NCBI GenBank assembly: GCA_021018995.1
Contig: CM037598.1
Location: 50,855,185-50,919,184, forward strand
DNA length: 64,000 bases
Source: Chloranthus sessilifolius
Lineage: Eukaryota; Streptophyta; Magnoliopsida; Chloranthales; Chloranthaceae
Direction: 5' to 3'
In this document: positions 1 through 64,000 of the stretch, piece by piece
How positions within the stretch are numbered: the stretch's first letter is position 1
Layout of the letters: each line of letters opens with the position of its first letter
Made by a program: the position numbers and the translations under genes
Notes under the pieces: model-generated
Told to the model about the DNA's origin: nothing
The model's input: the letters and a program-made list of their open reading frames with translations, nothing else
Databases searched by the model: none

Positions 1-9
1 AGAAAAACA

Positions 10-1260
10 ATGTTGTACAAACATATTATACACTTTTCTACCATCAGATTTTTGGAGATTCATGATGATAGGTGGGCGACAAGGGCTCTGGATGTTTTCA
101 ATGCATGGTTTGAGCCTCGACCATTTACCTTGAGTATTCTTCCATCCTTGGGATCTGAAATATCCACAGCCCTCGAGGGGGAGGCCTTGATGATGATGTA
201 TGGCCCTTCCCATCCTGGATCTCAATTTGCCGTGAAAGAATTTAAGTTTAGAGTTGAATAACCATACCTTGGAGTATGAACTCTTTTCTCATGAGGCTCC
301 TATCATGGAATGATTTAACCTTTTCTTTGTACAACTGGAGCTAGTATAGGCATCCATCCTCAGTTCTTCGATTCGGTGAGTTGAAGCTTCTTGTGGTTAC
401 CGCGGTTAGATCCATATTAAAGTTTTGATTGCCCACAAGGCCTTATATTCTAATTCTCTTGGTAGATGGCATGCCTTGCCATAAACCCGATCTGAAAGGG
501 ACATCCTATAGGAGTCTTGTAGGCGATTCAGTATGCCCACAAAGCATCATTAAGCTTAAAGGACAGGTCCTTTCATCCTTCTTCTGATTTTTTCAAAATG
601 TGTTTGATCTCTATTTGAAATCTCCACATCCCTTGGTTTGTGGATGATAGGGAGTGGCTACTCGTGAGTGATGAGTACTTTTTAATAGAGAGTCAAGCTC
701 ACAAGGTAAAAGTGGCTTCCCCATCACTAATGATGTCTCTAGGAATCCAAATCTGGAAAAATGTGGTCTTTGAGGAATCTTAAAACCACTTTGTGATCAT
801 TGGATTTGGTAGCTATGGCCTCAATCCACTTGGAGACATAATCCATACCAAGATGAAATTGTTTCCATTAGAAGGGGAAAGGGCCCATAAAATCTATGCC
901 CCAAACATCAAAAACTCAACTACCAAGATTGGTCATAGGGCATTGAGTTTCTTTGGAAATCCGCTTGATTTTGGCGATGCAAGATTTATAGTCAGAAGGC
1001 ATCTTTAAAGATTGTGGGCCAATAGAAACCACACTACTGAAATTTTTGCATTTGTTTATTGCCCTTTGAAATGGCCTCCACAGAACTGTTCATGACACAT
1101 TGACAATATGCCGGGAATTCATGGTCCGGGACACACTTTACGATCACTTGGTTCCGCACAATTCTTGAATAGCTAAGGATCTTCCCAAATGAAATGTTTA
1201 ACTTGTGGGAAGAAAAGATCTTTATCCATTCTATTCCAATGTTGTGGGATCTGTCCAATA
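10..1260 (-). pseudogene. Athila integrase region (fossil)
   Basis: Minus-strand peptides such as VFDVWGIDFMGPFPSNGN, LNDALWAYRIAYKTPIG and WEGPYIIIKASPSRAVDI match the catalytic core and C-terminal part of Ty3/gypsy integrases of the Athila type. This protein would insert the cDNA copy into the chromosome. The region lies downstream of RNase H, the normal Ty3/gypsy order. It is clearly not functional. The left end of the window falls near the end of the integrase region, so the env-like or non-coding tail typical of Athila would be outside. Confidence 0.8.
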
Positions 1261-1279
1261 GCCAAGGAGTTGACTATGT

Positions 1280-3460
1280 TTGCAAACCAAGGATCGTGGG
1301 TATTGATGGCAAAAGTTGCTCATCGTGAAATGATTCATTAATGGGTAAGCTATCATCCTCGATTGAGAATTCGGATAAGTGATCACCACCACATTCTCCA
1401 CTCCTTTCTTATCCTTAATCAGAGATCAAACTCCTGTAATAGGAGGATCCACCATTAATCTGGGCTTGGTATCCTTCTTAGAGAAGGTACTTTAGGCGAG
1501 TGGTCAAGAACACCACAATTTGTGAACCTAAAACATAAGGCCAATTTTTCCAATGCAAACACAATGACTCTTTCTCGCTTGTTGTGTAGTTGAGCTGGGC
1601 ATCTATCATGGATCTGTGGCATAAGCTATGACATGGGAAGCTTATCCTTTCTCCGCCCTAGGACAGCTCCTAGGGCATAGTCGATGCATCACACATCAGC
1701 TCAAAGCGCACTAAATAGTCAGGGGAGTGCAAGATGGCAGCTGGAATCAGACATTTCTTAAGCACCTCAAACGGTGTCATGCATTCATTAGTACTCACAA
1801 GAGGAACATCTTGACACAGTAAGTGACAGAGTGGCTTGCAAATTTTACTGAAATCTTTGATGAACCTCCTATAAAATCGCATGCCCTAAGAAACTTTTGA
1901 TTTGCTTAAGTTACCTGGGAGGAGGCAAATGTGCAATTAGATCAATTTCTGCCTGGTCCACCTCTATGCCTTTATGTGAGACCACATCTCCTAGGCCAAT
2001 GCCTTGGGTGACCATAAAATGACTCTTTCGACTTAGAACCAAATTGGTTTCTTCATCTTTGCAACACCAACTTGAGGTGGTGTAAGCATTGGGAAAAGTC
2101 GCTCCATAAATTGAAAAGTCATCCATGAAGATCTCCATGAATTGATCAATCATGTCGAAAAGATGGCATACATGCATCTTTGAAAAGTAGCAGGGCATTG
2201 CAAAGACCAAAGGGCATCCTCCTATAGGCAAAAGGCCAAAGGCGGTGAAGGTGGTCTTTCTTGGTCCTGTGGGTATTGTGGATCTTTGTAACAGTACCCA
2301 TCAAGGAAGCGATGAGTAAGCTTTGCTGCAAGCTTATCAAGGATTTGGTCAATGAAGGGAGGGGAAATGGTCTTTCCTTGTCATGGTATTTAATTTTTGT
2401 AGTCTATGGACCCTCCATCCAGCTTGTTTGTCCGGTGGACATAAGTTTACCATTCAGCTACATGTGATGCCAGATTTCTTAGGCACCACCGTGGGTGCTA
2501 CCCAAGCGAGAATCAAATGGGGTAAATGACCCCAAAGATTCAGCAGCTTGACAACTTCCTTCATTACCACTTCTTGCATGTGAGGATTCAACCTTCTTTG
2601 CATTTCTCTAGAAGGCTTGGCATCCTCTTCCGTGGATCTTATGCATGCATAAACTGGGTTTATTCCTCCTAAATCAGCAATGGTCGACCAATTGCTTTCT
2701 TGTCTTGTTTTAGAACTACCAACGACTCCTCTTCTTGCTCTTTGTAAGGGAGGAAGAAATAATCACAGTAGTGTTTGATGATCTCCCAAAACACATATTT
2801 CAGATTTTTGGGGAGCTTTGAGTTCCAATTGGGTGAGAAAAGAGGGCAGAAAGGTACCTTGGTAACTTGTGGAAGAGGGAGAGGAGCAGTCTCCAAGAGA
2901 GAGAACTTGATGGTGTTGGTGAGTGCCTTGCACAAAGCAGACTCAGTTGAATTTGATCTCCTTTTCCTTCTTTCTTGGATCCCCAATCATTTTAAATTAC
3001 GTGGTGGAGTCTTTACCTTGCGAAATGTTTGTAAAGACTCCTCCACCACTTTCATCAATGATGTCAACATGGAAACATTCCTCAGAGAATTGAGGTTGAG
3101 TAACGATTATACACATTCAATTTAACTTTCATATTTCCAAAAGACACCTCCATGATGCGGACACTGCATTGAATGCATGCATTAGTAGCCGAGAATGGTC
3201 TTCCTGTAATGACAGGATGGCGGTGGTACTTTTGGTTGGTTCCATGTCCAACACCAAAAAGTCGGCAGGGTAGAAAACTTGTCTACTCCTACCAAAACAT
3301 CTTCAATCAACCCCATAGGTTTCCTTTCAGATCTGTCATACCATTGTAACACCACTTGAGTGGGTTTCAATTCTCCCAAACCTAGCTTCTCATAGATGAA
3401 TTAGGGAAGGTGTTGACACTAGCACCAGATCTAGCAAGGCTTTCTCAATGGTGTGCTCCC
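1280..3460 (-). pseudogene. Athila protease, reverse transcriptase and RNase H region (fossil)
   Basis: The region reads, in minus-strand order, protease (about 3100-3460), RT (about 1900-2990) and RNase H start (about 1280-1880). Recognisable stretches include LPKNLKYVFWEIIKHY followed by an acidic stretch and KKAIG, typical just before the Athila RT. Others are RRMPFGLCNA, IFMDDFSIYG and FYRRFIKDFSKI. In the family, the product copies element RNA into DNA. The equivalent segment on the opposite strand at 63110-64000 comes from another Athila copy and confirms the assignment. The region is broken in many places. Confidence 0.85.
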
Positions 3461-5300
3461 CAATGATGCAGGGATTGTGGGGATTCTGTGGTCTTGCATC
3501 TTAGGTGGTGTTGCAATTGATAGCACTTGGTTGATTTTCTCCACAAAGGCCTTCTTGGATAAATGTATCCTAGATTGCCTTTTGTGGGTGCACACCTCTT
3601 TGATAAATTTTGCATAAGCAGTGGACTGTTTGATTGCATCAAGCGAGGTAGATTAATTTTAACTTGCTTGAATGTCTCCATCATTTCCTCAATTTTTGTG
3701 TTTCCTTTGTCAAAAGGAGAAACCGACTTCATTGCATGGGGAAATGGGAGGTGAGGAACAAATTTCTCCTCCTCATCTTTTTCAACAATTTTGTTATTTC
3801 ATTTTTTTTTTGAATTTTTCGATGTAAATCAATGTACCATATTGCTATCCAAATTTGTTGTTCTGCACTTGTTCTTCATCTTTTCCTCTTCACTACCCGT
3901 GTTGTTTATTATTCTTCCACTTCTCAAAGTAGTCACAGCCTTTGATTTCCTCATGGCCATTTGAGGATTCTCCAACCATGAATCCCTTAGGATTGTTCAC
4001 AGTTGGTTGGTAGTTTACCCTCTTCTCTCTTAGCCAATGAATTTGAGAGTTGGCCCGAGTTTCTTCAATTTTTAATGCTCACTGTGAAGGTTCACGGGGC
4101 AGTAGTTCCAAGATTTTGAAGTGAACTCAAGACCGCTCTTCAAAGGTCGGGGATCTAGGAGGGGCAGGGCTGTGCATTGCATGGCTTGTTGTTGGTTAGG
4201 TCTTGAAAATTTGATTTATTATAAAATTCGCCGATATGGTCGAAAGGTGTTTGAAAGGTAATTGATTTTTGGGTCATTGCCATCTTTGGTAATTTCCTGA
4301 TTCCACGAGATTAGGATGAGATCTCCATGGGTAGTCATTCGATTGCATCATCCATAAGATCGAAATGCATGAGCTTGTTCCATCATGAGTTCTGGAAATT
4401 GTGATGCGAAGGACATTGATCAATGGAATGAGTGGGGACCGGCATATCGACATGCCTCCTCTACTCTTGACCCATTTGGAGCTTTAAATGAGTCCATCCC
4501 TATCAAATTTTGTGGTCAAATTATCCACTTTCCTTTCCAGCTCATTGACTTCATAAACTTTCCCTCTTGTGAATTGGGGATTATTCATCCTAGCCGATTC
4601 TCGGTGTCCTTGGCGTAGATTCCTGCCGGGTTGAATTTTCCAATCACCTCAAAGAGGTCCCAAACCTCTTCAAGCTTTTCTGCAAGTAGGTACCTCCACA
4701 AGAGGCATCCACCATGTTCTTGCCCTTCCGATCCGCCTTGATAGAAGCTTTGAACCATGCCATTTAGGAATTTGATGGTGAGGGCATTGCCTTATGATTC
4801 TTTAAACCTTTCCCATGCTTCATGGAAAGTTTGATTGAGTTTTGGGAGAAAGAGATGATGCTTTGTCTCAGTTGGCTGGTTTTAGTCATTGGGAAATATT
4901 TTGACAAAATTGACATTGCAAATCATTCCATGATGTGATCTTTGTTTGGTGCTAACATAGATAACCATGCTCTAGCTTTGTCCTTTAATGAAAAAGGAAA
5001 GAGCCTAAGCTTGGTTGCCTCTGACCAGTCGACTATGTTAAATGTTGTGCATAAAGCCATAAATTCATCAATGTGTTTGTAAGGGTCTTCCTTACTCAAT
5101 CCATGGAATGAAGGCAACATTTGGATGGTGGAGGACTTAATTTCATAATTTCCCTCCGTGGGAAATTGAATGCAAAATGGGAATTATAAGCACCGGGCAA
5201 AGTAGTCTCTTAACAATCTCGTTTCTTCACCCATTTCAGCAGATGTCCGTGATGTATGTCGGTTTCTTAGGAGTCTTTCAACTTCAATTTAACGGAGAAT
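3461..5300 (-). pseudogene. Athila gag region (fossil)
   Basis: The stretch at 4923-5120 has the gag core pattern FHGLSKEDPYKHIDEF followed by LRLFPFSLKDKARAWL, characteristic of Athila/Tat gag. Near 3600-3690 is the motif FKQVKINLP, found near the Athila gag-protease border. Gag would form the virus-like particle. The region starts about 170 bases inside the primer site, as expected. It is broken and no intact frame remains. Confidence 0.8.
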
Positions 5301-5460
5301 CTCGTGATTGAGGGTTCTCGCCAAACATACAACTCGGAGAGAGTTTGGTACAAAGAAACTCCTATTTAAGAACTTTCCTTGTACTGTTGCATAAAAATAA
5401 CAACAAAATTAATAAATGATAAATGAAAATAAACATAGGTCTATCTATTTTAGAACACAC

Positions 5461-5479
5461 TTCCCCGGCAACGGCGCCA
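5461..5479 (-). other. Primer binding site, tRNA-Asp type
   Basis: The minus strand reads TGGCGCCGTTGCCGGGGAA, complementary to the 3' end of plant tRNA-Asp, as usual in Athila elements. It lies six bases inside the 5' LTR and fixes the orientation of the element. The same site is found at 42903-42921. Confidence 0.88.
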
Positions 5480-6278
5480 AAAACTTGTTGTCGCTCCCAG
5501 TGTGCCATAAATGTGTGCATTATGAATCAAAAATTAAAGAATTAAAGAATGCTAGGTTATATGGATGTTAACTTATGAAAGGGATATCAGCACATTGGGG
5601 CTAACACTGGCCTGCAAGATCAGGGCCAATTGTAGCAAGTTTTAAAAGTAAGTATTTCAAGATCGTCCACAGAGAAGTTTGTCTAAAATGAGAGATAAAC
5701 CTCCAGATCTGTGCTACCAGATCTGGCTCTATAATTATCTAAAAAAAAGAAAAGATAAAAGAGAGAGTTGGATTGTGTCACATTTAACTATTAGCAAATA
5801 AAGAACAGACCTAACTACATGATCCAGATCCGAGTTGGGGAGATGTTTAAAATAAGACAAATCCAGAAATAATAGCTTCATATACTTTAGCCTCTGAATT
5901 TTAATGGAGAATCAGAGTTCAACAGGCAGATTCAATCTTCATCCGGCTACCAAAGATAGATGTAAGAGAAATAAATCCGAATTAAGGAATAGGTTTAGAC
6001 TTATTGATCTCATCCACTTAAATGGTCATGATCTCGTCATACCTAGTCATGGCCTATTCTTTAGTTCGTAACATGAACATCATCAGAATGTCATAGAATT
6101 AGGTTACCAACGCTTAATTCGCATGGGTGATGAATTAAGGGAAGTTGCATGCGGATGAGTGAATCTAAAGAAGTCTAATGCACTAAGGTGAACATTCAGA
6201 ACCCTCGACATGACTCCAATGGAGAAGACACAAATTACTGCAACCTTTTAAAATCCAAAATTACAATTACAGAGCACG

Positions 6279-6341
6279 GCTTCTTAGAGAGCCCTCAGAC
6301 TTACAGTCTGAGCTTCTTAGAGAGCCCTCAGACTTACAGTC
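6279..6341. repeat. 33-base direct duplication inside the LTR
   Basis: Two adjacent copies of a unit beginning GCTTCTTAGAGAGCCCTCAG. The LARD LTRs carry shorter, degenerate versions at the corresponding place. Confidence 0.8.
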
Positions 6342-6498
6342 TTGAATCCGAACTTGGAAGTACAAATCACTCACAATGGCTCTCAAAGGTAAACTACAAG
6401 AAGGATTCTGGGGGTTCGGATAAGCTATCCGTAGGAATGAGGGAAACAGAGATGAAAACTCTAAAATCTGGATACCCAAATTGGGCAAATGGTTCGTC

Positions 6499-6507
6499 TA
6501 TTTATAG
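6499..6507 (-). promoter_or_regulatory. TATA box of the LTR promoter
   Basis: The minus strand reads CTATAAATA. The box is conserved at the corresponding place in the LARD LTRs (38346-38353 and 43903-43910) and in the LTR at 60095-62314 (61051-61058). This supports a minus-strand transcript starting some 30 bases to its left. Confidence 0.6.
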
Positions 6508-7114
6508 TTTTCCCTAAGCCCGGCTCAAATGTGTATCAACCAATCGAATTGGATAGATCATATCAACCAATAGAAGTCGAGCACCGTGATCCAAATCTTT
6601 CCGCCAATCGTAATCGCTTGATCCGGTTCACCAATCAGAAACAGAGGCATCAATTTCATTATGCATTTTGAAATTGTTTGAGCTCGGAAGTTCCCGCCGT
6701 AATTTAACTTTGGGCGCCACATGGGTTGGAATATGCCTTCGGATCTTGATTGGAACCTTCCGGAATGTTCTGGTCTTTTGATTGCATTAGGGCGCGTGCA
6801 AAGTTTCTGAAATACCTTGGACGAGAAATCCCGTAATGCCATTTCGCATAGTTTAAGGGCTTTTTCGCAAAGTAGTTAGAGTTTCTAGAAGTTCCCGCCA
6901 AGTTATTCCCTCTCTAGGTGCTCATGTGGGGTGGAATATTCCTTCGCTTTATGCTTAGAATCTTCCGAAATGTCTCTGGGCTTTTCAATGCATTGGGGCG
7001 CGTGCAGCAGATTACTGAATTGCCCTTGTTAAAGCTGCGAATCTCCAGAATACCTTTTCGCAGAGTTCAGGGGCCTTTTCGCAAAGTTCAATGACTTCAA
7101 GCTCGCTCAGAAAG

Positions 7115-7240
7115 TTCAATCTTCTCTTCGAAGTGTGTTTTCTTCTTTTCGCAAAGTTCAATCTTCTCTTCGAAGTGTGTTTTCTCCTTTTCGCAAAGTT
7201 CAATCTTCTCTTCGAAGTGTGTTTTCTCCTTTTCGCAAAG
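7115..7240. repeat. 42-base tandem repeat, three copies, in LTR
   Basis: Three nearly identical 42-base units starting TTCAATCTTCTCTTCGAAGT, each ending in CTTTTCGCAAAG. The LARD LTRs have a related but different array of CTTTTCGCAAAG-containing units (38735-38880 and 44280-44430), so this part of the LTR expands repeatedly. Confidence 0.88.
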
Positions 7241-7617
7241 TTCAAGGTTCTTTACGAAAAGTGCAAGTTCTTTGCGAATAGTAGAAGTTCTTTGCGAATT
7301 GAACTCTAGGCTCCCATTCTTCTTTGCGAATTGACTTTTAACTTGATTTTTTCTTTGCGAATGGCTCTCTCTCTTGCTTCAGGTCTTTGTCTGCTCTTTT
7401 AGACCCCTCTTTAGCCATTGTTGAGGCTGTTTCTTCACTCCTTCTTTAAACTTGACATGAGCTGTCAGCTTTTTGATCTTTTTGGGATGCTTTTCGGATT
7501 TGGACCTGTCTGATTGGTTAGCTGTAAAATGCACACTAAAGCACTTATTTAGTCTTCTCAAGGGTCTTTCAAGGCTCATGTTTAGGGGTGAAAAATGGTA
7601 TTTTTCACTACTTAACA

Positions 7618-8160
7618 GTGAGGGGGTGGATGAAAATGGTTCATCTGGGGAGGGAATGTGGAGCATGGATTGGATGGATGCATGGAAAAAATTGGGCATG
7701 GCCCGGGTACAATTGGGCATGACCTGGGTGGATGGGGAGATATGTGATTGATTAGGCATGGCTTAGGTGAAATGGGGTATGGTTTGGGGAAATGATGGGG
7801 AATGAGGTGTTAGATTTTGTGAAAATATGGGGAAACTAGCTATGTTAGATGTGGAGGGGGGATGGATTAAATCTTGGGTGGTGGAGGGAGGATGGGATGT
7901 ATGTTGGGTGGATGGATGTGGGAAATTGGGTATGTTGGAGGTGGACGGAAAATGGGGTATGTGGGATGTGAATGGGGGAAGATTGTGCATGGTGAATGTG
8001 AGGAAGTGGGGTGTATGTGGGGTGGATGTGGATGGATTTTGGGTAGATGTGGGTGAAGGGAGGAACAAATTTTTGGTGGATGTGGATGGGAACATGGGTG
8101 CACCGAAGGGGCCGGTGACAGAAAAGGGAGATTGGGTGAGGGGGATGGATGTGAACATCT
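7618..8160. repeat. G-rich minisatellite-like tract
   Basis: Degenerate direct repeats built on TGGATGTGG, TTGGGTGGATG and GGGTATG, with strong strand asymmetry (the plus strand is G- and T-rich with very few C). The asymmetry leaves long open frames on both strands; the minus-strand one (7763-8158) is rich in Ser, Thr, Pro and His and shows no known domain. I treat these frames as by-products of the composition. The tract begins at the outer edge of the Athila LTR. Confidence 0.7.
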
Positions 8161-9606
8161 CTTCCGTATGGGAATGAGTCAGGGAATGTGGCGTGGATGA
8201 GTCGAGATCGGCCTATGTCGGATCCACTACCGACGACATGGCTTAGCGGCGGCTTGGGTATGGGTGCTTCGAATGGGGCCCGTAAAGGTTCCTCCTTCCT
8301 CTACGAGACGACGGAGGATAAGGCGATGCCGTTGTGCTGGCACCATATTTTTTAAAAAAAAAATTGTAAGTGGATTTTTATGATGAAGGATTCTGGGGCC
8401 TTTGAATTCCTGTTTCGGGCAGTATTTGCACCCTAAATAAATCCCGCGGCAAGACCTCGACTCGCTTTGAAAGAATCAAAGGGGAACCTCGTGGTCTAGT
8501 GAAGGCACGGGAATCAATGCAAACAACCCAATCCCCCAGAACGAGTCAATAAGAAATTATCCTCTTTTGATTGGCGGGGGTGTATGGGGTGTTGGATATT
8601 GCGGGACCTAATCAAAGGCGCTAAACTACTAAGCGGGGAATTCAGAGATGTGAAAAAGGCCTCAGATTTTGGGATGCTCTGCTCAGTGGGGACAACAAAT
8701 ACTTGATGCGAGTATGACATGCGCCAGACCAACTTTGGTCCCATTTGCTTAGCGCATGTATTAGTTGCGCCAAAGCAAATCTAGAAAATAAATGCTTGGC
8801 GCGTGTATTAGTTGCGCCAGGTATATACAGTGTAGTCAATTTTCTTGACAGCAGAACAACAAGCCCGAACTCAATCTATTTTTATTTTTATTTTCTGGAA
8901 GCAATACTTCCGGGGACTGATCTCTTAATTGCATCGGGTCTCTCCTCACTGAATCCTAGGGATACAAGGTCTATTTTGGGACTACTAGCGCTCTCCCCGA
9001 GGGTTTTAAACTTTGTAACAGGATAGGTTCCCCAACCGATATACCTCCAGCGCAAATGCCTTCTTAGATACTGGATGGGGTGGTACTTTTCCGGATCATC
9101 ACCACTAGGGGCTACCGTCGTACTAAGAACTGGGTGTTTGTATCTTTGCCTAAATATCCCAACCCTTGAAAATCTACCCCCGTAAAAAATTCAGTTAAGT
9201 CCCCCTTCTTAGTTCAATTTTAATTTCAAATTTTAAGGGTGCTTTCTTCAAGTTTAAAAACTGGTGGTGATGGCCCCGTGACGCCTCTATGGGTCGGCAT
9301 CCACTGGTAGAATATGATTGCGATGAAATTACAAGCTCAAGTAGGCTCGCTAAATGGCTAAGACGTATAAAAGCGCAAGTAAGCCCGTAAATCGGCTAAG
9401 GCATGTAAATAACGAAAAAATAAAGGAAGTGTAAGGATAATGTGTAAGTAGGCCCGCCGATCGGCTAAGGATGTAAATGATGGAAAAGTAGGGGTGAGAA
9501 AATTTACGGAATCGTAGGGGTGAGTGAAAAATAAGAAAAAAATAAACAAATGTTAGTAAAACAAAGAAAAAGGCCAAGTTTCAAGGGAAAACTCTACTAG
9601 CTACTT
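8161..9606. other. Unassigned sequence, probably 5' interior of the Tat/Ogre-like element
   Basis: No gene is visible. The stretch holds a short poly-A run near 8350, two copies of a hairpin-forming motif (8751-8771 and 8798-8818), and, at about 9335-9480, three loose repeats of a unit containing TAAATCGGCTAAG. It ends at a reversed primer site, so its right part should be the untranslated leader of a minus-strand Tat/Ogre-like element. No gag or pol of that element could be recognised. Confidence 0.4.
8751..8818. repeat. Pair of GGCGCA...TGCGCC hairpin motifs
   Basis: Two 21-base near-palindromes (8751-8771 and 8798-8818) with stems of 5-6 bases around the loop TGTATTAGT. Related motifs occur inside the Tat/Ogre-like LTRs at 10639-10659, 10714-10734 and, degenerate, near 58780 and 58875. 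Confidence 0.6.
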
Positions 9607-9622
9607 TCCAGTAGAGTCGCCA
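9607..9622 (-). other. Primer binding site, probable tRNA-Arg type
   Basis: The minus strand reads TGGCGACTCTACTGGA. The plus-strand copy at 59893-59910 reads TGGCGACTCTGCTGGGGA. To my knowledge this primer type is used by Tat/Ogre elements; I could not check it against a tRNA set. Confidence 0.7.
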
Positions 9623-9624
9623 TC

Positions 9625-11156
9625 TGTGCAATCGTGGGATTTTTTACGATCCCGTCACGACGATGCGCACTCACTAAAAGATATCGAGTCACCACCCGAA
9701 GCTTTTGGTGTCCCGGGAAACCTAAATCAATTTTATAAGCACCGAAGTGCCAAAAATGTGACTCTGATTCACCGGTCTATGCGAAAGGCTCTTGGGTAGA
9801 GACTTTGGTTATTGATCAGGAAGGTGTTAGGCACCCGATCAATCTGCTCTAAAGCGGTCGCTACTTATGGCCAACGATAAAATAAAAATGAAAATAAAAA
9901 GAGAACTTCCTTTTGCCCAAAGGCACCATGACACTATTTGTGCCCCTCCGTTCCAACCGAGATTTCGATGGCATAACGACACAAATTCAAGGATAGAGCA
10001 AAAGCTAAGAAGGTAGAGGAATAGAGGGGAGAGCCGGACCTCTCGGGCCCTTGTAGCATGCGTGTGGACCTTCGCGTAGATGCACTTGGCGAGCTTTCGA
10101 TAGCTTGGATGATGGAATAGGGTTCTAACCTCTAAAGCTTGCTAGGTAAGGGGTAGGAGAGGAGGGCTAGGGGGTAGCTCTCACCTAAACTAAAATACCT
10201 ATGGTGGAATATAAGGCTCAAATGAAGTTTTAGTATTCTGGAATTTGTATGAAAAAAAGGTGCACCAAAGGGGAGGAAAGCTCTCTCTCTTAATCTTTTC
10301 TCTCTTAGGAATTTTTTTCAAGCCATTTGCAAGAGGGGTTACCTCTCTATTTATAGGAAAAGAGAGGATTAGGGGGGTGCTTAGAGGCTAATTAGGATTA
10401 GCAATTAGGTAATCCTAGCATCTAAAGTTTCCTAGGGTTTCAAAGGCTTAGAAAAGTGGGAAATGGTCATCAATGATAGATGATAGGTAGATGTTTCAAA
10501 TGATTAAAGGGTTGCAAATAGGGTAAGCATGGGTGCAACAGTCCTAATGAAACTCATCACACACTTTGAGATGGTCAACAAGTCAAACCCCAAAAGTGAA
10601 ATTCGAGCCAAAAACCCACAGTTACTGTAGCTAAGCCTGGCGCATGTATTAGATGCATCAAGTAAAATACAGTCCTTGGAAGTTCAAAGCCCGCGGGGGA
10701 CCCACTTGTTCTTGGCACAACTAATACATGCGCCAAGTACACATGCTTTCTAGCGAAGTTCTCGCCTAGTTCAATGCAGACCTCGCGAGGTTCAAATGAT
10801 GTCCATTTTGTGCCCCAAACTTTGGATCATCGTAACTTTTGATGCATAACTCGGATTGGGGCAATTCTTAGCTTGTTGGAAAGCTGGAAACCTCTAATTT
10901 TTCATGGTATATGATTTAATCTCAGTAGAGATTCCTTCCAGAACTAGTACTCCTCCCTCTAACCATTGCCCGAAAGGGTTAACTATGTGTTCGGAGGGGT
11001 TTCTAAAGGTTGGGATTTGTTCCTAAAGGTTTGGGGAGGGTTTTAAAGGATCTGGGGTGATTCCTAAAGGTTTGGATAATGCTATCGGAAGTTCGGAGGT
11101 GTGTCTCTCTCGAAGTATATCTCGATCGGGCCTTGGGCCAAATTTGGGTGTCTATA
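9625..11156 (-). repeat. Tat/Ogre-like LTR, 5' LTR of a minus-strand element
   Basis: About 1532 bases. The left end TGTGCAATCG is next to the reversed primer site; the right end is GGGTGTCTATA, the reverse of the usual TGTAGACACCC start. It is homologous in inverted orientation to 58385-59890: shared blocks include the gene-like edge CACCGAAGTGCC and a TATA region. The matching 3' LTR and pol were not found in the window, so the element is incomplete here. Confidence 0.8.
10348..10356 (-). promoter_or_regulatory. TATA box in Tat/Ogre-like LTR
   Basis: The minus strand reads CTATAAATA within CCTATAAATAGAGAGG. The plus-oriented LTR has CCTATAAATA at 59175-59184. Conservation between two diverged copies supports a real promoter element. 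Confidence 0.6.
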
Positions 11157-11255
11157 GGTACCTATACCCTGCACCCTAGTAACAAAGCTGAATATTATTA
11201 TACTTGGGCATGATCCCAAGCATAAAATTCTAATCAAAGTGCTTTCACACACTAA

Positions 11256-11654
11256 GGGCTCGTTCCGGAGTTTATAAATACTCATAATTTGAGTGTCTTA
11301 CTCAGAATCGTTGCTTTTATGAGCTTTTCCGACAAATTTCTTTGTATGTGAGTTTTCATGGGGATCCGTGTTTTCTGAGTATTTCTAAGTGAAAGCGACA
11401 TCAATTTACCATCAAATAACTCGAAATTGCTTTAAATTTGAGCTTAGACAAATGAAGCCAAAATACCTCGAGAACTGAAGAACACACAGAATCTGAGTTT
11501 TCTGAGAAAAACTAAGAAAACCCTAAACTTTGACCAAACTCAAGAATAACACCCAGATTTTCCAAGAATCTGAGTGCACTCAGATTCTTCTAGAATTGTA
11601 GTGTATCAGTTTCTTGCTTTTCTGGGAAAAACTCAAAATCACCCGAACGAGGCC
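11256..11654. mobile_element. Tourist-like MITE with TAA target duplication
   Basis: 399 bases bounded by the imperfect terminal inverted repeats GGGCTCGTTCCGG and (reversed) GGCCTCGTTCGGG, and flanked by TAA on both sides (11253-11255 and 11655-11657). A TAA duplicate and GGG/GGC termini fit PIF/Harbinger (Tourist) MITEs. There is no coding capacity. Inner sequence shows many ACTCAG/CTGAGT half-palindromes. Confidence 0.72.
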
Positions 11655-11657
11655 TAA

Positions 11658-11987
11658 ATATTTAAAATAGGAATCAAACGGCCCAATGTATGGAAGGTTC
11701 GAGCTTTTGTAATTATGGGATCATTAGACTTTAGAAGAGAAACAAGGAGTGTGTATACAAGTAGATGGTATAATTTTATTTTTTGTATTATAAAGGAAGT
11801 TATCAAATTAAGTGCAGTGATTTCCTAGAATGTGCATGGTTTTAATAACAACAGCTGCAACAACAGCAAAATCGCTGATTTGGGGCTCAAAAATTTGCTC
11901 AGATGTGCACCCTTGGTGCACTTATTAGGCTTCTAATACCAACCGTTGAATTAATGATACAGATCCTCTATATGATTAGCAAGTAGT
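11658..11987. other. No feature recognised
   Basis: AT-rich single-copy-looking sequence between the MITE and the CACTA-type remnant. I see no gene, repeat end or structured RNA. Confidence 0.5.
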
Positions 11988-12214
11988 GACTGAATATTTT
12001 TTTTTTAAAAAGGCATAAAACACGACTACCCAAATTACTTGTTCTTCTATGACTTTAAGAGCAGTCGTTGTTGAAGTTCATAAACGACTATCATGTACAG
12101 TCGTAAAACTAAACGTCAGCCTTTTCTACAACTGTCTCTTTGGCTGTCAAAGATAGTCATTTTTTTAAAAAGAAGACTGGTATTGGCATTTTTTTTTTAC
12201 TTTTTCACGTAGTG
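11988..12214. mobile_element. Remnant of one CACTA-like end
   Basis: The right edge reads CTTTTTCACGTAGTG, whose reverse starts CACTACGTGAAAAAG, a CACTA-type terminus. Inside are short inverted and direct copies of ACGACT/AGTCGT, like the subterminal repeats of CACTA elements. No matching left terminus was found, so this is a fragment. Confidence 0.42.
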
Positions 12215-12234
12215 GGATGGGGTAGAATTTCAAG

Positions 12235-12440
12235 TCGTGACAGAATCTCACTTGAAATGTGTCAAGCGAGTCATCCATTATGTGAGTGGATCTTCTAATG
12301 AAGGTACCTATATAAAACATTTTGGGTGATTTCTAGCTTTTCTGATGTTTATTGGGTAGGAAACACTGAGGATGGGAAGAGTACTAATGGCAGTTGCTTT
12401 TACATTTGGAATTGTCTTGTTTCTTAACTTAGTAACAAAA
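12235..12440 (+). mobile_element. Ty1/copia RNase H scrap (fossil)
   Basis: Plus-strand peptides HLKCVKRVIHYVSGSSNEGT and, further on, DGKSTNGSCFY resemble the RNase H region of plant Ty1/copia elements. It is a short, broken fragment with no LTRs nearby. Confidence 0.65.
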
Positions 12441-12579
12441 AGTTGCCATGCCCCAAGCCCCTAACTCCTACACTGGGTCAGCTTTCATTGCCCAGTGTAC
12501 CGATTCACAAGTCGGGCGGACATGACAGGAATCAAGTTTGTCTAAGTTAATAACATTTGCGAAATAATTTTTTTATTTT

Positions 12580-12712
12580 TCTTGGATCAGCCTGGGATTA
12601 AACTATGTTGATGTAATGGAGCCAAAAATGAGGGAAAACAACAAGATTTTGTGATTTCGAGCTAAAAATAGCTAAGATGAGAAGGTGGCCATTAATGGAG
12701 CTTCAAGATTTC
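12580..12712. repeat. Local duplication, copy 1 (left part)
   Basis: This sequence recurs at about 16010-16145 with clear similarity (shared blocks include GATTTCGAGCT and GGCCATTAATGGAG). The remainder of copy 1 lies beyond the MITE dimer, where 15166-15260 matches 16165-16260. The dimer inserted into copy 1 after or independently of the duplication. Confidence 0.7.
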
Positions 12713-12715
12713 TAA

Positions 12716-13912
12716 GGGCCTGTTTGGATAAAAACACGGGATATGTAGGAAATCAAAATAATATTTTTATATTTTCCCATGGATACCTAAGTTGTAGGAA
12801 ACTATTGGATGCCCTTGTTTCCCTTTTATTTTTCGTTGTTTGGATAACCACATTGCTAGCTGGGAAAAAATAAGATTAACCAAATCATGTGTTTGGATAC
12901 ATATGTAGAAAATTGTAGGAAAATAACATATCCTAACAAAAAAATAGTCATAATACTACAAAAGATCATCCAAACTAATAAACAACTGCAGTATCATAAA
13001 AATGATTCACAAAAATGACCAAAAAATTATATATGTATTAAGTTTTTTTTGCTCATTACATATCTTAGTGAATTGCTCTAATGATTAACTTAGTGCTTTG
13101 TGAAGATTAGGTTCTACGTTCAAACCTTATTATTTGCAATAAATTACTTATTTTTTTAAATTAATTATACTATAGAATATACAACATATATGTGAGTATG
13201 TAGCTCTACAACATAGTGAAACCCCTTGTGAGAGAAATTTCTCCCAAAATAAGTCTGTGCATCACCTAAATAGATGGAGGGGAGACTAAAAATAGGCCAA
13301 AATTGTGGGATTTATTTAAAAAATCAAAGAAGAAATATTTGTTATGAAAACAAATACCATAAAAAAGATTGTTTGAAGATTTTTGATAATTTTGGATGGC
13401 CAATATAATTTTGGATCGATGAGAATCCACTAATATAAATTAGGACTCCTAAAGCTTAGTAACAAATTTTTAGAAAGATTTGGTGATCAATTGACCACGC
13501 AAGTCATAACATGGCTCCTCCTCTGATTTTTGGGGATGTGTGCCGTCTAGAATCAACATCTGATAAGGGCGCCATCATCTTAAGATCTATTATGAGGAAG
13601 ATTGAAAAGAAAAACAATCTCCATCATTTGATTCAATCAGTCAATGATTTTCATTCATGAACAAATTGTGTGGTATTACTAATAAATGGATGAGAAGAGC
13701 CATACCCTTATTTTTTTCTTCTCCACTCTAATCTTTCCGAGGTCTCGACAAATTGAATGCCAAGAGGTACCCTCAAACTCTTAAGTCGGAAATGAACGTG
13801 AAAATTGTATTTTGTATTCCAGCCCTTAAGTTGCTTCCAAACAGCGGAAAACTACCGAAAATATAATTTGAATCTAAGTATTCCTCTCTCTTCCTCATAT
13901 CCAAGCAGGCCC
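12716..13912. mobile_element. TIR element, copy A of a tandem dimer
   Basis: 1197 bases, starting GGGCCTGTTTGGAT and ending ATCCAAGCAGGCCC, which form terminal inverted repeats. It is similar throughout to copy B (13917-15054), from which it is separated by only four bases (TCAA). No transposase is visible. TAA lies at the outer left edge (12713-12715) and at the outer right edge of copy B (15055-15057). Termini and TAA suggest PIF/Harbinger; hAT is the alternative because hAT termini can look similar. Confidence 0.7.
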
Positions 13913-13916
13913 TCAA

Positions 13917-15054
13917 GGCCTGTTTGGACAAAAACATAGGAAATGTAGGAAAGTAAAATAATATTCCTATATTTTCCCATAGATACCTAAGTTGTAGGAA
14001 AATATGGGATTCCTTTATTTCCCTTTGTTTTTCGCTATTTGGATTTATAGGAAAATAACATATCCTAACAAAAAACTAGCCATAATACCACAAAAGATCA
14101 TCCAAGCTAAAAAACAGCTGCAATATCATAAAAATGATTCACAAAAATGACCAAAAAATTATATATGTATTAAGTTTTTTTTCTATTTACATATCTTATT
14201 GAATTGCTGTAGTGGTTGACTTAGTACTTTATGAAGATTAGGTTCTAAGTTCAAACCTTGTTATTTACAATAAATTACTTATTTTTTAAATTAATTATAC
14301 TAGAGCATATATACCATATATGTGAGTATATAGCTCTACAACATAGTCGAACCACTTGTGAGAGAAATCTCTCTCAAAATAAGTTCATACATCACCTAAA
14401 TAGATGGAGGGAACTTAAAAATAGGCCAAAATTGTGAGATTTAGTTAAAAAAATCAAAGAAGAAATATTTGTTATCAAATAAACTCTATAAAAAAGATTG
14501 TTTGAAGATTTTTGATAATTTTGAGTGGTCAATATAATTTTGGATCGATGAGAATCCACTCATATAACTTAGGACCCCTAAAGCTTAATAACAAATTTTT
14601 AGAAAGTTTGGGTGGTCAATTGACAACCCAAGTCATAACGTGGCACCGCCTCTAATTTTTGGGGATGTGTGCCATATAGAATCAACATCTGACCATCTGA
14701 TAGGGGCCGCCATGATATTAAGATCTATCATCTGGAAGATTGAAAAAAAAAAAATCTCCATCGTCTGATTTAAATCAATTAGTGGTTTTTGTTTGTGAAA
14801 AAATTGTGTGGTATTATTAATAAACGGGTGAAAAGAGTCGTACCCTTATCTATTTCTTTTCCTCTCCTTTGATCTTCCCGAGGTCTCGGCAAATTGAATG
14901 CCGAGGGCTCGAACTCTTAAGTCGAAAATGAGCATAAAAATTATATTTTGTATTTTATATTCCGACTCTTAAGTCGCTTTCAAACAGCGGAAAATTACAA
15001 AAAATATAATCCAAATCTAAGTATTCCTCTCTTTTCCTTATATCCAACAGGCCC
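13917..15054. mobile_element. TIR element, copy B of a tandem dimer
   Basis: 1138 bases, starting GGCCTGTTTGGAC and ending ATCCAACAGGCCC. It parallels copy A block by block, with small indels. Both copies hold a tRNA-like segment (about 13075-13126 in A, 14199-14258 in B) with GTTCAAACC, resembling a pol III B box. No open frame of note. Confidence 0.7.
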
Positions 15055-16009
15055 TAAAGGAGAAAAGTCAGGTTTTAGAGAGAGAGAGGATAAGGAAAGG
15101 AGTTGGGATGTTGGGTGTGGCGTCCAAATTGGGAGTAGAGAGAGAGCTTAATGGATGAGAAGAGAGGCGATGTTGAGATAAGTGTTTCCTCTCACGACAC
15201 GTGGTGTGTCTCCTCTCATGACACATGGCTCACATGTGTCCAAAGGTGGCAAGCAAGGGGTGACTCATGTTTGGTGCCCCTTGTCGTTAACCATCTTTGA
15301 CCAATCTTGGACCACATGATGTGGGTCCAATATCGACTTTCTCGGATATCCGGATGCCCTCTTCGGTGCGAAAACATAAAGAGGCAAGTTGACAAAATAA
15401 CACAACAATTTACGTCTATAGATTTCGCGTGAGTGGCAAAGATTGGAGTGAAACTTTCAATCCACATGTCGATTTCATGCATTTCATACGCCGTTAGAAA
15501 GCTTATGAAGACGCCGTCATATTTTCTAAGAGATCGCTGATTCCCAGCCAATAGATTGCACTGTCCAAATCATAGTGACTGTTTCGTGACAGAAATTATT
15601 CAGTAATAGGCTTTGTCGTTTCCTGACAGGAGCCTTCATGATGTTGCGTAGGTCAGTGCGCTTTGAGTTTAGCTACGAATTGCAAGTGTATCATCTACTT
15701 TTCAAAAAATTGGTAGGGTTCCATTCCTTGGTTTCCATATCGAAGTGTGGGACCGAATCCGAATCCACAGTAACGACACATAAGTTTGTGATTTCTATTT
15801 CGTGGTTTCACCGTGCATGCGCATTTTGGTGCCCGTATACGCAGGGCGAACGCACAGGTCCAACTCTATGTCAAAGGTTACATAAAAAAAATTAATAATT
15901 TAAAGGCGCACTAAAATTATAAGAAAAATTAATCGATTTTTCACCATTTCAAAACCATCAAAATTTAAGAAAATTGAATCAGACTCGTAATGTTATGTGA
16001 CCGACGTGC
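15055..16009. other. Unassigned; includes the right part of duplication copy 1
   Basis: 15166-15260 is the second half of the locally duplicated unit (contains GACACATGGCTCACATGTG, itself nearly palindromic). The rest (15261-16009) shows no gene, repeat end or element I can name. The open frames here are short and featureless. Confidence 0.45.
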
Positions 16010-16260
16010 TTGGATAATCCTGAAATCAAACTATGTTGACGTAATGGCACCCAAAACAAGGAAAATGACAAGATTTTGCGATTTCGAGCTGAAAATAGCT
16101 AATAAGATGACAAGGCGGCCATTAATGGAGTTTTAAAATATCTAAAGGCTCCTGATACTCAACATCTGTGGGATAAGTGTCTCTTCTCATGACACATGAC
16201 ACACGTGTCCAAAGGTGGTAAGCAAGGGGTGACTCATGTTGGGTGCCCTTTATCCTTGTG
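16010..16260. repeat. Local duplication, copy 2
   Basis: Uninterrupted counterpart of 12580-12712 plus 15166-15260. It lacks the TIR dimer. At 16147-16175 it also shares the phrase GGCTCCTGATACTCAACATC with 16859-16884, inside the LTR to the right, which marks a rearrangement joint. Confidence 0.65.
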
Positions 16261-16483
16261 TGAAGACTTAAACCCAAATGCCACAATATTGTCTGGCTCT
16301 GGGCTTAGGTCCTCGCCCCAATTTTGATTTTGGCATGGGCTTAAGTTGACACCCAAAACGCATCATGACATGTAGCCTCCGCAATCACATATAGCCTAGG
16401 GTCAGGACTTTTCTTTATCGGATGTGGGACTATTACAATCTCCCCACCTTATGGAAGAGCCGTCCTCGGCTCTTATACCACTC
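16261..16483 (-). other. Leader next to a Tekay-type 5' LTR
   Basis: Untranslated-looking sequence that carries, on the minus strand, GGTATAAGAGCC directly inside the LTR (16469-16480), one mismatch from the tRNA-iMet primer site. Slightly further left, TGTAATAGTCCCACATCCG resembles the start of many small plant LTR elements, so a nested small element is possible. Confidence 0.45.
16469..16480 (-). other. Primer binding site, tRNA-iMet type (imperfect)
   Basis: The minus strand reads TGGTATAAGAGCC; the family site is TGGTATCAGAGC. It lies three bases from the LTR edge, which makes 16484 onward a 5' LTR of a minus-strand element. Confidence 0.6.
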
Positions 16484-17352
16484 TGTCATGCCCCGAAATT
16501 CTATCCCATCCCAAGGGCCTAGAATTATGAGTTATGACCCGCACATATCTCGGATATGCTAAACGGACATACACTTAATCAGAGTTATCACGTAAATCTG
16601 GTTCCACGAAATCCGTGAAAGCAAATAAATAAAGGTGGAATATAAGACAATCATAAATGTTGAATAAATATAATAAAATGCGATAGATCCACCAATAAAT
16701 TGTAATCAAGGTCGGAGATAAATCCGATTAAAAAAAATCATAGTGTCAATAATAAAATATAAAACTAACTCAATACCGAGTCCACAAATACCAATAGCCA
16801 GCGCTCGGATCAAAATCAATACCAAGGTCCTCCTGGTACTCTGCTATGTTGCCCTCCCAAGGCTCCTGATACTCAACATCTACGGGATCAATGAAATCAG
16901 CGTCGGTGGGATCTGGATAGTGGGTGTCTACTCCACCAGCATAATCACCTGTAGCTATTAGATTGTTGTGGTATGAGTTTACTCAGTCACGTAAACTCAG
17001 TGGATACACCACCAATCCACCCCATGCTACTCAGGTCCATTGTGGGTGTATCAAGTGAGTGATAAATATAATATCTCAAAATATAGTAAGAGAAAAATAA
17101 TATTATTTGCATATCATAGAACTCATATCATATCATAAATATAAGACCATGATCTAGATACTCACATCCTAACGTACCTTACCATATCTCATTTCATAAC
17201 ATAACGTATATTATTATTCACGCACATATATCTATGCATCGCAGAGTATAACTAACATACTCATAAAATCCCAAACGACCAGTGTTAAGTCGCTGCTCGA
17301 GCTACCATGTGAGGGTCACCATAGTATCATACTACCATATCATAACACCCTT

Positions 17353-17376
17353 TATATCATATCATATCATATCATA
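17353..17376. repeat. (ATATC)n microsatellite
   Basis: About five units of the pentamer within a wider field of TATCAT words. Confidence 0.75.
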
Positions 17377-18101
17377 CACCCCATCCAGTCATAGAGGCAA
17401 TGCCCAACTCATAACTCATATTATAGTGTCTCCCAGATACCCATCTTGACTGAAAGAAGTTACCCTTACGGTTGCTACGCAATGAACGACACATACAAAG
17501 AGTTAAGTTCTTAATCTTTTACTGACCTATGCAATGATGTCTTATTATCATACTCGTAATATATCTTATCTTACTAACTCATATTTTATAATACTTTTAT
17601 GACCTAAAGGTTCAGACCTTATACCTTAACTCATATCTTATCTTATCATATTAGAACTCAGGGGTGATAGGGTCACCGTATATGCCACCATATATGAAGT
17701 TTTACAAAATTCGCACTCACCCTACTCACCATGATTTCCCAAACCATCATGAGTTGTAAGGCATATGAATATGATGTATTCCTCGCTTCGATACCATCTC
17801 AACGAATCACCACATCCAAGCGTAGGCATGATCTCATACACTCGCGTCATATGATCTAACATGTCCTTAACTTGTATCGTGATAAAAATAAAAATACAAA
17901 ATCGTTACACGTATGAAAAGGTTTTTATTCAGATTATCACTATGTTTATATATATATTTATTATATAACAGACCAATAAATATAGAGTAGGGGAGTATTT
18001 ATGTGTTTTCGATAACTTGAAGGTTAGAGTTCGATTTTCACAAGGTATCGTGTTTCTAACACTTCATGTTATCGAGGTGGTCACGTTGAAGTGATAAAAC
18101 T

Positions 18102-18125
18102 GATATATATATATATATATATATA
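18102..18125. repeat. (TA)n microsatellite
   Basis: About twelve TA units in the Tekay-type LTR. Confidence 0.9.
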
Positions 18126-18352
18126 ATATTATAATTAAGGGCTCAAATTAATAGACAATATAATTTAAAGTAGAGTGCATCACGTCCATCGATCGAAACA
18201 TCGATAAATTAGACTGCATTGAGTTTTTATCGTGTAAGGTGGAATTTATAGTATAATTAAGGTAATCTATTTGGATGAGAATCGATTGTTGGTTTTGGAA
18301 TCGATCAATCGGTCTTAATTGTGTTATATAAACTATTTAATTTAGGTACAGA

Positions 18353-18357
18353 TCAAT
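18353..18357. other. Target duplicate, left edge of chromovirus array
   Basis: TCAAT here and TCGAT at 55410-55414 bracket the whole array, four of five bases identical. The two outer flanks are both rich in ATCGATCGA, as expected if they were once adjacent. Confidence 0.55.
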
Positions 18358-19004
18358 TGAAGCCAAACAAAATAGCGATTATTCTAAAGGCTAGCTTCAA
18401 ATGATAATTCACAGGGAAGAATGCAAGAGAATCGCCTAAAAAAAAAGAAAAAACACAGAGAAAAACCTCTGATCTTTAATTCAAAATTATCCAATCAATC
18501 AACCACCAAAATCAGTCCACAAGCCAGGCTATATAGATAAAAATCATCATTATCAAAATTTTATCAAAAATAGTGAAATCCGAATAAGCATGCTAAAATA
18601 AAATACGTAATAAAAGAAATATCTACCAAAACTGTAGCCCAAAATCGGGTTCAGAATCACATCCTAAATGATAAAGGAAATATTACCATAAAAGGAAATA
18701 AATAACTAAAATTACGGATTCAAAAGGGAAAATTAAGGACTTTAACCTGGAAAAAAATCCTACCAAAGGTAACCACGGCATGCACACTGCGAAGAGCTTT
18801 TCGAAATCGTGTCATTTGTGCAATTTTGATAGTTGTAGCCAATGTTAGGGCCAAAATATCGAAACGCACCCAAAACTGCCCCAATTAGGAAAATATCTCG
18901 ATTACCTACCATCTTTGCACTATTCTGCCAACTCAAGGTATCTCAATGCCAACAACATAGAATCTGACACGTCAACATCGTCTGACTCGGATCCTCCTGG
19001 ATCA
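18358..19004 (-). repeat. LTR 1 (3' LTR of unit A)
   Basis: 647 bases, TGAAGCC... to ...GGATCA. It aligns end to end with LTR 2 and LTR 3, with modest divergence. Contains a run of A near 18440 and a TATA-like CTATATAG (minus strand) near 18533. Confidence 0.85.
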
Positions 19005-20080
19005 GTCGCCCCGGGTTGAAAAAAAACTCCTCTTTGAGTTCCCAATAGCTTCATCGGAATCCACAAAACAAGGAGTCAGGTGCTTCACATTGAAGATATC
19101 AGAAGTCCGCAAAGGACTTGGGAGGCATAGTCTGTAGGCATTATCATTGATCTTCTGGAGGATCTCACAGGGTCCCATCTTCCACTATTTAAGCTTATTA
19201 TACTCTCCAATAGTAAAACGATCACAAGTTACTATGGCCCAAACAAAATCACCAACATCAAAAAGTACCCGACGACGAAAACTGTCGGCTTGAACCTTGT
19301 ACTTGGTCCTACTCTCCTAAATGGCTAGCTTCACCTGCTCATGGATACCCCAAAGATGTTCAGTCATCTCATCTGCCTTGTGACTCAAACGATCGACACG
19401 TGGAATAGGTTCTAAGTCCAGTACCCCAGATGGACTCTAACCATAGACAACGGCAAATGGGCTCAGTCCTCTGGTTTTACTCTTCGACCGGTTATAGGCA
19501 AATTCCTCTTGAGGTAATGCCAAATCCCACTACTTCGGCTTAGTTCCTTCCAAACTCCTCAAAAGGTTCCCCAAACTGCGGTTCACCACCTCGGTCTGAC
19601 AATCTGTTAGGGGGTGGCAGGCGCAGTTAAAATTAAACTTCATTCCCAGTTTCTCCCATAAACTCCTCCAGAAATACTCAGGAACTTTGTGTCACGATCA
19701 GAAGTAATGGATCGGGGAACACCATGTAAATGCATAATTTTTATGAAGTAAAGATGGGAGATCCGAGGGACATCCATTGTTTTCATACAGGCGACAAAAT
19801 GGGCCATCTTGGAAATCCGGTCAACCACAACCAAAATAGAATCCAAGGCTCATTAGGTACGAGGTAAACCCAACATAAAGTCTATATTGACATCAAACCA
19901 AGGGCCTACTGGTACTAGTAGAGGTGTATATAGGCCCGCATTAGTGAGGACTCCCTTAGAACTTGACAAACATAATAATGCACCTCATAATGAGCCACAT
20001 CACTAGACAATTTGGGCCAATAATAGTCGCAAGAAATCAAAGCTAGCGCCTTATCTCGCCCAAAGTGACCCTCGTTATGA
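19005..20080 (-). pseudogene. Unit A integrase region (fossil)
   Basis: Minus-strand stretches such as [19 protein letters not shown] and [14 protein letters not shown] belong to the integrase core of Ty3/gypsy elements. The same stretches recur in units B (about 47300-47450) and C (about 51230-51390). The unit is broken, with roughly ten breaks over all its genes. Confidence 0.82.
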
Positions 20081-22250
20081 AGTTCACTAATAATCTACTG
20101 CCTTAGTGAAAATTCCGAAACACACAACTGTAATCCACAAAATAGATAACCATCATGTAAAATAAAATCATGTTGTAGACCATCAGTTACCTATGAAAAT
20201 ATCCTCCCAGAAGAAGGATTTGCCCCATACATCGCAAAGAAAACCTCAAATCCTACAACGCTTGTGCTCATGGTTGTGAGGAGTGATGAACGATGGCTCA
20301 GTGCATCTGCAACACAGTTTATACTCCCTGCTTGGTGCCTCAACGCCAACATGAATACCTGCAAGTACGCTACCCACTAGGCATTCCATCTACTCATCTT
20401 GTGTTGGCCATTGATGTATTTCTAGGCCTCATGATTAGTGATAAGAATGAACTCTTTGTGTACTAGGTAGTGACGCTAATGCGTCAGGGTCTGAACTATG
20501 GCATAAAACTACAGGTCATAGGCAAAATAATTCTTCTTTGATCCTGATAGCTTCTCAATGGAAAAAGCTATTGGACGCCCCTCCTGACTTAGGACACCCC
20601 CAATGCCAACCCTAGATGCATCACAGTTTACCTCAAACACCTTTTCAAAATCAGGAAGTGCCAAAACTAGTGCCTCGGTCATCTTCTGCTGGACCAATTG
20701 AAAACTGGCCTTCGCCTCCTCGAACCACTGGAAATCTTGTCCCTTGAGGCACTCTGTGATAAGAGCAATCAAAGTGCTAAAGTTTTTTATGAACCGACGA
20801 TAGAAGGACGCCAATCCATTGAAACTTCTGACATCGTGCAAGGTCATTAGTGTGGGCCACACCAAGACCACATCTATCTTCGACTGATCTGCATGAACAA
20901 TCAGTAGACACAACAAAACCAAGAAAAGTTACAGAAGTAGTGAAGAAAGAACACTTCTTCTTATTAATGAACAGGTGCTCCATCCTCAACATATTAAAAA
21001 CAACATGAAGGTGATCAAAATGGGAAGCCCAAGTTGTGCAATGAATGAGGATGTTGTCAAAGTAAACTACAATGAATTTTCCCATGAAAGGTCGTAAAAC
21101 TTGATGCCTACATCTCTTAAAGGTGTTGGGCGCATTGGATAGTCCAAAAGGCATGACCATCAGCTCATACAACCATGCTACGTCTTAAATGTTGTCTTCC
21201 ACTCATCTCCAGGCCATATTCTGATCTGGTGGTATCCGTTTTCAAGGTCAAATTTTGAGAAGACCTTAGAACCGTACAGTTCATCTAACATATCATCCAG
21301 ACGGGGGATTGGGAATCTGTAATTCACTATGATCCTATTGATTGTTCTGCTATCAAAACACATACGCCAAGAGACATCTTTTTTTGGCACCAACAGAGCA
21401 GGGATTGCACATGGGCTCATACTCTCACAGATGTAACCCCTCTCCAACAACTATACTACCTGTCGCTGCAACTCTTTCGATTCCTTAGGACTGAGGCGAT
21501 ATGCCAGTCGATTAGGTAAACTAGACCCCGAAATAAGGGCAATTTGATGTTGAATATCCCTCATAGGCGGCAACCCCAAAGGAAGACCTTGTAGCATAAA
21601 GTTAGAGAACTTTGCTAGTAGCTGCTGCAGCTCTGTTGGTAAGTCTAAAACCACATTTGCTGCACTACTCCCACAAGGTAATAGAGCATAGACCATGTCT
21701 TCATGCTCAATCTCAGTGAAAAACCTCGACCTAGAAAGCAGGTTAGTATTATTGGCTACAAACGAGGTTGTTCCTTCTCGAGGAGGTGCCAACACAACCC
21801 TCTTCCCTTTGCTGTAAAGAGAATATGTATATTTTCGCCCGTCATGAATAACACTGCGATCATACTACCAAGGTCTGCGTAACAATACATGACAAACATC
21901 CATCGATACAACATCACACCAAGCATTATTAAAATATTTTATGCCAATCGAAAAAGACACTAGGCATCGCCTATCTATAGTTACCTCACTGCCCTTATTC
22001 AGCCACGGCAATTTGTATGGCTTGGGATGACGGCCAGTCTCCAACTGCAATTTCTGGACATCCTCTTTAGACACTACGTTCTTACAACTACCACTGCCAA
22101 TAATCATCTTGCAGACTTTATTTGCTACTATGCAGGTCGTGTGGAAAATATAGGTTCTCAACCAATCATCCTCTGATTCTCCTTTGGAAGTCAGTAGACT
22201 CTTGCGAACGACCAGAGTCTCATGGCCATCGCCATACAGCACACCTCAAT
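20081..22250 (-). pseudogene. Unit A RNase H, RT and protease region (fossil)
   Basis: In minus-strand order: protease-like part (about 21865-22250), a linker, RT (about 20900-21460), then RNase H (about 20081-20900). Clear motifs include [43 protein letters not shown] and [16 protein letters not shown]. The domain order and the MPFGLSNAP form fit chromoviruses rather than Athila. Units B and C give the same set of motifs, which allows confident assignment despite decay. Confidence 0.85.
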
Positions 22251-23003
22251 CTTCATCCTCGTCATACGCAGGCTCTCCAATATTCTCAGCTTCGTCTAGC
22301 ACGTCTTCGTCAATCAGGAGATTTTTTCCCTTCTGACTAGCAAGCTTCCTGTACTCAGTCGTTTTATGTCCATGTTCACCACATCTGAAATATCTAATAT
22401 TTGAGTTAGAATTACCCTATGGTGACTGTTGGGTAGGACGGATTTCTTGAGGGCGAACTAGTCGGCTTCTTTGATCGTTTCTGAGCATTGGCCTCATGTT
22501 CTGTTGTTTTTCCACCACTAGTGCACGCTGGTATGCTTTACAAATGGTCCACAACAAGTGTAGGCTGAGGACATCCTGCAGGGGCTATCATAATCCCCCT
22601 AAATACCGTGCCATCATCAACTCTTCCGTCTTTCATAAATCATTCCGGGCTATCAATTGATAGAACTCCTCCGTATAATCATCAACTGATCTCGTGCCTT
22701 GCCTCAACGAATGAAGTCGCTGAAACAAGGATTGAGTGAAGCCGAAAGGAAGGAAGTGCCCCTTCATCTTCTTCTTCATCCTCTCCCAATCAGTGATCTT
22801 GGCCTTGCCTAGCCTATCTCATGACTGCCTCAACTACTCCCACCATGCAGATGCTCTGCCTTTGAGTGTGCTAGCGACTAGTTTTACTTTGACACGATCT
22901 AGGACTTCCTTATACTCAAAAATACGCTCTACCTCCTTCAACCAATCGTTGAATCCTTCGGCCTCTAACATACCAAAGAACTCAAGCAGTTCCACTTTGA
23001 AAC
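22251..23003 (-). pseudogene. Unit A gag region, right part before the CACTA (fossil)
   Basis: Holds the gag core (EFFGMLEAEGFNDWLKEVER and LVASTLKGRASAWWE) and, near 22340-22400, the zinc-knuckle region. The N-terminal part of gag lies on the far side of the CACTA at 45652-45901. Unit C (53829-54716) shows the same gag without the insertion. Confidence 0.82.
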
Positions 23004-23029
23004 TGACACTACAAAAAAAATGACTTTTG

Positions 23030-23290
23030 GAGACGGTTATTAGAGACGGCTTTTCGAAGCCGTCTATAATAACCATTTATTAAAGATGGTCATTCAAAAG
23101 CCATCTCGGATGCTTTTATTAGAGACCGCTAAAGCCGTCTTCCTACATAAAATAATATATAGAGACGGTCATGACCGTCTCCATAAGTTCACTTCAAGTA
23201 TAGGTAAGTGAAAACTTTAGACACCACATTAAAATCAGTCTCTAAAACTCCCATTAACACCAACAAAGATGACTTCGAGCCATCTCCACC
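23030..23290. repeat. CACTA left subterminal repeats
   Basis: At least seven direct or inverted copies of GAGACGGCT-like motifs, several paired into small hairpins (for example GAGACGGTCATGACCGTCTC). In CACTA elements such repeats are binding sites for the TNPA-type protein. Confidence 0.85.
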
Positions 23291-23356
23291 ATTATTGTAT
23301 CATTATTGTCGTATACGGTACTTCTAGTTTTAGAGGCGAAGCCACTTACCCAATGC

Positions 23357-23364
23357 CTATATAG
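23357..23364 (+). promoter_or_regulatory. TATA-like site upstream of the UXS fragment
   Basis: CTATATAG lies about 30-40 bases before the pyrimidine-rich leader that precedes the UXS start codon. If real, the element captured a promoter as well as exons. Motif-only evidence. Confidence 0.35.
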
Positions 23365-23394
23365 CTGCTTTAGCACAACTATTCCATCGCGGCA

Positions 23395-24221
23395 CCCAAT
23401 TTTTTATTTTTTTCTCTCATTCTCCCAGACTCGGAGAGTGATTTTTTTTCCTCTCGTTTTCCCTCCCTCTCCAACAACCCTAACCTAGGTTGAGATCAGA
23501 TTCCCTTCTCTCATTTTCCCTCCCTCGCGCCAACAACCCAAACCTAGGTTGAGATCAGATCGCCAACCATCAATTGCAGATCGATGAACTGATTCCCAAT
23601 CTCAGATCGGTGAACTCCGGGCTCTGATCTCCAGATTTCTTAATCACGGATCATGAACTGGTTCCCAATCTCCAGATTTCTTAGTTGAAGTTATGATTTA
23701 GGCATTTTCGAAGTCAAAACTGCATATTAAAAAGGTAGATCTATGATTTTTTTTTATTCGAAGCATTATTAAAGCTATTTTTAAAGATCTTTGTTCGTTT
23801 CATGTGTATTTTTGGGTATTTTCTGCTTTTTTGTACTGAGAAGTTTGGGATTTAAGTGCATTTGTAGTTGAAGACTCTAGGGTTTTAGATTATGTTGGTT
23901 TATGTGTTTTTAATTTTTTTTTGAGGTGTTACTAAAGAAGTTTATTTTACTATATATATGTTAAAGTAATGCAATGTAAGTAAAGGTATTTCATCAGCCG
24001 CTATATATATATTTTTTTTGGCGAATGAGCTAATTTAAAGAGTATTTGGATGAATTTTAAGAAATTTGGTTTATTTGATTAAATGCTTATGTTGGCGAAA
24101 TTGTTTCAGGTAGCTTGTTGGAGAAGAGACCTGAACAATGGCTAAGGAATCGTCTAATGAAGATCATGTAGCAAAGCCGTCTCCGACTCCATCTCCTTTA
24201 AAAAATTTCAAATTTTTTTAC
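23395..24221 (+). pseudogene. UXS: Captured 5' part of a UDP-xylose synthase gene (UDP-glucuronate decarboxylase)
   Basis: UXS converts UDP-glucuronate to UDP-xylose for cell-wall polysaccharide synthesis in the cytosol or Golgi. Here only the beginning is present: a CT-rich leader (from about 23395), a leader intron ending in TTTCAG at 24109, and a first coding exon at 24138-24221. The exon encodes MAKESSNEDHVAKPSPTPSP followed by LKNFKFFY and a GT splice donor. Plant cytosolic UXS proteins start with the same pattern, ending SPLRNSKFFQ just before the NAD-binding SNMRILVTGGAG. That catalytic part is absent, so no enzyme can be made. Both the conserved N-terminus and intron position support the call. 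Codon changes relative to the family (FKFFY for SKFFQ) suggest decay after capture. Confidence 0.72.
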
Positions 24222-24265
24222 GTAATGCATTCTATTTTCTGTAGATCCCCTATGTGATGGTGTAG

Positions 24266-24267
<2 letters not shown>

Positions 24268-24320
<53 letters not shown>
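24268..24320. repeat. Compound (AT)n(GT)n microsatellite
   Basis: About 16 AT units followed by ten GT units, just downstream of the UXS fragment, at or near the capture joint. Confidence 0.92.
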
Positions 24321-25786
24321 TATCTTAATAATCCTAAATTGTAGATGGTTCTGGAATACTGAGTCGAGAATATGTGTATGAGAATACGTGACAACTCCAA
24401 ACTTAAACTTGTATCACACTCACTTAAAAATAAACAAACAAATATGTTGAATTTGGTTGACAATGTGAAAGCTTGGGGGTGTTTGGATGTACCCTCAATT
24501 CATGCTTCAGTGAGAGCAATAATGAGCGAAATTTATGTATCTGTAGAATTTATCCTTTTCTTGCAGGGGAATATGGGACCAAGATTTTTAATCCCAGTGT
24601 TGGTATCGTTCTTAGCTGGTTCTGCTACAGTACCATTTGTACCCGCCAGTATAAGTGGTATATACCCTTTCAGGGTTTATACCGACCTGCATTAATCCTT
24701 TTGGGGTGTATATAGCCTTGGTCCAGTAGCGAAATGCACCGGGTGATACAATCCAGTACCAATTGATATTCAAACCCATGGATGGGGGATACAAATTAAA
24801 TGATTGTCTGGCAACACTTCAAACATGCCAGTGGTGTCAATTCATGAATGATGTAGTCAGGTAGGATAAATATCTTCCCATTCACAAATTCGCAGCCATC
24901 CCTATAGTTCCTTAAGATCTCAGCGCGAATAAATAATATAGGACCATCTTCTACTAGACAAATATTACCTATAATTCTCATTCTTCTGCCGCCAGCTATG
25001 CCTGGAGAAAAGATTGCCTGTAACTTTCATTCTTCTACTACCTACCATGCATCTGCCACCCAGTGAGCCATAAGATCTTTGACGGAAATAATGTCTGAAA
25101 ATTTCGCTGTTAGTGTCACTTTTAGCAATTTATGATTGTTATTATAATTTTTATATTGATTAATGGTCTATCACCAACTTTAATAGTTTATATCCATTGA
25201 CATCGATCTCTCACAGTCAGAGGCTAATGTTTACACATGTGAAGAGCCCTGCTAGTTGTAAATGTCAGATGCTGACATGTATAACCTAGGGAAGGCCAGT
25301 GTTTTTTTTTAAATATGATAATGCAATTGATGGGATCCGGACTCTATTTATATATATAAATACAATTTTATTACAGAAGCATTTTGATCATTATTATCCA
25401 AATTCTGCATTTCTCTCATTGGTCCCTTCCTGCAAATTCATTTTTTTTGTGAATTATGAAGGACCCAGTTTAACATCCTTTAATTACTTTTATTGAATTT
25501 TTGTAATATATGTTTCCAAGCTAGTGTTTTTCAAGCCAAGAACATTAAATCTTATCCTCTGTGGCATCATGGTTTGTCTATTAACACTACCAAAATTTAA
25601 GATGATGATAGTGTGCCGTTTATGTCCTTTATCTAGAAATTTAACAGTGTATTCCCATCTTTTTTCAGTTGCTTAATTTATGAAACTTATTTTTTGTTCG
25701 TAGAAAACATGCTTAGAATGACATTTTGATAGCCTGAAATATAAAACATATCCTCCATTTTCATCCTGGTTTTTCTATCAACACTG
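24321..25786. other. Unassigned CACTA interior
   Basis: No gene recognised. A 61-residue minus-strand frame at 24796-24981 (contains FVNGKIFILPDYIIHELTP) may be a host exon scrap but matches nothing I know. At about 25540-25620 and 25720-25800 a segment containing TATCAACACTGTCAAAATTTAA is present twice in related form, the second copy overlapping the LINE fragment. Confidence 0.4.
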
Positions 25787-26215
25787 TCAAAATTTAAAGT
25801 GTCGATCATGTGACAAAAGTTTGACAAATATGACAGTCTGATTTGTGATTGATCTGGTAGCATAAAATTTGGCAAAAACTTCTAATAAGTCACCTTTTAT
25901 AATTGGCCAAAAAAATTTAAAGAAGGCAAATGTGAATCCATTTGATGGATTTGGAGATTTGTCACCATTGACTGTGATAATAGCATAAAATATTTCTTTC
26001 TCGAAAGGCCGCTCTAAAAAAATTCTATCATCATTTGAAATGCTGGGAAAAATAAGCCCATGGAGAACTGAACGCATGGGTTCTTCTTCACTGTCTAAAT
26101 TTTTGAAAAATTGCAAGACCGCTTCTTCGATAAGCTTGGCGTCTTCAATGGCTGTACCGTTGACAACAAGAGAAGAAATTCCATTTTTTCTTCGCCTTTC
26201 CGAGGCCACTGATTA
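25787..26215 (-). mobile_element. LINE fragment, start of the reverse transcriptase region
   Basis: A 140-residue minus-strand frame with RRRKNGISSLVVNG, IEDAKLIEEAVLQFFKNL and NGDKSPNPSNGFTFAFFKFF. This is the segment just before and at the start of the RT domain in plant L1-type LINE ORF2 (family form NGDKSPGPDGF). The frame then loses similarity, and the catalytic FADD box is absent. It lies next to, but in the wrong order relative to, the LINE C-terminal part at 26317-26990. Confidence 0.78.
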
Positions 26216-26316
26216 GAAAAAAAAATGGGTTTGTTATAATTTTTTCTTCATTAAACTATTAATAGTCATAAGTTTGTTATTTATCTTCATCCAAGTAATA
26301 CAACTTCGTTTTGAAA

Positions 26317-26990
26317 TCACCATCTTGTGCCGTATAAAATCTGTCCACTCCACTTAGGATTTGCAAGTAAAATAGGCATCTGAGCATATTTAAAAGAAAA
26401 TTTTCTTGAGTCTATCTTTGATAGCCAATAAAGGAAGTTGAACACATGGGATCCTAGACCATACACGCTCCTTTTTTTGAGTGGTGGGAAGGGAAATTTC
26501 ATGGATGACTCAATGTAACATCCATATCGGTGTCAGTTTGAAGAACAAATCTTCTTCCCCATTGGGATACAAGAGTTTCATCATTTAACCAAGGGTCCTT
26601 TCCAAGTTTGATTCTATTGCCATCTCCAATAATAAACTTACTGAATTTTCAAGCGTCTTCTCGAACTTGCATGATCTTTTTCCAAGCCCATGAACTACAT
26701 CAAGGTAGTCTTCATGAGCATATGTCACTAATTCAAAATTATTTGGCTACCACCTACCCAATTTGCTCAAAGAGACTGCAGATTGTGTACCAAAATCCAG
26801 CAGAGTTTCATCAAACCCACATTATTCCAATGCTTCATTCTATGCACTCCAAGACCCCATTCTTTATGGGTTTGGAAACTTTTTTTTCGACTATGGGTAC
26901 ATGGCATAGGTCATTCCTGCAGGGCATTAGAAAGGATGGATTCGATTTTCCTAAGAAAGCAAAAGATTGATGACCAATAAATTTGGTAGG
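26317..26990 (-). mobile_element. LINE fragment, ORF2 C-terminal region
   Basis: Minus-strand stretches GLGVHRMKHWNNVGLMKLCW and FIIGDGNRIKLGKDPWLND match the part of plant LINE ORF2 that follows the RT domain (family pattern GGLGI...WN.A...K..W and ..GDG..I.FW.D.W). Several stops and shifts interrupt it. Read on the minus strand it precedes the RT-start fragment, so the two are either separate insertions or were rearranged. Confidence 0.72.
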
Positions 26991-27204
26991 TATTTAGCAC
27001 AATAATTCTGAGTTTTAAATTACTTGGATCATTTTTTACCATGCAACATCCAATTCTGCTCAGAAACGATTATCCAAGTCACCAGAGGCAGCTCTTACTT
27101 CTCCTAGCGAAGAGGTAATTGTCTCACTTTCAATTCCTGTACATTAAAATTTAAATGTGCTTCATCTAGAAGTCCCATACTCCTTGCTCTACTTAATGTC
27201 ACTT

Positions 27205-27300
27205 CCAGTTGTGCCTGTAGCTCGACTGGTAGGTGCATGATGATGCAACCTTGATGTCTCAGGTTCAATCCCAGCTTCACTAACAAAAATTAATGATAAA
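27205..27300 (+). mobile_element. Possible tRNA-derived SINE head
   Basis: TAGCTCGACTGG (27218-27229) resembles a pol III A box and GGTTCAATCCC (27262-27272) fits the B-box consensus, 44 bases apart. An A-rich stretch follows. No target duplicate was identified, so the boundaries are approximate. Confidence 0.45.
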
Positions 27301-28285
27301 AAGATGTTGCTGGAGCTAAAATCTGCATTCTCCTTTGAAGTAAAAAATATGGATTTAATTTAACTAGGTAAGTGCTTTTAAAATTTGTCTAATCATTTCC
27401 TTTTTAGTTTTTCCAATCAATCTCAAATTAGAGTATGCATATTTGAATTAATTATTGTTGGTATTTTGTTGATGAATCAATTTTTTTGTAGTTTATTCAG
27501 TTATGTTACTGGTCATGCTATTTATGAGATAGGCATTTGGGTGCCAAAGGTTCTTATTTGTTTTATATAAAAGTTGAGGAATGTTGGTAATGCTCCCTCT
27601 ATTAGGCTTGTAGGCCTGACATCTCAGGTGAGACGTATTTGCGGTCCGTATGTCGGTGATCGAGCTAACCGGTCAGCTCATTGGGGTTGCAAATGTGCCC
27701 CTTGTCCTAGGAATTCAAGGGGGGGGGGTTGCCCCCGAAGAAAATTTTATAGTTGGGTCTTTTGGAAATGAGATTTCTCTCAATGGATGGCCTAGATTAT
27801 GTCTTAGGAGGCATGTTTCATTCTTGACTTGTATTATTTATTAGTATCTTATAATTTTTATGCAAATTAGATTACTGTTTGGCTTGGGTATGATAACTTA
27901 TTCTCATTGATCACAATCTCTACAAGTACCTACTATATGTAATGTTCATGGGTTTACATATTTTCAGTTTTGGAAGTAATGCAAAGGTGACCTTTAATTT
28001 GTTTGCTAACAAGTTCTATTTTGAGCTTGAGATTCTATATCAAGATGATCACTAGTTTACTATGTTGATTTCTGTTTACCCATTACCACATTGGTTTGAT
28101 TAAGGATCAAAACCACCAAGTACCTCTACAAGTGTCCTATGATGGGAACAACAAACGTTGACCATGGCCGATTGGGGCTAAAAGCACTTTTCAATATTAT
28201 TAGTTCTTAAATTTAAATGGCCATGATAGAACTACAAGTGTCCTATCATGGCGCACATGTCATAATTCTTAATTGTGCCAAACAG
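27301..28285. other. Unassigned CACTA interior, including probable BRM intron
   Basis: No gene recognised. A G run (27719-27728) sits in a more GC-rich patch at 27590-27780. The last 150-200 bases before 28286 should be intron of the BRM fragment, as they end in a CAAACAG splice acceptor. Confidence 0.4.
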
Positions 28286-28655
28286 GTCATGGCACTGATT
28301 GCATATTTGATGGAGTTTAAAGGGAACTGTAACATCTGCCACATTTTTATCCTGACAACATTGGGTACAGACTTGAGTAGGGTCAGGCTTGTGCCAAAAA
28401 TGTAACACAAAGAACTGATTTGGAATGTTAATGATGACTGTCCAATAGTGGAGCTTAGTGGCCCCGTATTAATTATGAAGTGAAACAACGGTTGATCATA
28501 GATTTGGTAGGACTTAAAATATTCGGAGCCCTCCTAAGAATAAAAATTTGCGTAACTCAATTTTAAATACTGCATAGGACTGCTAGGCATTGAGGGGTGT
28601 CAATCCTTTGACTCAAAAACCAGGCGTGCATGGAGAAAAATACCGACCAAGGCCT

Positions 28656-28735
28656 GATGGCCTTGCCTCGGCCACTTGAGGCAAGCACGTGTGGTTGCCT
28701 CGATAACGTGAGGCAAGCACCTTGCTTCGGCAACT
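28656..28735. repeat. Palindromic tandem repeats (TTGCCTC...GAGGCAA)
   Basis: Three successive units, each a small inverted repeat with TTGCCTC or TTGCTTC on one side and GAGGCAA (degenerate in the last) on the other, 27-32 bases per unit. Confidence 0.7.
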
Positions 28736-28740
28736 TGAGA

Positions 28741-28743
<3 letters not shown>

Positions 28744-28771
<28 letters not shown>
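28744..28771. repeat. (AT)n microsatellite
   Basis: About 14 AT units inside the solo LTR. Confidence 0.9.
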
Positions 28772-28774
<3 letters not shown>

Positions 28775-31282
28775 GACCTACAATATAAATACTATTGGTG
28801 TACTTGGGTTACACCAAAACCAAACCAAATCTGGCTTATACAGTAGAAAAGTGTATGAGCTTTGCAATGGGATTAAACCTTTTTTTTTTTGGCATATTTG
28901 TTTAGACATTTAAGTTGTATATCAGGCTTATACACAAGTGCTACCTTCCTTGTCGTTTAGGTGGATACATGTACAAGGGAGATCCTAGCTTTGTATAAAA
29001 ACCTAGCCTTAATTTGTTAATAAGCTGCTATGATCTTTACTTGACTACACGCGACCTTGTGAGTCATTGATCAAAGCCATGCACGCAAAGTATAAAGGAA
29101 CATGTATACAAAACGGTCTCAAAGTCTTCTTCTTCTTCTTCCTACTTTGGCAACTGCTATCACATATAGCAAACGTAAACTTAGCAAATTAAAACTACAC
29201 TCTGCTGCTACACCCTTGTACACCTTTGGATTCCTTAACTCACAACTTGCAATCCTGCAATTTCAGAAACAACCCTTGGTCTTAATGGACTCCATACATC
29301 CCCGGCTTTTATACGCACTTGGCGAACACGACGTCGATAGACGTTCAGCATCGTCGTAATGACAAGTCAACAAAAAGGTACATTAAATAATACCTTACTA
29401 TATCAGAAATTATAAGATACTCGATGTGGTGTCGATTCCCTGAGACCGAATTGGCAGCACAATGAAGCACAGGTTGCAATGGGTTCGAAACCCATATTTC
29501 TTATAGAAATACACCAAAATTTCAGCACGTAAAATAATAAGAAAACTCAATTTTGTGCAAAATATAGAAGAAATAAATTTGATGATTATACATATAAAGG
29601 ACCCAGTCAAATGCCTGAATAAACGAAGCCTAAATGGAGCAGAAAACACCCCGGCAAGCATTGTGCTTAGACCTTTGGTCAGTTTGTTAATCATAATATT
29701 TGATCCTGAACTCTAAATAGCACGATTCTTGATGCGTTGGAAAGGGGACAACGAGCCCTACAATGTTCATGAAGGAACAAATTTCTGAATCAAACATTTA
29801 TGGGGTCAAAATTGGTGACAAGTCGCGACAACATGCTCAGCTGCAAAGCTTGCCGCAGCAACCTATATTGCTTGCCACGACAACCTATATTGCTTGCCGC
29901 TGCAACCCTGCATCTGATGCACTTGGTTATACCTCTGTAAGGGGTTTGTGGTGGGATGACTTGCTGAGTTTGCCCATAAGACATGGGACCATAAATGGTC
30001 CATATTTTGGGTCTATGTTGACCCAATAAACCATTAAAAATACTGAAACTATGACCATATGTCCTAGGTATATGGTGCACATAACACGCTCATGCCGATG
30101 ACTTCATTTGGATGCGTGCAAGCACATGACTGCAAGCAAGTATCATACGTAACGCACAGCCTTGATCTTACGATAGGGAATTTACTTTACTAATTTATAT
30201 TGTGTTTTTCTCACTCTCGTCTAACTAAGCAAGTTATTACATTGATCATATAGAAATAGACAAATTGATACGTATATTAGTCATAGTCATGTATGATACT
30301 AAAATAAGTTACTATGAGTTCAATTTACTAAGAAGTAAAGATGAATATTCTAAGTATCAGTTGAGGAATGAAAATACTAGTTCGATTAATGATAGTGATG
30401 ATACTAGATATCAGTTTTGATGTGTGTGTGCATGACTATACTCAAGTTAGTTTTGAGTGTATAAATGATAATACAAATTCAAATTTGATATCTACTTTTG
30501 TATAATTATGCTAGATTCAGGTAGGAAATGAGGATAAGAACAATTTTGAATTAGTATGAACATGATAGTGCCACTTTGATAAGTGCAACTTTACTAAGTT
30601 CAGTGTTGATAAATAGTTAACTTAGTTTGGAAGAATAGTTGGTAGGCACATGCTAATTCAGTTTTTGTTTAAATATGCTAGTTTTCGTGAGGTATAAGCA
30701 TGCAAGTTCAGTTATGCTAATGTAGTTAGATGAAAATGATGATACAATCAGTTTCAATGCAAGAATATGAATAGCTATGCTAGGTTAGTATGCTAGTTCA
30801 GTATTATGCAAGTTTCAGATTATACTAGTTAAAGTTTCGATATATGAATACGAGCATATCAGTGCGATAAGATCAGCTTGACATATGTAATTACGTTAGA
30901 ACTATTGTCAAACTAATTTAGATGACTTGACATAGATTAGTAGATGAATTTGTATGTATGATGCTACTAGATGAGTTTAGAGAATGTATAATTTATGCAC
31001 ATGCTAGTTTTCAATGTATGACTATGACTGATGGTGTTAGATCAGCTTAGGAAGCTACAGACTTGATGTAGGCTTTGTAATGATTATGATGCTAGCTAAG
31101 CTTGGATAAATGAATATCAATTATTATGATAGTTACAGTCATATATGATCATGTGGGTTCAATTATTCAAATCAGTTTTGCTATATGATATATGTTCACG
31201 ATGTGCTCACATATATACAATGCATTGTTTATGTTCTGTTATCCTTGATGTCATGTACACGTCTTTAATTCATCTTGAAACA

Positions 31283-31494
31283 AGTGATCCCGCTAACCCG
31301 GGAGCTTGATATTCCGTCGAAGTGATCCCGCTAACTCAGGAGCTTGATATCCCATCCAAGTGATCCCGCTAAATTGGGAGCTTGATATCTCGTCCAAGTG
31401 ATCTCGCTAACTCGGGAGCTTGATTTTCTCGGTCCAAGTGATCTCGCTAACTCGGGAGCTTGACAAGTGATCCCGCTAACTCGGGAGCTTGATT
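31283..31494. repeat. Minisatellite, about 48-base units, five to six copies
   Basis: Units share AAGTGATCCCGCTAACTCGG followed by GAGCTTGAT, with variable spacers. Each unit can fold because CCCG and CGGG flank CTAACT. Similar repeats are common in Tekay/Del LTRs. Confidence 0.88.
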
Positions 31495-32549
31495 TTCGTA
31501 TTTCTTGTATATGTCCTATTTCAGTATGATTTCTGTACTTGTCCAGCATGATTCCTTGTCAGTATGATTTCTCATATTTATTCAGCATGAATCTGTTAGC
31601 ATGATACAATATTTGCATGATTTACTGTTTGCTATATGCTACTAGAATAAATGCTAAATGTTGCTATAATAGATATAAGGTAAGATATAATATTCTTAGT
31701 TTTGTAATTTATACATTTAGAAGTGAATTGAAAATCTAACATATAACTTAGCACTTTAAATTCCCTACTGAGCTTCGATGATAGCTCATCCTACGGCTTT
31801 ATGTCTTAGCTACAGATATTGCTCAAGACCCTGAGAACGAAGCTGATCCTACCTACCAGTCTGAGGAGGAGGTCGAGGAGGAAGGTTCTACTGAGGACTT
31901 GTTTCCTTGAGAGGTTTGAGAGAGAGAGAGATTTGTTTTTAAATATTAAATATGTATAAATAGCAGTGTGATTTGAGATAGGATACTACTTCATGTATAG
32001 GTTTTTGTTTATATTCCTGTTCAATTTGCTGCTTTAGATAAATGAATGAATATCAGTTATTACCATATTTCTACGTATCAGAGTTAATTCAATTCACTTC
32101 CGCATATATAACACTTTGTACATGGTGCCCTTGTATGATAGGATCATGTTAGGTGATCCGATGGCACGACCTTTCCCATTTAAGAGAAGGGGAAAAGTCG
32201 GGCTGTCACCGGAACTATGGTCCACATCTTATAATTGCTCCAAATGCCGTATTGGTCAATTGTAAGGTCATTTCCTTCTTATTATTTAAAAGCTGCACAT
32301 CTATTGATTTTTAGATTCTTGGAAGGTCATTTCCTTCTAATTATTTAAAAGCTTCACATCTATTGATTTTCATATTCTTCTCGCTAACATCTTTATTTTT
32401 CCAAAGTGAGCTACATAATTGGCTGCCATCTACATCATGCATATATTATGTTGGTACAAAGGATCAGCGATCAAAGTTGTTTTCTTAGGTAAGGTAAGCT
32501 AAGACATGTCTTAATTCGGCTGAGTAGGGGATGATAAAGGGCCGAGTAG

Positions 32550-32835
32550 GGGATTCGGTATTGTATTCTTTTCTGATCCAAACAAAGCAATGAAAGCTGT
32601 CACCTCACTCCACGGTAAGCTAAGACATGTCTTAATTCTATTTGTCACACTTGATTGGAGTTGAAAATATTACTTAATTGAATTATTTGAGGGGAACACC
32701 AACATGTTTATACAGGAACCATGTGCCATGGCAAGCCTCTCTATGTGTATTTCGCCCGTCACAAGGAAGTTCGATCTGATATGTTGCAGCAGCATTGTAG
32801 GGTGGAATCATTCTGCATTGATGACAGTGGCTTTG
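32550..32835 (+). pseudogene. Captured exons of a poly(A)-binding-protein-like RRM gene
   Basis: Poly(A)-binding proteins bind mRNA tails through four RRM domains. A first exon (about 32550-32614) encodes GFGIVFFSDPNKAMKAVTSL and ends at a GTAAGC donor. A second starts at 32716 after TATACAG and encodes CHGKPLYVYFARHKEVRSDM then LQQHC. This corresponds to the end of an RRM of plant PABPs (family pattern GFGFV.FS.PEEA..AV..MNGK, then GGKPLYVALAQRKEDR). The likely position is RRM4. Phase across the splice is kept and no stop interrupts either exon. Similarity ends a little before a CACTA-like terminus at 32838. Other multi-RRM proteins are possible; the HKEVR in place of RKE.R lowers certainty. 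Confidence 0.6.
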
Positions 32836-32837
32836 TA

Positions 32838-32925
32838 CACTACAAAACAAGGGGCTTACGCCGACGACTATTATTGGTAGCCGTCAGTGCAGGATCAGAT
32901 AATACCCTCCCCCTCCCCCCCTAAT
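32838..32925. mobile_element. CACTA-like terminus between two captured genes
   Basis: CACTACAAAACAAGGGGCTT followed by ACGCCGACGACTATTATTGG looks like the start of a CACTA or related element and its first subterminal repeat (GACGACTA, GCCGTC). No second end was found. It lies exactly between the PABP-like and ribophorin I fragments. Confidence 0.4.
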
Positions 32926-32969
32926 CGTGTATTTTATTTTTTTTGACTTGATGCTTCTGGTTTGTACAG

Positions 32970-33312
32970 CCAGAACTTGAAATAGAACCACGGTACCCAT
33001 TATTTGGAGTTTGGAAATCCACCTTCATCATTGGTTATGGTCTTCCCCTGCAAGATTTTCTCTTTGGGAAATCTGATGGCAGCCATTACCTTAATTTAAG
33101 TTTCGGATGCCCTTTAGCTGAGACAACAATTAACAAGTTAACCATTAAAGTAAGTTCTCTATTCGGATATGGAGCCATATAAGCATATAGTCATGTAAAC
33201 TGTTGTCTAATATTTTGACGTGATGCATAAACTGCTGTTGCAGGTAGTGCTGCCAGAGGGATCTAAAAACCCTTCTGTTGTGGTTCCTTTCCAAGTGGAC
33301 CAACAATTGGAG
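32970..33312 (+). pseudogene. OST1: Captured exons of ribophorin I, oligosaccharyltransferase subunit 1
   Basis: Ribophorin I is a membrane subunit of the ER complex that transfers N-glycans to nascent proteins. Exon 1 (32970-33149) follows a TTTGTACAG acceptor and encodes ELEIEPRYPLFGVWKSTFII, then GYGLPLQDFLF and LNLSFGCPL, ending at GTAAGT. Exon 2 (33244-33312) encodes VVLPEGSKNPSVVVPFQVDQ then QLE, ending at GTAAGT. Both are in frame without stops (60 and 23 codons). They match the lumenal domain of plant and animal ribophorin I (LEIEPRYPLFGGWKATFVIG, KVVLPEGSKD). The signal peptide, the rest of the lumenal domain and the membrane segment are missing, so the piece cannot work alone. Upstream sequence to the CACTA-like terminus is presumably intron. 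Confidence 0.85.
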
Positions 33313-33822
33313 GTAAGTCAGTGATTTAATATAGTCTATGCCAACTTCCATCTTGTTCCTTCTTGTTTTTCAGAGAGTGCTCTAGACCAGAAATCATAGC
33401 AAGGAGAATGAGATTACTATGGTTCGACACTGATTGCATCAAGGATTTGACAATTAACACCCTGCTAAGTTTTTTTAGCTTTTTTCATTTCTTCTAAACT
33501 AGAAAACTAAAGTGTTTTTTTGAAATTGTAAACTAAAGTTATTCCCTGGGAGATTGGATCAAAGAGATCTTTGGCCTTATATCTGAATATTAAAAGGGTT
33601 GTGGGCAATATCATACCATCCGTTGATGCTGTAGGGGAATCTAGACCCATGTGTAAAGTAGGGTTGGCTTAGGGGATTGTAATAACGCTGAATTTACTAA
33701 ACATTATTGCCTAAGGGGGATTGTAATTACAATGATTTTACTAAACACTAATGCAGCAAGAGTCAAGATGTTCATTTGGATGGTGTGTCCTTATAAAATA
33801 AAGATTTGTGACAAGTTAGAAG
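33313..33822. other. Unassigned; begins as ribophorin I intron
   Basis: After the GTAAGT donor no further ribophorin exon is recognised. There is no other gene or repeat end that I can support. Confidence 0.4.
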
Positions 33823-34104
33823 TTGTACTTCCACTTGGTTAATGTGCAAAAAAGAGGGACAAAAATGATGAACCACCTATTTAGCCATTTCTTGATCATG
33901 TTTGTGGAGCTAACTTCATGGGATTTCGGTTCAGGATTGATTAAGAAACTGGTGAGTAGTGATAGATTGAGGAAAATGGTGAAGATATATGGTTTGAGTT
34001 GGAAAACACCTCTTGTATCCCCTTCTGCTGAATTGGAGAACCCTGAACTTGTGGTGTGGTCTGAATTAGTTGCTGAGTTGCTCGATTTGGATTCTAGGGA
34101 GTGA
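33823..34104 (+). pseudogene. Uncharacterised open frame, possible gene fragment
   Basis: A 93-codon plus-strand frame. Its second half (LVSSDRLRKMVKIYGLSWKT and LENPELVVWSELVAELLDLD) has protein-like composition and alternating charged and hydrophobic residues typical of helices. I do not recognise the family. Its orientation matches the other captured fragments and it sits between two of them, so it may be a sixth capture. There is no visible splice site or ribosome context that decides the start, and it could be a chance frame. Confidence 0.3.
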
Positions 34105-34613
34105 GTGGCTCTGTTTGTGCATCCTTGTTATTTAGGTGTTTTTGGTTTATTGCATTTTGGAATTCAGTATAATGAAACTTCATTGACTGAAACTGCCTAT
34201 CATGGGTCCACAAGTTGGGTAGAATCTCCATGAAATTTTTATTTCCCAGAGCTCTATAAATAGCCCTATAACCATCAGTTCACCTTTGCAGAAGACGAGG
34301 CTTTTATAGAAGGCCTTGATCAAGTCTAGTATTGCTGAAATGAGGAGTTCCCTTCTTTCTTTTTCACCATTTCACCACTTCAGTATGGAATTGTGCATCC
34401 CTAACTTTATGATTCTGCAGGTATATTGTGATACCTAATTATAGCTTCATACAACCGCTATAAAAGATCCTTCTTGTGATCAACTGGTGCACTTGGCGAA
34501 CGTTGGGGCAACACTTGCCGTGTGCCAGCATGCTGTTTATGATTGTCAAGTTGCTTGGCATTTTGCAGAGGTTACAATAAAAAAAAAATCATTAACCCTC
34601 TTCAATGTTGGCT
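34105..34613. other. No feature recognised
   Basis: Plain AT-rich sequence within the CACTA. A short A run lies at 34579-34587. Confidence 0.4.
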
Positions 34614-34790
34614 AATATATCCTACTAGCAAGAACGTTACATAAATAATACTAAATCTAATATCCTACTAGCAAGAATGTTACATAAATAATACTAAATC
34701 CGATATCCTACTAGCAAGAACATTACATAAATAATAGACTAAATCTAATATGCTCTAAGCAAGAACATTACATAAATAATAGAATAAATC
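34614..34790. repeat. Tandem repeat, four copies of about 45 bases
   Basis: Units share CTAGCAAGAACNTTACATAAATAATA followed by CTAAATCTAATAT; the last copy is the outer part of the hairpin element that follows. Confidence 0.85.
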
Positions 34791-35122
34791 TGGACAGAGG
34801 ATCCTCATTGGAACAATTACAAATGTTTATCAGAGCAAGATAACCAAACAAATTCTTTAAAGAAGTTAAACTTCAAAAGTCTTCATATAGTTCACCATCT
34901 GAGAACCACATGGAAAAAAGGAAAATAAAAAGAAAGAAGATTAAATTTTAATTTTCCTTTTTGCCATGTGGTTCTCAGATAGCGGAATATTTGGAGGCTT
35001 GAAGTTTATCTGCTCTATGGAATTTGTTTGATTATCACACTGTTATAAATTAGTAATTGTTCCTATGTTGATCATACATCCAGATTTAATCTATTACTTA
35101 CATAATGTTCTTGCTAGTTGCC
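34754..35122. mobile_element. Foldback (hairpin) element
   Basis: Two arms of about 170 bases are inverted copies of each other: GCAAGAACATTACATAAATA on the left and its reverse near 35095-35115 on the right; CATCTGAGAACCACATGG on the left matches CCATGTGGTTCTCAGATAG on the right. A loop of about 30 AT-rich bases separates them. Arm identity looks near 80 percent by eye. This is a MITE-like foldback able to make a long hairpin RNA. Confidence 0.78.
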
Positions 35123-35270
35123 TGTTCAATCTCTTTTTCTTAATGCACTAGTTTAGGTTGTTTGAATTAGAGAGGTCTCAGATCTTAATTGTTGCTTGCA
35201 GTGTTGGAAATTCCAGTTTATAGGTGATACAACTATTCTTTTGATATTTCTGATCTATATTACTTAAGTC

Positions 35271-35642
35271 GCAATTCACTTGATTCATTTTCGAGTTCGC
35301 AATTCGCTAATCTCATGCGAACCCGATTCGCCAATGGTAGGATGATCTGTTATTTATATTTAATGTTTTTTATAAGCTAACAATAAGATGGAATATATTA
35401 AATAATATTAACTTTTTAAAACAAAACAGTTGTAAGCGTAGTTGGTTTCCGAAGTGATTGCTTTGGTTGTTGGTTGTATATGTTGTGTGTTCGATTCTCC
35501 CCACCTGCATTTCCTATTTAAAGCATTTTTACAACTAAATACCCTAGTTCGCCCATTCGGGTCGAATTTGACCAAATCAAACTACAAATTGGGTTGCTCC
35601 AACCCAATTTGCAATTCACTTAGTGGAGTGGCGAATTAAGTA
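35271..35642. mobile_element. MITE with TACTTAA(G/T)TCGC termini
   Basis: Imperfect terminal inverted repeats TACTTAAGTCGC and (reversed) TACTTAATTCGC bound 372 bases. Inside, GTGTTCGATTCTCC (about 35488-35501) resembles a pol III B box. No coding capacity and no clear target duplicate. Confidence 0.55.
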
Positions 35643-36177
35643 ACATTGTTTCTGATTACTTCCCTAAATGTTAAATTTGTGTTTTAAATTTGTGTTCTAA
35701 AGTTCTTCACAATAGCTTTCTACTATTTCCCATGTGTTAGGAATTTGTAGGCAAATGAACTTGAATCTAAATACTTTCGTGGTACATATATATCATGACT
35801 TGTAAAAAACCTTAATGCAGGTATGCATGACTGGTCAGTTGATGCAGAAAAGCGATGTGTATAGCTACGGTGTCATTCTTTTGGAGCTTTTGACTGGCAG
35901 GAAACCGGTGGATCATACAATGCCCCGAGGACAGCAGAGTCTTGTTACTTGGGTAAGCTTTTATTGATATTGCTACTTATTTATCTTTGATTATTGAGAT
36001 GGATAAGATTTTTTAGTAGCAAATGCTTATCTAAGATTTGTTTTGTAGGCCACTCCAAGGCTTAGTGAAGATAAAGTAAAACAATGTATAGATCCAAAGT
36101 TAACGGGAGAATATCCTCCAAAAGGCATTGCTAAGGTCTCTCTCTCTATCTACACACACATGAATACATCAATTGTA

Positions 36178-36375
36178 CGTGGGGTTGCTTTTTATAACGG
36201 GGTATCCAGCCTCTTAAAGCACCCGACTAAGTCCACGGATACGTGCAACACCCGCACATCACACGTACCAGTCAATAGGGATAAATCCCTTGAGTGGCGA
36301 ACAAGGGGTGGGATTCAAACTCAGAATCTCCGCTTCTTGAGCTATGGCCCTGGCCACTGTGCCAACACCCCATTG
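36178..36375 (-). mobile_element. tRNA-derived SINE in the kinase intron
   Basis: Minus strand reads GTGTTGGCACAGTGGCCAGG (A-box-like) followed by GAGTTTGAATCCC (B box, 36311-36323 reversed), and ends in a T/A-rich tail. Layout resembles plant Au-type SINEs. The flanking intron has a CTCTCTCT and ACACAC tract. Confidence 0.65.
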
Positions 36376-37207
36376 GTTTGTAAGTGGGGATGTTTGAAAA
36401 CCCAATTACGGATATGCATTGTGGAAGCTTTCTAAATTGGAAAATTGGAATTTGAAAATGAGATAATTGGTCTACATAGATCATACATATGTTGGGATGG
36501 TTGAAAATGAAAACAGGTAGTGCACATTTTTTTTCTTTTCAAACATGATAGGTGCAAATAAATGCTGTATAGAAAGAATTCCATCAAGCACCGAAACATT
36601 ATATTTTGGAGTAGACTCCGTTTTCTCAAGATGGAGCCTAGCTGCAAAAGGTATGATTTATTGGGTAATGGACCTGCTTTCTTCCAACGGGGAAATTGTC
36701 GCTAAACTGCAGTACGGTTTTTTGGTGCTTTGTGAAATATTTCCTCATTGTTGTGTCTATTTATGGGTTATCTGATCTGAGTTCTCACTCAGTCATCGGA
36801 ATCCCTAATGTTAAATATTTATGTCAACATTGGTATCCACTTATATATGTTCAGCACATAGTTAATGTTACGAAAACGTGAGGGATTTCTTTTTTCTTAT
36901 GGCTTTTTTTTCAAACGCCAAAATCAATAAGCCATTGTGTACTAAATACACTTAATTCAACTCTATCAATGCTTTGACTCATTTTCTGAAAACCTAAAAA
37001 AGAGTTCGATCAGATGCTACTACAACAAATTCAAACTCGAAAAATTCTATGAAACTGCCTGACTTTTCGAGCCTACATGGATGGGTCCCACTGAGACTGA
37101 GTCTCAGTTTCAAAATTTTGAATTTAGAGTGAGTATTTTCCGGTGCTCACCCATATCAGGTATACTTCGCTCAGTTTGCAAACTTGGTGCAATATTTGTT
37201 CTCTCAG
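36376..37207 (+). other. Kinase intron remainder
   Basis: No further exon or element recognised. It ends in a TCTCTCAG acceptor at 37207. Confidence 0.5.
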
Positions 37208-37376
37208 CTGGCTGCTGTTGCAGCATTATGTGTGCAGTATGAATCCGAATTCCACCCAAACCTGAGCGTTGTTGTCAAGGCACTCCTACCTCTTCTCACG
37301 CAGAAGCCCCCTGCTCTAGCTCCTGATCCCAAGAGTTAAAAATATACATCAACGGCGGATTTTTTCTGTTACTTTT

Positions 37377-39253
37377 TGTTGTCGCTCCAAGTGTGCCATA
37401 ATTGTGTGCATTATGAATCAAAAATTAAAGAATTAAGGAATGCTAAATTATATGGATGTTAACTTATGAAAGGGATATCAGCACATTGGGGCTAACACTG
37501 GCCTGCAAGATCAGGGCCAGTTGTAGCAAGTTTTAAAAGTAAGTATTTCAAGATCGTCCACAGAGAAGTTTGTCTAAAATGAGAGATAAACCTCCAGATC
37601 TGTGCTACCAGATCTGGCTCCTTAATTATCTAAATAAAGAATAGATTAGTGTTGGGTTTTGTCACGTTTAACTAAAAGCAAATAAAGAAAAGAACTAACT
37701 ACGTGATCCAGATCCGAGTTGTGGAGGTGTTTAAAATAAGACAAATGCAGAAATAATAGCTTCATGTACTTTAGCCTCTGAATTTTAATGGAGAATCAGG
37801 AGTTCCACAGAGCAGATTCAATCTTCATCTGCTACCAAAGACAGATGTAAGAGAAATAAATCCAATTAAGGAATAGGTTTAGACTTATGTGATTTGTCAT
37901 CATCATCAGTGGCCTATTCTTTATTTGAACATGAACATCATTGTAATCGCTTGAATTAGGTTACCAACGCTAATTCGCATACAGGATGATGAATGAAGGG
38001 AAGTTTGATGTGGATGAGTGAATCTAAAGAAGTCTAATGCACTAAGGTGATCTTTCAGAACCCTCGACATGTCTCCAATGGAGAAGACACAAGTTACAAA
38101 GAACCTTTTAAAATCCAACGTTACAATTATAGAGCACGGCTTTAGAGAGCCCTCGACTTATACGAGCTTCTCGAGAGCCCTCAGATTCTGATCTTGAATC
38201 CAAACTTGAAGTACAAATCACTGCAATGGCTCTCAAAGGTAAAATACAAGAAGGGATTACAGGGGAATCGGATGAGCTCGACGAATGGGGAAACAGAGAT
38301 GAAAACTCTAAAACTGGATGCCTCAATTGGGCAAATGTCTTCTCAATTTATAGCTTTCCTCTATCCCGCACAAGGTGAATTGACCAATCGAAGTGCTCGA
38401 TCCGGATTGCCCAATGGTCATTGAGCACGGGGATCCAGATCTGTTCTCGGCCAATGAAAATGCTCGATCCGTTCACCAATCAGCGTTAGAAGCATCAATT
38501 CATTATGGGAATTCAAAAGTTTGCTCGAGCTTCTAGAAGCTCCCGCCAAGTGATTTCATCTTTGGGTTTTCACGTGGGGCGGAATATGCCCTTGGTTTGT
38601 GCTTGGAATCTTTCGGAATGTCTCTGGGCTTTTAATTACATTGGGGCGCATGTAGAGTTTACTGAAATACCCTTCAAAGTGGTCTAAATCGATGCCATTT
38701 CGCAGAGTTTAAGGGTCTTTTCGCAAAGTAGTTTGGCTCGAAGTTCTTTTCGCAAAGCATTTTGGTTTCGTAAGTTCTTTTCGCAAAGCATCTTGGCTTG
38801 AAGTTCTTTTAAAGGACTTTGGCTTCGAAGTTCTTTCGCAAGGACTTTGGCTTGAAGTTCTTTTCGCAAGGACTTCTCTTCTTTCGCAGAGGTAAATCTT
38901 CTATTCGAGGAGTGGTTTCTTCTTTTCGCAAAGATCAAGGTGGTTTGCGAATAGTAAAAGTTGGTTGCGAATTGGACACTAGGCTCCCAGTCTTCTTTGC
39001 GAATGGCACTCTCGCTTTTTTCAGGTCTTGGTCTGCTCTTTTAGACCCTTTTTAGCCATTCCGAGGTTGTTTCTTCAATCCATCTTTCACTTGACATGAG
39101 TTGTCGACTTTTTGATCATTTTAGGATGCTTTTCGGACTTGGACTGTCTAATTGGTTAGTCAAAATGCACACTAAAGCACTTATTTAGTCTTCTCAAGGG
39201 TGTTTCAAAGCTCATGTTTAGGGGTAAAAAATGATATTTTTCACTACTTAACA
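37377..39253 (-). repeat. LARD 3' LTR
   Basis: 1877 bases, TGTTGTCGC to CTTAACA. A TATA box CTATAAAT (minus) lies at 38346-38353 and a field of CTTTTCGCAAAG-type repeats at 38735-38880. The right edge abuts the polypurine tract (minus TAGGTTTGGGGGTG, about 39254-39267). Confidence 0.88.
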
Positions 39254-40955
39254 CACCCCCAAACCTAAGCTTTGCTAGTCCCTGAGCAAAGAAATATAAA
39301 AGCAAAATAAAGAGCCACTTTTGTAGGAAGCACAGGTGCATTTAGCATATGCAACAAGCCTTTTAAACCCCTAGGGGATCCCTAGAGGAGGAGTGAAGTC
39401 TCCGAGGGTTTTCAAGAAGGTACCCACAAACTTCTCCATGAAACAGTTAACATCGATTGCAATATTATCAAATGAGCAATCAAGGAGCAGTTAGTTACTC
39501 TTGAATCAATGATGAAATGTAAAATTTGATTATTGTTTGCACAGAATTTAAACATTTATAAACCTCATGAATGTTTCAATATTTCCAACTGTGAACAGTC
39601 ATAGAAAATCATACAAATGTGCCAAAGAAGAAGCTCATCCTATGGATAAAAATTAGGTTATAAGTCATACTTAAGGTGCTCAAGTTCCAACCCAAATACT
39701 CACGTATACTCTCATGTTGTTTTTGTTGAGGGTTCATTTTCACTCTAGCTCAAGAGCGCTTACATCTCCCAAATGGATCTGTAAGCATGAGCATAGGCAT
39801 GATTCTTAGGCAATGGCATCATTGACATCTCTCACCATAGATTGGGTCCTTCTTATCTCCACATGACGACTCACTCAACTTTGGATCACAAGGGCTTTTA
39901 ATCTAGGTTTGTTTGTATGGCTTATGGATTGAAGTTTCAAGGAAAGGCGCTTTGAACGAGGTTTGAATTTGAGAACTCGGGAAGTGCAGGAGATGGTTCA
40001 TGACTCCACTTTTTGAGTTTAGCTTCTTTCTTCTTCTTTTCGAGATTCTCACATTCACGGTGATCAGTTCTTTCTTTGATCTTGCATTTTCAACATAAGG
40101 TCCTTTTTTGCCTTTTGCTTGTAACTTTTTCACATTGTTTGTCTCTTCTTTTCTCGGTCACCATATTGCCCTGCTTTTGAGGTATTTTCTCTTCATTTTC
40201 TTGATGTTGCCCGAAATGGTCCATCTTCAGTTCTTTCTCCTTTACCTCTGAATTCTCGAGTGAGGGAAAGGCTGAATTGGTTCCATAGGTTCAGTGCACG
40301 TACTTTTGAGTATTTTTGATGAAGAATTGTAGGATTTACTCAAATGGGGTACAAACAGGGCAGAGATTTTTCTTGGTTGGTTCTCATAGGTTCAAGTCTG
40401 TCAAAGAAGGCCTTGATCTTTTCCTCGGCCATGAGTGTCAAGCATTTGTTACTTGTTTTAATTTGGAGTTTCCTAACTTCTAGTGGATCTAATGCCTCGG
40501 CCAATCCTTTGAATCGGAAAAATTGCCTCAGTCACTCTTCAAGATGGAAAATATATGGGCTCAATTCTCACCGGTTATGGTTTTTCCTTGAGCTTTTAAG
40601 TATATCTTTACCTTTTTCTCTTCCTTTTGACTTACTACGTCGATACCAGATGTTTTATGGTGTAATCATCATGGAAATGTAGAATATCGCAAGGTTTAGA
40701 ATGTCTAAATTTGGCGGAATTTTAAATTTTCTAGTTGTCATGATTCTTAAGTAAATTAATACATTTCCTAATTACTTAGGTGATTCTGCCCTTTATGTTA
40801 ACTATTCCTAGGCAGGACTTGTCTGCCACACCCCCAAACCTATGAGGAGCAGTGTCCTCACTGGTTCAAAGGTGGTGGACAATTATTAGGGGAAGACAGG
40901 AGAAAAAATAATAGCATGGAGAATTGCAGAAAGCAAATTGCATGAACCAGAAATT

Positions 40956-41492
40956 TTACAGAAAATAAAAGGAAAAGAGGGGGGAAAGGGATGGGGCTAG
41001 TATGGGGGTGGCTACCTCCTCTGGGCTGGGAATGGGCAAGTCTGCCAGGAGTAAGGCAAGGTTGGGTGAGAGGGGTGGGGTTTGAATAATAGGGGTGGTG
41101 GGTGTGGAGGGGGTATCTGGAATGGCAATGATAGATGGAGGGCTATCTAGGATAGGGGAGGGGGTGGGGGTGTAAGGGACCAGTTCAATGGCGCGAGGTG
41201 CAGCAGAAGAGCCATGACCTCGGGGAGGAAGGGCAGGGGCTGGCTGAGGCTCAGCGGAAGTTTGAAGCTCCTCTTCTACTGCAGCTTCTGTAAATGGTTC
41301 TCGTTCAATTCCAGCAGAAAGAGCAGGCTCGTTCACCGCAAAGAAGATGTTCTTCAATGGGCTCAATACACAGTGAATCAAAGAAGAAGAAGTTGTGCAA
41401 AGTGCAGCTAGGGCTCCAGCTTCCCTCATTCCCCTAAACTGGGCCTGGCAGAGGGTGGCAGATCTAGGGAGGGGGATGGAGTGGTAGGGCAC
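40956..41492 (-). other. Pro/Ser-rich open frame in LARD (178 codons)
   Basis: A minus-strand frame, half of it rich in Pro, Ser, Thr and Ala (for example PYTPTPSPILDSPPS). No known domain, no transmembrane segment and no nucleic-acid-binding motif. It could be a relic of a gene carried by the family or a composition effect. It is the longest frame in the LARD. Confidence 0.35.
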
Positions 41493-42902
41493 TAAGGGGG
41501 GCCCAGCTGGGGGGTGGGGGTTAAGAGAGGGTCAGTAGGATAAAAGAAGAAAGAAAAACTAAGAACAGAAAAAATCTAAACTATATGCAGCAGAAAATAA
41601 AAATGTAAAATTGAATATATGAGCAAGGAAATGAAAAACATGATATACAAATGCAAGAAAAATCAACAAAACAACGCTAGAATCGCTAAAAAAAATAAAA
41701 TCTAAAAATAGCGGTGATTGCTATGCAAATGGAAGGAAACTAATGCTAATAATAGAGAAACAAGAAAACAAGGTAAGGGATTGCATACAAAGTTTTAAAA
41801 AAAATAAAAAAGTGTTGATACAAAAACAGAATTTGTGAATGCAAAATAGGAAAACAAAGTTAGAAACTAACTATACTCACAGAAAAATGACGAAAATTAG
41901 TAAAACTAGGACACATTAACCTAAGAAAGAAAAAAAATCGATCTAAAAGCAATTTGAAACTAAAATTTCTAAAACGAAATCTAATGCCAAATGATTCATA
42001 AGATTCATAAGATTCATAAGATTGACCCTTTGTTGATGAAGCATGGGAGCACTTATTAAAAAGAGTTCATACACAAATGAGACCCATTTATGATGAAGAA
42101 ATCAAGGAAAATAAAATAAGTGGGTCCATTGAATATTCAAAACACTATGATTCACTACTCATTATCCTACATGATTCCTTAAAAAAAATGATCTCAAAGA
42201 GGTCCGATGGGAAAAGTGGATGCAAATGGAGAAAAAATTTATACGAAAGATATATATATATTTTTTATTTTTATAATTTTCTATTTTTTTATTTTTTTAC
42301 TTGTTTTGGATCACCAGCTCAACAAGAGCCCTTATTTACTATCTGAAAATAATGAGAAACAACTAAGAGATTTTCTATTTGTGTTTTCATTTTCTTTTAT
42401 TTTGTATTTGGTTTTGTAAAAAATCAAGATGCCTAAAAGATGCTAGAAATTATAATCGTAACAAACAATAAACACAATGTAATCTGGTTCTCAAGAATTT
42501 AAAAATAGAAAATGAATGCCAAGGAGAAGGATGCAAACTCAAGCAGATCTGCTCCACTTTGGTCCAGATGCTCCTTGTTGACTTGCTCCAGATCTCGCAA
42601 ACATTCAAAACTGCTATGAGCACTTATTCAAGTATTGATAAAAATAAAAGAAAAACTCAAAGCACGCTTGCCCAAATTTGATAAAAGACAAAAGAGTGGC
42701 AGATTTATTCAAATAACTAGAAGGCAAAGAATAAAACTCGAAAAATAATAAAAAAAAAAAAAAAATTTCGTCAAAGAAACAAAGTTTTCTATACAAAATC
42801 TCAGAGACATTTAATCAAGCACTTGGAATGCAAAGTGCAGGTTTAAAGCAAAAATTAAAAATAAATGAAAATAAACATAGGTCTATCTATTTTAGAACAA
42901 AC

Positions 42903-42921
42903 TTCCCCGGCAACGGCGCCA
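42903..42921 (-). other. LARD primer binding site, tRNA-Asp type
   Basis: Minus strand TGGCGCCGTTGCCGGGGAA, identical to 5461-5479, six bases from the LTR. The retained site is needed for cDNA synthesis in trans. Confidence 0.88.
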
Positions 42922-42927
42922 AAAACT

Positions 42928-44813
42928 TGTTGTCGCTCCAAGTGTGCCATAATTGTGTGCATTATGAATCAAAAATTAAAGAATTAAAGAATGCTAAATT
43001 ATATGGATGTTAACTTATGAAAGGGATATCAAGACATTAGCTAACACCGGCCCGCAAGATCGAGGCCGCAGGTAGCAAGTTTTAAAAGTAAGTATTTCAA
43101 GATCGTCCACAGAGAAGTTTGTCTAAAATGAGAGATAAACCTCCAGATCTGTGCTACCAGATCTGGCTCCTTAATTATCTAAATAAAGAATAGATTAGTG
43201 TTGGGTTTTGTCACGTTTAACTAAAAGCAAATAAAGAAAAGAACTAACTACGTGATCCAGATCCGAGTTGTGGAGGTGTTTAAAATAAGACAAATGCAGA
43301 AATAATAGCTTCATGTATTTTAGCCTTTGAATTTTAATGGAGAATCTGTAGTTCAACAGAGCAGATTCAATCTTCATCCGCTACCAAAGACAGATGTAAG
43401 AGAAATAAATCGAATTAAGGAATAGGTTTAGACTTATGGTCGTGATTTGTCACGCATCATCGCCTAGTAGCCTATTCTTTATTTAACATGAACATCATCA
43501 GTAAATGCCGCTTGAATTAGGTTACCAACGCTAATTCGCATGGGATGATGAATTAAGGGAAGTTGGATGCGGATGAGTGAATCTAAAGAAGTCTAATGCA
43601 CTACGGTGAACATTCAGAACCCTCGTCATGATTCCAATGGAGATCACACAAATTACACCAACCTTTTAAAATCCAACGTTACAATTACAGAGCACGGCTT
43701 AGAGAGCCCTCGGACTTACAAATCGAGCTTCTCAGAGCCCTCGATTTACGCCTTGAATCCGAACTTGAAGTACAAATCACTCAATGGCTAAGGTAAAATA
43801 CAAGAAGGGATTACAGGGAATCGATGAGCTTTCGACCGGAATGGGGAAACAGAGATGAAAACTCTAAAATGTGGATGCCACAATTGGGCAAATGTCTTCT
43901 CAATTTATAGCTTTCCTCTATCCTCGCACAAGGCTGAATTGACCAATCGAAGTGCTCAGATCTGGATTGCCCAATGGCTATTGAGCACGGGGATCCAGAC
44001 CGTTTCGCCAATGAAAATGCTCGATCCGTTCACCTAATCAGCGTTAGAAGCATCAATTTCGTTATGGGAATTCAAAAGTTTGTTTGAGCTTCTAAGTTCC
44101 CGCCAAGTGATTTCATCTTTGGGTTTTCACGCATGGAATATGCCTTTGGTTTGTGCTTGGAATCTTCCTAATGTCTCGGCTTTTAATTACATTGGGCGTC
44201 AAGAGTTTATCGAAATGCCCTTCAAAGTGGTCAGTAAATCCCAAGATGCCATTTCGCAGAGTTTAAGGGTCTTTTTCAAAGTAGTTTGGCTCCGAAGTTC
44301 TTTTCAAAGCATTTTGGCTTCGAAGTTCTTTTCGCAAGCATCTTGGCTTCGTAAGTTCTTTTTTTCGCAAAGGACTTTGGCTTCGTAAGTTCTTTTCGCA
44401 GAAGGACTTTGGCTTCAGTTCTTTTCGCAGGACTTCTCTTCTTTTCGCAGAGGTAAATCTTCTATTCGAGGAGTGTTTTCTTCTTTTCGCAAAGTTCAAG
44501 GTTCTTTGCTAATAGTAAAAGTTCTTCTTGAATTGGACTCTAGGCTCCCATTCTTCTTTGCGAATGGCTCTCTCTTTTTCGTGTCTTTGTCCGCTTTTTA
44601 GACCCTTTTTAGCCATTCGAGGTTGTTTCTTCAATCCATCTTTCAAACTTGACATGAGTTGTCGACTTTTGATCATTTTAGGATGCTTTTCGGACTTGGA
44701 CCTGTCTAATTGGTTAGCTGTAAAATGCACACTAAAGCACTTATTTAGTCTTCTCAAGGGTCTTTCAAAGCTCATGTTTAGGGGTAAAAAATGGTATTTT
44801 TCACTACTTAACA
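42928..44813 (-). repeat. LARD 5' LTR
   Basis: 1886 bases with the same ends as the 3' LTR. TATA box (minus CTATAAAT) at 43903-43910; repeat field at 44280-44430. Confidence 0.88.
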
Positions 44814-44818
44814 CTTTT

Positions 44819-45319
44819 CTCATGTCAGATTTCGATTTGTGCAGGTTTTGGGTTTGGTTTTATTGCTTAGAGAATTGATGTGGGATTTAATAGGGCTCTT
44901 CATTTTAATTCTTCTTCTCTCTAATTGTCTTTACATTTGGTTTTGGCCCCGGTGCCGGAATGACAATGCAACTACGTGATGTTGGCGTCCACAAAGCCAT
45001 GTATCATACAGAGTGGATATGAACTGAAATTGTCTTTGTATAGAAATTTGTTGTTTCCTTCCATGTTTTTTTTTTTTTTTGAAATCTTTTTTTTTATATA
45101 TATTTGATCATTAATAATGGTTTTGAGTTTGTCACTAGTTTTCTAATTTATCAGGTTGTATGTATTCTGACCTACACTTTGAACATGTGAGTATGTAAAT
45201 GCAGGCTATGAATTTTCATAAAAAAAAATAAAAATGCAGGTTATAAATTGTACTTCTAGGCAATATGGTTCTTGTCTTCTTGGAGTAAAAAAAATTAAAT
45301 AGTATTAAAAAAACAATTA
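44819..45319 (+). other. Continuation of kinase 3' UTR and CACTA interior
   Basis: Sequence resumes after the LARD target duplicate with T-rich, UTR-like character. A T run is at 45066-45080. No open frame or repeat end. Confidence 0.5.
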
Positions 45320-45648
45320 TTCAACAGGAGATCACTTATTAGATATGGCTTTAAGCTGTCTCCAATAACATCATATCACTTATTGGAGACGGTCAAAAGT
45401 CGTCTCCAATAACAAGAGATGACTTATTAGAGACGACTTTAAGGTGTCTCCAACATATCTTTGGAAACGGCTTATGGCCGTCTCCAATAACCTTCACTAT
45501 TAGAGACGACTCCCATTTGGTCTCCAAAGACAACGGAGACGGGACTATTTGAGACTACATGGAAGCCGTCTCCAATACTATTGGAGACGGCTTACACACC
45601 TTTGGAGATGGCCAAAAGCTGTCTCCAATAAACACATTTTTTGTAGTG
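45320..45648. repeat. CACTA right subterminal repeats and terminus
   Basis: At least ten GGAGACGG / CCGTCTCC motifs, mostly as close inverted pairs (for example GGAGACGGTCAAAAGTCGTC), ending in CATTTTTTGTAGTG. They mirror the left end. Confidence 0.88.
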
Positions 45649-45651
45649 TGA

Positions 45652-45901
45652 GGTTTCCATAATGATCCACCTGACCACGGTGCCCCAAAAAACTAGCATG
45701 ATTGTGATACAGGTTTTCGAAATTGGTATCAGAATCGTGATCTTCCATCTCACAATCTCCGTAATCCTGCTCCGTTAGACGCTGGGTTAACTCTGCAACT
45801 TGCCTCTGTAAATCCTCAATCATCACATCCTGAACATTTCTAGCATGGTGTGGGACTTCTACATTCAGAACCTATCCATGACAAAAACGACCACCAGCCA
45901 T
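45652..45901 (-). pseudogene. Unit A gag N-terminal region, beyond the CACTA (fossil)
   Basis: Minus-strand stretch VMIEDLQRQVAELTQRLTEQ is a probable coiled coil at the start of gag, the same as in unit C at 54507-54716. It is followed on the left, across the CACTA, by the gag core at 22736-23003. Confidence 0.8.
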
Positions 45902-45938
45902 GAGAACTGATGAAATCTCACCCCAGTAAGATGTTGAA

Positions 45939-45950
45939 GCTTTGATACCA
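45939..45950 (-). other. Primer binding site, tRNA-iMet type (unit A)
   Basis: Minus strand TGGTATCAAAGC, one base from the consensus TGGTATCAGAGC, two bases inside LTR 2. Confidence 0.82.
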
Positions 45951-45952
45951 AT

Positions 45953-46593
45953 TGAAGCCGAACAGAATAGCGATTATTCTGAAGGCTAGCTTTAACTGAT
46001 AATTCACAGGGAAGAACACAAGAGAATCATCAAAAAAAAAAACACAGAGAAACACCTCTGATGTTCCATTCAAAAGTATTCAATCAATCAACCACCAAAA
46101 ATAGCCCACATGCCGAGCTTTATAGCAAAAAATTGTCATTGTCAGAATTTTACCAAAAATAGAGAAATCCCAATAAGCATGACAAAATAAAATATGTAAT
46201 AAAACAAATATCTACTAAAAATTCAGCCCAAAATTGGGTTCAAAATCCCATCCTAAACAATAAATGAAATATTACCATAAAAGGAAAGAAATAACTAAAA
46301 CTACGGATTCAGAAGGGAAAATAGTGGATTTTTACCTAAAAAAAAATCCTTCAAAATGTATCCATGGCGTGTGCACCACGAAGAGCTTTCCAAAATTGGG
46401 TCATTTGCGCGATTCTGATAGGCGTAGCCAAAGTAAAGGTAAAAATACCGAAACGCACCCAAAACTGCCCTAATTAGGAAAAGATCTCGATTACCTGCCT
46501 TCTTTGCGCTGATCAGCCAACTCAAGGTATCTCAATGCCAACTGTGTAGAATTTGACAACTCAAAATCATCTTACTCGGATCCTCCTACTTCA
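45953..46593 (-). repeat. LTR 2, shared by units A and B
   Basis: 641 bases. Its left side faces a primer site (5' LTR of unit A) and its right side faces the 3' end of unit B's integrase (3' LTR of unit B). Confidence 0.85.
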
Positions 46594-49500
46594 ATCGCCC
46601 AGGGTGGGAAAGAACTCGTCCTCGAGTTCACAAGAGCTTCATCGGAATCCACAAAACTAGGAGTCAGGTGCTTCACATTGAAGACATTAGAAGTCCACAA
46701 ATGATAAGGGAGGTATAGTCTGTAGTCGTTATCATTGATCTTCTGAAAGATCTCACAAGGTCCCATCTTCAGCTCCTTAAGCTTATTATACTCTCCAATA
46801 GGAAAACGAACGCGAGTTATTACGATCCAAACAAAATCATCAACATCAAAAAGTACCCGATGACAGTGACTGTCGGCCTGAACCTTGTACTTGGTATTAC
46901 TCTCCTGAATGGATAGCTTCACCTACTCATGGATACCTCAAAGAGGTTCCGTCATCTCATCTGCCTTGTGACTTAAATGACCCACATGTGGAATAGGGGC
47001 TAAGTCTAGTACCCCGGATGGATTCTGACCACAAGCAACCTCCTCAGTCCTGTGGTTTTGTTCTTCGACTTGTTATAGGAAAATTTTGCTTGAGGTAATG
47101 CCAAATCCCACTGCTTCAGCTTAGTTCCTGCCAGACTCCTCAAAAGGTTCCCCAAACTGCGGTTCACCATCTTAGTCTGACCATCTGTTAGGGGGTGGTA
47201 GGAGCTACTAAAATTCAACTTCGTTCCCAGTTTCTCCCATAAACTCCTCCAGAAATGACTCATGAACTTGGAGTCACAATCTGGAATAATGGATCGGGGA
47301 ACACCGTGTAAATGCATAATCTCCGTGAAGTAAAGATGGGCGATCCGAGAGACATCCATTGTTTTTCTACAGGCGACAAAATGGACCATCTTGGAAAACC
47401 TGTCAACCACAACTAAAATAGAATCCAAGGCTCGTTGGGTATGAGGTAAGCCCAACACTAAGTCCATACTGACATCAAACCAAGGGCCTTCTAGTACTGG
47501 TAGAGGTGTATATAGGCTCGCATTAGTGAGGACTCCCTTGGAAGGTTGACAATCATAATGACGCATCAAATTATGAGCCACGCCATAGGACAATTTGGGA
47601 CAATAATAGTTGGAAGAGATCAAAGCCAACGACCTATCTCGCCCAAAGTGACCCTTGTTATGAAGTTCACTAATAATTTGTTGTCGTAGTGAACAAATCG
47701 GAATGCACAACTATAATCCACGAAACAGATAACCATCATTCAAAATAAAATCATGTAGTAGACCATCAGTTATCTCCTGAAATATCCTCCCAAAGGAAGG
47801 ATCTACCCCATACATTGCAGAGAAAACCTCAAATCCTGCAACGCTAGTGCTCAAGGTGGTGAGGAGTGATGAACGAAGGTTCAATACATCTGTGACATGG
47901 TTTAGACTCCATGTTTGGTGCCTCAACATAAATGTGAACTCCTACAAGTACGCCACCCACTTGACATGCCGTCTACTCATCTTGTGTTGGCCATTGATGT
48001 ACTTCAAGGCCTCATGATCAGTGATAAGAATGAACTCTTTGTGTACTATGTAGTGACGCCAATGTGTCAGGGTCTGAACTATGACATAAAACTCTAGGTC
48101 ATAGGTGAAATAATTCTTTGATCCTGATAACTTCTCAGTAAAAAAAGATATTAGACACCCCTCCTGACCCAGGACATCCCCAATGCCAACCACAAATGTA
48201 TCACAGTTTACCTCAAACACCTTTTCAAAATTAGGAAGTGCCAAAACTGGTGCCTCGGTCATCTTCTGCTTGACCAATTGAAAACTGGCCTCTGCCTCCT
48301 CGGACCATTAGAAATCACGTCCCTTGAGGCACTCTATGATATAAGCAATCAGAGTGCTGAAGTTTTTGATGAAATGACGCTAGAAGGATGCCAATCCATG
48401 GAAACTTCTGACATTGGGCAAGGTCTTCGGTGTGGGCCACGCCAAGACTGCATCTATCTTCGACTGATATTCATGAACACCATCAGTAGACACAACAAGA
48501 CAAAGAAAAGTTACAGAATTAGTGAAGAAAGAGCACTTCTTCTGATTGACGAACAAGCGCTCCATCTTTAATATATCAAAAAAAGCATGAAGGGGATCAA
48601 AATGGGACGCCCAAGTTGGGCTATGGATGAGGATGTTGTCGAAGTAAACTACAACAAATTTTCCCATGAAAGGTAAGAAAACCTGATGCATAAATCTCAT
48701 AAAGGTGTTGGGTGCATTGGACAGTCCAAAAGGCATGACCATCAACTCATACAATCCATGCTACTTCTTAAATGTTGTCTTCCACTCATCTCCAGGCTTT
48801 ATTCTGATCTGGAGGTATCTGCTTTTATGGACAAATTTTTAGAAGACCTTAAATCCGGACATCTGATCTAACATATCATCCAGATGGGGGGTAGAGAACT
48901 TGTATTTCACTGTGATCCTGTTGATTGTTCTGCTATCAAAACACATATCCCAAGAGCCATCTTTTTTTGGCACCAGTAAAGCAGGGACTGCACATGGGCT
49001 CATACTCTCTTGGGTGTAACCCCTCTCCAACAACTGTACCACCTATCACTGCAACTCTTTCGATTCCTTGGGACTGAGGTGATACGAAGGTCGATTAGGT
49101 AAACTGGACCTCGGGAAATGGGCGATTTGATGTTGAATATCCCTCATAGGCGGCCCTGAAGGAAGATCTTTTGGCATCAGGTTAGAGAACTCTGCTAGCA
49201 GCTCCTGCACCTCTTCTAGTAAGTCTGAAACCACGTCTGCTGCATTACTCCCACAAGGTAATAGAGCATAGACCATGTCTTCATGCTCAATCTCAGTGAA
49301 AAACTTAGTCCTAGAAAGCAGGTTGGTATTATTGGCTACGAACGAGGTGGTTCCTTCCCAACGAGGTGCCAACACAACCCTCTTCCCTTTGATGCTACGA
49401 GAATATTTATTTTTCCGCCCATCATGAATAATACTGGGATCATACTTCCAAGGTCTGCCTAACAATACATGACAAACATCCATAGGTATAAAATCACACC

Positions 49501-50403
49501 AAGCATTATCAAAATATTTTCTGCTGATCGAAAAAGACACTAGGCATCACCTATCTACAGGTACCTCACTGTCGTTATTCAGCCATGAAAATTTATACCG
49601 CTTGGGATGATGGTCTGTCTTCAACTGTAATTTTTGGACAACCTCTTCAGACACTACATTCTCACAACTGCCACTATCAATATTGGTTCTCAACCAATCA
49701 CCCTCTGAATTGGCTTTGGGAGTCAATAGACTCTTACGAACGACCAGAGTCTCATGGCCATCGCCATACAACACACCTCCATCTTCTTCTTCGTCATACA
49801 CAGGCTCTCCAATATTCTCAGCTTCGTCTACCATGCCTTCCTCAATCAGGAGATTTTTGCCTTTCTGAGTAGCAGGCTTCCTGCACTCAGTCGCTTTATG
49901 TCCCTATTCACCACATTTGAAACATCTAATATTTGAGTTAGAATTACCCTGCAGTGGGTGTTGGGCAGGACAAGATTCTTGAGGGTAAACTGGTCAACTG
50001 CTTTGACCTTTTCTGATCATTGGCTTCCTATTTTGTTGTTTTTCCACCATAAGTGCTTGCTGGTATGCTTTAAAAATGGTCCACAATGAGTTTAGGCTAA
50101 GGATAACCTAGAGGGGCTGTTGTAATCCCCCCAAATACCCTGCCACCATATGCTCTTCCGCCTTTGATAAATCATTCCAGGCTATCAATTGATAGAACTT
50201 CTTCGTATAATCATCAACTGATCTCATGCTTTGCCTCAATGAATGAAGTCATTGAAACAATGTTTGAGTGTAGCTGAAAGGAAGGAAGGTAGGCCTCACC
50301 TTGCCTACCTCGTGACTGCCTCAACTGCTCCCACCATGCAAATGGTTTGCCTTTGAGTTTGATGGCGAATAGTTTCACTTTGACACGACTTGGGACTTCC
50401 TGT
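46594..50403 (-). pseudogene. Unit B interior: integrase, RNase H, RT, protease, partial gag (fossil)
   Basis: Integrase at about 46594-47720 (HFGRDRSLALISSNYYCPKL, NRSLGNLLRSLAGT, FNVKHLTPSFVDSD), RNase H and RT at 47750-49050 ([29 protein letters not shown]), protease-like part at 49050-49840, gag zinc-knuckle part and some core to 50403. The gag N-terminus, leader and most of the 5' LTR are missing. The end of the integrase region reads VDSDEALVNSRTSSF without a recognisable chromodomain. Roughly ten breaks in all. Confidence 0.83.
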
Positions 50404-50512
50404 TCTCGATTACCTACCATCTTTGCGCTGATTTGCCAACTCAAGGTATCTCAATGCCGACAACATAGAATCTGACAACTTAGCATCGTCTGACTCAGAT
50501 CTTCCTGCTTCA
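50404..50512 (-). repeat. LTR remnant between units B and C
   Basis: About 109 bases matching the last part of the LTR (contains GATTACCTACCATCTTTGCG). Left of it, unit B's gag stops abruptly. One deletion removed the rest of gag, the leader and the other LTR part. Confidence 0.8.
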
Positions 50513-53500
50513 GTCGCCTAGGGTTGGAAATAGCTCATCCTCAAGTTCACAAGAGCATCATCGGAATCCACAAAACAAAGAGTCAGGTTCTTCACATTGA
50601 AGACATCAGAAGTCCACAATTGACAGCGAAGGGGTAGTCTATAGGCATTATCATTGATCTTTTGGAGGATCTCATAGGGACCAATCTTCCACTCCTTAAG
50701 CTTATTATACTCTCCAATAGGAAAATGATCATGAGTTAATACGGCCCAAATAAAATAACCAACATCAAAAAGAACCTGACGACGGTGACTGTTCGCCTGA
50801 ACCTTGTACTTGGCATTACTCTCCTGAATGGCTAGCATCACCTGCTCATGGATACCCCAAAGATGCTTCATCATCTCATCTGCCTTGTGACTCAAATGAC
50901 CCACACGTGGAATAGGGGCTAAGTGCAGTACCCTGAATGGAATTTGACCATAGACAACCTCAAATGGGCTTAGTCCTATGGTTATGTTCTTTGACCTGTT
51001 ATATGAAAATTCTGCTTGAGGTAATCCCAAATCCCACTGCTTTAGCTTCGTTCCTGCCAGGCTCCTCAAAAGGTTCCCCAAACTGTAGTTCACCACCTCG
51101 GTCTAACCATCTATCAGGGGGTGGTAGGCGCAGCTAAAATTCAACTTCGTTCCCAGTTTCTCCCATAAACTCCTCCAAAAATGACTCATGAACTTGTTGT
51201 CACGATCTGAAGTAATGGATCGGGGAACACCATGTAAACACATTATCTCCATGAAGTAATGATGGGCGAACTGAGAGGCGTCCATTATTTTCCTAAAGGC
51301 GAAAAAATGGGCCATCTTGGAAAAACTGTCAACCACAACCAAAATAGAATCGAAGGCTCCTAGGGTATGAGGTAAACCCAACATAAAGTCAATACTGACA
51401 TCAAACCAAGGGCTTTCTGTTATTGGTAGAGGTATATATAGGCCTGCATTAGTGAGGACGCCCTTGGAATGTTGACAAACATAATAGTGCACCACATAAT
51501 GAGCCACGTCACTGGACAATTTGGGCCAATAATAGTTGGAAGAGATCAAAGCCAACGTCTTATCTCACCCAAGTGACCCTCATTATGAAGCTCACTAATA
51601 ATTAGCTGCCTTAGCGAACAATTCGTAACGCACAACTGTAATCCACGAAACAGATAACCATCATGCAAAATATAATAATGTCATAGAAAATTAGTTACCA
51701 CTTGAAATATCCTACCAAAGGAAGGATTTGCCCCATACATCGCAGAGAAAACCTCAAATTCGGCAACGCTAGTGCTCATAGTGGTGAGGAGGGATGAACG
51801 ACAACTCAGTGCATCTGTGACACAATTTAGACCCCCTGCTTGGGATCTCAACACAAATGTGAACTCCTGTAAGTACGCCACCCACTTGGCATGCCTTCTA
51901 CTCAGCTTGTGTTGACCATTGATGTACTTCAAGGCCTCATGATCAGTGACAAGAATGAACTCTTCGTGTACTAGGTAGTGACGCCAATGCGTCAAGGTCT
52001 AAACTATGGCATAAAACTCTAGGTCATAGGTGGAATAATTCTTCTATGATCTTGATAGCTTCTCACTGAAAAAAGATATTGGACGCCCCTCCTGACTCAG
52101 GACACCTCCAATGCCAACCCCAGATGCATCCCAGTATACTTTAATCACCTTTTCAAAATCAGGAACTACCAAAACTGGTGCCTCAGTCATCTTCTGCTTG
52201 ACCAATTGAAAACTAGCTTCTGCCTCGAAACACTGGAAATCACGTCCCTTGAGGCACTATGTGATAGGAGTAATTAGAGTGCTGAAGTTTTTGATGAACC
52301 GACGATAGAAAGACACCAATCCATGGAAACTTTTGACATCGTGCAAGGTCTTTGGATAGGGCCACGCCAAGACCGCATCTATCTTTGACTGATTTGCATG
52401 AACACCATTAGTAGACACAACAAAACCAAGAAAAGTTATAGAACTAGTGAAGAAAAGAACACTTCTTCTGATTGATTAACAGGTGCTCCATCCTCAACAT
52501 ATCAAAAATAGCACGGAGGTGATCAAAATGGGACACCTAAGTCGGGCAATGAATGAGGATGTCGTCGAAGTAAACTACAATGAATTTTCTCATGAAAGTC
52601 ACAAAACTTGATGCAAAAATCTCATAAAGGTGTTAGGCGCATTGGACAGTCCAAAAGGCATGACCATCCACTCATACAACCCATACTGCGTCTTAAATTT
52701 TGTCTTCCACTCATGTCCATGCCGTATTCTGACCTGGTGGTATCCGCTTTTATGGTCTATTTTTAAGAAGACCTTAGAACCGGACAACTGATCTAACATA
52801 TCATCCAAACGGGGGATAGCGAACCTATATTTCACTGTGATCCTGTTAATTGTTATGATATCAACACACATATGCGAAGAACCATCATATTTTTGCACTA
52901 GTAGAGCAGGGACTGCACAGGGGCTCTTACTCTCATGGATGTAACCCCTCCCTAACAACTCTACCACCTATTGTTGCAACTATGCAGATTCCTTGGGATT
53001 GAGGTGATATGCCAGTCGATTAGGTAAACTGGACCCCAGAATAAGGTCGATTTGATATTGAACATCTCTCATAGGCAGCAACCCCGAAGGAAGATCTTCT
53101 AGCATTAGGTCAGAGAACTCTGCTAGCAACTACTGCACCTCTTTTGGTAAGTCCACAACCATGTTTGCTGCACAGAAGGTAATAGAGGATAGACCAGGTC
53201 TTCACGCTCAATCTCAGTGAAAGACCTAGACCTAGAAAGTAGGTTAGTATTATTGGATACCAATGAGGTGGTTCCTTCCCGACGAGGTGCCAACACAACC
53301 GTCTTCCCTTTGATGCTAAGAGAATATATATTTTTCTGCCCATCATGCATAACACTACGATCATATTGCCAAAGTCTGCCTAACAATACGTGACAAACAT
53401 CTATTGATACCACATCACACCAAGCATTATCAAAATATTTTTTGCCAATTGAAAAAGACACTAGGCATCGCCTATCTACAGTTACCTCACTGCCTTTATT

Positions 53501-54767
53501 CAACCACGAAAATTTATATTGCATGGGATGATGGTCTGTCTTCAACTGTAAGTTCTGGACAGCCAATGATCATCATGCAAACTTTATCTGCAACTGTGCA
53601 GGTCGTGTGGAAAGTATTGGTTCCCAACCAATCGTCTTCTGAATCAACTTTGGGAGTCAGTAGACTCTTACGAATGACCAGAGTCTGATGGCCATCGCCA
53701 TACAGCACACCTCCATCTTCATCTTTGTCATACGCAGGCTCTCCATTATTCTCAACTCTGTCTACCACAACTTCCTCAATCAGGAGATTTTTGCCTTTCC
53801 AAGTTGCAGGCTGCTTGCACTCAGTCACTTTATGTCCCTATTCACCATGTTTGAAACATCTAATATTTCAGTTAGAATGACCCTGCGGTGGCTATTGGGC
53901 AGGACGGAATTCTTGAGGGCAAACTGGTCGACTGCTTTGATCATTTCTGATCATTGGCCTCCTGTTCTATTTTTCCACCAAAAGTGCATGCTGGTATGCT
54001 TTAGAAATGATCCACAACGAATGTAGGCTGTGGACATCCTGCAGGGGCTGTCATACTCCCACCAAATACCGTGCTACCATCTACTCTTCCGTCTTTGATA
54101 AATCATTCCGGGCTATCAATTAATAGAACTCCTCTGTATAATCATCAACTAATCTCATGCCTTGCCTCAACGAATGAAGTCACTGAAAGAATATTTGAGT
54201 GTAGCCGAAAGGAAGGAAGTGCCCCTTCATCTTGTTCATCTTCTTCCAACTAGTGATCTTGTCCTTGCCCTACCTATCTCGTGGCCGCCTCAACTGCTCC
54301 CACCATGCAGATGCTCTGCCTTTGAGTTTGATGGTGACCAGTTTTACTTTGACATGATCTAAGACTTCCTTATACTCAAAAATACGCTCTACCTCATTCA
54401 ACCAATCAATGAATCCTTCAGCCTCTAACGTACCAAAGAACTCGGGCAGTTCCACTTTGAAACCGAGGTATCCATAATGATCCTCCCAACCACGGTGCCC
54501 CCAAAATCAAGCATGGTTGTGATACGGGTTTTCAAAACTGGTATCGGAATCATGATCATCCATCTCACGATCTTTGAAATCCTGCTCCGTTAGACGTCGG
54601 GTTAACTCTGCAACTTGCCTCTGTAAATCCTCAATCATCACATCCTGAATGTTACGATCACGGTATGGGACTTCCTCATTCAGAACATGTTCGTGACGAC
54701 CACGACCACTAGCCATGGGAACTAATGAAATCTCACCCCCGAAAAATGTTGAAGCTTTGATACCAAC
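50513..54767 (-). pseudogene. Unit C interior: integrase, RNase H, RT, protease, gag (fossil)
   Basis: Integrase at about 50513-51600 (SILVVVDSFSKMAHFFAF, HLAPIPRVGHLSHKADEM), RNase H about 51650-52300, RT about 52300-53000 ([37 protein letters not shown]), protease-like part about 53100-53830, gag 53830-54716 (coiled coil, EFFGTLEAEGFIDWLNEVER, zinc-knuckle region). It is the most complete unit in order but broken, with roughly ten breaks. It gives the undisturbed gag site for the CACTA insertion at about 54460. Confidence 0.84.
54754..54765 (-). other. Primer binding site, tRNA-iMet type (unit C)
   Basis: Minus strand TGGTATCAAAGC, as in unit A; two bases inside LTR 3. Confidence 0.82.
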
Positions 54768-55409
54768 TGAAGCCGAACAGAATAGCGATTATTCTGAAGG
54801 TTAGCTTCAACTGATAATTCATAGGGAAGAACACAAGAGAATCGCCCCAAAAAAAAAACCCAGAGAAACACCACTGATGTTCAATTCAAAATTATCCAAT
54901 CAATCAACCACCAAAATCAGCCCCATAAGTTGGGCTTTATAGCTAAAAATCGTCATTATCATAATTTCGCCAAAAATAGCAAAATCCCAATAAGCATGCC
55001 AAAATAAAATACGTAATAAAAGAAATATCTACTAAAAATATGGCCCGAAATCGGGTTCAGAATCACATCCTAAATGATAAAGGAAATATTACCATAAAAG
55101 GATGAAATAACTAAAACTACAGTTTCAAAAGGGAAAGTAGTGGATTTTGACCTAAAACAAAATCCTACCAAAGGTAGCCATGATGTGTGCATCGTGAAGA
55201 GCTTTCCGAAATGGGGTAATTTTTGAGATTCTAATAGTCGTAGCCAAAGTAATGGCCAAAATACTGAAACGCACCCAAAACTGCCCCAATTAGGAAATGA
55301 TCTCGATTACCTGCCATCTTTGCGCTGATCTTCCAACTAAAGGTATCTCAATGCGAACAATGTAGAATCTGACAACTCAGCATTGTCTGACTCGGATCCT
55401 CCCACATCA
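54768..55409 (-). repeat. LTR 3 (5' LTR of unit C)
   Basis: 642 bases, TGAAGCC to CACATCA, followed by TCGAT (55410-55414), the likely target duplicate of the whole array. Confidence 0.85.
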
Positions 55410-55414
55410 TCGAT

Positions 55415-55667
55415 CGATAGATTTCTGGTATCATCCGTTTGAATTCAAAACAATTTAGAGTACAGAGGTTCGACTCTATACAAAATCGATAGATCGATAT
55501 TAAAGTGTTGACCGATCGATGCAACACGGTAAGGGATTTTGAAACAAGGCTTTGTGTGCCTTTGTTATGTTTTTAAATTAATAAGGTACTCAAGTACCCT
55601 TGTATGTGTAGAAAAATAATCATGCATCCTTCAGTATATAATATATTATTAAATATATAATATAAGG
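55415..55667. other. Right flank of the array, probable rest of the Tekay-type LTR
   Basis: ATCGAT-rich sequence like 18180-18350. No LTR edge is seen before the MULE begins. Confidence 0.4.
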
Positions 55668-56134
55668 GAAATTTGCCTGGTCGACCCTGTCAGATACACC
55701 TTTCCCACCAAGGACCCTATATTTTCACCTTTACCCAAACCGACTAGCTCGAAGCCGAGTCGACACTTAGGAGAATAAAAAGTCCAAATTACCGCCTTCT
55801 ATGACTTTCTTTAACCCACGAATATATCCCCTTTTTCTTCATTTTAATCTGCTAGAGTTAGTAAGAAGTTAGAGGTGGCGAAGGCGACGATGTCTTCTAC
55901 CTTAGTTAGATCTGCTACTCGGAGGAAGAAAACAAAGGCTTGGGAAAAGAAGCCCCTACTTTTTGTCATTGGGAGTTGAAGATCCTGCAATTTGCCATTG
56001 TGACGCGAGGTATGTTCAGATCATCTAGTGTAAACTCCATTTTAAGTTTATTAGGGTCTCATAATGGTGCAGTATAAGAAATATAATTTTATTTTAGGAA
56101 ATTTATTTTATTGGGTAAATATTTTAAAATAGTC

Positions 56135-56335
56135 GATAACGACTGTAAATACAACTGATATCGACTGTTTATACAATCAATATTGACTATTTATACGATC
56201 GTTATCGATTGTTTATACAGTAAATATCAATTGTGTATAAGTCATTATCGACTGTTTCAACAATCCATAACAATTGTACAAATAGTCAATATCGACTATA
56301 TAAATAGTCGATATCGATTATGTATATAATCGTTA
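56135..56335. repeat. Degenerate 20-30 base tandem repeats (ATCGACTGTTTATAC)
   Basis: About eight units of the form TATCGACTGTTTATACAATC, in both direct and partly inverted form (GTCGATA/TATCGAC). They lie between the putative first exon and the main frame of the MULE gene, that is, in an intron. Confidence 0.8.
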
Positions 56336-56463
56336 TGCTAACAATTTGTCATTCCTCCTTTATGTCATTAGTCTTATGACCCCTTCCTTCTTAAACAGGC
56401 GATGTCTGAGGTGGAATTCCTCTTCTCTGTCACTACGATGGCCTTCTTGTAAACGATGATGGC

Positions 56464-57021
56464 TTGTATGAAAGTGGCCGGCGGAGGATTATTACCATTT
56501 CGACGGGTATTTCTTATGAACGATTCATAAGGCAAATGTCCGCTGTCAGCTTTGTAAGGGCAGATGAAATAATTTCTATAAAGTTCTCTATGAAGATAGT
56601 AAATACCGTTGTGGTTGCCAACATTTTGGACTCGGATGATTTGGCCACCCTATTTTCAATTTATAAAACTAGGTTGGACATTATAAAGGTATTCATCATT
56701 AAAGAACCATCCTCCTTTCGAGTCGAAGCTGAACAAGTTCCACTTTGCGGGACTGATTTTGTGAGTAACCATTCCTTTCAGCCATGTAAGTTTGAGGAGG
56801 ATGGACCTATATATGATACCGTTCGGTTAGGCGATGATGGTGATTTTAAGGCGAACATGTCGGCTAGGAAAGTAACTATTGATTTAAATGATGCTCTTGT
56901 TGAATTATATTCTACCATTCCATCAATGGGTGTTACAGAAGGATCTCAACCCCATGTCCATACATATGAGCACTCCATCGGTGAAGGGCCTAGTCAACCA
57001 TGTCAGAAACCATTCTGTTAA
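56464..57021 (+). pseudogene. MULE transposase, N-terminal domain
   Basis: A 185-codon frame. ESGRRRIITISTGISYERFI and the DDLATLF segment match the N-terminal domain of plant MURA-like transposases (family pattern Y.GG..R.I.V..G.SY..F, then I..DDDV..F). In intact proteins this is followed by a zinc-binding MuDR domain. The region near residues 145-185 has repeated HSIGEGPSQP/HSVKGLVN words, showing that a short unit was amplified here. The next domains lie in a different frame. Confidence 0.75.
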
Positions 57022-57155
57022 GGGCCTAGTAAACTACATCAGAACCCCTTCGGTGAAGAAGGATCTAGTCAACCACCTTAGAACACCGCTAGTGAAGAGA
57101 ACGTAAAGATTATGATGGCAAACAGGATAGGTTTATAAAAGAGGATCCAAAAATC

Positions 57156-57497
57156 TGAACCTTGAAAATCGCTAGTTATCGAGTAACAGTCAGATGCTAT
57201 GAATCCGATTGTTCTTGGTGAATACATGTGTCTAAATTGATTGGGCTAGACTCTTTCAAAATTATGACGTTCAATAGTACTCACACATGCGGGGCCGCTA
57301 AGATTGGACCGCACGGTCACCGTATTGTAACAATTTTCTTCGTATCCAACTACATACGGGAGAAACTTATGGAAGGATTCGACTATACACCTGCATCGAT
57401 AATGTTTGACATTATAAAAACTTATAACATGCAAATCACATATCCTAAGGCTTGGAGGGGAAAAGAAATCACCCTGAATGATATTAGAGGTAGTTAG
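57156..57497 (+). pseudogene. MULE transposase, MuDR zinc region
   Basis: FKIMTFNSTHTCGAAKIGPH corresponds to the FKI...HTC part of the MuDR domain, and TYNMQITYPKAWRGKEI to the I.Y.KAWR.KE stretch that precedes the catalytic domain in plant MULEs. The upstream Cys residues expected before HTC are disturbed by frame loss. A stop follows the DIRGS segment where intact relatives continue. Confidence 0.78.
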
Positions 57498-57578
57498 GTA
57501 GGGAAATTTGTGGATCTATCGGCCTACGTGAAGGAGATGGAGAGGGTAGATCCTAATGTATGAACATCCTTTCAACTT

Positions 57579-58250
57579 ATGCTTAACAGTAAGTTCCAAA
57601 GATTTTTTTGGAGTTTTGGCCCATCCATTGAAAGCTACTACAATACACTTTGTCGCATATTTCTTATAGATGCCACACACCTACAGGAACATTTCGAAGG
57701 GATCCTACTTGTCACCTCAATGCAAGATGGCAATGGCCATATATTATCATTACCATTTACCATTGTCGAGTTAGAAGAAGAGGATACGTGGATGTGGTTT
57801 CTTGAATGGGTAGGTGCGTTTATGATCAGTCAAGGATAGGTCGAAGGGTTTAATAAAGGCGGTGAAATGGATCTTCCCTAATGCATACCACAACTATTGA
57901 ATGTAACATATGACACAAAATTTGGTACACAAGTATCCAAAGAACGGGGTGAATCGTCTATGATGGAGCTCTGCGCGTGTATATTCAGTAAAGAGATTTG
58001 ATCATTTTATGAATAAAATGACGAAAGATGTTGCTGATCCTCGGGCCATAGAGTAAATTTTAAAAATAGACTCAAAATATTGGGCACGTGCACATTTCAA
58101 AGGAAGGCAGTACGATACCCTGACTACCAATAATGCTGAAAGCTTGAACAATGTACTGAAGATAGCTCGAGACAGACTAATTATCGACTTAATCAGAACT
58201 ACTAGAGAGAAAGTTGTCGATTATTTTCAAAAGTGCCGATAGATATCTGA
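57579..58250 (+). pseudogene. MULE transposase, catalytic domain
   Basis: FLIDATHLQEHFEGILLVTS matches the first catalytic Asp region (family pattern VDGTFLKG.YGG.LL.A); this Asp is at 57669-57671. LPFTIVELEEEDTWMWFLEW follows as expected. The second Asp motif (SDRQ.G) is not visible because the frame breaks near 57837. Further on, TTNNAESLNNVLKIARDRLI (about 58125-58185) matches the NIAESFN..L..AR region that carries the catalytic Glu. Several stops and shifts make it non-functional. Confidence 0.8.
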
Positions 58251-58384
58251 GAAATAGAGTACCCTCCTCTGCCTGAAAGCAGACAAGCACGTAAAGAAGG
58301 TTCTATAATGGGTTGGTAGAAGAGAGCTTAACCATATGGGCGCGATCAATTCCAACTCAAATTTAAAAATTTCATTCATCACAT

Positions 58385-59890
58385 TGTAGACACCCAAATT
58401 TGGCCCAAGGCTTGATCGAGACACATTTCAAGAGAGGCGCATCTCTGAGTTTTTGATGGCATGTATGGAACCCTTAGGAACCTTTACAAAACCTTAGGAG
58501 CCATTCCAAACCCTTAGGAATCCCCCTAGATCCCTTAGAAACCTTTCCGAACCATTAGAAGCCCATCTCGGCCCTTAGAAATCATTCTAGACCTAAACCT
58601 AGCTTTCCAGAGCAATGGATGAAGAGTGGTGCACCAGGACCAGCTATGACCTTGTACTTTAATCAAATCTTATACCATTGAAAAGTAGAAGTCCTCAGCT
58701 TTCCAACGAGCCAAGGATCACCCCAATCAAAGCTCAGGGGTAGAATTGTAATTACGTGGAGTTCCCCTTTGGGATTTGACACAAGTATTACTTGCGCCAA
58801 CTATATGTGGGTCCCCCCGCGGGTTTGTAACTTCCCAAAATCCTGTTCAAACATTGTTTTACTGACGTTTGCTTGGCACATCTATTAGTTGTGCTAGTCT
58901 TAGAAACAGGGACTATAGGTTTTTGCCTTAAAATTTGAGATTGGGATTTGAATTGTTGACCATCTTGACCTTTGGGGTGTGTTTTGCTAGTTTTGTTGCA
59001 CCCATACACTATCTATGTGCAACTCCTTAAGTGATTTAAAGCCCCACCCTATCATCCACCATTAGAGCATCACTTCACACATTTTAAGGCTCCAACCCTA
59101 GGAAACCGTAGATGGCTAAATTGCCTAATTGCTAATCCAAGTTAGCCTCTAAACACCCTCCTGACCTCTCTTTTCCTATAAATAAAGAGGCATCCCTCCC
59201 TTTACAAAGGCTTGAAAAAATTAGCAAATTAGATATTAAGGAATCCCTTCTCTCTCTCCCCTAGTGCACCCTTTTACATACAAATTTCAGAACTTTAAAA
59301 CCTTAGCCTTTCATAAAAAAGCTTTAGTTTAGGTATGTGCTACCCCCTAGCCTCCCTTCTCTACCTCTTAGCTATCCAACCTAGGTATTAGGATCCATCA
59401 TCAAGCTATACAAGCCATCAAAAGCTCACCGAAGCATGCCAACGCAAGGCTCCACAGTAGTGCAACAAGGGCCCGAGAGCTCTGGCTCTCCCCTCTACTC
59501 TTCTAGCTTCTCAGTTCTTCCTCCATCCTCTCATTTGTTCCATGATGCCGCCAAATTTTCGGTAGGAACGGAGGGGCACAAATAGGATTTTAAGGCCCTT
59601 TCGGCAAGAGGAAGACATTTTTATTTCTTTTATATCATTTTTGTTTTGGCCATAAGTAGAGACTGCATTAAGTGGATTGATTGGGTGCCTAACACCTTCC
59701 CAATCGATAATGAAAGCCCCTACCCAAGAGCCTTTGGCGTAGACTGGATTCAGAGTCAATTTTTGGCACTTCGGTGCTCTTTAAATTTGATTTGAATTTC
59801 TCGGGACACCAAAAGCACCGGGTGGAGACTCTAAATATTTATCACGAGTGCATCATCGCGACAGGATCATCACAAATCCACGGTTGCACA
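58385..59890 (+). repeat. Tat/Ogre-like LTR, 5' LTR of a plus-strand element
   Basis: 1506 bases, TGTAGACACCC to GGTTGCACA, followed by the primer site TGGCGACTCTGCTGGGGA (59893-59910). Homologous, in the other orientation, to 9625-11156. The left edge cuts the MULE. The start contains repeated CCTTAGGAACCTTT-like words (58467-58600). Confidence 0.85.
59175..59184 (+). promoter_or_regulatory. TATA box in Tat/Ogre-like LTR
   Basis: CCTATAAATA, at the place corresponding to 10348-10356 in the inverted copy. Confidence 0.6.
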
Positions 59891-59892
59891 GA

Positions 59893-59910
59893 TGGCGACT
59901 CTGCTGGGGA
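59893..59910 (+). other. Primer binding site, probable tRNA-Arg type
   Basis: TGGCGACTCTGCTGGGGA, two bases inside the LTR. It orients the element to the right. Confidence 0.75.
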
Positions 59911-60069
59911 GTAGCTAGTAGAGCTTTCCCTTGAATTTAGCCATCTCTTTTATATTTTTACTATCCTTTATTACTATTTTTTTACTATTTTTTTAACTCA
60001 CCCCTCTGATTATGTGTTAATGAATCCCAACAAAAAAAAAAAAAAAAAAAGAAGGAAAAAACTGATGAA
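59911..60069 (+). other. Start of Tat/Ogre-like interior
   Basis: T-rich leader and an A run (60033-60051). The interior is cut after about 160 bases by Athila-type sequence. Confidence 0.55.
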
Positions 60070-60094
60070 ATTGCTAAGGCAGCAGCGCCAAAAA

Positions 60095-62314
60095 ACTAGA
60101 GGACAAACCACAATAATATGGAACTAAGGTAAGACAATCAGGCCTGCAAGAACCAGGTCTGTTGTTGCAAGCTTTAAAGGGGTAAGTAGGGGTATGTCCA
60201 TAGGGAAATATGCTTCAAAATATTATAAATCTCCAGATCTATAACATATCTGACACTCTATCCTATCCTAATTTAAACAAAAGCAAGAAGGGAAAGAGGA
60301 GAGGTTTTGAAGGATTGTCACTTTACTAAAACTACAGAAAATTAAATGTAAAGGAAAATGATCCAGAGGTGAGTAAAACACATATTTAAAGAAATGGAGA
60401 AAAGGATTCGATGAATTAAAATCAAAAGGGGAAGAATAGCAGCTGGGGATTTTGGTCTTCACTGAAAATTGATTGGTTCAGAGGCAATGCAAGAGATTTA
60501 TTTGCAACTATCCTTCATCTGGCTACAAGCAAAGATGCACGGTAGAGAATTCCAATGTAGACCAGAGAATGGGATTGATCTTAAGGCTATGATCCATCCA
60601 CTTTAATGGCCACAGATCATCCTAGGGATTTCCTCCAATATAAAGGTGTTAATCAGAACAAGTAAATCATTACAGATGTTGTGGATGCAAGGCTACAAGC
60701 TCTGGCATCCACAGAGATATTAAATCTAGGAAAATAAAATGGCAATCAAGAGATCTATAGATTCAAATTAAATTTACAATCAAAAATTCATTGATTCAAT
60801 ATAACTTACAGTACAATTATTCTCAGATCTGCAATCTGTGCAACATCTAATCTTCTTACAGAGCTCTCAACCTCTCAACATATAGCTAGACCTCACCCTA
60901 ACTGCTACAAGTGTTTAGCCAACCATGGTTGAACTAAAGAGAGAATGGGGAAGAAGGAAGAGGAATGAAATTTTGGAGGAAAAAGGGAATTTGAATTTTG
61001 GCTTTGGCTCTCTCAATTTTTGGATGTTTTTTCTATTAAGCTTCTTTTCCATTTATAGTCTTCCCCTCTGTCCTCAAATCTGTTTCAGCCAATTAGAGCT
61101 CAAGGGAATAATTTTTTTATTCTGAGCTGCTGATGTGGCTGATTTTGCTTCTAGAAACTCTCCACCAATTGGTTCAAACTGGACAAGTACATATGAGGTG
61201 GTTAGAGGGTTCCCATTTGTGCCCATTTGCATTCCAAAAATACTCCCAAGGGTTATTAACGTGCCTCGGGATGCACGCACAGAGCACTGAAGTGAGCAAC
61301 ACTCTCAGCTGGAACTGAGAAGTTCCCAAATCGTGCCTTTAGAGGGTCAGAGGACCTCTCGACAGGTTCTGAGACTCATTTGTGCTACATTCGATAGGTT
61401 GGATTTAGCCTTCGACAGCTTGCATTTAGCCTTCGACGGGATCTTTTGACTGCTCGACAGGATGATGCAATGAGTAACTGCTACACTGGCTTCAGCCATC
61501 CTCTTGACAGGATGATTCAATCCTCGTGAAGTCCAATATAGCTCCAGGTAAGTCTTCGTCAAGACCTTTCCTTCTGTTAGATAGGTTGATGGCAACCTCG
61601 CGAGAATCCATTCAGCTTTAGGCATATATTTGACAGGTTACCTCTAACTATTTGATAGGTTCAGGGAAACTTCTTGATAGGTTTAATTCCAGCTTTCTGC
61701 ACCTCGAAAGGATAGCTATTTTAGGTGACTCCTCGATAGGATGACTTGCACTAGTCGACAGGTTCTCTTCAGCAGTTTAAACCCTTTGATAGGTGCTATC
61801 AACCTCTCGAAATATCTTTTTCTTCATATCAGACCCTCTCGACAGGTTGTAATGCAGCTTCAGGTCCTCTCGATAGGATAAATTAACCACTTGATAGCTT
61901 TCATTTCAGCTCCCAGACCTCTCCACAGGCTGAACTAACCTCTCGACATGTTCTGTTCTTTGCTTCCACAGCTAGCACACAGCTTGAGGTGTTGTCCTTC
62001 ATTTGTCCAACACACAGTAGCCCTCTGAGGAGTTCAATCTTCATCCAATGTAGTTGCTCTTGCTCCCATGTGTGCCTAGTTGGACACATGCCATTCTCAT
62101 AGACTTCTGAGGCTCTGTGAACTGCTTGATGGCTAGCCTTTTAGGCTGCATGAGCACATGTTGAAGCAGCAGGTCTCTTCTTGGCATTTTTAGATGGATG
62201 TCTGTACTATGCCTGCAATTTATTGCTTAACTATAAAACACACTCAAGACACATTATTAGTCACCTCAAATGTCAGGTTAGGAGGTGAAAAATGATATTT
62301 TTCATAGATTAACA
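60095..62314 (-). repeat. Divergent Athila-type LTR
   Basis: About 2.2 kb. It shares with the LARD LTRs the order of blocks (GGCCTGCAAGA, CTCCAGATCT, the TATA region, GATATTTTTCA) but at much lower identity. The right end TTAACA is followed by the polypurine block, so it is a 3' LTR of something to its right. On its left, GCTAAGGCAGCAGCGCCA (60073-60090) is a degenerate tRNA-Asp primer site, as for a 5' LTR. A TATA box (minus CTATAAAT) is at 61051-61058. Confidence 0.75.
61345..61950. repeat. Field of CTCGACAGGTT repeats
   Basis: Some twenty degenerate copies of CTCGACAGGTT or TTGATAGGTT, spaced about 20-45 bases, in one orientation. Absent from the other LTRs of the family in the window. 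Confidence 0.75.
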
Positions 62315-63050
62315 CACCCCCAAACCTAAGCTTTGCTAGTCCCTGAGCAAAGGAGAAATTAAAAACAAATATTGAAAATAGAAAATGTCATTTTGTAGGG
62401 AGCACAGATTCATTTAGCATATGCATCAAGCCTTTTAAACCCCTAGGTGATCCCTAGTGGAGGAGTCAGGTCTCCTGAGGGTTTTCAGTGAAGTTACCCA
62501 CAAACTTCCATATGAACATAATCAAATCAAGTGCAAGCAGTTACAAGTTGAATCCTAACAAATTCAACTTTATTCCATACCTTACCCTTTTGAATTTAGA
62601 AGTTTCAAAATAGTAAATGTAAACAAATTTAATACCTAAATCCTTTTTCAAACTCATCATAACTAATCTGAAATCATCAAGGGAATGCTATGTACAGAAC
62701 AGTATATACTTCACCATTAATTTAAGAATCCAGTTCAAACAATGCCTAAATAGTGCCATTTCAGACCCAAGTATCTTACAGGCATACTCTCTCAAGTGAT
62801 TTTAAATGTGTATCATTTCACACAGCTCAAGAGCAATTACAACCCTCAAATAGAATTGCAAGCATGAGCATAAGCAGTGCTCTTGTTCTTGAAATCTTCT
62901 AACTCCCTTCACCATAGATTACACAACTCCTTATCTCCACATGACAGTTCAATCAACTTTATATCAGCAAGATCTTTTTATTGGGTTGCAGTGTGGCCTA
63001 TGGGTGAGGTTTAAAAAGAATAAAAGGGTAAAGAGGGATTCAAAATAGAG
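62315..63050 (-). other. Athila/LARD-type interior next to the 3' LTR
   Basis: Homologous to 39254-39950 of the LARD, starting with the nearly exact block CACCCCCAAACCTAAGCTTT and continuing through GCCTTTTAAACCCCTAGG and ATCTCCACATGAC. Similarity ends by about 63030. No gene. Confidence 0.75.
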
Positions 63051-63109
63051 AAATTAGTAAGGTTAGGAATCAAGCTTCGGGCTCATAATTGTCATTGGTT
63101 GAGAACATT

Positions 63110-64000
63110 ATTGGTTCTTGACATGGAACCATGCAAGTGCAATACCTCCATTCCTATAATTTTGGGCAAGCCTTTCTTGGCCACTGCTAATGCTTGTATA
63201 CAATATAGATTAGGTGTAATGGAGGTATCTTTTGGCAATATGGAAGTGAAATTGAATGTCTACAATGCAGCAAGTTAGCCTCCCTTAGATAGTTAGGGCT
63301 GCTTTTTGATTGATGTGTTCAATGAGCTTGTGGAAGAGACTTTGCCCAAGATGCTGCATTGTGATGAAATGTGTGATATTTTTGAAAATGTTTGGACTGA
63401 AATTGTGGAAGGAAAGGCTCCCACACCTGTGATATAGGAGGTGAAAGCCTTAAATTCTGAAGTGGGGCCAGCAACAAGATATCCTCCTTGGAAACCAGCT
63501 GTCTTGCCACTTCCGCCACCTTCTAAGGGACCTTTGTTGCCTTCACTCATAAGTCCACCTGATGTGAAATTAAATCAGCTCCCCAAGTCTTTAAAATATA
63601 CATTTTTGGGAGCAAATCAGAAGTTTCTTGTGATAATTTCTTCTTCCCTCACTCATGAGCAAGAAGAAGAGCATTTTTTTGTACTGAAAAAGCATAAGAG
63701 AGCAATAGGTTGGACTATTGCTGATCTTGGAGGAATCAGTCCTGTTATTTATATACATAAGATCTACTTGGAAGAGAGTTCCAAACCCTCTAGAAAGATA
63801 AAGAGAAAGTTAGACCCCCACATGCAAGAAATGGTGGTGGTTAAATTGTTACATGCAGGGGTCATCTATCCCATTTCAGATTTTGAATCGGTGGCACCTA
63901 CTATGGTGGTACATAAGAAATCTGGAATCACTGTGGTTAAATCAGATTCTGGTGAGCTAATGCCAACCAGGGAAATCACTGGTTGGAGGGTTTTCATTGA
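63110..64000 (+). pseudogene. Athila protease and RT start, plus strand, continues beyond window (fossil)
   Basis: Plus-strand stretches IPIILGKPFLATANACIQYR and VMEVSFGNMEVKLNVYNAAS match the end of the Athila protease. KYTFLGANQKFLVIISSS, KKHKRAIGWTIADLGGIS, HMQEMVVVKLLHAGVIYPIS and GITVVKSDSGEL are the classic Athila RT start. Orientation is opposite to the LTR-side sequence at 60095-63050, so it belongs to another element or to an inverted piece. It is better preserved than the copy at 1280-3460, with only a few breaks in the visible part. Confidence 0.85.

Follow-up and report, generated by a model that had tools for sequence, protein, structure and literature searches.

The 22,642 bp between positions 23007 and 45648 of the window (the whole stretch of 64,000 nucleotides of Chloranthus sessilifolius DNA analysed here) are, with good confidence, a non-autonomous Pack-CACTA transposon that captured fragments of host genes, moved into a retrotransposon and was later invaded by retroelements. 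It has CACTA termini, target-site duplicates, an empty site within the window, intron-bearing fragments of host genes and nested insertions. Gene-carrying CACTA elements are already well known, and this one is a decayed and nested member of the Pack-CACTA class. At present it is probably a decaying passenger without function.

Termini, target site and surrounding retrotransposon

The boundaries of the element are as follows (no strand is assigned to any of them).

23004..23006: left target-site duplicate, TGA
23007..45648: whole CACTA element, 22,642 bp, defined by its termini, the TGA duplicates and the empty site at 54070-54864
23007..23406: left end, with its terminal inverted repeat and 9 copies of the subterminal GAGACGGC-type motif in both orientations
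45249..45648: right end, with 12 copies of the subterminal motif and its terminal inverted repeat
45649..45651: right target-site duplicate, TGA

The termini, CACTACAAAAAA...TTTTTTGTAGTG, lie exactly at 23007 and 45648, and TGA flanks each of them. Target-site duplicates in the CACTA superfamily are 3 bp long. The terminal inverted repeats begin CACTA, and CACTACAAAAAA is found at both ends; inverted identity between the ends extends over the first 12 bp only, and they diverge further in. None of the papers in the collection searched contains the terminus string CACTACAAAAAA. With up to one mismatch and both strands counted, the outermost 400 bp contain nine copies of GAGACGGC at the left end and 12 at the right, compared with means of 0.12 (left) and 0.125 (right) and a maximum of 2 in 200 dinucleotide shuffles per end. 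The motif is absent from four control stretches of 400 bp, two internal and two flanking. Everything that the sequence-only reading had claimed for these ends, namely CACTA termini, TGA duplicates and dense subterminal repeats, is thereby borne out. A related motif, GGAGACGG, is matched 31 times across the window when one mismatch is allowed. Of these matches, 7 and 10 fall within 500 bp of the respective ends; of the remaining 14, six are inside the element, with three clustered at 24177-24189, one at 26620 and two in a nested LTR element.

When the two flanks are joined via a single TGA, they align without interruption to a retrotransposon copy at 54070-54864 (797 bases, 702 of 798 columns identical, 4 gaps; 88%). 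This is an empty site, represented by one copy inside the window, and the uninterrupted alignment means that the element is a real insertion. Duplicates failing to pair in related sequences had been named beforehand as grounds for abandoning the reading; within the window, which is the extent of the comparison, they pair. A further retrotransposon copy, at 50141-50401, can be aligned to the left flank alone (74%).

In the surrounding DNA, one retrotransposon is present as adjacent minus-strand copies at 18354-22910, 45949-50401 and 50404-54466, which are about 84-85% alike. The CACTA element interrupts one of these minus-strand copies, between 23006 and 45649. Three of the retrotransposon's frames, all from other copies, match integrase, SH3-like or reverse-transcriptase domains in Pfam, and frame 21451-21864 and flank 22600-23006 of the interrupted copy have no Pfam match. 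We take the retrotransposon to be gypsy-type and, from its position, the insertion to be on the gag side. Elsewhere in the window, the plant snoRNA snoR71 has a match at 4770-4873 (43.1 bits; gathering score 40). The plus strand at 56410-57021 carries a 203-codon open frame without a Pfam match, which resembles a MULE N-terminal region.

Captured host-gene fragments

A six-frame Pfam scan of the element, run as twelve stop-masked half-frames of 11.5-11.7 kb of DNA each, detected no transposase family at E<=0.01, a threshold that badly decayed remnants could escape. The claimed absence of a transposase agrees with this. The sole family detected by the scan was ribophorin I; the other host fragments become detectable once exons chosen by eye are joined, and their E-values apply to these selected peptides. 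The candidate fragments, all on the plus strand and in the order previously described, are listed below with the filler found at one of their junctions.

24138..24221, plus: possible coding exon start, putatively read as the N-terminus of UXS (UDP-xylose synthase), 28 codons
28286..28327, plus: SNF2/BRM-type exon A, first part (VMALIAYLMEFKGN)
32216..32266, plus: SNF2/BRM-type exon A, second part
32405..32488, plus: SNF2/BRM-type exon B, acceptor misplaced for frame, ends in TAG
32493..32517, plus: junction filler, 25-nt exact copy of the PABP intron 5' splice-site region (32614-32638)
32527..32614, plus: PABP-like exon (fourth RRM)
32716..32798, plus: PABP-like exon, completing the fourth RRM, with its 3' end placed approximately
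32970..33149, plus: ribophorin I (OST1) exon
33244..33312, plus: ribophorin I (OST1) exon
35821..35952, plus: PTI1-like kinase exon
36049..36135, plus: PTI1-like kinase exon
37208..37339, plus: PTI1-like kinase last exon, stop TAA

Of the 16 PDB sequences that the joined kinase exons match at E<=1e-10, the top one is 5xd6_A ('Protein kinase superfamily protein'), with E 7.5e-53 and 81 of 102 aligned residues identical; the label PTI1-like is our assumption. The ribophorin I fragment matches its Pfam family at E 2.6e-26 and a glycosyltransferase subunit 1 in the PDB at E 2.7e-15. The PABP piece matches PDB 6r5k_D at E 7.3e-25 when summed across four RRMs and at 7.4e-9 for the fourth alone, and its peptide also matches other RRM proteins, five of the nine PDB sequences at E<=0.001 not being named PABP. 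The joined SNF2-type piece contains a Pfam SNF2 domain (E 3.9e-6). Its best PDB match of 59 is SRCAP (7.9e-9), which is not a BRM protein, and SNF2L2 follows at about 6e-7; we presume this ATPase piece to derive from the plant protein BRM and not from another SNF2 ATPase. The identity of 24138-24221 as UXS is likewise our presumption, from a reading of its 28 codons, and these gave no PDB match at E<=10 and no Pfam match. The GGAGACGG triple at 24177-24189 falls within this stretch, either by chance or as part of a transposon end.

The element thus carries non-transposase host coding DNA, with four of the five claimed genes supported. Of the proposed 'at least five unrelated host genes', the kinase, ribophorin I, PABP and the SNF2-type ATPase are backed by searches; UXS, too short for a good test, has no match. 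The broader proposal of a Pack-CACTA with several unrelated host fragments is supported, and the empty site adds strength to it.

The introns of the kinase, ribophorin and PABP fragments retain GT/AG, and their presence inside these fragments indicates that capture occurred at the DNA level. The earlier view that splice junctions are kept holds for the two ribophorin exons, for all three kinase exons and for the single PABP intron; it does not extend to every fragment, and the BRM piece is broken. BRM exon A is split by a 3.9-kb insert. The only AG upstream of exon B sits within the first codon that the frame requires, and splicing there would give AAG-TGA.

Between the ribophorin and kinase pieces, frames 33820-34101 and 34445-34612 have no Pfam match, the latter being bounded by splice-like borders; both are candidates for additional captured exons. 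A long, MITE-like foldback occupies 34620-35150, on the upstream side of the kinase exons (-164.8 kcal/mol, z-score -13.2). Two other candidates were set aside. The open frame 29733-30026, considered as a BRM piece, lies inside the 3.9-kb insert and was rejected, with a best PDB E-value of 0.46, no homologue and no Pfam match. The minus-strand frame 25787-26212 has no Pfam match and adjoins a weak zf-RVT match below the cut-off (E 0.014), and no claim is made for it; with its surroundings it looks, on our assumption, LINE-like.

How the fragments may have been joined

The border between the BRM and PABP pieces preserves a possible trace of their joining. The 25-nt filler stands at GTAAG directly after BRM exon B. 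Among exact repeats of at least 16 bp outside the nested insertions (simple sequence filtered), only one is longer, a 26-bp repeat within the foldback. This copy at the border suggests repair synthesis with template switching.

Capture could alternatively have proceeded by repeated fusion, in which two neighbouring CACTA copies move as a unit with the intervening DNA, a model proposed for Arabidopsis Pack-CACTA and set out for Pack-TYPE elements in PMC8903248 and PMC13317346. We consider this a genuine but tentative possibility. In its favour, the stretch at 32838-32890, between the PABP and ribophorin pieces, holds CACTACAAAACAAGG at 32838 followed by inverted GACGACTA/TAGCCGTC, an arrangement resembling the end of another CACTA family. 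However, none of the element's own ends is seen between the fragments, the GGAGACGG triple can be read either way, and template switching would better account for the duplicate at the BRM/PABP border. A more specific proposal is that conserved 5' splice sites supplied the microhomology for the template switching that joined captured genes in this element. It takes the GTAAG after BRM exon B as a donor and draws on the identity of 25 nt, GGTAAGCTAAG..., and we regard it as unlikely.

Nested insertions and the size of the element

Two insertions lie within the element.

28328..32210, no strand assigned: nested solo-LTR-like insert, 3,883 bp, starting TGTAACATC and ending CTGTCACC, with GGAAC at 28323-28327 and 32211-32215
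37377..44813, probably minus: nested LTR retrotransposon, 7,437 bp, LTRs at 37377-39253 and 42928-44813, duplicate CTTTT

The LTR retrotransposon lies 37 bp past the kinase stop and is flanked by CTTTT; its LTRs measure 1,877 and 1,886 bp. A primer-binding-like TGGCGCCGTTGCCGGGGA adjoins its right LTR, which points to the minus strand. No Pfam domain was found inside it, internal frame 40956-41531 included, and consequently it is probably non-autonomous. Aligned with MAFFT, the two LTRs differ at 146 of 1,839 sites (7.9%, K2P 0.084); aligned with BLAST, they differ at 95 of 1,836 (about 5%, by subtraction). Substitution rates used for dating LTRs are 1.3e-8 and 7e-9. Since the two alignments disagree, the age of the nested element is given only as a range, at these rates roughly 2 to 6 million years. 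Another stretch of the window, 5405-7617, is about 72-82% like these LTRs and is probably a related LTR.

The 3,883-bp insert shows no internal direct repeat except a short tandem array at 31281-31497, with units near CAAGTGATCCCGCTAACTCGGGAGCTTGAT. Its insertion into the BRM exon most likely postdates capture. Without both nested insertions (one duplicate copy removed with each), the element measures 11,330 bp, or about 11.3 kb. The '22.6 kb' originally proposed is therefore true of the span, about half of which is nested retroelement DNA.

Transcription and coding potential

A further possibility is that the element gives rise to a spliced chimeric transcript running from the UXS side through the kinase stop, which might act as a regulatory RNA and silence the donor genes. 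The four supported fragments are all plus-strand, GT/AG sites are preserved at the introns of the kinase, ribophorin and PABP pieces, and the gene fragments of the soybean CACTA element Tgm-Express1 are reported to be spliced into chimeric transcripts (Zabala and Vodkin 2007, PMC1947982). Yet five fragments would be co-oriented by chance in 1/16 cases. An insert of 3.9 kb interrupts the BRM exon, TAG closes exon B, and the frame stops early: read as DNA, the UXS frame hits a stop after 39 codons, and if the UXS exon were spliced to BRM exon A, the frame would enter the 3.9-kb insert and stop inside it. Further, the present element lies in a retrotransposon, unlike Tgm-Express1 in its transcribed host gene. 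On balance we judge such a transcript, which the sequence-only reading had suggested from the co-orientation, improbable; no test made here supports it. A chimeric protein also appears unlikely from the sequence, because of the acceptor and TAG defects of BRM exon B and the stop that ends the UXS frame after 39 codons. Weakest of all is the notion that there is no single transposon, and that two unrelated CACTA ends face each other around ordinary genomic DNA: the identity of the ends is indeed limited to their first 12 bp, but the TGA duplicates match, the same subterminal motif is common to both ends, and the uninterrupted homologous empty site contradicts this reading, making it very improbable.

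A proposed history

For the preferred reading, a captured, moved and later invaded Pack-CACTA, we propose the following course of events. The element took up pieces of four or more unrelated host genes as DNA, introns included; this may have happened through template switching during DNA repair or through the fusion of adjacent CACTA copies. A CACTA transposase from elsewhere, acting in trans, would then have moved the element into the presumably gypsy-type retrotransposon, creating the TGA duplicate. The element itself received two insertions, presumably afterwards and in a conjectural order: the LTR retrotransposon at 37 bp past the kinase stop, and, in the BRM exon, an element of which a solo-LTR-like remnant is left.

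Comparison with known elements

As described in PMC1947982, Tgm-Express1 is 5.7 kb long, carries five gene fragments and resides in intron 2 of the transcribed F3H gene. The present element, in contrast, comprises about 11.3 kb plus nested insertions, lies in a retrotransposon and is known from its DNA sequence. It resembles the Pack-CACTA elements of Arabidopsis, maize and rice (PLoS Genet 2022, PMC8903248) in having an CACTACAA terminus and a target-site duplicate and in lacking a transposase. For those elements, donor loci are described, as are sister copies that form a cluster, whereas the present one is known from its window. CACTA elements with captured host-gene fragments have also been reported in Chenopodium (PMC8978399) and grapevine (PMC2528002, where the captured DNA includes a 3' untranslated region). 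The examples described there retain transposase coding sequence or domains, unlike the present element with no detected transposase family.

With its empty site in the same window, the Chloranthus element is a clean case of a plant transposon that put together parts of mutually unrelated housekeeping and signalling genes, only to be dismantled by retroelements later. Its BRM/PABP junction still shows legibly how such parts might become linked, whether by template-switch repair or by fusion of neighbouring elements.
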